Assembly (NCBI RefSeq): GCF_027579695.1
Contig: NC_083596.1
Location: forward strand, 51,064,400 to 51,128,399
Source: Neoarius graeffei
Lineage: Eukaryota > Chordata > Actinopteri > Siluriformes > Ariidae
Reading direction: 5' to 3'
Length of the DNA stretch: 64,000 bases
Shown: positions 1 through 64,000 of the stretch, one piece after another
Numbering within the stretch: the stretch's first letter is position 1
How the letters are laid out: each line of letters begins with the position of its first letter
Made by a program: the position numbers and the translations under genes
The notes under the pieces: generated by a model
The model's database searches: none
The model's input: the letters and a program-made list of their open reading frames with translations, nothing else
Told to the model about the DNA's origin: nothing

Positions 1-276
1 CACCTTTTCTGAAACTTGTTGCTGACATCAAATTCAAAATGAGCATATACTTTTCAAAAAACAATAAAATTTCTCAGTTTCAACATGTGATATGTTGTCT
101 TTGTACTATTTTCAGTGAAATATCGGGTTTCTATCATTTGTAAATCTTCACATTCTGTTATTTACAATTTTTTAGAAGCCGGGTTGTAGATCAAGCGCAG
201 CTATGATTTGCAAATCGTCACATTCTGTTTTTATTTACAGTTTACACAGTGTCCCAACTTTTTTTGGAACCGGGTG
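1..276. mobile_element. End fragment of a DNA transposon (superfamily unresolved)
   Basis: AT-rich noncoding sequence ending in the phrase gtcccaactttttttggaac, which I recognise as a terminal sequence of a DNA transposon group abundant in fish. Two internal stretches with the core cacattctgtt (about 150-170 and 218-230) form short direct repeats. Only one end is in the window; the body would lie to the left. No transposase is visible, so the superfamily is left open. Confidence 0.4.
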
Positions 277-857
277 TGTCTGTACAGTATATTACTCTCC
301 TCAAAACTACTAATAACACTTACACGCTCACGACACTGCACGAAATGACAGCAAGATAAACTATCTTTCATCTAATAAAAGTGATCGAACATTTCCTTTT
401 AAAAGATGTGAAAAGACAAATATGAGATTATTAAACCGAACTCTAGACATATTTTATGATTTTCAAGCTTTACATTTTCTTTTCAGCAGGTCTATCAAAA
501 GGGAAAACAACTATGAAAAATCTTTTAAAAATCGCTAATTTAAAGCATTTTTTTTTTTTAAAAGAAAAGGGCTTTAATAGAATTTTGAAAATTCTTAAAA
601 CTTTTACTCTTACTGGTGTCCTGAAGAGGAGTGAAAAAATATTAGAAATAAAAGGAAATACAATTCCAAAAATGAACTGAACTATTAGTTAAATATACAC
701 ATTCATAAAGAAATCATATAAAAACAATTTAGAAAAATAATAACACAAGAAGGCAACTTCATTTAAAAATAAAAAATGAGGACTTTCCTTCATGAGCAGC
801 AAAATCATCCAGAATACACTCACCGTCTCTGAACACACACCACAAAAGGGAAGGAGT
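277..857. other. AT-rich intergenic stretch, nothing recognised
   Basis: No coding similarity, repeat family or RNA gene is recognised. It lies downstream of the 3' end of zc4h2. The 74-codon open frame at 456-680 is low-complexity AT-rich sequence without a recognisable product. Confidence 0.5.
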
Positions 858-863
858 TTTATT
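858..863 (-). promoter_or_regulatory. Candidate polyadenylation signal of zc4h2
   Basis: The plus strand reads tttatt, that is AATAAA on the gene strand, about 212 bases downstream of the zc4h2 stop codon. This is a plausible short 3' UTR, but no transcript end is visible in the sequence. Confidence 0.4.
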
Positions 864-1074
864 TGTTATTCAGGTTTTCCCATAGTTTTAAGATTAAACA
901 CAAAATAAAATAAAAAATTTCCATTTCATCCAAGTAACGAGTTTCTGGAAGAGATTCTCGACATGACATGAATATAAAACTGAAATGATAAAAACATAAA
1001 AAGAGGAAAGATTACAGAAGGAGTGTGTTACTTTAGTGGCAATCAACAGTGTAATTAAAGTGTGTGCGTGTGTG

Positions 1075-3926
<2,852 letters not shown>

Positions 3927-4110
3927 CTTGACTTTCAGGATCTTTTGTTTTGTTTGTTTTGCGAATTTAAAGCGTTTCTGTGGTTCTCCAGCGCCGAGGA
4001 GGTCCAGCTGTGGACTACAGGAACCACAGCTTTTACACTCAATATCCCATGAAGCTTTGCGAACGCGGAAACGGAAGTGCTTAAGGCAGCGAGAACCGGA
4101 AAAGCTTTAA
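3927..4110 (-). promoter_or_regulatory. Probable zc4h2 5' UTR and promoter region
   Basis: Directly upstream of the zc4h2 ATG lie a short 5' UTR and a stretch with ETS-like GGAA motifs on the plus strand (cggaaacggaag, accggaaaag around 4067-4106). No TATA box is obvious. The assignment is by position only. Confidence 0.35.
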
Positions 4111-4204
4111 TAACTCCATCTCCCAGAATTCCTAACGACTATTTTTTTTAAAGAGACAGAACCACTGAGCCCCAACAGCGATTACCTTTTTATTTTAAAG
4201 TAAA

Positions 4205-4715
4205 AACTGGACATTTAACACAGGAAACTGGAAAAATGGGCGAGTGTAAGGATCCGAGTGACTCTGATAAGGGCTAAATAGTGATGGTGAGATGTCTGGG
4301 TCTGAGCATCTCCAAAATGGCACATTTTGTGAGGTGTTGTAGTTGTTAGTACCGAACAAAAGTCGTCCAATAAACTGAAAACTGCTGAAAAAATTCATGC
4401 TGACACCGTTCTGTTTTATCCAGCATTCAGTTTTTCAGCAGTTTGTGCTACAGGAGCTCTTCTGTGGGACCGGGCTTGCCTTTGTGCTCCATCTGAATCA
4501 ATGAACCTTGGACACTCATGACCCTGTCACCGGTTCACCGGTTGTCCTTTGGATCCTTGGACCATTTTTGTTCAGTACTAACCACTGCATACCAGGAACG
4601 CCTCACAAGATGGGCCATTTTGGAGATGTTCAGTCCCAGTCATCTCAACATCGCAATTTCTCAAAGTCGCTCAGATCCTTACACTCGCCCATTCTTCCTG
4701 CTTCCAACACATCAA
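4205..4715. mobile_element. Two decayed Tc1-like transposase N-termini in inverted orientation
   Basis: On the plus strand from 4236, and again on the minus strand from 4692, the sequence gives a degraded MGECKD-type start with DSDKG / SISKMA similarity. I associate this with the helix-turn-helix start of a fish Tc1-like transposase (compare MGECKDLSDFDKGQIVMARR). Both copies carry several stops. The two arms (about 4205-4385 and 4540-4715) face each other across about 150 bases, so the locus could be a fold-back remnant or two separate insertions. Confidence 0.55.
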
Positions 4716-4865
4716 CTTCAGGAACTGACTGTTCTCTTTCTTGCTGCCTGATAAACTCCACCCCTCGATAGGTGCCACTGTAATAGCATCATCAATGAGA
4801 TTCACTTCTTCACCTGTCAGTCGCTTTAATATTATAGCTGATCAGTGTGTGTGTATATAAAATTC

Positions 4866-4958
4866 ACCAGCTGGGAGGTCTGTATCGTGAAATACCATGA
4901 CCGAGGCCTCTGGGCCGAGGTCACGGTATTTCACGATACGGACCAACCTTAAGCTGGT
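4866..4958. repeat. Imperfect palindrome with arms of about 42 bases
   Basis: The left arm (4866-4907) and right arm (4913-4958) are inverted copies with few mismatches. The core cgtgaaatacc pairs with ggtatttcacg, and a GGCC-rich tip surrounds a five-base loop. It sits directly before the AT tract and the Crypton-like remnant, and may be a terminal structure of that element or a separate short repeat. Confidence 0.8.
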
Positions 4959-4989
4959 AAAATATATATATAAATACTGTATATATGTG

Positions 4990-5106
<117 letters not shown>

Positions 5107-5139
5107 TTTTTCTTTACCAAAATTCTAACCAAATTCTAA

Positions 5140-5528
5140 CAGAAAATGAGAGTGCCCGAAAGGCAAACCATATTTAGAACAAACCTGCTACAAGACATGA
5201 ACGAGGATGGCTCGTACACCTCACCATTTTTCTTTGTTGCGGACATGAAAAAGTTGCACAGCAACATGTTTAGTTCTTCGCCAGGTATGTCTTCCACCTT
5301 TCGACCTTCATTTAGGTTTTGACAGAACTTCCTAAAGACATTGAAATTGTAGGTCGTCTTTTTTGTTGTATTTTCTGCCCTTTGCTCCTCAATAAACTGC
5401 TGGATTTGCTTGGCGTTAGCAACAGTTACAGGTTTTCAGCTTTCTCCTGAAATGTTTTCTTTTATTTCGTCTTCATCAGGGTAGTAAAACTCGCTTTCAC
5501 TGTGAACACTGTCATTATCGCTATCCAT
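5140..5528 (-). pseudogene. Crypton-like (DUF3504 tyrosine recombinase) N-terminal remnant
   Basis: Read on the minus strand from an ATG at 5528, the frame gives an acidic MDSDNDSVHSESEFYYPDED start. An IQQFIEEQRAENTTKKT segment follows, then DIPGEELNMLLCNFF and KKNGEVYEPSS. This succession matches the N-terminal part of DUF3504/Crypton-type recombinase proteins of fish (a module also domesticated in ZMYM2, QRICH1 and KCTD1-type genes). A TGA at 5438-5436 interrupts the frame at the gene-strand reading ..GES stop KPV. Similarity stops near 5180, before any catalytic recombinase residues, so this is a 5' fragment and not an active gene. The family call is inferred from memory of the motif order. 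Confidence 0.6.
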
Positions 5529-5604
5529 GCTGTAAAATTAATGCTATTATACTGAGAAATGCGAAAATAAATGTTAACAAAAAATTGGAACTATGTTTGT
5601 TGTT

Positions 5605-5983
5605 GGGCGGCACGGTGGTGTAGTGGTTAGCGCTGTCGCCTCACAGCAAGAAGGTCCTGGGTTCGAGCCCCGTGGCCGGCGAGGGCCTTTCTGTGCGGAG
5701 TTTGCATGTTCTCCCCGTGTCCGCGTGGGTTTCCTCCGGGTGCTCCGGTTTCCCCCACAGTCCAAAGACATGCAGGTTAGGTTAACTGGTGACTCTAAAT
5801 TGACCGTAGGTGTGAATGTGAGTGTGAATGGTTGTCTGTGTCTATGTGTCAGCCCTGTGATGACCTGGCGACTTGTCCAGGGTGTACCCCGCCTTTCGCC
5901 CGTAGTCAGCTGGGATAGGCTCCAGCTTGCCTGCGACCCTGTAGAACAGGATAAAGCGGCTACAGATAATGAGATGAGATGAG
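5605..5983 (+). mobile_element. tRNA-derived SINE (Mermaid-like), copy A
   Basis: Begins gggcggcacggtggtgtagt and has pol III promoter-like boxes in its head (A-box-like gtagtggttagc, B-box-like gggttcgagcc). A long conserved body carries cccacagtccaaagacatgc, and the tail is made of gatga repeats. A 12-bp target duplication, atgtttgttgtt, flanks it at 5593-5604 and 5984-5995. The body is shared with all other copies in the window. Confidence 0.9.
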
Positions 5984-6242
5984 ATGTTTGTTGTTGTTGT
6001 GAATGACCAGTCGCCAAAGGTCCGTAACCGGGGTCTGGATCGTAGGATTCCGGACCGCTCATGAGCCAGTCAGAGCACACGATTTGATGGAAACCGGATT
6101 GCGAAAAAATAAATACTTTAATGATCCTTTGCAGGAAATTAGATTGTTCCAGCAGCAAAGACACAAACATTTTAACAATCAGTCCCCCCGCCCCCGCCCC
6201 CCCACACACAGAGTCCATATTACGTAAACAGACATATTCAAA

Positions 6243-6640
6243 GATTCAAAGATTCAAAGATTTTTTTATGGTCAATTCACTACATATCCAGGACATATAG
6301 GAGAATCAAAATGCCGTTTCTCTCTCACCTTACTTGTAAAAACAGATAAAAAACATTTATATGAAGAAAAACAATATATATAAATATTTATGAATATAGA
6401 TAATATAGGTAAAAATACACTCTAAAATCAAACAATGTACAAATAGCGGTAGTGCAAATACAGTACAATATCTGTAACGGAGAAGGTGCTAGAAGAGTAA
6501 TATTGCTATCAACAATGAGCATAAAAGTGCTGGCAGGGTATCTAAGTCTAAAACAATGGCAAAAATAAATAGAGGGTTTAAAAACTAAAGCTAAGAGCAT
6601 GTGGATAAAAGGACAGAAGCAGTTATTGCACATTAAACAG
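6243..6640. repeat. Unclassified interspersed repeat starting with (AAGATTC)n
   Basis: Three tandem aagattc units lead into AT-rich noncoding sequence with phrases such as tgtacaaat..gtgcaaat and ttattgcacatt, which I recognise as common in fish genomes. No protein is encoded and the element ends are not clear. Confidence 0.4.
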
Positions 6641-6897
6641 TCTGATAGCAGTCAGCAGTGGTTAGCACGGTTGCCTCACAACAAGAAGGTTCTGGGTTCG
6701 CAGCTGGCGAGGGCCTTTCTGTGTGGAGTTTACATGTTCTCGCCGTGTCTGTGTGGGGTTGCTCTGGTTTCCCTGACATGTGGTTAGGTTAATATGGGAC
6801 GGCCTTGGGCTGAGGTGCCCCAAACTCCCAACTGGCTGCTGTTAGCATGGCTGCTCTGGGTATGTGTGTGTGTTCACTGTTTCAGATGGGTTAAATC
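6640..6897 (+). mobile_element. Degraded SINE, second family
   Basis: The head cagtggttagcacggttgcc with ctgggttcg is tRNA-like. The tail phrase ttcagatgggttaaat differs from the Mermaid-like copies and defines a second SINE family sharing the central region. Several deletions and substitutions point to an older insertion. Confidence 0.65.
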
Positions 6898-7245
6898 CTT
6901 TATTCGACACTTCAAGCACAGTGAAATTCATCCTCTGCATTTAACCCATCTGAAGCAGTGAACACACGCACACACCCAGAGCAGTGGGCAGCCACACCAG
7001 AGCGCCCGGGGAGCAGTCAGGGGTTCGGTACCTCGCTCAAGGGCACCTCAGCCCAAGGCCGCCCCATGTTAACCTAACTGCATGTCTTTGGACTGTGGGG
7101 GAAACTGGAGCACCCGGAGGAAACCCACGCAGACACGGGGAGAACATGCAAACTCTGCACAGAAAGGCCCTCGCTGGACGCTGGGTTCGAACCTTCTTGC
7201 TGTGAGGCGACCGTGCTAACCACTACACCACCGTGCTGCCTGAGA
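6898..7245 (-). mobile_element. SINE of the second family, copy 2
   Basis: Reverse orientation. It starts with the tail (tttattcgacacttcaagca, atttaacccatctgaagcag) and ends with the tRNA-like head (ggttcgaacc, gctaaccactacaccaccgt). It abuts the previous copy tail to tail, so the pair forms a large inverted repeat. Confidence 0.75.
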
Positions 7246-7337
7246 GGAATTTCACAAGTGTGTGACGAATCAAGTTTCTTTTCTCCTGAACCTCTGAGTC
7301 CTACAGTTTGGAAGGAAGGAATTATAGAAGAAGAAAC

Positions 7338-7662
7338 CTTTATTCGTCACATGCACATTTCAAGCACAGTGAGATTCATCCTCTGCATTTAATGCATCTG
7401 AAGCAGTGAACACACGTGTGCGCACACCCAGAGCAGTGGGCAGCCACACTACAGCGCCCGGGGAGCAGCCAGGGGTTCGGTACCTCGCTCAAGGGCACCT
7501 CAGCCCACGTTAATCTAACCTAACCGCATGTTAGGGGGAAACCGGAGGAAACCCACGCAGACACGGGGAGAACATGTGAACTCCACACAGAAAGGCCCTC
7601 GCTGGACGCTGGGTTCGAACCTTCTTGCTGTGAGGCGACAGCGCTGACCACTACACCACCCA
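7338..7662 (-). mobile_element. SINE of the second family, copy 3
   Basis: Same structure as the preceding copy: tail tttattcgtcacatgcacat, body gcagtgggcagccacac, head ggttcgaacc. A deletion removes most of the accaaagacatgc block. Its head directly abuts the next SINE. Confidence 0.75.
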
Positions 7663-7671
7663 TTATAGTTA

Positions 7672-8046
7672 TCTCATCTCATTATCTGTAGCCGCTTTAT
7701 CCTGTTCTACAGGGTCGCAGGCAAGCTGGAGCCTATCCCAGCTGACTACGGGTGAAAGGCGGGGTTCACCCTGGACAAGTCGCCAGGTCATCACAGGGCT
7801 GACACATAGACACAGACAACCATTCACACTCACATTCACACCTACGCTCAATTTAGAGTCACCAGTTAACCTAACCTGCATGTCTTTGGACTGTGGGGGA
7901 AACCGGAGCACCCGGAGGAAACCCACGCGGACACGGGGAGAACATGCAAACTCCGCACAGAAAGGCCCTCGCCGGCCACGGGGCTCGAACCCAGGACCTT
8001 CTTGCTGTGAGGCAACAGCGCTAACCACTACACCACCGTGCCGCCC
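7672..8046 (-). mobile_element. tRNA-derived SINE (Mermaid-like), copy B
   Basis: Reverse-oriented copy beginning with the tctcatctcattatctgtag tail complement and ending with ccgtgccgcc. Target duplication cattatagtta at 7661-7671 and 8047-8057. Close identity to copy A suggests recent insertion. Confidence 0.9.
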
Positions 8047-8114
8047 CATTATAGTTATATTTCATTTATTTATTTTTGCAATATTGTATTTATTTTATTT
8101 TTTAAGTTTAAAGT

Positions 8115-8476
8115 TTAGATAATATTATTTATTGTGCTTTTCCCCCCCATCAGTGGGCTGCTGTGTGTGCGCGCGCGCGTGCAGAGTTTTATGAAACCGA
8201 CAGGGGGCGCGAACGGGCGCGCGCACACACACACACACACACACGCACGCGCGCAGTGTGGGAGGCAGCGCGCGCGCTGATGCTGTCCCGGAGGTTCGGG
8301 ATTCGACCCGGTGTGCGCGCGCGCTTTTGTCGGGATCGCGTTAATATTTAAAGCGCCTCCATCTTTATTTCTGTGAGGCATGCAGGAGGAGGAGGAGGAG
8401 CGCGGCTGCGTGTCTCGCGCGTCGTGATCTCAGCGCGGAGCAGAGAGTCCCGTTAATCCGCTCCGACTGGAAATAA
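8115..8476 (+). promoter_or_regulatory. GC-rich promoter and 5' UTR region of zc3h12b
   Basis: CpG-dense sequence with gcgcgcgcg and cgcgcgct runs and a (CA)n tract lies immediately 5' of the zc3h12b start. A tatttaaag element sits near 8344. An in-frame TAA stands directly before the ATG at 8477. The region contrasts with the AT-rich flanks and reads as a CpG-island promoter, though the transcription start cannot be placed. Confidence 0.5.
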
Positions 8477-8801
8477 ATGGTTTTGGAGCTGGCAGCTCCC
8501 GCCGGTGCAGGCCCGCTGCTGCAGCGCTCCATCCCGCACATCGAGCGCCTTTTCCGGGTCAGGGTGAGCTGCAGCGCCGCCGACACCCCCACACACCCCC
8601 ACACACACCCACACACACACCCACACACACCCAGCGGCCCCGGGACGCACAGCCACACCCACTCCGAGCCCAGGAGCGAACCGGAGAGCGGCGGCCGTGT
8701 GGTCGTGATCATCCGGGATGGCACGGAGGAAGACTGCAGCAGGGCGAAAGTAAGTGCACAGGGACCTGACAGCATCACGGGGTGTTTACTGAGGACCTGC
8801 T

Positions 8802-8839
<38 letters not shown>

Positions 8840-10592
8840 AGCTCAGGGTGAAACATACAGAACAGCAGCAGAGAACTAAAACCACACACCGGGGATCAGC
8901 TTCCTCCAAATGAGGCACTTTATTTCCACATCAGCACTTTAAACCTTCTGTCAGAAATAAAACACTCCTCGTGCTCTTATGGAAAATTAATCAACGTGAT
9001 CATGTTACCGCTGTTATCTCCATGACGTTGATGGTTTTCCTACAACAGCAGCGCGCCGGTGCACGGAGTGTTTTATTCCTCTTACACTCCAGACATTTCA
9101 CCACCACCGAGAAACTTTTTCGTTGCGTTTAATGTTAAAAAATAAAGTTCTCAGTCGCATTAAAGCAGCCGTAAACAATCTTTCCGTCACCAGACCACTA
9201 CAAGAAGACGCGCAAGCTCCTCTCTCGCACCCACACGACATCAGAAAACACACAGCTTTTTTACTTCTGACTGTTACAAAACGCTGACACTAGAGACTCC
9301 TTCCGTGAACGCGACGTAAAAGTATCACTTTTAAATTTTGTTCTCGGCGGCAGCGCGTCTCACACGCACACGTCCCTGTGACGAGCTGTTACAGTATTAT
9401 GTCAGGACGAGCGCATTAATATCCATCTGTACGGCTGTCAGAGCTGCATATGATTACAGAAGCGTACGATCTTTAAAGCGGCCGTCTGTAAATTTGGGTA
9501 AGTTTCTGTAAATCTGTAATAACTCTATAATAATTTAATTATTATTATAAACATTAGATCCTGTGCTCCTGAACATGAGCAACAAATCTCCTTTGTTTCT
9601 TTACTTCATGCCTTTGTTTACATTTTTCTGGCCTGGAAATGCAGCCCCGCCCCTACCTTAAATACTACCCTTAAGCTCCACGACTTTTTCTTTCAAAAGT
9701 AACTCATGAGGCGTAGAGAGTTTTCACAGATTGGGTGGGGTCGGGTGCAGGTGACGATAAAGTTCTTGTTATTTTAAATTGCAGTTCACTTCACTAGCAG
9801 CAGAGGGCACTAAACTTTACAAACAGCTTCTTTAAAATAATCACTGATGCCAGAAATTATGATGCGAGATCAGTAACCTGTAACATTTATGGTGATTAAT
9901 AGCCTAGCTAGCTTGTTCATTAGTCTAACACTTGCTGCTAGCTGTTTATGTTCAGATAACATCGCGTTATTGAACAGTTAATACACGTTAAAATATTTTT
10001 TCAGTCTTTCACATGAGCATGATGAACGTGTGACATTGCATCACCTTCGTGTCAGCTGCATAGCTAACTGTTTGTGATTTCAGCCATATTTATCAGTGCC
10101 TTGGACTGAAATCGGTATTTTTCATCAAGAATTTACCTTCCTTCTTAACATTCCTTTTCTTGATATGGATTCAAGACCAAAGTTTCTAACTAGCAAGGAT
10201 GATTCTGGCAAAGTCGTTAGCTCACTAACTAGCATTTTCTGCCTTAGAACTCAAAATGTTTCTTTCAAAGCTAATATCAGTGAAAATTCACTCAAAAACT
10301 AGCATTTTTAAGTGGATTAGCATGAGGTGCTATGTTCTGCTGTCTGAGATTTCAATATTTAAAGCCTAAACAGATTAGCACAGCTTAAATTTCTTATGTG
10401 AAATGTTTGTAATGTTGTTTTTTCGCGTTTATTATTCTGTGCTGTTGAGTTGAATAGTTAGCATTGTTGTTGAATGCTAATTATATAACAAGCTAATTCG
10501 TCCAGATCATTTCAGGATGTAACTTGGCATCTTTTTGGAAAGAAGCTCTTTCCTATCTGATGCTCTCATGATGATGGTGTTTACAGGAACGC

Positions 10593-10639
<47 letters not shown>

Positions 10640-10784
10640 ACGCTCACAAAGCTAGTGTTCTAGCAGCCGTGATGCACAGCATGCATGGAGAGTGCGTGTG
10701 CGGCGCTCCACCGTGGGCCTCGAACAGGCCTGATGCGCTGCTTCACGGCAGAACACACTCCACTTGTTGCTATGAGACGAGCTG

Positions 10785-10816
<32 letters not shown>

Positions 10817-12511
10817 CTTGAGAGCACGGTGGCCTTGCTGCTTTCCCAGCCTGTGTTATGGAGGAGGTGAGGATGGAGAACAGGAAAACAAGTGATGAGA
10901 GAGAGAGAGAGAGTGTGGAGGAGGACTTGGAGATGCGTAACGTTTACAAAATATCTGTCTTTAATTTCTTGGGCCTGTTGAAATCTTTCATGACTCACTG
11001 TTCATCGGCCATGTTGGGAAAGTTTGTGGTTATGTTTATGATGTTGTGTAAACACTGAATCGTTGCGTCATGCTTCATCAATGCTTTTACTTCCTGTCAG
11101 GATTGTGTCAGTTCTTGTGTTTGTTCTGATTAATGACTGATCAATTCTGATCCAGATCTCTGAGTCACAAATACAGCAACCATTTCGGTTGCGTTCAGAC
11201 CGACCGAACACATTTCTGTGTTATCGAGAGCAGATATAACATTTCTAGAAGTTCCAGAGGTCCGATCCCGTCCCAACCGAAGGCTCCGGCGAAGTATCGC
11301 AACCCGACATGAGTTATCAAAAACAAACCGATGTGTACAGCACAGCTTCCTGTTCATGGGAATTCCACATTATTCACATTCTTGCTCCATCTCAAATCCC
11401 AGCACAACAAGACCAAGTAAATCAGAAGGCGAGTGCCCGGTGAAGCTCCAGAACCATGATAAAGATTATATTTAAGGGAAGTTTAGAGTTATAAATGTAA
11501 TCCTCAAGCACCTCAGGACAATCTCTTACTCCAGTCCAGAGCTAAACATCTACAATACCAAACTTCATCCAGAACCAAGATCAAGTTTCAAGAGCAAAAA
11601 GATTAATTACGTTTTAGAAGCAACTTGAGAACCAATTTCACATTACACACAGACTCTAGAACCAGTGTTGTAGTCGAGTCACAAAACCTTGAGTACAAGG
11701 CCAGTCCAAGTCATAAAAAAAAATTTCGAGTCGAGTCCGAGACTCCAACCGCACCATGTGACGGTGTCTGTTTCAGCGCCATTAACGTGAGTTTGTTCCT
11801 GAACATGCCGTATGAACAGGTGAGTGTGCTTCTCTTTGTCAGGGAGTGTGAAGTATTCTGTCAGGGATGGCTGGGAGACGGATGTACGTGCAGAAAGTGT
11901 GTTTATTAATACAAGTGAAGACGGTAAACAATCCAGAACGGCAGGTAAAATCGTGAAACAGGCGATAGGTCGAGCGAGGCACAAACAGGCTATCGTAGAC
12001 TCGGCAGGATCAAAGACGAGAAACAGGAAATCAGGGATCAGGAACCCAAACAAGGGAATAAGGCTCGGTAATGTGTCAGTAACGCAACTCAATACTTCGC
12101 AAAGTAAGTGTGTTTTCACAGTTTCTATATCGGCAAGCTGATTGTGTCTTAATCCTGTGCAGGTGCGAGTCGTTTATGTTGTGTGCGCGAGAGTCCGCTT
12201 GGCATGCGCGCTGTCCGGAGCGCCCGAGAGTCTATCTGATGCACGCATCAAGGCATGCAGGTGTCACACTCTTACACGAAATTAGTACAAAAATTAACGT
12301 AGGTATAAATATCTTGCGCCAAATTATTATAGCATGTTACAAAAATTTAAGAAAAAATTAGAGTCCTCGTCTCTAATTTACGAGTCTGAATGCAGTTAAT
12401 GTCCGAGTCTGAGTCCGAGTCATCAGTGCTCAAGGCCTGGTCGAGTCACGAGTCCTTAAAATGATTGCAGGAGTTGGACTCAAGTACTACAAGCCTGTCT
12501 TGAACCGATCT

Positions 12512-12567
<56 letters not shown>

Positions 12568-12607
12568 CTAGAACTGATCTCACATCAGACACACTGATTC
12601 TAGAACC

Positions 12608-12670
<63 letters not shown>

Positions 12671-12756
12671 TCACACACACAGACTCTAGAACTGATCTCA
12701 TACACACTGACTCTAAAACCAATCTTATGCCTGACACACAATGACTCAAGAACCAA

Positions 12757-12822
<66 letters not shown>

Positions 12823-13704
12823 ACTTTGAATGTCTGCTGCAGCAGCAGTGCTGAGGTCAGCAGAAGAAGCCTGAGATCAGCTGTTAGCAGCTGAGTTGAA
12901 ACTTTAACCTGATCTGAGATCAGATATTATGGAGTATAAGAGACTGCAGCGTCAGACTGTACGCTGATCTCAGGTCAGATGTGAGGATTTAGTGCTGACT
13001 GTAGCTGACCTGAGTCAGCTGTCACTTTGCAGCAGTGTGATGCACGACAGAACTGGACTGATCCAAGATCAGTTTTAACAGTTAGTGTCACTAATTCAGA
13101 GTTGCAAGCAGTGCTTCTCTGCTGATTTGGATTCAGTTCTTCAGGGATCAGCAGTTATGTCGTATTGGACCCCTGAAGGTAGACTGATCTAAGATCAGGT
13201 GTGAGGAATGAGTCCTGCTGAGCCTCGGTTCACTGATCTGGAGTCAGTTGTTACACACCAGCATTGCTAAGATCAGCAGAAGTAGTGGCAGAAGACTGAT
13301 CTGAGATCAGCAGACTGCAGGAAGTGGTGCTGCTAAACCCCAGCTGAGTGGAACTGACCTGAAATCAGCAACGTTGTATAAGAAACCCGCGACTGACTGA
13401 TCTGAGACCAGCTGGATGTGTTTGATGTTGCGAACACTCAGTGAGTGCACTGAGTGCACTGACAGGCATGAGACTTTCACCTGACCTGGGATCAGCTGTG
13501 GTGTGAGTAGAGGTGTTTGTCTGCAGCGCTCGGCCATACGTTGATCTGACATCAGTTTTTAAAGCCACTGATCTGACATCAGCTGTTGTTGTAGCTGAGC
13601 AGAGGCGGAAGGGGACCCTGAGGGACGCGGCGTCACGACTCAGAGAGACGGCCGTGTCACAGCGAGGAAGGAGGGGAACACACTCCGACACATCTGCAGA
13701 GACG

Positions 13705-13735
<31 letters not shown>

Positions 13736-14131
13736 AAAAGGGATGAGAGGAGGAAGTGAAAGAGAGATGGGGGAGGGGGAGGAGAGAGAGAGAGAGCCCC
13801 TAATGTCGTAAGACTGTTATTTCCAATGATATGTTATTCTGAAACTTTGCGTATTGCGTAACACACACACACACACACACACGAAATGTGCCGCTCCACC
13901 TCCGTGTCATGGCTGTGTTTACATGTGCACAATGCAGCTCCATGTGACTAGAGCATTGGCGTGTGTGTGTGTGTGTGTGTGTGTGTTTCAGGCTTGCCCA
14001 GAGAACATTGTGCAGTGTTTTGTGTTAGTCGTGACTGCTAAAAAGCAGTTAGCTGATGACAGGACTGCGTTGCTAGGCAACCGGTGTCATGAGCACAGAG
14101 AAGCCTCTCATAGCTGGATGGTGATATCGGC

Positions 14132-14166
<35 letters not shown>

Positions 14167-14214
14167 ACTACAGCCCACACTACAGCTCTGTTCACAGGTA
14201 CATAGGCAGGAACT

Positions 14215-14277
<63 letters not shown>

Positions 14278-17200
14278 TCATGTCTGGATTTCCAGTAAAC
14301 AAATAAACATTAAACAAATTCCAGTAAACACATTCCGAACCGTTATAATACCAGGATTCAGCTTTTCCACGTGCCCCTGCGTCACCTGATGTACCTGTGA
14401 AAGTGGGCGGGGTTTCTGGATGAGACGCACTGCAGCTGAGAGGCATGTCTCATCTCATCTCATTATCTGTAGCCGCTTTATCCTGTTCTACAGGGTCGCA
14501 GGCGAGCTGGAGCCTATCCCAGCTGACTACGGGCGAAAGGCGGGGTTCACCCTGGACAAGTCGCCAGGTCATCACAGGGCTGACACATAGACACAGACAA
14601 CCATTCACACTCACATTCACACCTACGCTCAATTTAGAGTCACCAGTTAACCTAACCTGCATGTCTTTGGACTGTGGGGGAAACCGGAGCACCCGGAGGA
14701 AACCCACGCAGACACGGGGAGAACATGCAAACTCCACACAGAAAGGCCCTCGCCGGCCACGGGGCTCGAACCTGGACCTTCTTGCTGTGAGGCGACAGCG
14801 CTAACCACTACACCACCGTGTGAGAGGCATGTACAACTCAAAATTTGCATAATTAGTAGTGTTTTTAGCTGAATTATCTCTCTAGCCAAGGGAAATTAGC
14901 GAGTTTTACTAGCACGCTAGATTAGCTCTGATTTGACTCCGTTCATATTAAAAACAACGTCATGTCCAGTGAAGGATACGCCCTGAAATACACCGCACAC
15001 TTATTGCTCCTGTTCATGGTCGGATGAAGAAGAAGAATAGAACAACATTCTCTTTAACGTAGGAAGGGTTTTAATGAACCGAGCTTGCTAACTAGCGCGT
15101 TGAGGAAAATCATGATTCAGCAAATTCAATGTTTTATTTTTAAATATTTGTCTGTGGACCATTTTGATCTTGATATTTTGAGGGAATCAAACAGACTTCA
15201 CTCAGTCCACCCTTTAACACAGCGCGAGGGATTGACCTGAAGCCGAACGGTGAGGGGACGTCAGTCAGGGCGCGATGTAAACAGTGTTGGAACACAGCCA
15301 CGCGGTGATGGCGAGACAGGAGAAGTTGTGTTCTCTCTGGATAAACGCTCTGACGTTCTGAAGCATCACACCGTGAACTCAAGAGTTTTTGCTTCTAATT
15401 GAATAATTTCTCCCAATCAGAGATCACAGAATGTTCCGGACTGTTTAGTTCCACCAGTAACGTGAGAGAACACCAAGCTGTCTCAGCATGTACAGTGGTG
15501 CTTGAAAATTTGTGAACCCTTTAGAATTTTCTATATTTCTGCATAAATATGACCTAAAACATCATCAGATTTTCACACAAGTCCTAAAAGTAGATAAAGA
15601 GAACCCAGTTAAACAAACGAGACAAAAATATTATACTTGGTCATTTATTTGTTGAGGAAAATGATCCAATATTACATATCTGTGAGTGGCAAAAGTATGT
15701 GAACCTCTCGGATTAGCAGTTAATTTGGAGGTGAAATTAGAGTCAGCTGTTTTCAATCAATGGGATGACAATCAGGTGTGAGTGGGCACCCTGTTTTATT
15801 TAAAGAACAGGGATCTATCAAAGTCTGATCTTCACAACACATGTTTGTGGAAGTGCATCCTGGCACAAACAAAGGAGATTTCTGAGGACCTCAGAAAAAG
15901 CGTTGTTGATGCTCATCAGGCTGGAAAAGGTTACAAAACCATCTCTAAAGAGTTTGGACTCCACCAATCCACAGTCAGACAGATTGTGTACAAATGGAGG
16001 AAATTCAAGACCATTGTTACCCTCCCCAGGAGTGGTCGACCAACAAAGATCACTCCAAGAGCAAGGCGTGTAATAGTCGGCGAGGTCACAAATGACCCCA
16101 GGGTTACTTCTAAGCAACTGAAGGCCTCTCTCACATTAACATTAGCCAGTGTTCATGAGTCCACCATCAGGAGAACACTGAACAGCAAATGGTGTGCATG
16201 ACAGGGTTGCAAGGAGAAAGCCACTGCTCTCCAAAAAGAACATTGCTGCTCGTCTGCAGTTTGCTAAAGATCACGTGGACAAGCCAGAAGGCTACTGGAA
16301 AAATGTTTTGTGGATGGATGAGACCAAAATAGAACTTTTTGGTTTAAATGAGAAGCGTTAAGTTTGGAGAAAGGAAAACACTGCATTCCAGCATAAGAAC
16401 CTTATCCCATCTGTGAAACATGGTGGTGGTAGTATCATGGTTTGGGCCTGTTTTGCTGCATCTGGGCCAGGACGGCTTGCCATCATTGATGGAACAATGA
16501 ATTCTGAATTATACCAGCGAATTCTAAAGGAAAATGTCAGGACATCTGTCCATGAACTGAATCTCAAGAGAAGGTGGGTCATGCAGCAAGACAACGACCC
16601 TAAGCACACAAGTCGTTCTACCAAAGAATGGTTAAAGAAGAATAAAGTTAATGTTTTGGAATGGCCAAGTCAAAGTCCTGACCTTAATCCAATGGAAATG
16701 TTGTGGAAGGACCTGAAGCGAGCAGTTCATGTGAGGAAACCCACCAACATCCCAGAGTTGAAGCTGTTCTGTACGGAGGAACGGGCTAAAATTCCTCCAA
16801 GCCGGTGTGCAGGACTGATCAACAGTTACCGCAAACGTTTAGTTGCAGTTATTGCTGCACAAGGGGGTCACACCAGATACTGAAAGCAAAGGGTCACATA
16901 CTTTTGCCACTCACAGATATGTAATATTGGATCATTTTCCTCAGTAAATAAATGACCAAGTATAATATTTTTGTCTCATTTGTTTAACTGGGTTCTCTTT
17001 ATCTACTTTTAGGACTTGTGTGAAAATCTGATGATGTTTTAGGTCATATTTATGCAGAAATACAGAAAACTCTAAACGGTTCACAAACTTTCAAGCACCA
17101 CTGTATATGAGAGAAACAGAGAGACAGAGAGAGAGAGAGAAAAGAGTAAGAGAGGGAGATGGAGAAAAAGACACCCACAGAGAGGCAGAGAGACAAACAG

Positions 17201-17708
17201 AAAGAGAGAGAGACAGAAAGACTGACAGACAGACAAACAGAGAGAAAGAGCGAGAGATAGTGAAAGAGAGACAGACAGAGAAAAAGAGACAGATAAACAG
17301 AGAGAAAGATAGAGACAGACAGACAAAGAGACAGACCCACAGAAAGGCAGAGAGACAGACAGAGAAAAGACAGACAAACAGAGAGAGAGACAGACAGACA
17401 GGGAAAGAGAGACAGACAGAGAAAAATAGGCAGACAAAGAGAGAGACAGACAGAGAAAGAGACAGACCCACAGAGAGGCAGACAGAAATTGAGTGAGAGA
17501 CAGACAGACAGAGGACGCGATAGAAGAGTGCTGAGGAGGAATGACACTTGTTTATAACTTTTTTACAGGTCACTCACTTCCTGTTTTTTTCTTTTCTATC
17601 ACTCTTTCTCCCACACTCCCTCCATTCCCTCTGTTATTTTTCTCAATCACACGCTCCCTCTTTTTTCTCTCACTCTCTCTTACTGTCTTTCTTTGTTTTC
17701 CTTCCTGT

Positions 17709-17747
<39 letters not shown>

Positions 17748-20700
17748 GTTACTTTCCTTCTCCTTCTTTTAATTTTAACTCTCTCCCTCTCTCTGTCCGT
17801 GTGCAGGATTACATCGTGTCCCTGATCTCTCCGGTGCAGAGGCATCATGAGCGTTTGACCCTGTGGCTCCAGCGTCGTCTTCGCGAGCCCGAGAGCTCCG
17901 AGGCCCGAGAGCATGCGCCCGAGCTGATGGAGGACGAGGAAGGAGAGGAAGAAGGGAGTAGCTCGGAGAGCGAAGGAGAGAGACGGAGTGCAGGAAGAGG
18001 ACACGGAGGAGAAGGAGGAGGAAGAGGAAGGAAACCTGAGCTGATGATGGCAACTAAACCTCACCGCCAGCTGTGTCGCTCTCCGTGTCTGGACCGTCCG
18101 AGTTTCAGCCAGAGCAGCACCCTACAGGAAATGCGCACTGATGACTCTCCGGCCACTCCCACTTCTTTGTCACTGGCACCACCCACTCCTTCAGTGGGCC
18201 ACACCCCTTCAGATCGGGACTACCAGAGCAAAATGGAGTTTGCACTGAAGTTAGGCTACTCCGGCGAGCAGGTGGAGGCCGTGCTGAGCAAACTGGGACC
18301 GAGCGCGCTTACTAACGATGTCCTGGCCGAACTCGTGCGTCTCGGGAATAAAGGAGAAATCGAAGCACAAACACCGACGCAAACGTCCGCCGGACTAACA
18401 CCAACCGGGTTAGCGCTAACCCCACGCGGCTCTGGAGCAAAAGAAGCCGTGAGTCCTGAGGTGTCACTTGAGGAGGAGACAAACGACACGTACGATAACC
18501 TCCGACCCATCGTTATAGACGGATCCAACGTGGCCATGAGGTACAGATTTGCGTGCTGGGTTTTTGCAACATGGTGTAAATTAGCTCAAATCAAACATGA
18601 GCCAGTGGGAGTGGGCGGTGTTGCAGAATAGAAAGGTTTACAGCAATGGAGAAATTTAGGAAATGTGAGAGGACATAGTGCAGTTAAATTTCTTTGTATC
18701 ACACTTTTAACAATCAACATCGCCACAAAGCAGATTTACAGAAATCCGGATATAGATTTGCTCTGATTGAAAGAAGAATGTTGCCAGGTGTGTCACAGCT
18801 GGCCAGTGTCGTACATAAACGTGCTATATTAATGCCGTTTATTGAACCTGCTCATATTTTTGGTGAACGTTGAACTGAACGAATCAGTTTGCAACTAATG
18901 AACGTGACCGTGAGCCTTGGCTACTCTGGCGAGAGTGACCGACGCTCACGCACAAGAAGGCCCCGACCAGAAGGTGGCAGTGATGCAGCGTAAAGCCGTC
19001 TGGCAACTGCCAAAAACCATCAGAAGAAGAACAACCACTGTGTTTTAGCATTCTAGGAATTACATTTGTACTTGCGATGGCAATACAGGCGGCACTACGC
19101 TATAAAAACTACGCTTTTCACTTCACAGCTGATCAGCGAGGGTTTAGTCGTATTGAGCGGTAAAATATGAGACAAACCAGCATCCCTGGCTTTTAAAGCA
19201 TCCTGTATAGGGCAGGACAGGCTTGATGATCACCTGTATATCAACGCATGTATCTTTTCGTATGTGTATAAGTAACTTGGGATCTGGAATGTTTTGTAGC
19301 CATGGAAACAAAGAGGTTTTCTCATGCCTGGGCATCCAGTTGGCAGTTGACTGGTTCCTGGAGCGAGGACACAAAGACATCACAGTGTTTGTACCAGCAT
19401 GGAGGAAAGAGCAGTCCCGACCCGACGCTCCTATAACAGGTGTGTATGTAAAAGAACGCAGGACTACCGTGTCGGTTGTCAGGTTTATCCGGTTAAAGCG
19501 TGTTTCTTTTGTCGTTATGAGACGTAACATTTGATGCCACCTCTGTTTTCAGATCAGGAAATCCTGAGGAAGCTGGAGAAAGAGAAAATCCTTGTCTTCA
19601 CTCCTTCTCGTCGAGTCCAGGGACGGCGTGTCGTCTGTTATGACGATCGGTTTATTGTTAAATTGGCGTGCGATTCAGATGGCATCATCGTGTCAAACGA
19701 TAACTATCGAGATCTGCAGAACGAAAAGCCAGAGTGGAAAAAGTTCATCGAGGAACGCCTTCTCATGTACAGTTTCGTCAATGACAAGTAAGCTACAGTT
19801 TTTATTTCATTTTTGTTCTCTTGACTCTTTAGGCATGTAAACAGTAATGTTTCTCATTACATCATTTTAAGTTTTTTAATCTTTTTTTGTAGGTTTATGC
19901 CACCGGATGACCCCCTCGGTCGACATGGTCCAAGCCTGGAAAACTTCCTCCGCAAGAGACCCGTCATTCCGGAGCATAAAAAGCAACCGTGTCCTTATGG
20001 TCAGTACGGCAAATGTAGGCAACTATCATTACGTCAAAGATTAAAATACGGCTAAAAAAGTTGTAATTAAATATTTGACTTTCCGCTTTGTTTTTATTTT
20101 CTTCAAATTTTAGGTAAGAAGTGCACATATGGTCACAAGTGCAAGTACTACCACCCGGAGAGAGCAGCGCAACCTATACGCTCTGTTGCAGATGAACTCC
20201 GAGCTTTCGCCAAGCTCTCTGCTGTCAAGACCATGAGCGAAGGTGCTCTTGCAAAATGTGGCACTTCTGGCACCACTGCAAAAGGGGACTGTTCTGAGGT
20301 GAAACGAGTGGCGCCGAAACGTCAGTCAGACCCGAGCATCCGTTCAGTGGGCTGCGAGCAGGAGGAACGACTCTGCCTGGCTCGGAAAGCTGAAACTAGT
20401 TCAGTTCCGTCTTTAGTGACGGCTCTTAGCGTCCCAACCATGCCACCGACAAAAAGTCACGCAGCTGGGGCACTGAACACTCGTTCTGCTAGTAGCCCAG
20501 TACCGGGGTCACTTCACTTCACACACAGCTCGCTAGAACATGCTGGAAGCATCCAATACCCTCCAATTTTGGTCACCAACAGCCAGGGTGCATCCGTGGC
20601 ATACAGTGAACCTTTTCCCAAATACGATTCCGTGGTTAGTGACCATGGCTACTATTCGATGCTGAGTGATTTCTCCACCATGAGCTTAGGAAGCATGCAA

Positions 20701-21582
20701 GACAGCTTTTGTAGCTTAGAACAGCCAGATCCGGTCGGAGTCGGAGGAGGATATCCTGGTAGAGCTTCCAGCATTTGTCCTGAATCTGGACGCAGCCACT
20801 CTTCGGACTCATTCTCCTCCTACGGTGGAGAGATGTACTCCATGGAAGGTAGCTTGGATGATGGGATGAAAGGTCCACCATCTGCGCAATCCCAAGTGCA
20901 ATCCCAGGCACAGTCCCGCTTGCAAGCATTTGCACATGGATTCCACCATGAGGCTTTGACGAGAGTCCAAAGTTATGGCACGGATGAACCCAAACCGGGG
21001 CCACGCAAACAATCCTCGGCCCACCTTGTGCCTCACGCGCAGCATCCGGTGGTTGGAGCTCGATCCAGTTGCCCTGGTGACTATCCTCTGCTTCCCCAGA
21101 ACATGTTGCCTTCGTCCGGCCCTACTCAGCCAGGCAGATCCTTGGGAATGACACGAATGGACAGCATTTCAGATTCCCGTCTTTATGAAAGTAACCCCCT
21201 CCGGCAGCGTCGGCCCCCTCTGTGTCGAGAGCAACATGCCAGTTGGGATCCTTTGCCGTGTGGGAATGAGCCTTACGGTTACGGAAGTTATGGATTGACG
21301 GGAGGACTCATGCCTTGCTGTGAACGAGTGATGGTTCGGAGTATGCCAGAAAAGATGGAACAGATTTGGAGGTCGCCGTGGGATACGCCACCAGGACCTC
21401 ACGGACCGGTGGAACCGCAAGAGCGACATCCGATCCCTGAACATCAGTATCAGACTTACAGAAACCTCTGCAATATCTTCCCAGCATACGTAGTCCACTC
21501 GGTCATGGAAAAGAATCCTCATATGACGGATCCTCAGCAGCTAGCGGCGGTTATTGTAACGAAGCTACGGTCCTGTCATTGA
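8477..21582 (+). CDS. zc3h12b: ZC3H12B (Regnase-2-type ribonuclease), six exons
   Basis: Coding exons are 8477-8749, 17807-18540, 19300-19439, 19553-19787, 19893-19999 and 20114-21582. All have GT/AG borders and matching phases, giving 2958 nt and 985 residues. In order: a KH-like N-terminus (about 16-100, see findings), an acidic/Ser-rich stretch, the conserved [10 protein letters not shown] motif, a UBA-like helix bundle (about 229-275), and the NYN/PIN nuclease domain (about 324-470) with acidic residues D329 (VIDGSN), D413/D414 (YDDRF) and D432 (SNDN). A CCCH zinc finger C-x5-C-x5-C-x3-H follows at 494-510, then a long low-complexity tail ending in a conserved C-terminal helix ([15 protein letters not shown]). 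Regnases cleave stem-loops in cytoplasmic mRNA 3' UTRs. ZC3H12C is the closest alternative by sequence; synteny with zc4h2 and las1l decides for B. The start is supported by the adjacent in-frame TAA. All catalytic residues appear intact. Confidence 0.93.
8585..8660 (+). repeat. CA-rich microsatellite inside zc3h12b coding exon 1
   Basis: Repeated cacacaccc units in frame encode a [16 protein letters not shown] segment followed by GTHSHTHS. This places a Thr/His/Pro low-complexity loop between the two halves of the KH-like region. It is probably length-variable between individuals. Confidence 0.85.
9170..9395. repeat. Unclassified interspersed repeat, copy 2 (zc3h12b intron 1)
   Basis: Counterpart of 3260-3560: caccaga, cagctttttt, gacactagagactccttcc and gagctgttac occur in the same order and orientation, with substantial divergence. 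Confidence 0.5.
9396..11654. other. zc3h12b intron 1, mostly unrecognised unique sequence
   Basis: AT-rich intron sequence without recognised coding similarity. It contains (GT)n tracts at about 10595-10638 and 10784-10811 and a short (GA)n near 10898-10914. Confidence 0.5.
11663..12497. mobile_element. Non-autonomous hAT-like element with 8-bp target duplication
   Basis: The left end reads cagtgttgtagtcgagtc. The right end, reverse-complemented, reads caggcttgtagtacttgagt, giving imperfect terminal inverted repeats. Flanking octamers tctagaac (11655-11662) and tcttgaac (12498-12505) differ at one base, as expected for an aged 8-bp duplication. The interior is rich in gagtccgagt-type repeats near both ends and carries an unrelated insert-like block around 11840-12110. 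No transposase is encoded. Confidence 0.65.
12506..12830. repeat. Compound (CA)n/(CT)n microsatellites with actctagaac spacers
   Basis: Runs of CA (12514-12563 and 12762-12820) and CT (about 12611-12666) are separated by repeated phrases of the type gactctagaaccaatct, which also occur left of the hAT-like element. The whole is a degenerate minisatellite whose units each carry a dinucleotide expansion. Confidence 0.85.
12863..13584. repeat. Array of about 13 degenerate palindromes, consensus ctgatctgagatcag
   Basis: Palindromic motifs resembling tgatctgagatca recur at about 12908, 12963, 13004, 13055, 13121, 13183, 13231, 13295, 13353, 13396, 13480, 13541 and 13567. Spacing is mostly 40-70 bases, and gctgtt or gtgagg often follows. 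The sequence between motifs is only weakly similar, so the palindromes are better conserved than the spacers. No protein or known transposon is evident. Confidence 0.75.
13860..14275. repeat. Cluster of (CA)n/(GT)n microsatellites
   Basis: CA runs at 13861-13882, 14134-14163 and 14216-14274 and a GT run at 13960-13985 are separated by unique sequence. Open frames of MCVCVC type here are artefacts. Confidence 0.95.
14449..14820 (-). mobile_element. tRNA-derived SINE (Mermaid-like), copy C
   Basis: Reverse-oriented copy in zc3h12b intron 1, from tail complement ctcatctcatctcattatct to head complement ccactacaccaccgtg. Target duplication tgagaggcatgt at 14437-14448 and 14821-14832. Confidence 0.9.
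14833..15490. other. zc3h12b intron 1 stretch, nothing recognised
   Basis: No repeat family, coding similarity or RNA gene is recognised between the SINE and the Tc1 element. Confidence 0.5.
15493..17103 (+). mobile_element. Full-length Tc1-like transposon, copy 1
   Basis: Inserted at TA (15491-15492 and 17104-17105). The terminal inverted repeats are long: the left begins cagtggtgcttgaaaatttg and the right ends caagcaccactg, with pairing extending for roughly 200 bases. The element is 1611 bp, the usual Tc1 size, and contains one transposase frame. It lies in intron 1 of zc3h12b in the gene's orientation. Confidence 0.93.
15860..16883 (+). pseudogene. Decayed Tc1 transposase of copy 1
   Basis: The frame shows the paired helix-turn-helix region ([17 protein letters not shown] in copy 2, [17 protein letters not shown] here; [31 protein letters not shown]) and a DDE catalytic core with [20 protein letters not shown] and [11 protein letters not shown]. 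The expected ATG is CTG at 15860-15862. A net one-base frameshift occurs near 16150-16200, and a TAA at 16359-16361 interrupts the core, so it is inactive. About 340 residues would be the family length. Confidence 0.9.
17106..17515. repeat. Purine-rich (GA/GACA)n block
   Basis: About 400 bases almost free of T on the plus strand, built from gagagacagacagacagag-type units. It starts directly after the Tc1 right end. The opposite strand gives the artefactual SVCLSLC frames. Confidence 0.95.
17576..17800. repeat. Pyrimidine-rich block before zc3h12b exon 2
   Basis: CT-rich sequence with a (CT)n run at about 17711-17742 leads into the exon 2 acceptor at 17806. It serves as an unusually long polypyrimidine tract and is complementary in composition to the purine block upstream. 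Confidence 0.9.
18541..19299 (+). other. zc3h12b intron 2
   Basis: Intron between the exon ending in the VIDGSNVAM codons and the exon starting with HGNKEVFSC. No repeat is recognised. The other introns (19440-19552, 19788-19892, 20000-20113) are about 105-115 bases, as is common in compact fish genes. Confidence 0.7.
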
Positions 21583-22110
21583 ACGAGTGAAGGAGAAGCA
21601 GCGTAACGTTTTACGTATTTCGTTTTGTTTGTTTGTTTGTTTGTTTGTTTTTTTTAGTTCAACACCAGATCTACGCAGCCAGTCACTTGAAAGATATAAT
21701 TCTTTATCTTTTGAACTCTTTTCTTTGCATTAGTACCATGGTTCAAATTAGCAGTGCTACATCATGTAGCATGATTCTGGGTTGATCCATGTTTGATAAC
21801 GGGCCTTGTACCAAGGTTAAAGAAATCATCCATTGGAGAATGAAGCATATTTGTTGTTGGATGAAGGTGTTTTCAGCAATTTAGTATTTCATGTTCACAC
21901 ATTTTAGGTTTTACTTTTGAGTAAATGGCAAAAATGCACTTATGATACAAAGAGGGACGCAAACCCGAGTCGAGATCACAAAGACCAGCCTTTTTTTTTG
22001 CTAATTTATAGTGCCGTATTTTCCAGACAATACATTCTATTGAACTCTATAAAACTCTCACCCCTAAATTCTGTCTGCTTTGAGGAATAAAAGTGATGAT
22101 AAACATTGCT
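21583..22110 (+). other. zc3h12b 3' UTR, at least to the first poly(A) signal
   Basis: AT-rich sequence after the stop, containing a (GTTT)n tract and an AATAAA at 22086-22091. Further AATAAA-like hexamers downstream mean a longer 3' UTR is possible; long 3' UTRs are usual in this family. Confidence 0.5.
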
Positions 22111-24180
22111 TTGTCATATTAATATAGCAGGCATTTTTATTTTATTGGATTATACGGCCTTTAATAGCTAGAGGACCTAAACATGTTACAGTTTGGCTAA
22201 TATGCAAATTATACATGTTGCTCCGTGGTGTCAAACTGCGATGCAAAGAGTGTCTTATTCTCTGGAAAATATGGTAAGATTACCAATTTCAGTCATTTTG
22301 TCTCATAATGAACATGAACTGTAGTAGTTTTATGTTAAACACATTTAAATTTAGCGTGAAATTTAATTCTTAGGAAAGAAGTAATTAAAAAACCTCATAG
22401 GGAAACACTGATGAGAAACGATATGAGTGATACGAGTACAATTATGTATTAATTGCACCAGTGTAAATATTGTGACTGTGCGATTATCTTCTGTTTTTTT
22501 TTTTTTGCCTCGTGAAAAGGTGAATATGTGAAATTTCCGAAAGGAGCGTTAACTCTCGAGTACCTCAAAGCATGAACTTTGACCTTTTTAAACTTTTATG
22601 GCCTTACATCGTGTGACCTCACCACAAGTGTGTTAACGTGATATATATCTATATATCTATAAATATATTATATTTTTTCTGATGGTTGTCGAGGTCACCG
22701 TGTGTGTTTAGTATTTAAGCACTAGCGGTTCTTTAGAGCAATTATTTTCCTGTTTTAGCGATACCACTTTGCAAAGACTACCTTTGAGTGAAACACCGCC
22801 CACCTGCCAAAAAAAACACACCAAACAAACGGCATCCCTATTTCCTAACTCGCACAAAGCCATTTTAAAAGATTATTTCACGCTGCTTAAGCAAGGCCAA
22901 AAAGATAATCAGTGTGTGTTCGAGTGTGACGTAAACGCTAGCTCGTAGCTAGCATTATATAGCCTGTTAGATGTGTTTATTGTGCAGTAACTTTACAGAA
23001 TCTAGAATATTTCTCAAATTTAATTTGAAATTGTTTACGTGGTCTTTAAGCTCTGTTTTGGTAACAGATTAGTATTTGGGCTGTGTAAGTCATGATAGGT
23101 ATGATATTTTTCCAAATTTACGTGTTTTAATTCCTGGACGTTTGAAAAGATCCAGCGGCAGTGGTTTCTATGGACGATTTTAACTTTGGGATGGAACCTG
23201 CTGAGCTTGTCCACCTTGACGTCAGAGATACAGTCGATACACTCCCACTGGCTGAAATGCCTACGTAGCTTCAAATGAATTCAAATTTACATTTTTTTAG
23301 CTACTTAGCCTGCTAAATTAGCTAGCTTGTGTTACAACAAGAGGCTAAACGTAATTCGAGTTCCAGCTAAGAACAATAGCAATATATGTACAGAATAAAC
23401 AAATTAGCTAGCTAGTAGAATGCTATAACCCGGACCGGGTCCTGAAATGTCCATTTTGTAACAGTGACGTCAAGGAGGACTCAGTGATTTCAGTAAACAT
23501 ACATGTAAATTTGAACATTTAGAAATGTAGTCATTATAGCTTTAACAAGCTCTGAATTGATGCATGAGATAATAAATTAAGAGCTCGACACTTAATTGGC
23601 TCTTTAGTCAATTAAGACGTATTTGCAACTTAACGAAATTTGTGCATTAATGAAGGGACGGGAGTCGACGTGTCTCATCAGCAAAATGCTCCTGAAGAGC
23701 ATCTGTTTTCTGATTGGTGCTGGGAGACACCGTCGCTCCGCCCATCTTTGTATATTATTGTATTAGCGCAATCTTAGCAGAATCCTTGAATGTTCCAGAC
23801 TTGGAGAAGTCTCTCTGCGTCTGGGTGGAAAAAGGAAACTTTATTTTGTTGTTGTGGTTTGCTGGGGTTTTGTTTTCATGAGCGCGGGTTACCGCTCGTG
23901 GGAAGGTTGCGACACACTGCCTACCTGTTTCTCCCTGTGCGATACACACACACACGGAACACCAGGCTGTCGTTGGGTTGTTTCTTACATTTGATTGACG
24001 GGTCGCTTGCTGCTACTTTTTTTTGCGCTTTATTTTTCAATTCTCTCGTTCTCACTTTCCTCATCATTCCCATGACACGTGAAAAGCATGTCAAAACCGA
24101 GGAATTTTATTTTCCTAACGTGGTCAGATACAATATCGGGATAATGGCGTTACGATACGAAAACTTATTCAGCATCTGTT
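22111..24180. other. Unrecognised intergenic (or distal 3' UTR) sequence
   Basis: Mostly AT-rich unique sequence with scattered gctagcta motifs (22920-22960, 23310-23420). No coding similarity, RNA gene or classified repeat is seen. Confidence 0.4.
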
Positions 24181-24184
24181 CATA

Positions 24185-26241
24185 TACTGAAGGAACATAG
24201 GTTCCTAGAAAGGTTCCTGGATTCTGAAAACAGGCCGGAAAACGTTCCTAATTTTCCAAATGGTTTCATGTGATAGCAAGCGATTTGGGATGGAGCCAAA
24301 CAAACCAGCTTGGCTCCCAGCGTCATGCGACAATATTCTTACAGTTTTAGACATGTACTACGCACCACACCACTCCTGGAACTAAAATCATGCCTCCATA
24401 CTGGAGTTTAAATGTATTTAAAGATTCAGTTGTTCCTGAAATAGTTTTGAGGTCCCTGAAAACATTCTTGGCTTCTTTAAAAGGTTCCTAGGATCCTGGA
24501 TAAAAGTACCAGGCTTCCTGAAAAGGACCCAGAACTTTGATACCAGATCCCATGCATCTGTTTTAGGAACTGGGAGGAAAGTTCCTGGGTTCCTGAAAAG
24601 GGTCCTGGTTTCCTAATAAGGTTAATAATAATAATAATAATGAACACTGTCGTTAGTTCCTACTGAAAATATTTTAATAAAAATTTCTTTGGGGTTGATT
24701 TAAACTTGAACATGAAAAAACCTGAACTTAATTTAAAAAATAAAATTAAAAGGAAAGAAGGAAGCCTGTTAAGTGTCAAACTCCAATTGGAACCCCAGAT
24801 GTAGCTGATCAGCCGGGACGTGTTCGCTGTCTTTCGCTTTGTCGTGGAGCTGCGAAGCTACAAAGTTGCGAGGCTAATGGCAAATATTTTCTTGACCAAA
24901 TTTGAGGTAAATATAACATTTTTTCTGCATTGTTTATTTCCTGCCACTTCTGAGATGCACGCAGCAAGTTATCGCGCCTCAAATGTCGAGAAACGACCTT
25001 TGCTTGTTGATACAAATTGTATCTATTTCTTGATTGTAAAAAAAATATTTGAGCTGTACAGTATTACATATATACATATATATATAAATATAGAGAGAGT
25101 TATATATCTATAAAAATAGCTTAGTTTTATTTAAAAGGATAAAAAACGACATTAATGCCATAATGTTAGTGACACTATGTGTCACTAGTGTAGCCCATAC
25201 AGAAGGCTTGTTTCCTGCCGGGCAAGACGTCTACAGACAGGGATCTCTCTCACCGACTCACTCTGTCTCTCATTCTCCATCTCTTTTTCATCCTTTTACT
25301 CTCATATTAAAAGACAGGTTATGGCTTAGAAGTGGGCGTGGCCAACACAGTGTAGGCGTGATTATCCACAGCTTTGCTGATTGAAACTGAGCTGTTTGTG
25401 CATCGCTGTATCCCACGTTCCCTTTGACCTTATCGAATCCGTCAGATCAAAGTATATCGTAACATTTCTGGAAAAGAGACACGCCCACTTACAAAGCCCC
25501 TGACACGCCAAGCCGACACTGGAGAACCGGCACCAGGCCAGAACTGTAAATCTCCACCTGGCGTACCTGTATCAGTGTCTGGAGTGATGCAGTGGTTTGA
25601 TAAATTATTTACCGCAGGAGCATGTGATCTGAGATTGTGACTTTTTTTTTTTAAACAACTGTGGCCAGTAGGTCCTCAAAACAGAGTCCCAGGAACTTCA
25701 GTGGGAACCTGAGAGAGTTACCAGGTTGTGGGGTTCTTGAAAAGGTTCCTGTGATCCGGAAACATTCCTGAGGAGGTTCCTGTGGAGTTCCTGGTTAAAA
25801 CTTACTCAGCTCCTAGAAAGAGTTTCTGAAATGTTTTCCAGGTTCCTAAAACAAGCTTAATGGGATCCTGGATAAAAGGTTCCTGAAATAAAAGTGAGAA
25901 GAATCCTGGATAAATGTTCCTGGGTTTGACAAATCTTGTTCGAGGGAAATTACAGCAGTTGGATTTGCAGTTTTACTGAATCACGATGAAAAAAATGTAT
26001 AGTTTGTCTTTCTGGAACTTCTGCTGATGTGCCGATGCGTCACACACCACCATCACCACCGATACAGAACACACCGGAAATAATCTCCGGCTCAGTTGGC
26101 TCAGTGTGTCAGAATCCAAAGAGCTGTTCTCGTGTAGGAACAGGAAGTAACGTGATTACATCACAGATGGATAACACACTCTCTCTCTCTCTCTCTCTCT
26201 CTCACTTTTCTTTCAAGTCTCCATGATGTATGGATGGGGGG

Positions 26242-26289
<48 letters not shown>

Positions 26290-28098
26290 TGGACTGTATG
26301 CTACTGTCCAAATAAATAAATATATACATAATATTTTTCCTTTTGTAAATACTGAATCCACTTCAATTTGCACAGTATTAGTGCTTTTTACAAGCATGCA
26401 CACACACACATGCACACACACACATGCACACACACGTCGCCTTGCAAACCCCAGCTAGCTCGGGTTTCTCTGTGTAATAAATAATATGAATAAATCACTC
26501 TGGACTTTTGTGTGTACTGAGATGTGGATTCATGCAGAATTCGAATATTATTATTTTTCTTTAAACTAACTCCCTTTCTCCTGACAAGTGCATTCTGGGT
26601 AATCTCAACATGGTTTGGACTATACTTGACTGTGAAATGGTCAAAATAGTGCACTCTGTAGTGAGCAGGGTGCGGTTTTGGATGTGAGCATCACCATGAC
26701 AACATGTGAGTTCAGTTCTGAGATAAACGCAAAACAGTGTTTTTGATGACGAGTGATTCGGGACAGAACCCAAATGAAGCAACAACACAAGGACTTGTAC
26801 ACAAATAGACACATTTTGTATTGAGGTCACACACTGATATTTGGTTCTGTTAGAGATCACAGTAACTCAGATCAGGAAGTTTAAACACACTTAAAGGTTC
26901 CTTGATTCCTGTAAAATGTCCTCAGGCTTTTGAAAAGGTTCCTTGATTAAAAAGGTTCTGGGTTCCTCCTAAGGTTCCTCAGCCTTTAAAACATTTTTAG
27001 CTTGTGTTTCTGGTTCCTGTTTAAAGGTTCCTGGGAATATGCCTGGGATCCTGATTGATTGATTCATGTCTGGAAAAAATCTTTAAGAGGTTCCTTAGAA
27101 GGTTACCAAGTTCCTGAAAAAGTTCCTGGGATTTTGAAAAAATTCCATGTGTTAAAATTTGTGGGTTCCAAATAAGGTTCCTGAAAATGTTCCTAAGCCC
27201 TTAATATATTTCTGGATTTGTGGAACACAGTAAGGTTCAAATAAGGTTCCTTTGGTTCTGGAGAGAAAAAAAAAAAAAACAATGGGTGACCCTAACAAGG
27301 TTCCTGAGAAGGTTCCCAGGTTCCTGGAAGAAAAAAAAATCACTCATGTAGTGTGTACACAAGTTCATGGATGAAAAAAGATTCTGGGTTCCTAATAAAG
27401 TTCCTGAAAAGGTTCCAAAGCTCCTCAAAACATTTATTGGTTTGTGTAAATTATTTTAGGGTTCAGAGATGCCAATAAGGCTCACTGGTTTCTGGGGGGA
27501 AAAAATTCTGTCCTTAATAAGGTTCCTGGGTTCATGAAAAAGTTCCTGGTTTTTTTTCCATAATATGGTTCTTAAAACGTTCCTAAACTTCTTACACACA
27601 TTTCCAGGTTTGTGAAATGATCCTTGGTTTGTGATTTTGTTTTTCCATTTCTGAAAAGGTTCCTGAGCTCCCAATGTTCGTTGTTTCTGGGGGAAAAAAT
27701 TCCACAAAGGTTCCTGAGAATGTTTGTTTGTGTCTGAAAAGGTTCCTTACAAAGTTGCTGGGTTCATGAAAAGGTTCCTAAAATTGTCTTGCTGTTCAAA
27801 CATAATATTGTGACTTACTGTGAGAATTTAATATCAGCGTGCGCGCACACACACACACACACACACACTCACTTGCCTTATAGACTATTGAACCTGCTGT
27901 GTGTGAATCCAGGACTTTAACACAGATGTGTGTATTGCAGCAGACGGAAGTTGGTTCTAGAGTCACAGCAGTGTATTCTGATTCTAGAACATCCTGTAGA
28001 ACCAAATTTTCTCTGAGGATCCTCATGTCATGGACTGCTGAGATGTAAACTAAAACCATGATTACAAGACGAGTGTATTTAAAATTTACCAGCTCTCC

Positions 28099-28131
<33 letters not shown>

Positions 28132-29900
28132 AGTCTCAGGAATGAACAGATTTATCATGAACTCAACTGAAGATGTTAATCTTGATGTTTGCTATGACGA
28201 AACGATTAAATCGCAATTTTTTGTGACGCAGTGAAACAACCTCTTAATCGTGTCCTCAAAAAGAAACTCTTCATTTTTTCGGTTCTTTATTGTACCGTGT
28301 TGCATTTTGGGTTTGAGTTTTTGTGCCGTTGCAGGCCGGCTGAGTGGATTTGAACACTTTGAAGTCTCGTGGTGTAACAGCGATATACGGCTAAGTGTGT
28401 TTGGTTCTGTATCGAACGAAACACTCGCTTTTGAAAAAAAAAGAGAAAAGACAAAGCCCCCTAAAAAAAAAGGAACTTTGTAACTCTTTGGGTCTGTAGA
28501 CTCAAACAAAATGTAAGTCTCAATGACAAAATGTGTTTGTTTTTCTTCAATAAAGCCAAGCCCTGTTGGTTATGTCAGTTTCGACTCTTCTTGTTTTTGG
28601 TTTCTCTTCCTCAAAATAAAAAAAATCTTGCCCTTTCAGAGATTTTTACTCACTGCCTGTTGTTCCTCCACACTAGGGGGCGACATACTGATCATCAATA
28701 ACCACTCATCTTTCAGTTAGCCCCGCCTCCTGTGCTTTGATAGGCTGATAGCTCCAACTCACAGTTACGCAGCGTGTTTATGGAACATGAAGGCAAAAAT
28801 AATTCCCACTCCGTGTTTCTCTGGTTGCTATGGTCATGTGAACAAATGTACACTGTTGAGAACATTTAGAACTCTTTGTGGTTCTTCCATTGTCCCTCTA
28901 GAACATGGAATACCAACCAAGGGGTACTCCAGGGGCAGGGTTGGGAACCAGTGCTCTGGAGGAACCTTTTACTGAGTGAGCTGGAAACATAGAAGTAAAA
29001 AATGGAAAGAATGAAATCTTGAGGAACCTGAAGAGTTCTCTGGTTGTCCTACTGATGGAACCCTTCAATGTTTCTCTGTCCAGTCTGCTTCCAGGCAGAA
29101 ATCTTTATGGAAGCTAATTATGGAATAATTAAAGCCCTTAATTATGGAATGAACTCTTGAAGAAATCTTTTAATCTAAGTGTAGACTCTGAGAAAGCACG
29201 ATACCATTAACAGTGTTCCACATGGAACCATTTACTGGGGAGATATGATCCCTTAATTTTTCAGTAATCTCTTAGAGAACCATTACTTTGTCTAAACGTG
29301 GAAAATTTAGAATCCTTTGGTCGTCCCTGTGATTGCTGTTTTTCCACCAACAGGGTATGGGTTCCGTTCTGGTTCCTTCACCAAATTTTGAACCGTTAGG
29401 AGCATTTCAGCCAAAAACAAACTGGTTTGGAACCTGTAAAGTTGGTTTCCAGCTGGAACCAAAATATAGCTGGTTTTTCCAGCGCAAACTGTGACATCAG
29501 TGGGCGTGTCATTAGTTTAAAGAGGAAGTGGAGAGCAGTGATGGAGAACACAATGGAAAAGATACATCTTCAAAAAAAAAAAAGTGGAACAAAAACAAAT
29601 ATGTGCAATAACAGAACAAAAGCTCACAGGTCATCACTGAGCTCCACCATCTTGCAATTACTGTTCACTCTCGTCGTGAATTGATGCGCCCTCTGTTCAT
29701 GATGTGTACTTGATTACAACGGTTCAGCTCAAAACTGGTGAAAACATGGGCTGGTTTTTCTCACCAAGGTTCAAAGAATCCTGAACTGAACCGGTTCAAG
29801 AACTCGTTCCCTGTTGGTTTAAAAAGGGGTCTGAGGGAAACTTTAAAGGTTCTATGTGGAGCTCTGGAACAGATTGGTTCCAAGTAGAATTCCAAACAGA
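24185..29900. repeat. Diffuse degenerate repeat of aaggttcctgggttcctgaa type
   Basis: Stretches at about 24190-24620, 25690-25930, 26885-27790 and 28860-29880 are composed largely of phrases such as ggttcctg, gttcctgaaaagg and cctgggttcc. Spacing is irregular and divergence heavy. Between them lie ordinary sequence, a (CT)n at 26179-26201, a (CA)n at 26245-26286 and GT/CA runs near 27842-27866 and 28108-28130. It looks like a very old expanded minisatellite. Open frames through it (for example with GTFSGTLLGT) are compositional. Confidence 0.65.
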
Positions 29901-30602
29901 ACCCTTAAAGAAGCCTTTAAAGGGGGACATGCCATAGACTTTCCAAAAGTAGTTTATATTATTGCCCAAGATGATTTTATAATTAAAAAAAACAAAAAAA
30001 ACATCTTGGTTCTTTTTCTTCATGCCGTTTTAGCGTGGTGTAAAAACCCTGTAGTATTAGACAGACTGGGTTTCAGCTGGTTTTTAAATATTAAATATTA
30101 AACATGAAATATGTAATGAGCTTCGCTCTGATTGGCTCAGTCATCCACACTCAGGGAATCGTTTCGCTGCGGTCTTCACATTGCTGGGTTTTAAAAAAAA
30201 ATTCTTCATATAGCTGAACAAAGTACATCCATCAGACAACATGTTTCTGTCTAAATTCAGTGTCGGGGGCCGTTTGTTCTTTGGGGCAGTCAGCCAACAC
30301 ACTGTCAAAGGGGGAAGGGGAGGGAGTTTTTCCATCACATTCTACTCGTGTTATGTTCGCTGTGATGGTTCGAGACAGTTTGTCCTGCCTCTGACTATCG
30401 TTATGTTCCATGGAGTCCAGCCCCTTTCAGGCGATTCCAGTGCGGTTGAAAATGCTGACCTTGGTTCATGACAAAATGGCGCCATAAGTACAGAAAAACG
30501 AGCAGGAAGTTCTCTTTCGCTCTGAGCTGTGCGAGTGTGTGTGCTGAAACACAGTCAGAGAGATTGTGTCTTGATTGTGTCTGGGTTGTGCAATTCGTAA
30601 GA

Positions 30603-30608
30603 GATTAC

Positions 30609-30643
<35 letters not shown>
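30603..30643. repeat. (GA)n microsatellite
   Basis: A run of gagaga units in intergenic sequence. Confidence 0.9.
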
Positions 30644-30649
<6 letters not shown>

Positions 30650-30764
30650 GGTCTGTGTCGGTCATGACTCCAAACTCCAGCAATGACATGACAGCGTTTT
30701 AAACTGGACCCAAATTTTTGAACAAGAACCTTGTGTGTGTAATATCAGTCCCAGCTGATTAATA

Positions 30765-31003
30765 CAGTGGCATGCAAAAGTTTGGGCACCCTTGAGGAAA
30801 ATGTCTGTTACCTTGAATAGTTAAGTGAGCGGAAGATGAACTGATCACCAAAAGGCATAAAGGTAAAGATGACACATTTCTTTAATATTTTCCGCAAGAT
30901 TACATTTTTATTTCCATTATTTACAGGCGTAAAATACCAAAAAATGAAAAGGACCTGAAGCAAAAGTTTGGGCACCCTGCATGGTTAGTACCTAGTAACC
31001 CCC
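30765..31003 (-). mobile_element. Tc1-like transposon (third family), end carrying the terminal repeat
   Basis: After a TA (30763-30764) the sequence starts cagtggcatgcaaaagtttg, the terminus of a well-known fish and frog Tc1-like family. It continues in reverse orientation as the 3' flank of its transposase, up to the end of the coding region (gttagtacctagtaaccccc), where the Gypsy element interrupts it. The other part lies at 38052-38200. Confidence 0.85.
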
Positions 31004-31304
31004 TGTGGCAGTGGGGGCGTGGTCAAGCGCCGGTCTGTGACCGGAGGGCGGAGTCAGGGAAGGTAAGTGGCAGAATCACTACACCTGATGTCAATTAACC
31101 TGTGTTTGTGTGTCTTCCCAGTGACTGCGCCTATATAAAGAGAGAGAGAGCAGAGGAAGTGAGCTCTCTCCTGAACCAGACGACTTGTGTGTGTGTATGG
31201 CTGGGAGAGTAAATTTGTGTCTGAAAAGAACAAATAAACAAGTTATGGAACTTTATTCTGGCCTGCCGTCTTTCTGTGCTCCTCCCCCTCCTATGAACTG
31301 CTAC
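31004..31304 (+). repeat. 5' LTR of the Gypsy element
   Basis: Begins tgtggcagtgggggcgtggt, contains a tatataaag box near 31133-31140 and an aataaa near 31224, and ends near ctatgaactgctaca. Its 3' partner begins at 36690. Confidence 0.85.
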
Positions 31305-32425
31305 AGTGGTGCCGAAACCCGAGACCGAGCACAGGAAAAGAACAGCCCCATGGAGTCCTCCCCCTTCACAGACCTGGTCCACGCCCTCGCCATGGCCCAG
31401 CAAAGCCAGCACCAGGTGCTAGTCAACCTCCGGAAGGAGCAAGAGCACCGGTTTGAGGCCCTGGTGCTGGCGCAGCAGGAAGATCGACAGGCGTTCTGGC
31501 ACCTCCTCGCGTTGGCGGGGTCCACCATCTCCACTGCCGCGGGCCCTTCTTCCCTCACCCCAAGATGGGCCCGCATGACGACCCCGAGGCCTTCCTCACG
31601 CTCTTCGAACAGGCAGCAGAGGCCTCGGGCTGGCCGGTGGAACAGCGCACCGCGTGCCTCCTCCCCCTGCTAATGGACGAGGCGCAGCTGGCCGCGCTAC
31701 AGCTCCCCGCCAATCGCCAGCTGGTCTACGCAGACCTTCACCTGGCCGTCCTCCAGCGGGTGGGGCGCACCCCCGAACAAAAGCGACAGCGCTTCCATGC
31801 TCTGCGTCTGGAGGAAGTCGGCCGGCCATTGGCGTTTGGCCAGCAGCTCCGGGACGCCTGCTGGCGGTGGTTGAGGTGGTTGTCGGTGGTTTGGCCAACA
31901 ACCGCAACGCCGAGGGAATCATCGATCAGGTGGTACTGGAGCAGTTCATCGCCTGCCTACCAGAGAGAACCGCAGAGTGGGTCCAGTACCACCGCCCGGC
32001 TTCGCTGGATCAGGCCATCGAGTTGGTGGAGGACCATTTGGCGGCTGTTCCGATGGCAGGACAGTGGACATCCTCTTCTCTCCTCTCCTTTCTCTCTCTC
32101 CCCCTCTTTCCTCCTGTGTCTCGTCCTCGCCCCGTTCCCCCACCGCGGAGGCGGGGGCCGGCCCCACCCCAGCCAGCCCGTCGCACCTGCGGTGCCCTCC
32201 CGTTTTTCCCTTCTGTGTCTGTCTCTTACCCCCCCTCAGGTGAGTGAGCCCCAGATCGCCAGTGCAGAGAGGAAGCCCGGGCCGGTTTGCTGGCGCTGCG
32301 GGGAGCCGGGCCACCTCCAACAGCAGTGCTCGGCAATGGAAGTGGGCGTGGTGGTTCGGATCCCCGATGCGCCAGGAGCCGCCCTCGATCGGGCTGGAGC
32401 ATATCGCATACCGGTGAGTATCCAA

Positions 32426-33476
32426 TAGGGGTGTGCAAAATAATCGTCATGACAATGCATCGCGATACTAACTTTCACGATATACTGCATCGATTCTTGA
32501 CGCCAAATATCGATTATTAATTTTAAAAAATGAATAAATAAAATTGTATGAATGGTTGGCGAACATCAGCCAAAAACAAGTAGAATACAACTTCCAGTCC
32601 TGTAGATGTCACCGTGGAGTCTTTGACGCCCGCTGCCTTCATGCCAGTGGCATTTCTGGCGGCGGGCTACTGCGACCTAGACATTCTGCATAGACATCAT
32701 ATGCGACTGCGACTCTATTTACAAATCTCGCTGGAACAGCGCGCACGACATGCTTGAGCGCTTTTTAGAGCAACAGCCTGCCATCCACGCTGCACTCCTG
32801 TCTGCAGAAATACGTAAATCTGAGAAGGACATCTGCACACTCACCGAGTCTGACATAACTGCTGCGGTACTACAACATGCTAAAAGAAATATGCTAAATG
32901 AGTGTATTGTTTCCTAATTTGAGGATGCTCCACAAACTATAAATGCATAAGGCATTTAAATATAATGTAAAGTAATGTAACAAATAATATAATGATGATG
33001 ATGATGATGATAATTTAATGTACTGAGTAATATAGTATATATATTTTGATATTTATTATTGCCTTGTCCTCCCATACTGCAGGTGCTGCAAAGAAATTGA
33101 AAACTGCTGCTATTAGTTTTCTTTTATTATTTTTAGTTTTATAAATCCTATGCAATTTTTGTCATTAGTGTGTCCACTCGTTAAGTATGGAAACAGTATT
33201 TGTTTTAATGGCAACTACCTCCAAAGTCGTTTCATTAAATTCAGTTATGAACTGAGTTGCTCTAAGTTATGCATCAATTGGAGACACTATCCAGATCGTA
33301 CACAGCCACTGGTAATTATGCTCTATTTTTTTTTACATTTTCACTGAAGTATGTTGAATATATCGCAATGCATTGCAATAATTCAAGAATCGTGATGCAT
33401 CGTGATAGTATCGCATCGTAGCATGTGAATCGTGATTCGAATTGAATCGTGACTTCTTTGCCAATACCCACCCCTA
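32426..33476 (+). mobile_element. Non-autonomous hAT element inside the Gypsy element
   Basis: Terminal repeats start taggggtg at both ends. A perfect 8-bp target duplication, gtatccaa, stands at 32418-32425 and 33477-33484. Subterminal regions are rich in atcgtgatgcatcgcgat-like repeats. The middle (about 32716-32872, plus strand) encodes a remnant of a hAT transposase helix (RWNSAHDMLERFLEQQPAI followed by EIRKSEKD). It is internally deleted and about 1.05 kb long. Confidence 0.92.
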
Positions 33477-36400
33477 GTATCCAAGGGGATACATATCAGG
33501 CTCTTGTGGACTCTGGCTATAATCAGACCTCAATTCACCAAAGCCTGGTGCAAGACGAGGCATTGGGGGGAGCACAGGGGGTGAAGGTGTTGTGTGTGCA
33601 TGGGGATGTTCACAGCTACCCTTTAGTGTCGGTCCACATTTTTTTCCGAGGGGAAAAATTTAGAGTAAAGGCGGCAGTTAATCCTTGCCTTACCCACTTG
33701 ATAATTTTGGGGACTGATTGGCCGGGATTCGGGGAGTTAATGAGCCATTTAGTGAAGAGTGGGTCCTGCCGTAGTTCAGCAGGGGGAGGTCCCGGTGTCG
33801 CATTGGCGGGAGCAGCTGTCACAGAGCCGTCTACGTCATCTCCGCGTCAGAGTGAGGAGCCTCTGGCTCCTCCTCCCTCTCTTGGGGAATCCCTCGCGGA
33901 TTTCCCGTTAGAGCAGTCGCAAGATGAGACTCCGCGGCATGCGTTTGACCAAGTGAGAGTAATCGATGGTCAAACGCTCCAGCCAAACGCCACCCCGTCC
34001 TTCCCCTATTTTTCTATTATGAAGGATAGATTATACCGAGTGACGCAGGACACTCAGACGAAAGAACGAGTCACACAGCTTTTGATTCCAAAGAGCCGCC
34101 GGGAATTGGTATTCCAGGCGACTCACTTTAATCCCATGGCTGGACACTTAGGGCAGGATAAGGCACTAGCCTGACTAATGGCCCGGTTCTATTGGCCAGG
34201 GATTCGCAGCGATGTCCGTAGGTGGTGTACGGCGTGCCGCAAATGCCAGTTAGTAAATCCAGCAGCCATTGCAAAAGCGCCTTTGCGCCCTCTACCATTA
34301 ATCGAGACCCCGTTCGAAAGAATTGGGATGGATCTCGTCGGGCCATTAGATCAGTCAACACGAGGGTACCGCTTTATATTAGTTCTGGTGGACTATGCAA
34401 CGCGATACCCGGAAGCAGTGCCTCTTCGCAATATCTCAGCACGCAGTATTGCGGAAGCACTCTTCCGCGTCATTTCCCGAGTTGGAATCCCAAAAGAGAT
34501 TCTGACTGACCAAGGCACCTTGTTTATGTCACGTACACTGAATGAACTGTATGGGTTATTAGGTATTAAGCCGATCCGCACCAGCGTGTATCACCCACAA
34601 ACGGACGGTTTAGTTGAACGGTTCAATCGCACCCTCAAGAATATAATTAAAAAATTCGTAAGTGAGGACGCACGTAATTGGGATAAATGGCTCGAACCCT
34701 TGTTATTTGCAGTGCGAGAGGTCCCCCAAGCCTCCACGGGGTTCTCCCCGTTCGAATTATTATATGGACGTAAGCCACACGGCATTTTAGATGTGCTGCG
34801 AGAAAATTGGGAGGAGGGACCTTCACCAAGTAAAAACGAAATTCAATACGTTATTGACCTGCGTGCAAAACTCCACACCCTCACACACCTAACCCAGGAG
34901 AATTTGTGGCAGGCCCAAGAACAGCAAACCCGCCTGTACGACAGGGGTACGCGCCTTAGAGAGTTCGCACCGGGAGATAAAGTACTCGTACTGTTGCCCA
35001 CATCGAGCTCCAAATTGATCGCCAAGTGGCAAGGACCCTTTGAGGTCACACGGCGAGTCGGGGACGTTGACTATGAGGTGAGGCGAATGGACAGGGGTGG
35101 GGCGCTACAGATTTACCACCTCAATCTGCTCAAACTCTGGAATGAGGAGGTCCCCGTAGCATTGGTGTCGGTGGTTCCGGAGAAGGCGGAGCTGGGGCCG
35201 GAGGTTCAAAAGGGAGCATTGGCATCGCGTACCTCTCTGGTCCCCTGTGGAGACCACCTCTCCCCGACCCAACTCGCGGAGGTTGCCCAGTTGCAGACCG
35301 AGTTTTCAGACGTGTTCTCGCCCCTGCCCGGCAGCACCGACCTCATAGAGCACCACATTGAGATGCCCCCGGGGGTGGTAGTGCATAGCCGCCCTTACAG
35401 GCTACCCGAACACAAGAAAAAAGTGGTTCGGAAAGAACTCCAGGCCATGCTCAAGATGGGCATCGTCGAGGAGTCCCACAGTGACAGGAGCAGCCCGGTG
35501 GTCTTGGTACCCAAGGCCGACGGGTCGGTCCGGTTCTATGTGGACTATAGAAAAATCAACGTGTTGTCTAAATTCGACGTGTACCCAATGCCTCGTATTG
35601 ATGAGTTGCTCGATTGACTAGGCACGGCTCGCTTTTACTCGACACTGGATTTGACAAAGGGTTATTGGCAGATCCCCTTGACTCCATTATCCTGAGAAAA
35701 AACGGCCTTTTCCACACCGTTCGGCTTACACCAGTTTGTCACACTTCCTTTTGGGTTGTTTGGGGCGCCCACTACGTTCCAGCGGCTTAGGGTCCTCTGC
35801 CCCCACGCCACCTATGCAGCCGCGTACCTCGACGACATCATTATTTATAGTAATGACTGGCCACGGCACCTACAACACCTGAGGGCCGTCCTTAGGTCGC
35901 TGAGGCGAGCGGGTCTCACAGCCAACCCGAAGAAGTGTGCGATTGGGCGGGTGGAAGTACGGTATCTGGGCTTCCACTTGGGCAACAGGCAGGTGCGTCC
36001 CCAAATTAACAAGACAGCAGCGATTGCGGCCTGCCCGAGGCCCAAGACCAAAAAGGGGGTGAGACAGTTCCTGGGGCTGGCTGGCTACTATCGTAGGTTT
36101 ATACCTAATTATTCGGACGTCACCAGCCCGCTGACTGATCTCACTAAAAAGGGGGCACCAGATCCGGTCCAGTGGACGGAGCAATGCCAGCGGGCTTTCT
36201 CTGAGGTAAAGGCTGCACTGTGCGGGGGGGCCACTGTTACACTCCCCTGACTTTTCTCTCCCTTTTATGTTACAGACGGATGCGTCGGACAGAGGGCTGG
36301 GGGCCGTGTTGTCCCAGGAGGTTGAGGGGGAGGACCGTCCAGTGCTGTACATCAGCAGAAAGCTGTCAGTATGCAAGGGGCGTTACAGCACGATTGAAAA

Positions 36401-36689
36401 GGAGTGTCTCGCGATCAAGTGGGCGGTCCTCGCCCTCTGCTACTACCTGCTGAGACGCCCTTTCACCCTCTGTTCGGACCACGCGCCCCTCCAGTGGCTC
36501 CACCGCATGAAGGATGCCAATGCGCGGATCACCCGTTGGTATCTGGCACTCCAACCCTTTAACTTCAAGGTGATCCACAGGCCGGGGGCGCAGATGGTTG
36601 TGGCGGACTTTCTCTCCTGTCGGGGGGGGGGGGGGGGGAGTCAGTTGCAGGCCGGACAGCTGCCCGGCCTGAGTCGGGCAGTGGGGGTA

Positions 36690-36880
36690 TGTGGCAGCGG
36701 GGGCGTGGTCAAGCGCCGGTCTGTGACCGGAGGGCGGAGTCAGGGAAGGTAAGTGGCAGAATCACTACACCTGATGTCAATTAACCTGTGTTTGTGTGTC
36801 TTCCCAGTGACTGCGCCTATATAAAGAGAGAGAGAGCAGAGGAAGTGAGCTCTCTCCTGAACCAGACGACTTGTGTGTGT
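36690..36880 (+). repeat. 3' LTR of the Gypsy element, first part
   Basis: Matches the first 191 bases of the 5' LTR with a single difference. The remaining LTR sequence resumes at about 37929 after the Penelope-like insertion and ends near 38051 at a C run. Confidence 0.9.
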
Positions 36881-36954
36881 CTTTCGATTACGTTCATTAT
36901 GTCTTATATAGAATATTGTTAGTTTTTTCTTTTTTATCAGACATCTAATTTTTA

Positions 36955-37012
36955 GGTTTGTTTACCTGACATGTTTCGACGTACGACTGTCGTCTTCCTC
37001 AGAGTGTCACCG
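36955..37012 (-). ncRNA. Hammerhead-like motif, left copy in the Penelope terminal repeat
   Basis: On the minus strand the repeat reads ctgagga, then gacg..cgtc as a possible stem II, then gaaac, at and gtc. This matches the order of the hammerhead core boxes (CUGANGA, GAAA, GUC). One extra A lies between the first box and the stem. Hammerhead motifs are known in Penelope-like terminal repeats; activity here is not shown. Confidence 0.45.
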
Positions 37013-37103
37013 GATGTTATTGGTGACGCATCTTTTATCAGCTGATGCTTCCGAAGGCGTGGCCTTCCTGTCTGGATTGACAGGTCGGTCACGCCTTCTA
37101 CTG

Positions 37104-37754
37104 TCAGTTCATCCCCTGCAAGATGGCACTCCAGGTATGGGAGAGCATGTATGCTCCCTCATCCCGGTTGATGGTCCTCGGGCTTCGCTTATGGATCTCC
37201 ATGGCCTCCCTGATCCAGCGCTGATGTTTGTTATCTTCTGTGCGGATGACTCTGGCATTCCCCCAGTCCATAATATGATTTTCCCTTTTGCAGTGATCTG
37301 TTATGGCTGACTTATAATTTTCCTGTTGTGCCTTTTCTTTTATTGTTCGGGTTTGTCTTGTAGCTGTCTCCTTTTCGCACTCTTTCTTATGTTCATTTTT
37401 CCTTGTGTTGAAACTCCTTCCTGTCTCCCCAATGTAAGTTTTATTGCATAATTGGCATGGAATCTCATATATGGTGTTGCATCTGTTGTCTGGATGTATT
37501 CTGTCTTTGGGATGAACCAGGATCTGATGGAGTGTTGTGTGTGGTTTGACAGGTGTGTTAATGTTGTGTTTCCTCATTGCTCTTTGAATGCGTTCCGTTA
37601 TTCCCCTGATGTATGGTAATGTCACAACTCCCCTGTGTTCTTGTTTGTAGGTTTGTTTTTTTCTCTTTCTTCTGTGTTTTATTGTTTTTGACCTGTATGC
37701 TCTCCCATACCTGGAGTGCCATCTTGCAGGGGACGAACTGACAGTAGAAGGCAT
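37104..37754 (-). pseudogene. Penelope C-terminal fragment with GIY-YIG endonuclease domain
   Basis: A 216-codon frame on the minus strand. Its middle and C-terminal part show the linker VTLPYIRGITERIQRAMRKH, then TIYEIPCQLCNKTYIGETGR and a following R-x3-R-x2-EH segment. These are the GIY, YIG and catalytic arginine region of Penelope-like GIY-YIG nucleases, followed by KSAITDHCKRENHIMDW. The first 25 or so codons read through the inverted terminal repeat and are not the native start. The reverse transcriptase that should precede it is missing. In intact elements this domain nicks target DNA. Confidence 0.85.
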
Positions 37755-37832
37755 GACCGACCTGTCAATCCAGACAGGAAGGCCACGCCTTCGGAAGCAT
37801 CAGCTGATAAAAGATGCGTCACCAACAACATC

Positions 37833-37890
37833 CGGTGACACTCTGAGGAAGACGACAGTCGTACGTCGAAACATGTCAGATAAACAAACC
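37833..37890 (+). ncRNA. Hammerhead-like motif, right copy in the Penelope terminal repeat
   Basis: Same core on the plus strand: ctgagga at 37843-37849, gacg at 37851-37854 pairing with cgtc at 37864-37867, gaaac at 37868-37872, and gtc after a two-base loop. The acatgt around the third helix is self-complementary, which would suit a dimeric form. The extra A beside stem II leaves function doubtful. Confidence 0.45.
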
Positions 37891-38051
37891 TAAAAACTAG
37901 ATGTCTGATAAAAAAGAAAAAACAAACAAGACTTGTGTGTGTGTATGGCTGGGAGAGTAAATTTGTGTCTGAAAAGAACAAATAAACAAGTTATGGAACT
38001 TTATTCTGGCCTGCCATCTTTCTGTGCTCCTCCCCCTCCTACGAACTACTA

Positions 38052-38200
38052 CCCCCCCCCCCCCCCCTTTGGCAAGTATCACAGCTTGTAAACACTTTTT
38101 GTAGCCAGATAATAATCTTTCACTTCTTACCTGGGAGATTTTCACACATGCGTCCTTGCAAAAGGCTTCCAGTTCTACAAGTTTCAACAAGAAGAACAAC
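38052..38200 (-). mobile_element. Second part of the Tc1-like transposon split by the Gypsy element
   Basis: Reverse-strand reading gives LEAFCKDACVKISQVRSERL and then SGYKKCLQAVILAKGG, the C-terminus of a Tc1-like transposase. It continues into the part at 30765-31003 across the Gypsy insertion. Similarity stops near 38200, so the 5' part of the Tc1 is lost. Confidence 0.85.
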
Positions 38201-38682
38201 AAGAAAAAGGAGTTTTCTTCAGCTTGTCCCCATGAGCCCCAAAATAAATCTGTTAACCTTTCAGGTAAAAACTACACGGAGAAGATAAATCACTCTTCCA
38301 GAACGGAAAAGTAACGGATGTTGTGTTTTCCCACCTGACTGTATTTAACGGAATGTTCCGGAATGTTAACCTCGCGAGACCCGATATGGCGTATAACTGA
38401 CGGGGCGGTGAGTCCATTGTAGTGAAAAGCCCAAGGTGAGACATGAACTCATGACCAACACGGCACGAGTCGAGCTGCATCACGTCTCTGTTGAGTCTCT
38501 TCCTGTTTCTGAACATTTGTTTATTTCCAGTAAAGACGGTTTATTACGTTTTTACTGATGCAGTGGGACGCCGTGTCCTCCGACTCGGTTTCAGTCTGGA
38601 AGCACGACGCCTCGAGACACGATTCCTACACACACCGCGTACTAACTCTGAACCTCACACACCTGCTTTCAGTCACAGATTC

Positions 38683-39043
38683 CCTCCTGAATTAAACCCC
38701 GCCTTCTGCTACTCTGCTGATTTAAACCCCGCCTTCTGCTACTCTCCTGAATTAAACCCCGCCTTCTGCTACTCTCCTGATTTAAACCCTGCCTTCTGCT
38801 ACTCTCCTGATTTAAACCCCGCCTTCTGCTACCCTCCTGAATTAAACCCCGCCTTCTGCTACTCTCCTGATTTAAGCCCCGCCTTCTGTTACTCTCCTGA
38901 TTTAAACCCCACCTTCTGCTACTCTACTGATTTAAACCCCTCCTTCTGCTACTCTCCTGATTTAAACCCTGCCTTCTGCTACTCTCCTGATTTAAACCCC
39001 GCCTTCTGCTACTCTGCTGATTTAAACCCCGCCTTCTGCTACT
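38683..39043. repeat. 30-bp minisatellite, block 1
   Basis: Twelve units of the type ctcctgatttaaaccccgcc plus ttctgctact. The block ends where a TIR element is inserted at 39044 and resumes at 40475. Because 30 is a multiple of three, it is open in frame on both strands (DLNPAFCYSP on plus). Confidence 0.97.
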
Positions 39044-40474
39044 CAGAGATCCCAGCAGTAATTGAAAAAAATAGAGGAATGTAAGAAACTATCACCGGGC
39101 GGCATGGTGGTGTAGGCTAGTGGTTAGTGCTGTCGCCTCACAGCAAGAAGGTCCGGGTTCGAGCCCCGTGGCCGGCGAGGGCCTTTCTGTGCGGAGTTTG
39201 CATGTTCTCCCCGTGTCCGCGTGGGTTTCCTCCGGGTGCTCCGGTTTCCCCCACAGTCCAAAGACATGCAGGTTAGGTTAACTGGTGACTCTAAATTGAG
39301 CGTAGGTGTGAATGTGAGTGTGAATGGTTGTCTGTGTCTATGTGTCAGCCCTGTGATGACCTGGCGACTTGTCCAGGGTGAACCCCGCCTTTCGCCCGTA
39401 GTCAGCTGGGATAGGATCCAGCTCGCCTGCGACCCTGTAGAACAGGATAAAGCGGCTAGAGATAATGAGATGAGAAACTATCAGCAGGGGTCAAGGGGGC
39501 TGCCTGAAGCTGTTGAGATTTTAACATTTAAAGATGCTATAGAACACATTTTTTTACATAGATTTAACATAGAAAAGCAACAGAATTTAACCATAATGTG
39601 TATCTATTTGATGCCATATTTTGTAATCAATGACATAAGTGGCAAAAAAAAATAATATAAAAATTGAAGAATATACTTGCCTAAATATTCCACTGATTTT
39701 GTTATAACAATAGTATCCATAGTTCATCTCATTTGTTTATTTTTTTTGTTTCAAGTTAATGTCAAAACTAGTCTAATATAAGCCACATTCATTTTTCAAA
39801 AATCATGAATATGAGCAGAAATCAATGATTCAGTAATATTAGATATATACATATGTACAGCAAATACTGGAGATATTTGATTTAAACCTCTCTTTTTGAA
39901 AGGTTTCACTGCAAAGGAATGTAATGCTCTTTTCTGGGGTGCATTTTGTCTTTCCTCCAGTTTTCTCTGCTTTTGTTTCTCTGATCTTTCCTTCTGCTTT
40001 TCTGATGTTCCTGCAGTGCTCTGAATTAAGTTCAACGCATTAGAAACAAAAGCACGAACGGAGTTAAAACATGTTTTCTCGCAAATGGGCGTAGCCATAT
40101 TGTTTTCTTGTTCTATTGCGTACAGTCTCGCGGTCAGTGTTGCCAGATACTCCTGACGTTTTCCAGCCCAAAATATGTTCAAAACCCGCCAAAATGCACT
40201 TGAAACCCCCCAACTGGGCGGAGAACTGCGCAATCTGGCAACACTGCTCGCGGTATTTACGTCAATTTAACTTCCGAGTGTTCCCGAATGTCCACGAGAA
40301 CAAACGAAGCCGACGAAAACATCGCTAAACAAGCAAACCAAATCAGAACGTATTCTGCTGGTCATTTTACTTAAACATATTTTTAATGGATATACAAGAG
40401 ATTTAAAAAAAAAACAAAAACTTTCGCTAGAAAATAGCGGAATTCCGCTAAATAGCGGACGTCTGGGATCCCTG
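39044..40474. mobile_element. DNA transposon with short terminal inverted repeats, unclassified
   Basis: The left end cagagatcccag and right end ctgggatccctg are inverted copies with one difference. The flanking minisatellite shows gctact on both sides (39038-39043 and 40475-40480), an apparent 6-bp duplication. About 1.05 kb remain after subtracting the nested SINE. A 145-codon minus frame at 39796-40233 has a plausible basic composition but no recognised domain. The right subterminal part carries repeated ttccgcta/tagcgga motifs. Confidence 0.65.
39095..39474 (+). mobile_element. tRNA-derived SINE (Mermaid-like), copy D
   Basis: Nested in the TIR element. Target duplication aaactatca at 39086-39094 and 39475-39483. 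The head carries a small insertion (gtgtaggctagtggtt), and the tail ends gagataatgagatgag. Confidence 0.92.
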
Positions 40475-43204
40475 GCTACTCTCCTGATTTAAACCCCGCC
40501 TTCTGTTACTCTCCTGATTTAAACCCCGCCTTCTGCTACTCTCCTGATTTAAACCCCGCTTTCTGCTACTCTCCTGATTTAAACCCCGCCTTCTGCTACT
40601 CTCCTGATTTAAACCCCGCCTTCTGCTACTCCCCTGATTTAAACCCCACCTTCTGCTACTCTCCTGATTTAAACCCCGCCTTCTGCTACTCTCCTGATTT
40701 AAACCCCGCCTTCTGCTACCCTCCTGATTTAAACCCCGCTTTCTGTTACCCTCCTGATTTAAACCCCGCCTTCTGCTACTCTCCTGATTTAAACCCCGCC
40801 TTCTGTTACTCTCCTGATTTAAACCCCTCCTTCTGCTACTCTCCTGATTTAAACCCCTCCTTCTGCTACTCTCCTGATTTAAACCCCGCCTTCTGTTACT
40901 CTCCTGATTTAAACCCCGCCTTCTGCTACTCTGCTGATTTAAACCCCGCCTTCTGTTACTCTCCTGATTTAAACCCCGCCTTCTGCTACTCTGCTGATTT
41001 AAACCACGCCTTCTGCTACTCTCCTGATTTAAACCCCGCCTTCTGCTACTCTCCTGATTTAAACCCCTCCTTCTGCTACTCTCCTGATTTAAACCCCTTC
41101 TTCTGCTACTCTCCTGATTTAAACCCCGCCTTCTGCTACTCTCCTGATTTAAACCCCGCCTTCTGCTACTCTCCTTATTTAAATCCCGCCTTCTGCTACT
41201 TCCCTGATTTAAACCCCGCCTTCTGTTTCCCTCCTGATTTAAACCCCAACTTCTGCTACTCTGCTGATTTAAACCCCGCTTTCTGTTACCCTCCTGATTT
41301 AAACCCCTCCCTCTGCTACTCTCCTGATTTAAACCCCGCCTTCTGTTACTCTCCTGATTTAAACCCCGCCTTCTGTTTCCCTCCTGATTTAAACCCCAAC
41401 TTCTGCTACTCTGCTGATTTAAACCCCGCTTTCTGTTACCCTCCTGATTTAAACCCCTCCCTCTGCTACTCTCCTGATTTAAACCCCGCCTTCTGTTACC
41501 CTCCTGATTTAAACCCCTCCCTCTGCTACTCTCCTGATTTAAACCCCGCCTTCTGTTACTCTCCTGATTTAAACCCCGCCTTCTGCTACTCTCCTGATTT
41601 AAACCCCGCCTTCTGCTACTCTGCTGATTTAAACCCCGCCTTCTGTTACTCTCCTGATTTAAACCCCGCCTTCTGTTACTCTCCTGATTTAAACCCCGCC
41701 TTCTGCTACTCTCCTGATTTAAACCCCGCCTTCTGCTACTCTGCTGATTTAAACCCCGCCTTCTGTTACTCTGCTGATTTAAACCCCGCCTTCTGCTACT
41801 CTCCTGATTTAAACCCCTCCTTCTGCTACTCTCCTGATTTAAACCCCGCCTTCTGCTACTCTCCTGATTTAAACCCCGCCTTCTGTTACTCTCCTGATTT
41901 AAACCCCGCCTTCTGTTTCCCTCCTGATTTAAACCCCGCCTTCTGTTTCCCTCCTGATTTAAACCCCGCCTTCTGTTTCCCTCCTGATTTAAACCCCGCC
42001 TTCTGTTTCCCTCCTGATTTAAACCCCGCCTTCTGCTACTCTGCTGATTTAAACCCCGCCTTCTGTTACTCTCCTGATTTAAACCCTGCCTTCTGTTTCC
42101 CTCCTGATTTAAACCCCGCCTTCTGTTTCCCTCCTGATTTAAACCCCTCCTTCTGCTACTCTCCTGATTTAAACCCCGCTTTCTGCTACTCTCCTTATTT
42201 AAACCCCGCCTTCTGCTACTCTGCTGATTTAAACCCCACCTTCTGTTACTCTCCTGATTTAAACCCCTCCTTCTGCTACTCTCCTGATTTAAACCCCTCC
42301 TTCTGCTACTCTCCTGATTTAAACCCCGCCTTCTGCTACTCTCCTGATTTAAACCCCCCCTTCTGCTACTCTCCTTATTTAAACCCCTCCTTCTGTTACT
42401 CTCCTGATTTAAACCCCACCTTCTGTTACTCTCCTGATTTAAACCCCGCCTTCTGCTACCCTCCTGATTTAAACCCCTCCTTCTGCTACTCTGCTGATTT
42501 AAACCCCTCCTTCTGCTACTCTCCTGATTTAAACCCCACCTTCTGTTACTCTCCTGATTTAAACCCCTCCTTCTGCTACTCTCCTGATTTAAACCCCGCC
42601 TTCTGTTTCCCTCCTGATTTAAACCCCTCCTTCTGCTACTCTCCTGATTTAAACCCCGCTTTCTGCTACTCTCCTTATTTAAACCCCCCCTTCTGCTACT
42701 CTGCTGATTTAAACCCCACCTTCTGTTACTCTCCTGATTTAAACCCCTCCTTCTGCTACTCTCCTGATTTAAACCCCGCCTTCTGCTACTCTCCTGATTT
42801 AAACCCCCCCTTCTGCTACTCTCCTTATTTAAACCCCTCCTTCTGTTACTCTCCTGATTTAAACCCCACCTTCTGTTACTCTCCTGATTTAAACCCCGCC
42901 TTCTGCTACCCTCCTGATTTAAACCCCTCCTTCTGCTACTCTGCTGATTTAAACCCCGCCTTCTGTTTCCCTCCTGATTTAAACCCACCCCACCTTCTGT
43001 TACTCTCTTGATTTAAACCTCACCTTCTGCTACCCTCCTGATTTAAACCCCACCTTCTGCTAGTCTGCTGATTTAATCCCCGCCTTCTGTTACTCTCCTG
43101 ATTTAAACCCCACCTTCTATTTCTCTCCTGATTTAAACCCCACCTTCTGCTAGTCTGCTGATTTAATCCCCGCCTTCTGTTACTCTCCTGATTTAAACCC
43201 CACC
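40475..43204. repeat. 30-bp minisatellite, block 2, about 90 units
   Basis: Uninterrupted 30-bp periodicity for about 2.7 kb with unit ctcctgatttaaaccccgcc plus ttctgctact. Variant units occur in ordered series: 42361-42500 recurs at 42811-42950 (a 450-bp shift), and 42181-42290 recurs at 42661-42770 (480 bp), so there is higher-order structure of 15-16 units. The minus strand is open for 846 codons of GLNQESSRRR repeats. The last units (from about 42985) are more diverged. Confidence 0.97.
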
Positions 43205-46200
43205 CAGTATGGAGGAGGGCAGCCTACTTACCCACAGCCTGGGGTTAACAGCCCTTGGTCATGGATTCTTATACCCGCTACAGACCCTACTCAAGAGTCT
43301 ATTAACTACCTGTGTCACATGGCTGGGCAGCGGCAACGCGCTAATGACGAGCCACTGGCAAAGCCGCAAGGACCCTATGGCTCCAACAAGCCCAAACGTG
43401 CCCGCAAAAATTGTATGAGGCAGATCAAATTAGCATCTTGGAATGTAAGAACTCTCTCAGATGCCACAACATCCAAGCGCCAAGCTCCTGAACGCAGATC
43501 TGCCTTAATATCAGCTGAGCTCAAACGTCTTAAATAGATCTTGCCTGCCTGAGTGAATGCCGTATCCCAGAGGAAGGGGAATTGATGGATGGCAGTTACA
43601 CCTTCATACACTCTGGCAAAAGCTGTGACCAAGTAAAGCAAGGTGTTGCAATAGCATTAAAGAACCACTTGTGTCCACTAGTTATCAGCTGGAAGGGGAT
43701 CAACTCCCGTATAATGAAGATGTGCATAAAGCTAGATAACACCTGCCACGCCACTGTCTTCAGTGTTTACGCCCCTACTTTCAAGAGACCCATTTAGGAA
43801 AGGACCCGTTTCTATGACCAGCTAACTGAAGTGCTTGCGTCTATTCCCAGAAACGATCGTCTTTTTCTTCTTGGTGATTTCAACGCTAGAGTTGGGTGTG
43901 ACCACGAGACCTGGCCAAATGTCACCAGCCCTCATGGGCTTGGTCAGGAAAATGACCAGGGAATCATGTTCCTTGAACTATGTGCTCAGTTTGGACTCAC
44001 CATCTCAAACACAATGTTCTCCCATCCTGACATTCACAAAGGCACATGGATGCATCCCAGATCAAAATGCTGGCACACGATCGATTATATTATTATTCAC
44101 CAACACTTCAGGTCAGACCTTGTTGACTCCCATGTCCACCGCAGCGCAGACTGTTGGACTGACCACAGGCTCGTTTGCGTGTGGTTACAACTACGTTTTC
44201 ACATACCATCCTGCAAAAAGAAATCTGAGCTAAGCTGCCTCGATGTAGCCCATTTAAAACTGCCCGAGTTAAGCAACCAACTGGAACAGAGGATCTCCGA
44301 AAACATCAAGGATCTCAACGTGGAATCACTAGATCAACAATGCAAGAGCCTCCATGAGGCTCTCTATGTTTCCACCAGAGAAACAGTTGGTTTTGCCAAG
44401 ATGAAACACCGAGATTGGTTCGATGAGAATAACACCTTTATCACCAGCTTTCTCAAGCAGAAACAACTAGCTTACCAACAGGTCCTCCACAATGACACCC
44501 CAGAGAGTCACCAATGCTACAGAGCAGCAAGGAACTCCTGCCAAAGAGAGTTGCACCGCCTGCAAAATCAATGGTGGCTAGACCAAACCTGCGAAATTGA
44601 AGCACTTGCCGAAAGACAAGATTCCAAAGGCTTTTTTAAAGCGGTGAAACTGATCTCTCAAAGACGCTTGCCAGGCCTCACTCCTACTGACGACTCTGAA
44701 GGCAACAGGCTCACTGAAAATGAGGACATACTAGAATGCAGGCAAAAACACTTTTCTACTTTGTTAAACCAGCCAAGCACAGTAAACATGGCAGTCCTTG
44801 ATGACATTCTGCAGGAGGAAGAGCAGGCTGAGATTGCTGTACCACCTACTGAGGCTGAAATCGAGAAGGCCTTGAAACAACTTGCCAATGATAAAGCTCC
44901 TGGACCAGATGGTATACCTCCTGAAGTGCTCAAGGCTGGCGGACGTCCTCTATTGACCCAGCTTCATAAGCTCCTTCTGAGTATTTAGCAAGAAGAAAGG
45001 GTGCCACAGGAATTCAAAGACGGCATCATTGTTACTCTGTTCAAAAAGAACTGCTGCTTCATATGTGGCAATTACAGGGGGATTACTCTGCTCTCCATCA
45101 TAGGAAAACTCTACACCAAAGTCATTCTCAACCAGATATGGCTATGCGTTGAAAAACACTATCCAGAGGCACAGTGCAACTTCAGAGCTGGTAGGTCTAC
45201 CAACGACATGATGTTCGCCATGAGACAGCTTATTGAGGAGTGCCACGAGCAACACCAGGAGCTCCACGTAATATTCGTAGATCTTGTGAAAGCCTTCGAT
45301 TCCGTCAACAGGCCTCTCATGTGGAACCTTCTGCTCAAGATTGGGATACCACCAAAGACTGTGAACATCATCAAGAGCTTCCATGAGGGTATGCAAGCCA
45401 AAATATCTGTTGCAGGAGAGCTTTCCAAGGAATTCGTAGTTTCATGGCACCGGCCCTATTCATTCTCTTTTTTTCTTACATGTTGAGAAAGGCACACCAG
45501 TCAATGCCCGACTTTGGCATCAACATCCGCCACAAACAAGACGGCAAGCTATTTAACCTTCGTAGATGAAAGATCAAGTCTGCAAAAGTAACACAGCTGA
45601 GCGATTTTCTCTATGCTGATGATGCAGTGCTTGGTACCAACAACCACAGGTGACTGCAAGATGGTATAAATGTGCTCAATAAGACTTGCAAAGACTTTGG
45701 GCTGACAATCAGCAAGCCAAAAACCGAAGTCATGCATGTTAACTGTCTAGATCCACCTGCTACCACCATTGATGACTTTACACTAAAGAAAGCACACAAA
45801 TTCACCTATCTTGGTGGCGATCTGACCGATGACGTAAATCTCGAGCCTGAGATAAAAAAGAGGATCAGCAGAGCAGCTGGCTCCTTCTGCTCACTGGCAG
45901 CTAGTTGGTTTGATAGGAAAGGGATATCAATAAGCACCAAACTTGCAGTCTACAAGGCTATTATACCACCAACACTACTCTATGGAAGTGAGACATGGCC
46001 CACACTAGCTCGCCAGGTCCACTTGCTAGAATGTTTTCATCAACGTTCACTGCACCGCATCCTCAAGATGAGATGGTGGCAGCACATCACAAACGCAGAA
46101 GTGCTAAGGAGGGCCAATTGTAACACCATCGAGGCAATCATCAGGTCAAACCGACTGCTTTGGCTTGGTCATGTCTGCCGGATGAATAGTAACAGGATCC

Positions 46201-46487
46201 CTAAAGAGCTTTTCTTGGAGAGAACTAGCCGAAGGTAAAAGATCTAGAGGAAGACTGAAGAAGTGATGGAAAGATTGCGCAAAGGACGATCTGAGACTTT
46301 GCGGCTTCCCGGACAATTGGCATGATCTGACAGCTGATCGTGACACATGGCGGTGCAAAATAAGATGTGGAAGGGCTTTGGTTGATGCCAGGCTTCTGGA
46401 AAGAGCGGCGGCTAGACGCACTCGTTGAAAGAGATAGTCTGATGAATCTGGGATCTCCAATTGTCGCTTGCGACATGGATCACAATG
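43205..46487 (+). mobile_element. LINE (non-LTR retrotransposon) remnant inserted in the minisatellite
   Basis: The coding strand shows an endonuclease/exonuclease/phosphatase domain: LASWNVRTLSD near 43430, SVYAPT near 43765, LLGDFNARVG near 43870 and IDYIIIHQ with SADCWTDHRLV near 44080-44170. A reverse transcriptase follows (DKAPGPDGIPPEVL near 44890, NYRGITLLSIIGKLY near 45070, FRAGRSTNDMMF near 45185, FVDLVKAFDSVNR near 45280, YADDAVLG near 45615) and then a C-terminal segment with LLWLGHVCRM near 46155. Stops include TAG at 43534-43536, 43795-43797 and 44986-44988, plus frameshifts near 45450-45480, so it is dead. No ORF1 or poly(A) tail is seen. The clade is not decided. Confidence 0.9.
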
Positions 46488-47625
46488 GAATCTGCTACTC
46501 TGCTGATTTAAACCCCGTCTTCTGTTTCCCTCCTGATTTAAACCCCGCCTTCTGTTACTGTCCTGATTTAAGCCCGCCTTCTACTACTCTCCTGCTTTAA
46601 ACCCCACCTTCTGTTACTGTTCTGGTTTAAACCCCGCCTTCTGTTACTGTCCTGGTTTAAGCCCCGCCTTCTGCTACTCTCCTGGTTTAAGCCCCGCCTT
46701 TCTGCTACTCTCCTGATTTAAACCCCACCTTTTGCTACTCTCCTGATTTAAACCCCGCCTTCCGCTACTCTCCTGATTTAAACCCCACCTTCTGCTACTC
46801 TCCTGATTTAAACCCCACCTTCTGCTACTCTCCTGATTTAAACCCCGCCTTCCGCTACTCTCCTGATTTACACCCCGCCTTCCGCTACTCTCCTGATTTA
46901 AACCCCACCTTCTGCTACTCTCCTGATTTAAGCCCTGCCTTCTGCTACTCTCCTGATTTAAACCCCGCCTTCTGCTACTGTCATGATTTCCAAAGAAGAA
47001 CTGTCATGATTTAACCCCACCTTCTGTTACTCTCTTGATTTAAGCCCCGCCTTCTGCTACTCTCCTGATTTAAACCCCGCCTTCTGCTACTCTGCTGATT
47101 TAAACCCCACCTTCTGCTACCCTCCTGATTTAAACCCCGCCTTCTGCTACCCTCCTGATTTAAACCCCACCTTCTGTTACCGTTCTGGTTTAAACCCTGC
47201 CTTCTGTTACCGTCCTGGTTTAAGCCCCGCCTTCTGCTACTCTCCTGATTTAAACCCCGCCTTCTGCTACTGTCATGATTTCCAAAGAAGAACTGTCATG
47301 ATTTAACCCCACCTTCTGTTACTCTCTTGATTTAAGCCCCGCCTTCTGCTACTCTCCTGATTTAAACCCCGCCTTCTGCTACTCTGCTGATTTAAACCCC
47401 GTCTTCTGCTACCCTCCTGATTTAAACCCCGCCTTCTGCTACCCTCCTGATTTAAACCCCACCTTCTGTTACCGTTCTGGTTTAAACCCTGCCTTCTGTT
47501 ACCGTCCTGGTTTAAGCCCCGCCTTCTGCTACTCTCCTGATTTAAGCCCCGCCTTCTGCTACTCTCCTGATTTAAACCCCTCCCTCTGCTACTGTCATGA
47601 TTTCAAAAGAAGAAGAACTGTCATG
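46488..47625. repeat. 30-bp minisatellite, block 3
   Basis: The array resumes directly after the LINE, with more variant units (ctggtttaagccccgcc and others). A marker variant, gtcatgatttccaaagaaga, recurs near 46980 and 47273, and as a longer form near 47593, showing a higher-order period of about 293-320 bases. Confidence 0.95.
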
Positions 47626-47992
47626 GGCGGCACGGTGGTGTAGTGGTTAGCGCTGTCGCCTCACAGCAAGAAGGTCCTGGGTTCGAGCCCCATGGCCGGC
47701 GAGGGCCTTTCTGTGCGGAGTTTGCATGTTCTCCCCGTGTCCGCGTGGGTTTCCTCCGGGTGCTCCGGTTTCCCCCACAGTCCAAAGACATGCAGGTTAG
47801 GTTAACTGGTGACTCTAAATTGAGCGTAGGTGTGAATGTGAGTGGTTGTCTGTGTCTATGTGTTAGCCCTGTGATGACCTGGCGACTTGTCCAGGGTGAA
47901 CCCCGCCTTTCACCCGTAGTCAGCTGGGATAGGATCCAGCTCGCCTGCGACCCTGTAGAACAGGATAAAGCGGCTAGAGATAATGAGATGAG
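47626..47992 (+). mobile_element. tRNA-derived SINE (Mermaid-like), copy E
   Basis: Inserted in a minisatellite unit with target duplication aagaactgtcatg (47613-47625 and 47993-48005). A short deletion removes one gtgaatg unit of the body. The head and the gataatgagatgag tail are intact. Confidence 0.92.
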
Positions 47993-49157
47993 AAGAACTG
48001 TCATGATTTAACCCCACCTTCTGTTACTCTCTTGATTTAAGCCCCGCCTTCTGCTACTGTCCTGATTTAAGCCCTGCCTTCTGCTACTCTCCTGATTTAA
48101 ACCCCGCCCTTCTGCTACTGTCATGATTTCCAAAGAAGAACTGTCATGATTTAACCCCACCTTCTGTTACTCTCTTGATTTAAGCCCCGCCTTCTGCTAC
48201 TCTCCTGATTTAAACCCCGCCTTCTGCTACTCTCCTGATTTAAACCCCGCCTTCTGCTACCCTCCTGATTTAAACCCCGCCTTCTGCTACCCTCCTGATT
48301 TAAACCCCGCCTTCTGCTACCCTCCTGGTTTAAACCCTGCCTTCTGTTACCGTCCTGGTTTAAGCCCCGCCTTCTGCTAGCCTCCTGATTTAAACCCCGC
48401 CTTCTGCTACCCTCCTGATTTAAACCCCGCCTTCTGTTACCGTCCTGGTTTAAACCCCGCCTTCTGCTACTCTCCTGATTTAAACCCCGCCTTCTGCTAC
48501 TCTCCTGATTTTAACTCCGCCTTCTCCTACTCTGCTGATTTAAACCCGCCTTCTGCTACTCTCCTGATTTAAACCCCGCCTTCTGCTACCCTCCTGATTT
48601 AAACCCCGCCTTCTGCTACCCTCCTGGTTTAAACCCTGCCTTCTGTTACCGTCCTGGTTTAAGCCCCGCCTTCTGCTAGCCTCCTGATTTAAACCCCGCC
48701 TTCTGCTACCCTCCTGATTTAAACCCCGCCTTCTGTTACCGTCCTGGTTTAAGCCCCGCCTTCTGCTAGCCTCCTGATTTAAACCCCGCCTTCTGCTACC
48801 CTCCTGATTTAAACCCCGCCTTCTGTTACCGTCCTGGTTTAAACCCCGCCTTCTGCTACTCTCCTGATTTAAACCCTGCCTTCTGCTACTCTCCTGATTT
48901 TAACTCCGCCTTCTCCTACTCTGCTGATTTAAACCCCGCCTTCTCCTACTCTGCTGATTTAAACCCCGCCTTCTGCTACTCTCCTGATTTAAACCCCGCC
49001 TTCTGCTACTCTCCTGATTTAAACCCCACCTTCTGCTACTCTCCTGATTTTAACTCCACCTTCTCCTACTCTGCTGATTTAAACCCCGCCTTCTGTTACT
49101 CTCCTGATTTAAACCCCGCCTTCCGTTTCCCTCCTGATTTAAACCCCGCCTTCTGTT
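47993..49157. repeat. 30-bp minisatellite, block 4
   Basis: Final part of the array with the same unit. Groups with ctcctggtttaaaccctgcc and ctgctagcctcctgattt recur about every 300 bases. It ends abruptly at ttctgttagtttg, 590 bases from the las1l stop. Confidence 0.95.
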
Positions 49158-49746
49158 AGTTTGTCTCGTGTTTGTTTTTATTCTCCATGCTGATGCTCAT
49201 CGTGTTCCTCACGGCTACTGTGGTGTTTGTTTTCATGCCTGGAGTTTTTGTTCCTTTGACTGTCCTGTGGAAATAAAAGGTTTCTGCACTCGGATCTGTC
49301 TCCGCCCCTCAACCCCGAGAAATGTATTAATGTCAAAATCCTGAGAGACAGAGAGAGAGAGAGAAGGGGAGGGAAAGAGTGAGAGCGCAAACGAGCTTAA
49401 TTTTTCAACCTTACGGTTTTATTTCCATTCACACACGACACCATTACAGCATAATAACAGAAGCTTTACGGTTCTGACTGAGTGGGAATGGAGCGATTGA
49501 AGAACCATTTTCTACAAATGTACACTGATATTTCAGAACCCTTTATACTTCTTTGGTTGTATCCACGAGGGAACTCCTAAATCTTCTCTGTAGAACCCTG
49601 CAATGTCTCCTGAGCAGATTTAAGTTCCTTTTTTTGGAAGTGCAGAACCCTGAAATATCCAAGAACCCGTGGAGAACGCAAACACACCAGACACAGTGTT
49701 AATTTGTTTGAAAATTTAATTTCAAAAATTGGTGTGTGTGGGTGTG
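49158..49746. other. las1l 3' flank and 3' UTR
   Basis: No further coding sequence is recognised. AATAAA on the minus strand at 49418-49423 (tttatt on plus) lies about 325 bases after the las1l stop and is the best poly(A) signal candidate. A short (GA)n lies near 49349-49363. Confidence 0.5.
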
Positions 49747-50637
49747 TTAGAAGAGTTTTAGCCCAGCTTTGAGCTTGGTGAGGTCACTGTGAGTCCATAG
49801 GGGTCCATCTGCTCCGGTTCTGCTCTGAAGTGGCACACTACACACGCACACACAAACCATTTCTTACCATACAACACACACAAAAAACCTACTACACATC
49901 ACAACACAATGCACACATGACCTCTCACCTCAGGCTGCTGTAGTGACCTTTGACCTGCTGGTCAAACACAGTCAGTGTTGAGTACGTCTCCACCATCAGA
50001 CACGACGGATCATCTGTCTGACCCGGAACCTTCCCCAGAGGGTGCTGCTTCCAGGGAACCTTATCTGTAGAGACACACACGGGTCAGAGGTGGGCTGCAT
50101 CCCAAACGCTTCAGTGTTCAGTCAGGGAACAAAATTTTTTAATGCTGCATTTTACCATTTTGTGTCATTTTTTTTTTAAAAAGACCGAATTAAGATATTT
50201 TTCTTGACTGTTTTATAAGGAAATAGAACAGTGTTTAATACAGGTGCGTTGTCTACCTGTACACACACTCCAGGCTGACCCTCGTAATGCTGCGTTTCTT
50301 TCCTGCACCGTTTCTGCACTCAGCTGCTCCTGTATTTCCTGTGTGGGCGGAGCCTTGGCTAATTCTGTGGGTTCATCAGGTAACTGGGTGTGTTTGTTTT
50401 GCATGGCCCCGCCCACACACTCCTGCAGGCTCTCAACTGTGTAGACAGGGTGGGAGGAGTCTGGGTTGCCAGGTTCACAGTTGCCAAGGTGACTCTGTGT
50501 GTAGATGGTGCAGAGGCGGAGCAAGTTGCGCTGCGTGTCCAGGGGGAGGGGCTTATCCATGTCCGTTAAAATCCTGGGAGAACAGAAACACATGAACACA
50601 AAACAATGACGTGTGTGTCTGCCAGTGTTCTATAAAG

Positions 50638-50676
<39 letters not shown>

Positions 50677-51315
50677 ACACTGTTGAAGCAGGAACGGTGT
50701 AGCAGCACATGGTGTTTTCACACACACTGATATGAGCTTCTGCCATTGGAGAGACACTCTGTTAATGAACAACCGCTCCTTCATCATCCTCATCCTCCTG
50801 AAGGCCTTCGACTCATCTGCGTTTTACACACACACACACACCTTTTAAAAACACACACATGCACTTAAAAACACAAACTCATACACACACTAATACAGTC
50901 CTCTCACACACACACGTACTCCTGCAGTTGCAGTGGAGAATCTCAGAGATCCAGGCTGCAGCGTAATAAACCCTGTGATTGGTCGGCTCGTTAGTGAGCT
51001 CAGCAAACAGCTTCTCCAGCAGCTGATTAATAAATGAGTTTGAGTTGAGGATCTTCAGCAGTGGCAACCAGAAGCGAAGGAACTCCGCAGGAACACACGG
51101 GGCTAACACGTCCAACAGCTCCTCTGATTTTTTTTTTTTGGGGGGGGGAGAAGAGATATTTTCATAAGCTTTGCAATTAAGAGTTTGAGAGTGTGAGTGA
51201 GTGAGTGAGTGAGTGAGTGAGTGAGTACCTGATGGGTCGATGTTGAGGGATTCCAACTGATCCATTGTTGGGATCAGAAACCCGTCCTGCACTAACGTGT
51301 TGATCAATGCATCAC

Positions 51316-51372
<57 letters not shown>

Positions 51373-54300
51373 GTGAATATATAGTGGACATAAAAGTCTA
51401 CACACCCCGTTAAAATGATCAGTTTTTCTGATGTAAAAAAACAAGACCACAATAAATAATTTCAAAACTTTTCCCACCTTTAATGTGACCTATAACCTGT
51501 ACAATTCAATTGAAAAACAAACAAATCTGTCAGGGGGAAAAACATAAAAAAAAAAAATTGTACAATAAGCTGGTTGCATAAGTGTACACACCCTTAAACT
51601 GATACTTTATTGAAGCACCTTTTGATTTAATTACAGCATTCAGTCTTTTTGGGTTCACACCTGCCATCAATTAAAATGACTCTGATTAACCCCAAATAAA
51701 GTTCAGACATTTCCTCAGTCGCATCCTCCAGCAAAAGCCAGGGTTCACCGAGAGCTTACAAAGCGTCAACGGGATCTCATTGTTGAAAGGTATCAGTCAG
51801 GAGAAGGGGATAAAAACATTTCCATGCCATTAGATATACCATGGAGCACAGTGAAGACCGTCATCAAGAAGTGGAGAAAATATGTGAACTTTTTGGCCAC
51901 AATTCCAAAAGGTATGTTTGGCGCAAAAACACCACTGCACATCACCAAAAGAACCCCATACCCACGGTGAAGCATGGTGGTGGCAGCATCATGTTTTGGG
52001 GTTGTTATTCTTCAGCTGGAACAGGGGCTTTAGTCAAGGTGGAGGGAATTATCAACAGTTCTAAATACCAGTCAATTTTGGCCCAAAACCTTCAGGTGTC
52101 TGCTTGAAAGCTGAAGATGAATGTCATTTTTCAGCATGACAATGACCCCAAGCATACATCAAAATCAACAAAAGAATGGCTTCACCAGCAGAAAATTAAA
52201 AGTTTTGGAACGGCCCAGCCAGAGCCCAGACCTAAATCCAATTAAAAATCTGTGGGGTGACCTGAGCACAAGAGATGCCCTCGCCATCTGACCGATATGG
52301 AGCACTTTCGCAAGGAAGAGTCGACAAATATTGCCAAGTCTAGATGTGGCAGGCTGATAGACTCCGACCCAAAAATCTGAACGCTGTAATTTAATCAAAA
52401 GGTGCTTCAACAAAATATTAGTTTAATGGTGCGCACACTTATGCAACCAGCTTATTGTATGGTTTTTCCCCCTGACAGATTTGTTTGTTTTTCAATTGAA
52501 TTGCACAGGTTATAGGTCACATTAAAGGTGGGAAAAGTTTTGAAATTATTTAAAACGTGATCTTTTTTTTTAACATCAGAAAAAGCGATCATTTTAACAG
52601 GGTGTGTACACTTTTTACATGGGTGCAAGTATAAAATTTTCAAAACCTGAAAAGTCTGACAAGGTCAGCCGTGCATGGCGCAGCCACGCAGGGGGTTACA
52701 AAGGGAGGTGAGCCCCCCTTAGGGCTCGAAAAAAATTTTTTAATTACAAGTTAAAATGGTTGTCTCTCATGCAAACATTTATGATATTAATAGTTATATG
52801 ATTTGCATATTCACATCAAATGTTTTCATCTAAAATAATATTTCAAGTACAAGGCTTGATATTTCAAAACATCTAGCAACTACTAATTTAAATGTTGAAA
52901 CAACCATTTTTAATATGCTTTTGCTGTGATACCTTTTTTACAATATACACAGGAATAGTGGTGTTGATTTGGTCAAACAACGTGCTACGTGCGTGAAACA
53001 TGATCTCACACATGTAGAACACCGTGAAACAACGGGCTAGTCAGGACCGCTCATCGGTGAGCGGCGTATAAATTGAATGAGGTTTGTGGCGAAGACGAGA
53101 TGAAAAGATTTGTCTCGTGCAGAGACTGTACCGCGGTAACCCGGTAATACGCTCAGAGTAGAGTCAATGATTTTCCGTTTCAAAATCTGCCTTTTTCCGT
53201 TTTGGACAATGAAAAATTCCGTTTCAATTCCGTTTCACAATTTCAGTTCAAAATTGTTCTGTTTGGCTCCAATTTAGTAATTCTGGCTGGCATAATTTTA
53301 CTTGGGTTTCAAAGTATTGCATTTCTAGACACAAATGGTCCTTTGCATGATGAAGTCATTCATGAAAAAAAATAATAATAAAACAATTACACTGACAAAG
53401 CTGATAAATTGCATTAATAAAACAAATTAAAGTGGAATCACAGATTGAGACAACTCAAAATATTTTACTTGACCTACTGATAGATAAATCAAGAAACTAG
53501 GATCACCGTTAACTAAAAACCTCTCATATAGAATATATGCAATATAACAGCATAGATACTCAACAAAAATAAAAACTTTACACTCGTTTCAAAGTCAATA
53601 ATTTGAACATTTTGGAAAATAGGTTTGAAATAACGATTGTATTCAATTATCTTTTCATTAAAGATGCTATAGCATACAGATCATGTTTGTCATGGAATTG
53701 GTTCCACCGGAAATGCGACGACAATGTCTATGATCAAAAACTGCGAGTCACAACTTAATGAAATCATGTCAATATCGGGTGTGTCCTCCATGGGCGTTCA
53801 CAACTGCGATACAACGTCTCCTCATGGATTGGATGATGCGTCTGAACACAGCTTGGGGAATGCGCCGCCATATTTGTACCGACATGGCACCAAGCTCCTG
53901 CAAGTTCTGTGGAGGGTTCCTTACGGTCGGCCGTGGTGCCAGTTTGATGGAGACGTGTCTGGAGATTATGGATGGTCTGTCGACTGCATCCCATAACCCT
54001 CGCAACGTCAGTGACGGATGTTCCCGTATTCAGCATGCCAATGGTACGTTCACGCTGAATGTTTGACAGTCGTGGCATTGCAAATTAACGAATAATTAAC
54101 CATAAAACCTTGTTTTTCTGAGAGGACACTCTACTCTGCTACCGTGAGATCAATTGCACGTGTATCAATAGGTCACGTCACTTGTGTCACGTGGAAACGT
54201 GATTTTAGCGTGCAGTGCTCTCGCACGTGCTACGTAGGCCCGACCAGTAGAATGAATGTGTGACGTAATGCCCTTGACAATGCATTTAACCATAATCACA

Positions 54301-56668
54301 ACAAGAACTCTTTCAAGAAAAGTTTCTAAACACTATTTGAAAAATAATGAGTGTCAAGTTTTTATTTTTGCTGAGTATATAATCTCAATATAATATTGAG
54401 AGTACTGACAAATTAATAGGGATAAATTAATATTCAGTAATACTTACTGAGCCTGTAATGACAATACTCATAACTGACTGTTTAAAATATTACTCTATAT
54501 CCATCTTTTTTAGTCCACCACAAACTCATTAAACAATGTTTCCTAACAGAACACAGAACGCACTCTCAAACAGACGAGAATAGTTTAACTTTGATTGTAA
54601 TGACAGTCCTGAATATTCCTTGCAGATCAATCATTGCGAGCTCTCAGAGTTCCTAGAAACGCTGCTCGATATCGCCATTATGATCGAGCATCATAAGTTG
54701 TTTAGTGTTGGTCTCCGTGAGACTGAATCTTCTGTCATTTAGAAGATGTTTATACATGAAAAAGGAGCGCGCAACGTCCACACTCGCCACTGGCAACCAT
54801 ATGGCGTCCTTGGCCACCAGAGCATTCGTTTCTTTTTCGCGGTCGCCATTCTGATTGCGACGCGGGGAGTGAATCTGTAAACAAGCAGCTCGTTGGCTGG
54901 CTGGGTGTGCCACAAGCCAATCACAATCACCGACAAAGCTGCCTTAACCGGAAGGGCATGTCTGCTTGGGCGTTAGCGGCAGTTACGCAGAAGCCTTCTG
55001 CGGCAGTTACACTTTGACATGCGAGCAATGTTTCACTATAAAAATTCCGTAATTTCCGTCCATTTTCCGCGATTGCGGAAAATCATTGGCCCTATGAGAG
55101 TGAGACAATGAGAGGGCCACCCCTATACACCCCCCCCCCCCCCAAAAAAAAGATCTTAACGGATTTACACTGTTTGGAAAAATGACTTTTTCAGAACTGA
55201 AAAAAATGGAGCTTCTGGCACATGCCGGAAAACTTGCACCCATGTTTTTATCTCCACTGTAACTTTCAATATCATAATTTTAGATCATGAGGGAAATAAT
55301 GAACAGACACACACACACACACACACACACGACACCCCCTCCCCACACACCTGGCCTCGGAGTTGAGCTGCTGTATCTGTGCGAGGATCCAGCTGAGATC
55401 TGCGCTGGTGTTGAGCCATGAACTTGCCCCGCGATCTGCCCCTCGCTTTAACAAATCCTCAAACACCTGCAAACATCATCACAGCTGTTCTTCACACCGT
55501 TATTATTAATAATATGCTTATTAACCTCTCAAATGTCTGCAAATATCAGATGCTGTTAATAACTCATCAATAATGCATTAGTTACCAAATACAAATGATC
55601 TATTAAAGTCACAATTACTAACGTTTAACTTCACACAAACACTACAGCTATTAATAAGTGTAATAACATGTGTAGTAACTTATCACACTGTGTGAAGCAC
55701 TATTATAATTAGTTATTATTCGTAACCATGTTCATAAAATATTTAACATCTCACACCTACAGATCGTACAGATACTGACCAACATTAACACATCACCTTT
55801 GGGATTTTATTACATTTATCATCATTAGAGTTATTAAGAACATGTTTATTAACTTCTCATAAACCTGGAGATGTCATCATGGGTATTAATAATAACTGCA
55901 ACATTAAACACGAGCTCACTTTACAGAACGATACGTTTATTCACAATACTCTTACGATGATGTATGGTGATGAGGTGAATGGAGCTCAGAGGTAATGGAA
56001 ACGAATGACCAGCAGGTTCTCCCCGTTCTCTCCACATGTACTGAACAGATGTCAGGTTTTTATTACTGACGTATTTATTTGATTAAATATTTATGGAGAG
56101 TCATGACGTCTTATTTTATTTCCAGAAAACAAGCAAAGAACAAAGGTGCAAACTTCATGCATTGAACATTCAGTCCTGATGTTTCTGTCCTCGGAAGAAC
56201 GAGTGTGTGACTCACACACACACACACACACACTGACTGACTCACGCTTAACAAATGAACCTCATGAACCAGAATAAATGAATAAACTCTCTACCTGATT
56301 ACACAATCAGAATCAGTGCACATTTACACACGAAGATAATAAAACATCTCACAGAGGACATTTGGGACACAACCAAACGTGTGCAGTCCTCTTGGCATTT
56401 CAACAAATTAAATTTGACTTAGGATTTTTTCCCCCCCCAAACAAAAGGTCAGGCAGAGCGCAGTCACACAGCTCTGCGTGTGTTCATCGTTTTATAGTTA
56501 TAAAGGATTTTAAGGTTTTAATAATGAAGCTGTATGAAGTTTTATTTATTTATTTATTATGAATAAACACATTTCATTTTAAGTGACTGAAAATCTGATT
56601 TTTATGCATCACTGAGTTCAGCAGAAGTGTTTTAAATCAGCAGATTTATATGCTGCTGATCTATAACT

Positions 56669-56704
<36 letters not shown>

Positions 56705-59700
56705 CCCCCTCTAGTGGTGAGACAGAGAACTGTAGTGCACACTCCAGGGACTGATCTGAAAGTGTCTCTCTCACTCCCTTCACCCTCACAGTGGAGGGAA
56801 ATAATCAATCAATCTCAATCAACACTCAACCTTCTGTCTGCTTCTCATGATGTTATTGATCATGAAGAGGAGGACGTTCTGTCAGTCTTGTCCGTCTGAT
56901 AGTCCAGTACTCCCAATTTATCCATCTGCCCGCTCTGTCCCGTCAATCCATCCATCCATCCACCCTTCCCATTTGTCCGAGCGTTCAGCTTTCCCATCCT
57001 GTTCCCCGTCTATCTGACTGCCCTTTCAACTTCAACTATCCAGCCATTTCCTCTCCGTCACACCGTCCCATCCGTCTCACTACACCATCATGGTACGTCT
57101 GTCCCTCCCATACAGTGGTGCTCGAAAGTTTGTGAACCCTTTAGAATTGTCTATATTTCTGCATAAATATGACCTAAAACATCATCAGATTTTCACACAA
57201 GTCCTAAAAGTAGATAAAGAGAACCCAGTTAAACAAATGAGACAAAAATATTATACTCTGTCATTTATTATACTCTGTCAGGTAGATGGTGTTGACATTG
57301 AAAGAGTTTCGAATCATAAATTTCTTGGGGTAATAATAGATGATAGAATTACATGGAAATCACATATAAAATACATACTAATTATACTATCAAGAAGCAT
57401 ATCTGTGTTGAGTAAAGCTAAGCACGTCCTGGACTATAATTCACTCTGCATTCTTTACTGTTCCCTGGTTTTACTGTACTTAAATGACTGCTCAGTGGTG
57501 TGGGGAAATACGTACAGTGGTGCTTAAAAGTTTGTGAACCCTTTAGAATTTTCTATATTTCTGCAAAAATATGGCATAAAACATCCTCAGATTTTCACAC
57601 AAGTCCTAAAAGTAGATAAAGAGAACCCAGTTAAACAAATGAGACAAAAATATTATACTCCGTCATTTATTTATTGAGGAAAATGATCCAATATTACATA
57701 TCTGTGAGTGGCAAAAGTATGTGAACCTCTAGGATTAGCAGTTAATTTGAAGGTGAAATTAGAGTCAGGTGTTTTCAATCAATGGGATGACAATCAGGTG
57801 TGAGTGGGCTCCCTGTTTTATTTAAAGAACAGGGATCTATCCAAGTCTGATCTTCACAACACATGTTTGTGGAAGTGTATCATGGCACGAACAAAGGAGA
57901 TTTCTGAGGACCTCAGAAAAAGCGTTGTTGATGCTCATCAGGCTGGAAAAGGTTACAAAACCATCTCTAAAGAGTTTGGACTCCACCAATCCACAGTCAG
58001 ACAGATTGTGTACAAATAGAGGAAATTTGAGACCATTGTTATCCTCCCCAGGAGTGGTCGACCAACAAAGATCACTCCAAGAGCAAGGTGTGTAATAGTC
58101 GGCAAGGTCACAAATGACCCCAGGGTAACTTCTAAGCAACTGAAGGCCTCTCTCACATTGGCTAATGTTAATGTTCATGAGTCCACCATCAGGAGAACAC
58201 TGAACAACAAGGGTGTGAATGACAGGGTTGCAAGGAGAAAGCCACTGCTCTCCAAAAAGAACATTGCTGCTCGTCTGTAGTTTGCTAAAGATCAGGTGGA
58301 CAAGCCAGAAGGCTATTGGAAAAATGTTTTGTGGACGGATGAGGCCAAAATAGAACTTTTTGGTTTAAATGAGAAGCGTTGTGTTTGGAGAAAGGAAGAC
58401 ATTGCATTCCAGCATAAGAACCTTATCCCATCTGTGAAACATGGTGGTGGTAGTATCATGGTTTGGGCCTGTTTTGCTGCATCTGGGCCAAGACGGCTTG
58501 CCATCATTGATGGAACAATGAATTCTGAATTATACCAGCGAATTCTAAAGGAAAATGTCAGGACATCTGTCCATGAACTGAATCTCAAGAGAAGGTGGGT
58601 CATGCAGCAAGACAACGACCCTAAGCACACAAGTCGTTCTACCAAAGAATGGTTAAAGAAGAATAAAGTGAATGTTTTGGAATGGCCAAGTCAAAGTCCT
58701 GACCTTAATCCAATGGAAATGTTGTGGAAGGACCTGAAGTGAGCAGTTCATGTGAGGAAACCCACCAACATCCCAGAGTTGAAGCTGTTCTGTACGGAGG
58801 AACGGGCTAAAATTCCTCCAAGCCGGTGTGCAGGACTGATCAACAGTTACCGCAAACGTTTAGTTGCAGTTATTGCTGCACAAGGGGGTCACACCAGATA
58901 CTGAAAGCAAAGGGTCACATACTTTTGCCACTCACAGATATGTAATATTGGATCATTTTCCTCAATAAATAAATGACCAAGTGTAATATTTTTGTCTCAT
59001 TTGTTTAACTGGGTTCTCTTTATCTACTTTTAGGACTTGTGTGAAAATCTGATGTTTTAGGTCATATTTATGCAGAAATATAGAAAATTCTAAAGGGTTC
59101 ACAAACTTTCAAGCACCACTATACATCTGTCCCCGCTGCTCTGCCTACTTGTCTGCCCTTTTGACAGAATGATGAGGATGCAGCTCGTCTGCTCTGTGCT
59201 TCTGCAACCATCTCAGTCTTTGTGTCACTTTGTTGAGCAGATGAGAGCATCTTTCAAACGTTTGTGTGTGTGTGTGTGTGTGTTTACCTGGAACTGTTCT
59301 CGTTCGTAGGAGATAAGCAGCTCTCTCGCTCTCTCTGCACACAGAAATAAACATCAGAGGTTCCCAAGTGAACAATATCCGAGTCTCTCCTAATTACTGG
59401 TCAGTTTTTAATCCACTTCCTGTCTGCAGTCTGGACCAGTAATGTCTACACCCTCTCAAATTCATTCATTTCACGTTAACATTCACACAGTGTGTGTGTG
59501 TGTGGACTCACTGTGCCTCTGGATTTCTCTCTGTCTGTTCATCATTTCCTCCTCTTCCCTTCTCATCACCTCTTCTTCATCCTCCTCTTCCTCAGATGAA
59601 GAGCTCCAGTCTGAGAGGCTGCTGAGCTGCCGAGACCAGTACTGCTGCTGCAGCCAGTTTAACACAAACTCACACCCTGCAACACACACACACACACACA

Positions 59701-59754
59701 CAAAAATATATCTGACAAATGTGTATAGTGAAGTAGATTTAACATATGTGCGCT

Positions 59755-59793
<39 letters not shown>

Positions 59794-61124
59794 TGACCTT
59801 TGCGGCACCACTTGAGCGTGGGAAGTCTGCGGTGTGTGATATCGTGTCTCAGATTCACAATCCACTCTGGAATATTCATCTGTGTGAGAGAGAAACTGAA
59901 TCAGAGTCATAACCTGAATCAGTCTGAAGCAGTCGTGAAGACTGTGATTCAGAATCAAATTGCTCAGATTGGGCCGAATGAATGAGAAGTGGAGTTTCTG
60001 ATTCAGTTTTTTCATCAGATTCCCAGTCAGATTAGAATCAGAAGTGTTTGTGATTCAGACTTTGAGGCATATTCCCAATCAGATCCTGGCACACTCGGAA
60101 TCACAAACGGAGTTTCCGATTCATGATTCGACTCAGATTCCCAGTTCGACTCAGTATTAGAATCACAACGGGAATCACTTTTATTGTTCAAAACAAAATT
60201 CAAAAAAATTCATATGGAGGTTTCCTCACATTGAAAAATTCACAACATAAAAAAAAAAAAAACATGAAATAAAGATAAAAGTCCAACAAACAGTGTGGAT
60301 TTAATTTTAGCAGGTGATTTGTTCAAACTCCTGGGTTCCAGCTCCCAAAGTTCTAATTAATTATTTACATACAGATGGCAAATGTATTTAAATAAGGAGC
60401 ATCACACACAGTTAACCACACATGTATGTTATATGAAAAGTGTGTGTGTGTGTGTGGGGGGGGGGGGGGTAATAACACACTCACAGTGCTGGCGAGGCGT
60501 CGCAGGGGTTTGGCCACTCGGCCGTGCTTTCGCTCCAATATGAGATTCACAAACCTGAACGCAAAATAATGACATAAATAAAATGGATGAAAGAGTAACG
60601 TGACAGGATTAGCACTGTGGAATACCGTGATTGGCTAACATGGTGGATCAATGTCACGGAATATCGTGATGGAATAATGAGACGGAATAACATGGTTTCA
60701 TCACGTGATGGAATTGTGTGTCAGAATAATGTCATGGACTGTCGTAATACAGTAACGAATTGGAACTGCACGATGGAATAAAATAACATGTAGGAACTGC
60801 ATACAACAGCAGGATGGAGCCAGATGTTTATCACTCTGTCTTACTGAAATAATTCTGGGAATTTTGGAATGTTGTGGAGAGCGCGTCACTGGATTATGAC
60901 CACTGTGATGTGGATGTACAGTTAGTCCACACGTCTGAATGTTGTGTGACATCACTGTCATTTCAGGACAAAGAAAAAAAAAACCCACACGCACACACCT
61001 GGTGAGCGCCATGCCGTACAGCAGCACCAGATCATCTTGCTCCAGTTTCCCATTCCGGTCCAGAATTTGACAGCGCACCAGATTTGCCGTGCTCTCCACA
61101 GCAACCGGAGTACTGGGCCCAAAC
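49747..61124 (-). CDS. las1l: LAS1L, ribosome biogenesis endoribonuclease, twelve exons, 5' end beyond window
   Basis: Minus-strand exons: 61124-60999, 60554-60485, 59879-59798, 59676-59512, 59334-59288, 55466-55351, 51314-51229, 51123-50920, 50816-50681, 50573-50257, 50064-49929 and 49837-49747. Borders are GT/AG and phases consistent, giving 524 residues to the stop. The first visible exon opens after two bases of a codon, so the N-terminal exon or exons lie beyond 64000. The HEPN nuclease domain ([47 protein letters not shown]) keeps the R-x4-H active-site motif in exon 59879-59798. An acidic stretch ([12 protein letters not shown]), an armadillo-like middle and the conserved end ([18 protein letters not shown]) follow. 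LAS1L cuts ITS2 of pre-rRNA with the NOL9 kinase in the nucleolus/nucleoplasm and associates with PELP1, TEX10, WDR18 and SENP3. Introns are full of transposons. Confidence 0.94.
50637..50676. repeat. (GT)n beside las1l exon 9 donor
   Basis: A GT run starts only a few bases inside the intron after the exon ending at 50681. Another, (CA)n at 51318-51368, abuts the acceptor of exon 51314-51229. A (GAGT)n run at about 51195-51226 follows that exon's donor. Confidence 0.9.
51383..52617 (+). mobile_element. Tc1-like transposon (second family), internally deleted
   Basis: The left terminal repeat (agtctacacaccccgttaaa, then atcagtttttctgatgt) is mirrored on the right (acatcagaaaaagcgatc, then gggtgtgtacact). 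The body carries transposase pieces: an HTH remnant ending [10 protein letters not shown] fused directly to [14 protein letters not shown], then [10 protein letters not shown] and [15 protein letters not shown]. The join means the middle third is missing, and stops and shifts follow (stop after NLQVSA at 52105-52107). It lies in a las1l intron. The exact right end is blurred by the hAT that starts next to it. Confidence 0.85.
53559..54375 (-). mobile_element. Internally deleted Tc1/mariner element (MITE-like)
   Basis: Flanked by TA (53557-53558 and 54376-54377). Terminal repeats ctcaacaaaaataaaaactt (left) and the inverted ctcagcaaaaataaaaactt (right) match at 19 of 20. The minus strand encodes the HTH start [19 protein letters not shown] and [10 protein letters not shown] from 54078. 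In another frame the transposase end [11 protein letters not shown] appears at about 53769. The DDE core between them is deleted. Confidence 0.88.
54653..54913 (-). pseudogene. hAT transposase C-terminal (dimerisation) fragment
   Basis: The minus frame contains [30 protein letters not shown], and [14 protein letters not shown]. This is the P-x-S-x2-x-E-R-x-F-S type block of hAT C-terminal dimerisation domains, with A in place of the usual E before RSF. The catalytic core is absent. Confidence 0.7.
55467..57112. other. las1l intron, mostly unrecognised sequence
   Basis: AT-rich sequence with repeated ttaataa motifs (55500-55930), CA runs at 56214-56233 and 56673-56703, and a (CCAT)n-like stretch near 56948-56965. 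No gene or classified repeat is seen. Confidence 0.5.
57113..57280 (+). mobile_element. Isolated left end of the Tc1-like family of copies 1 and 2
   Basis: After TA (57111-57112), about 165 bases match the left terminal repeat of the neighbouring full copy nearly perfectly, then stop within tcatttatta. The rest of this element is missing and replaced by LINE sequence. Confidence 0.85.
57281..57511 (+). mobile_element. LINE reverse transcriptase C-terminal fragment
   Basis: The frame reads [29 protein letters not shown] and [15 protein letters not shown], the segment following the RT catalytic region in many non-LTR elements (compare [21 protein letters not shown]). The phrase tatactctgtca occurs on both sides of the junction with the Tc1 end (about 57254 and 57270), possibly an insertion duplication. 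Clade undetermined; only about 75 codons remain. Confidence 0.75.
57515..59121 (+). mobile_element. Full-length Tc1-like transposon, copy 2
   Basis: Inserted at TA (57513-57514 and 59122-59123). Same family as 15493-17103 and very similar to it over the whole length. About 1607 bp with long terminal inverted repeats. Lies in a las1l intron, antisense to the gene. Confidence 0.93.
57882..58904 (+). pseudogene. Tc1 transposase of copy 2, three nonsense codons
   Basis: The frame of 341 codons keeps its length from ATG at 57882 to TGA at 58902-58904. It has the HTH pair ([30 protein letters not shown]), an AT-hook-like GRPTK, and the DDE core ([45 protein letters not shown]). It ends in AAQGGHTRY. 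Three codons are nonsense: TAG at 58017-58019 (expected Trp), TAG at 58278-58280 (expected Gln) and TGA at 58740-58742 (expected Arg). All look like single substitutions, so the copy is young but inactive. Confidence 0.93.
59122..59287. other. Intron remainder with (GT)n
   Basis: Short sequence between the Tc1 element and the las1l exon at 59288-59334, with a GT run at about 59262-59282 just inside the donor side. Confidence 0.6.
59880..60484. other. las1l intron with degenerate gattcagaatcag-type repeat
   Basis: Between 59890 and 60175 phrases such as gattcagaatcaaat, ttctgattcag, cagattcccagt and gaatcacaa recur irregularly, a small degenerate minisatellite. A (GT)n plus (G)n tract stands at 60439-60469 near the next exon. 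Confidence 0.5.
60555..60998. other. las1l intron with ggaat/atgg-rich repeats
   Basis: Irregular recurrences of atggaata, acggaata and tcacgtgatggaat. No classified element. Confidence 0.4.
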
Positions 61125-61564
61125 CTACACACACACACACACACACACAAGTGAATACCGCTGCATACAGAATGTATAATACTGATTTAGTTCCCTAGCT
61201 AGTAAATTACAGTCCACTAGTTAAGGACACTTGATTTTTCACTCCCCTGTGACCCAGCTGCACAATAACGCACCCTATACTGTAGTGCACTAATATATTT
61301 TTATATACACACACACACACACACACACAAAACTGATGACTACAACCCTATGCAGTGCACTACATGACCCTTAATATGCCCTGCACCCTCTTAGAGTGCA
61401 CTACTCATGACATCATCTCTCTAATATTCTCTGCACCCAGTGCACTATATTACAGAAACAGCATGCGTTCATTTGTCCTGCACCCTGTGTAGTGCACTAG
61501 ATGATGCTGATCTTTGGGGACAGGAGCCTCTGTGTGAGAGACTGTCTGTCTGTCTATGTGCGTC

Positions 61565-61780
61565 TGTCTGTCTGTCTGTGTGTGTGAGAGAGAGTGTGAG
61601 AGTGTGTGTGAGTGAGAGAGAGAGTGTGTGTGAGTGAGAGAGAGAGAGAGTGTGTGTGAGTGAGAGAGAGAGTGTGTGTGAGTGAGAGAGAGAGTGTGTG
61701 TGAGTGAGAGAGAGTGTGTGTGTGAGTGAGAGAGAGTGTGTGAGAGTGAGTGTGTGTGAGAGTGAGAGAGTGTGTGTGAG
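61565..61780. repeat. (GAGT/GAGA)n-(GT)n compound simple repeat
   Basis: About 215 bases of gagagagagtgtgtgtgagt units with internal higher-order periodicity of about 26-30 bases. Confidence 0.95.
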
Positions 61781-61784
61781 TTAG

Positions 61785-61990
61785 GGTTGGGCGGTATCCA
61801 AATTTTGATACCTTTAAACTGTCTCTGTGTTTTCCCGGGGTATACGGTATTACCGAGAAAAAAATAATATTTTGTTTCGGCCTACTGTGTAACGTGCGCC
61901 TATGCCTCAAATGTACTATTTAAAAGCAGCATAGCGAATTGTGTGCACTGTGGTATGGATTAAGCAGCAAAGCGAATTTTGTGCATTAAG
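61785..61990. mobile_element. Left end of an outer DNA transposon (hAT-like)
   Basis: Starts ttagggttgggcggtatcca and carries a ggtatacggtattaccg palindrome, a phrase I associate with fish hAT-type termini. It is interrupted at 61991 by another hAT. Its right end is not found before 64000. Confidence 0.4.
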
Positions 61991-63032
61991 TAGGGTTGCC
62001 ACATCTGAGTTGTAAAAAACCGGGACACATCGGTCGGCGGCCGCGCCTGCGCGCACGTACGAGCGCGGGGGTTGAGGGCTGCGGACACGCACATCTACGA
62101 TGCCTTATGCCTTATGTGAATGTTCACGTTTAAAAATAAAACAGTTCAACTGGTGCAGTTAGGCGTTTAGTTAAATTTAATTTTGTCTTCTTAACCCTTA
62201 AATGGGCACTACCACAAATATTATTACAAAAAATAAGTTCATATAGGAATGATCTTATTTGGACGCCAATTTTTTTTAAACAAATATTTAATAGTAGGCT
62301 AACAGCCCCCTGAAGAGTCTCTCCTCCCATTCCGTTTCCAAATCAAAATAATACAAATATAATCAATATAATTTCTCTCAGTCTGCTTCGTTGTTGTTTT
62401 AGCCTTTTCTCTGGAGAACTGAACTTTAAAAGTTAGACTACCGTATCATACCAAATAGCCCTAATCCTTTGTTTTAATCACAAGAGAGAGGTGCTGTGTT
62501 ATTGGGACAACTGATTTATTCATTTCTCACGCCAGTGTTCAGGCATTCTTTTTTGATATATTTAATGATTTATTTAATGATTCATTTATTGATGAAATTG
62601 GCCCAGGCTTTAGAACCAGCCTTTATCAGAATCAGAACATAGGAAGTAGACAGCCAGCCTACTCGCGCACCGACCAAGGGAACTCTCACCTATTGTTTGG
62701 TATTACGGTATTCCAGTAGCTTTGATTTCGCGCGGCCGCCGTTGTATTGACCACGATCACCTAGCAACGGCGACTGGCTGCGTGCGCAAACATTCGGTGA
62801 GGCCACACAAGTAGCTGCCTACAATATGCCCGCTTACGTGAAAACTATTAATATGTTAAGTGGCTGCGAGAAACATTAATGATTTGTGTTTATTTCAATG
62901 GGGATAATGTGAGGAAGTAAAAAACCGGGACAAAACGTGTCCCGGGAAGGTTATTCCATTTTCCTGGACATTTTCCATTTTCCACAAAAAACCGGGACAA
63001 TCCCGGAAAAACCTGGACGTGTGGCAACACTA
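61991..63032. mobile_element. Non-autonomous hAT element with perfect target duplication
   Basis: Left end tagggttgccaca; right end, reverse-complemented, tagtgttgccaca. The octamer gcattaag flanks both sides (61983-61990 and 63033-63040). Subterminal aaaaaccgggaca motifs recur at both ends. About 1.04 kb, with no convincing transposase. Confidence 0.88.
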
Positions 63033-63040
63033 GCATTAAG

Positions 63041-63790
63041 AGATATTTCAAAGCATCACGCAACTCTTCCTTCATCTTGAAAATAGCATTCAACTGTCGT
63101 TTACACATGTCTGCGTTGAAACGCCATTTGCAGCACTATTTCACCTACTCCATCAAAAAAAAGTACACGATGAGCAGGATCATACCCTTTCAAGCATGGG
63201 AAATAAGAAAAAGAATCAACCAACACCCAAGTCCGTTTAGACTGCGCGATAAACCATATTCTTCAGCGCAAATGAGGCGAACCTAATTCAAATGCGTGAT
63301 AGCTGCACAAGGCAAAATCATATGGGCCCACGTCATGCCATGGCGGGGAAATTAATAATCAAATGGCCTTACCTTGCTTAAAACGTTGTCTTGATCACAT
63401 AACTCCTTACAATTATTCCACTTAAATCCATACGGTTTAACACACCCAACAAAGATAGCAAGCGCATTGCTAATTCCCACCAGAAACCTAACAGTTTACG
63501 CTACGATGTTTTCTTCCGTTTCTTCAGTAGATGACATTTCAAACGTTTATTACCCACATCCCAAATGTCATACGTTATATTATTTTACCTTGTTGTTACT
63601 CATGTAACCTACTCAAAACACAACTCATTGGAGAGATCTCGTGGAAGTGGAGTACCCCAGGCTATGGTGTGCCTTAGGGGACATATTAGATTTTTCGTTT
63701 GGTTTGAAACCAAAATGCTGCCACACTGCCGATGTTGTATTTTTTTTTGCCACTAACTCGTTATCTTGACTTGCCATCTTTCAACCGCGG
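63041..63790. other. Right-hand continuation, no feature recognised
   Basis: May be the interior of the outer transposon opened at 61785, but no coding similarity or terminal repeat is recognised. The missing 5' exon or exons of las1l are not found here. Confidence 0.4.
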
Positions 63791-63794
63791 TCTT

Positions 63795-63955
63795 AGTCTC
63801 TTTTTTTTTTTTAGATAGGACAGTATAGAGAGACAGGAAATGAGCGGGGGAGAGAGAGACGGGATCGGGAAATAACCTCGGGTCGGAATCGAACCCGAGT
63901 CCCCGGATTTATGGTACGGTGCCTTAGCCATCTGAGCCATGACACCCCCGGTCTC
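63795..63955 (-). mobile_element. tRNA-derived SINE, third family
   Basis: On the minus strand the head reads ggctcagatggctaaggcac (A-box-like) and then gggttcgattccgac (B box). The body gaggttatttcccgatcccg and the tail tcatttcctgtctctctata end in a pyrimidine-rich run. The tRNA-like spacing of the two boxes supports a pol III origin. Target duplications are not obvious. Confidence 0.75.
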
Positions 63956-64000
63956 AGTCTCTTGCGAAGCTTTCTGTCAGACTCCAAAATGTCACGCAGG

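Follow-up and report, generated by a model that had tools for sequence, protein, structure and literature searches.

A KH1 segment of the N4BP1/KHNYN type at the predicted N-terminus of ZC3H12B (Regnase-2) in Neoarius graeffei

The zc3h12b locus

When the window (the whole stretch of 64,000 nucleotides that was analyzed) was studied by domain profiles and gene neighbourhood, the gene was identified as ZC3H12B (Regnase-2), an immune RNA-cutting enzyme. The predicted protein of Neoarius graeffei has 985 residues and is encoded in one frame by six predicted exons with GT/AG borders (Table 1). Exon 1 starts with an ATG, has an in-frame TAA upstream and ends after 91 codons at a GTAAGT donor. A pyrimidine-rich tract and CAG form the acceptor of exon 2, which begins at 17807. 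The junction of these two exons (8749|17807) is phase 0 and the intron between them is about 9 kb. The neighbours of zc3h12b are zf-C4H2 and Las1, in agreement with the human order, ZC4H2-ZC3H12B-LAS1L.

The start of exon 1 lies in a CpG-rich stretch. Positions 8150-8770 have a GC content of 0.649 and a CpG o/e of 1.04 (vs 0.63 across the 64,000-nt window), and exon 1 itself has a CpG o/e of 0.77. The top three 600-base CpG windows with GC > 0.5 begin at 7901, 8001 and 8101, and those at 7901 and 8001 run into a dispersed repeat (7669-8061). The reading frame remains open through the CA-rich repeat of exon 1. With structural names taken by analogy to KHNYN KH1 (PMC11997328), exon 1 would encode strand 1, a helix, strand 2, a loop insert, strand 3 and the start of the last helix.

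Table 1 Features of the zc3h12b locus (positions in the window)
Feature	Position	Strand	Evidence
CpG-rich stretch across exon 1 start, possible promoter	7900..8770		GC and CpG o/e
Exon 1 (KH1 part, residues 1-91)	8477..8749	+	PF23050 41.6 bits alone; phase-0 GTAAGT donor
CA-rich tandem repeat in exon 1, encodes part of the Thr/His/Pro loop insert	8583..8633	+	Tandem Repeats Finder, periods 10 and 22
Exon 2: remainder of KH1 last helix (DYIVSLISP), acidic linker, UBA-like domain, first NYN strand	17807..18540	+	UBA_6 70.2 bits; phase-2 donor after DGSNVAM
Exon 3, NYN domain	19300..19439	+	Gene model; PF11977 230.7 bits over NYN of the spliced protein
Exon 4, NYN domain	19553..19787	+	Gene model; PF11977 match
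Exon 5: NYN end and CCCH finger start	19893..19999	+	Gene model; profile search
Exon 6: remaining CCCH finger, linker, C-terminal domain, stop	20114..21582	+	Regnase_1_C match; weak UBA_N4BP1_C

With the Regnase/ZC3H12/MCPIP family, the fish ZC3H12B has in common UBA_6 (70.2 bits, cut-off 23.5), the NYN nuclease domain PF11977 (230.7 bits, cut-off 23), a CCCH motif, the Regnase C-terminal domain and the gene neighbourhood. The CCCH motif after NYN was recognized by reading (C-x5-C-x5-C-x3-H), and the best Pfam model, zf-CCCH_2, stayed below its cut-off (16.8 vs 25.8 bits). The C-terminal domain PF18561 (Regnase_1_C, cut-off 25.7) scored 64.3 bits with a 47-residue query and 60.5 bits with 135 residues. 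In excerpts of PMC12982082, mammalian Regnase-2 is given as 836 residues (985 in the fish) with the plan NTD-NYN-ZnF-CTD. In excerpts of PMC9983307, the inactivated Asp of mouse/human Regnase-2 is at 195/196, whereas the DGSNVAM Asp of the fish protein is at 329.

A KH1 match at the N-terminus

The original prediction held that ZC3H12B opens with a KH-like segment resembling the N-terminus of KHNYN/N4BP1 and proposed a profile comparison; the peptides that it quoted were found where it had placed them in exons 1 and 2. When spliced exon 1 and exon 2 were compared with PF23050 ("N4BP1, first type I KH-domain"; cut-off 27 bits), the match was significant (50.1 bits, E 2.9e-13), which bears out the predicted resemblance. 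The alignment covers ZC3H12B residues 4-98 and profile positions 2-64 of 65. The original prediction had seen order and spacing agree once the Thr/His insert was removed; the query without the low-complexity insert scored 49.8 bits (E 3.5e-13). A PF23050 search of the 2.34 Gb assembly reported three places, n4bp1, khnyn and zc3h12b exon 1. The profile scores of n4bp1 and khnyn are 88.5 and 83.6 bits, vs 50.1 for zc3h12b.

A reading in which exon 1 is spliced into a different transcript, without exon 2, is highly improbable. The 9 kb intron would allow for this, but the profile match runs in frame over the junction, the score climbing from 41.6 to 50.1 bits when exon 2 is added, and the donor and acceptor are at the n4bp1/khnyn positions. 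The two exons are presumably joined in one transcript.

Other comparisons gave lower scores. When the query without the insert was run against PDB with phmmer, two human KHNYN sequences ranked first with modest E-values (0.0012-0.0013), and the N4BP1 structure 6q3v, named in PMC11997328, was absent among the matches listed (best 5 sequences). The KHNYN structures are 9cs9 and 9hts. As the PDB search alone (E 0.0012) is unconvincing, the Pfam profile and the introns decide. With an HMM made from n4bp1 and khnyn of the same genome, the spliced peptide scored 11.9 bits, more than any of 2000 shuffles, of which the best reached 6.1. When this two-sequence HMM was run over open frames, the exon 1 frame was not listed up to E 10 and unrelated frames reached 9.5 bits. 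The HMM is therefore weak, and it is the Pfam profile that bears the claim. A single-sequence AlphaFold2 model of exon 1 alone was poor (pLDDT 49.6). The segment may take the type I KH fold (beta-alpha-alpha-beta-beta-alpha).

Chance or compositional resemblance could be argued from the low pairwise identity, the low-complexity insert, the weak PDB E-value and the behaviour of the two-sequence HMM over open frames. We give it practically no credence, since it is already contradicted by the Pfam match, which holds with and without the insert, and by the intron agreement described below; the score above all shuffles also speaks against it.

Shared predicted introns and divergence

In the one genome compared, the introns of zc3h12b, n4bp1 and khnyn, all predicted from DNA, coincide at two positions. 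The first interrupts KH1 at an identical residue and phase (..AK|, phase 0) in the three genes. The next common intron is phase 2 (DGSNVAM+2 nt), and this donor is also common to three other Regnase genes. The common predicted positions point to homology and not to mere resemblance.

In the KH1 core, zc3h12b is identical to n4bp1 at 16/60 positions and to khnyn at 15/57, compared with 26/57 between n4bp1 and khnyn. NYN identity to zc3h12b is 36-65 % (eight pieces, some running into introns) vs 74 and 76 % between n4bp1 and khnyn (two pieces). As zc3h12b is about equidistant from the other two, and those are closer to each other, an old split would be suggested by these sequences.

An acquisition of the KH1 exon by a Regnase gene from an N4BP1-like gene after the family split was also considered, and we regard such exon shuffling as quite unlikely. 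It would agree with the presence of KH1 in only one of the five Regnases of the genome, with a first exon whose phase-0 end allows it to be moved, and with UBA profiles that do not cross-match between the lines. However, exon 2 carries the last part of KH1 contiguously with the UBA and NYN coding regions, and this speaks against a borrowed exon 1. The predicted intron at the same KH1 residue in all three genes and the same order of KH1 and NYN divergence also stand against shuffling.

KH2, other domains and paralogs

KHNYN and N4BP1 have two KH modules and a helical bundle. In ZC3H12B, KH1 is N-terminal and ahead of the UBA-like and NYN domains as in these proteins, but no KH2 or helical bundle was found after it. 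The KH2 profile PF23052 was not listed in ZC3H12B residues 1-335 up to E 10. Genome-wide it gave six matches, of which three were above cut-off, all in n4bp1 and khnyn, and none of the six was on C29, the contig of zc3h12b. A tblastn search of 8000-18600 with n4bp1 KH2, aimed at a leftover of this module, gave one match up to E 10 (E 1.6), which was dismissed. Of the KH-plus-NYN architecture that had been proposed as shared, KH1 is supported as homologous by profile and predicted introns, and only this first of the two KH modules was found.

The profile of the N4BP1-type UBA-like domain (PF23053) gave no match to zc3h12b up to E 10, where the fitting profile is UBA_6. Conversely, UBA_6 did not appear among the profiles listed for n4bp1 and khnyn, and the UBA_N4BP1 profile gave 12 bits (E 0.19) with zc3h12c. 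The C-terminal domain of zc3h12b resembles that of N4BP1 below cut-off: the CUBAN/CoCUN profile (PF23054, UBA_N4BP1_C; cut-off 27) scored 22.0 bits (E 1.4e-4) with the 47-residue query and 19.4 bits with 135 residues. With Regnase_1_C, khnyn reached only 12.3 bits (E 0.15) and n4bp1 was not among the matches listed. The two lines may nevertheless have homologous UBA-like and C-terminal domains.

Among the five Regnase genes of the Neoarius graeffei genome, KH1 is present in zc3h12b, and the genome-wide PF23050 search did not find it in the other four. A hidden KH1 exon was also searched for in about 18-34 kb upstream of the UBA exon of each of the four paralogs. The best E-values were 0.48 with the two-sequence HMM and 1.3 with a three-sequence HMM that includes zc3h12b itself. 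As the two-sequence HMM had also failed to list the known frame of exon 1, little weight can be given to this upstream scan, and it is the PF23050 search of the whole assembly that supports the absence.

Comparison with KHNYN KH1 and possible role

KHNYN, N4BP1 and NYNRIN are antiviral nucleases. In published work the KH module is restricted to these three, and KHNYN KH1 has no GxxG (PMC11997328). Like KHNYN/N4BP1 KH1, the ZC3H12B segment has a near full-length profile match and the same predicted intron position, and reading of residues 1-33 showed no RNA-binding GxxG loop joining helices 1 and 2. There is also a proline where the KHNYN helix kinks. Unlike in KHNYN/N4BP1, a long Thr/His/Pro insert lies between the second and third strands, and KH1 precedes a CCCH-bearing Regnase body. 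The large microsatellite-like insert could mark relaxed constraint.

ZC3H12B is identical at the positions aligned with human KHNYN P29, R33, F35, R65, Y69 and L73, and I34 is replaced by Leu. R33A and R65A together reduce the antiviral activity of KHNYN (PMC11997328). In KHNYN the conserved interface residues face KH2, yet KH2 was not found in ZC3H12B. In addition, n4bp1 of the same genome has Q and K at R33 and R65, and khnyn has A at R65. Residue conservation is therefore weak evidence for docking.

The ex-diKH of KHNYN was dispensable for ZAP binding (PMC11997328). In excerpts of PMC11685948, some TRIM25 was co-precipitated by the isolated KH region of KHNYN, and after KH deletion only a trace of ZAP-L was bound while TRIM25 still was; on the KH region and ZAP binding, these excerpts differ from PMC11997328. 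The role of ZC3H12B KH1 is likely to be protein docking and not RNA binding.

A fading relic, in which KH1 is inherited and spliced, its partner KH2 is gone and little function is left, is possible but has a minor share of the probability. The failure to find KH2 by profile searches or KH1 in four of the five Regnases, the microsatellite-like insert in the KH1 loop and the PF23050 score below those of n4bp1 and khnyn are in its favour. On the other hand, exon 1 has an open frame and matches the profile strongly although the zc3h12b split would predate the parting of n4bp1 and khnyn, and six of the seven aligned positions named in KHNYN are identical. A relic is compatible with common ancestry and denies function.

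Common ancestry and its meaning

We consider it probable that the N4BP1/KHNYN and ZC3H12 lines share one KH-bearing ancestor, and that zc3h12b exon 1 and the start of exon 2 encode a KH1 homologue. The tie between the two families through a common KH, raised in the original prediction, is supported by PF23050 and the shared predicted introns. KH1 identity of only about 26 %, the failure to find KH1 in four of the five Regnases and UBA profiles that do not cross-match between the two lines can be held against common ancestry. The domains of the ancestral gene would have been, in order, KH - UBA-like - NYN - C-terminal helical domain. In the Regnase line the CCCH finger would have been added, and KH2 would have been lost if it was ever there; among the Regnases of this genome only zc3h12b would still show KH1.

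Among the listed open-licence PMC papers and the passages covered, we found no report of a KH domain in Regnase/ZC3H12/MCPIP. More speculatively, and with considerable doubt, the stem gene of Regnase/N4BP1/KHNYN might have been KH-UBA-NYN-CUE-like and the orphan ZC3H12B KH1 might dock in trans, as its KH2-facing surface is intact, and so bring the RNA-decay systems of inflammation and of antiviral defence together in one complex. Candidate targets would be a KH2-like surface on N4BP1 or KHNYN, or the cofactor that these two share.

A Regnase with both modules and the same introns would unite two classes into one family that inherited KH1. Since ZC3H12B has KH1 without KH2, it offers a natural case for learning the function of the ex-diKH.

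KH1 in zc3h12b

When the predicted ZC3H12B (Regnase-2) protein was compared with Pfam profile PF23050 (first type I KH module of N4BP1, KH1; cut-off 27 bits), residues 4-98 matched with an E-value of 2.9 × 10−13 and 50.1 bits, which bears out the original prediction that an upstream exon of the gene encodes a peptide resembling the start of KHNYN. Exon 1 on its own scored 41.6 bits; when the low-complexity Thr/His/Pro insert of KH1 was left out of a shortened query, the score was 49.8 bits. The best of five PDB matches to KH1 were the human KHNYN structures 9cs9 and 9hts (weak, E-values 0.0012-0.0013); N4BP1 structure 6q3v was absent from the five. With an HMM built from n4bp1 and khnyn of the same genome, the spliced zc3h12b peptide outscored 2000 of 2000 shuffles, and when this two-sequence HMM was run over open frames, the exon 1 frame was not listed up to an E-value of 10. 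The KH1 claim rests on the Pfam profile, rather than on the two-sequence HMM.

Over the 2.34 Gb assembly, PF23050 gave three matches up to an E-value of 10, all above the cut-off (six candidates scored): contig C3 (71.9 bits), contig C6 (68.8 bits) and exon 1 in the window (38.1 bits; E-value 2.7 × 10−6). The C3 and C6 genes, both matched by the KH1, KH2, UBA_N4BP1 and UBA_N4BP1_C profiles, are khnyn and n4bp1, respectively, named after the mammalian proteins. In khnyn (locus L019, 5311-6930, minus strand), UBA_N4BP1 (89.1 bits) is followed by an extra domain before NYN, DUF7070 (PF23255; 93.5 bits).

Five Regnase genes carry UBA_6 above the cut-off, and a sixth match (contig C22) was under it. 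No KH1 was found in the four besides zc3h12b by PF23050 over the 2.34 Gb; tblastn with zc3h12b residues 1-172 over about 40 kb around each gave no match up to an E-value of 0.01, and two small HMMs gave no convincing KH1 at these four genes.

Gene model and surroundings

Joining the six predicted exons yields a single frame of 985 residues, with an in-frame TAA preceding the start codon. UBA_6, the NYN nuclease domain and Regnase_1_C were detected by Pfam profiles; a CCCH motif was recognized by reading, Pfam finger models scoring under the cut-off. The NYN domain reads FSCLGI (third exon), either a real substitution or an assembly error, where n4bp1 and khnyn of the same genome read FSCRGI.

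CpG o/e is 1.04 at 8150-8770 versus 0.63 in the whole window, and a promoter is likely here. The top 600-base CpG windows (starts 7901-8101) are partly covered by a dispersed repeat, and exon 1 alone has a CpG o/e of 0.77. Frames near the locus match zf-C4H2 and Las1, whose genes are also neighbours of human ZC3H12B. The dispersed repeat also adjoins khnyn and n4bp1 (L019, L020-L022).

Features of the window (predicted or read from the DNA)
Feature	Position	Strand	Remark
zc3h12b exon 1	8477-8749		GT/AG borders, all exons
zc3h12b exon 2	17807-18540
zc3h12b exon 3	19300-19439
zc3h12b exon 4	19553-19787
zc3h12b exon 5	19893-19999
zc3h12b exon 6	20114-21582
zf-C4H2 frame	2807-3127	minus	Pfam, 78 bits
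Las1 frame	in 60701-61186	minus	Pfam, 32.8 bits
Open frame	50879-51397		no match in profile search
Long tandem array	40448-43012	both	short unit, roughly a dozen codons as judged by eye; open for ~850 codons; PDLNPAFCYS.. (+), GLNQESSRRR.. (-)
Array-related pieces	38455-39084, 46674-49159
Dispersed repeat	5578-5982, 7669-8061, 14450-14800, 39128-39655, 47601-48011	either	apparent frame, recurring: [33 protein letters not shown]..
Presumed Tc1/mariner transposase piece	15782-16883		within zc3h12b intron 1
Presumed Tc1/mariner transposase piece	57837-58742
Presumed Gypsy-type LTR element	31457-36752

Shared introns and domain plan

All compared introns, in zc3h12b, n4bp1, khnyn and the other Regnases, are predictions from DNA. 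In zc3h12b, n4bp1 and khnyn alike, the first KH1 exon stays in frame up to a phase-0 donor that follows ..AK; the exon after it starts with DYIVSLISP, EYVKGLCDP and IFIKGVVNQ, respectively. Further on, these genes and three more Regnases share a donor placed two bases past DGSNVAM; the fifth Regnase (C2:15.08M) has DGSNVAI instead, with GT two bases on, by reading. khnyn has one additional intron inside KH2.

KH1 core identity was 16/60 between zc3h12b and n4bp1, 15/57 between zc3h12b and khnyn and 26/57 between n4bp1 and khnyn. Judged by identity, NYN follows a like pattern of divergence (36-65 % for zc3h12b against n4bp1 or khnyn in eight pieces, some extending into introns; 74 and 76 % between n4bp1 and khnyn in two pieces). 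Acquisition of exon 1 by zc3h12b as a moved exon is unlikely, because the last portion of KH1 is encoded by exon 2 along with UBA and NYN.

From these comparisons, KH1 and NYN are firmly regarded as common to the Regnase and N4BP1/KHNYN lines, and the UBA-like and C-terminal domains are likely so. The UBA-like domains stand in the same order, within the exon between the shared introns. Their profiles do not cross-match. The zc3h12b C-terminal domain shows a resemblance to UBA_N4BP1_C that stays below the cut-off (22.0 bits, E-value 1.4 × 10−4; 19.4 bits with a longer query); conversely, Regnase_1_C against khnyn gave 12.3 bits (E-value 0.15), and n4bp1 was not listed for Regnase_1_C.

The KH2 profile (PF23052) was not listed for zc3h12b residues 1-335; genome-wide, its three matches over the cut-off were all in n4bp1 and khnyn, with none on contig C29. 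Since KH2 was not found and the GxxG loop is absent from its KH1, zc3h12b counts as a Regnase that bears a single KH module, outside the N4BP1/KHNYN family. Published work places KH proteins apart from the CCCH proteins MCPIP1-4 (PMC7226360) and describes Regnase-2 as 836 residues with NTD, NYN, ZnF and CTD (PMC12982082); a KH domain report was not found in the accessible parts of the open-access Regnase literature.

Possible role of KH1

In KHNYN, R33, I34, F35, R65, Y69 and L73 pack KH1 against KH2, and P29 forms a proline kink; combined R33A/R65A lowers antiviral activity, and no RNA binding was seen for the KH1-KH2 domain, ex-diKH (PMC11997328). At P29 and these six places ZC3H12B has P20, R24, L25, F26, R89, Y93 and L97, whereas n4bp1 of the same genome has S, Q, V, F, K, Y and L and khnyn P, R, V, F, A, F and V. 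The residue pattern in ZC3H12B is only suggestive, as n4bp1 and khnyn vary at those places. According to PMC11685948, the KH region of KHNYN has a part in forming its complex with ZAP and TRIM25; in contrast, ZAP binding was independent of ex-diKH in PMC11997328. KH1 of ZC3H12B may serve in protein docking.
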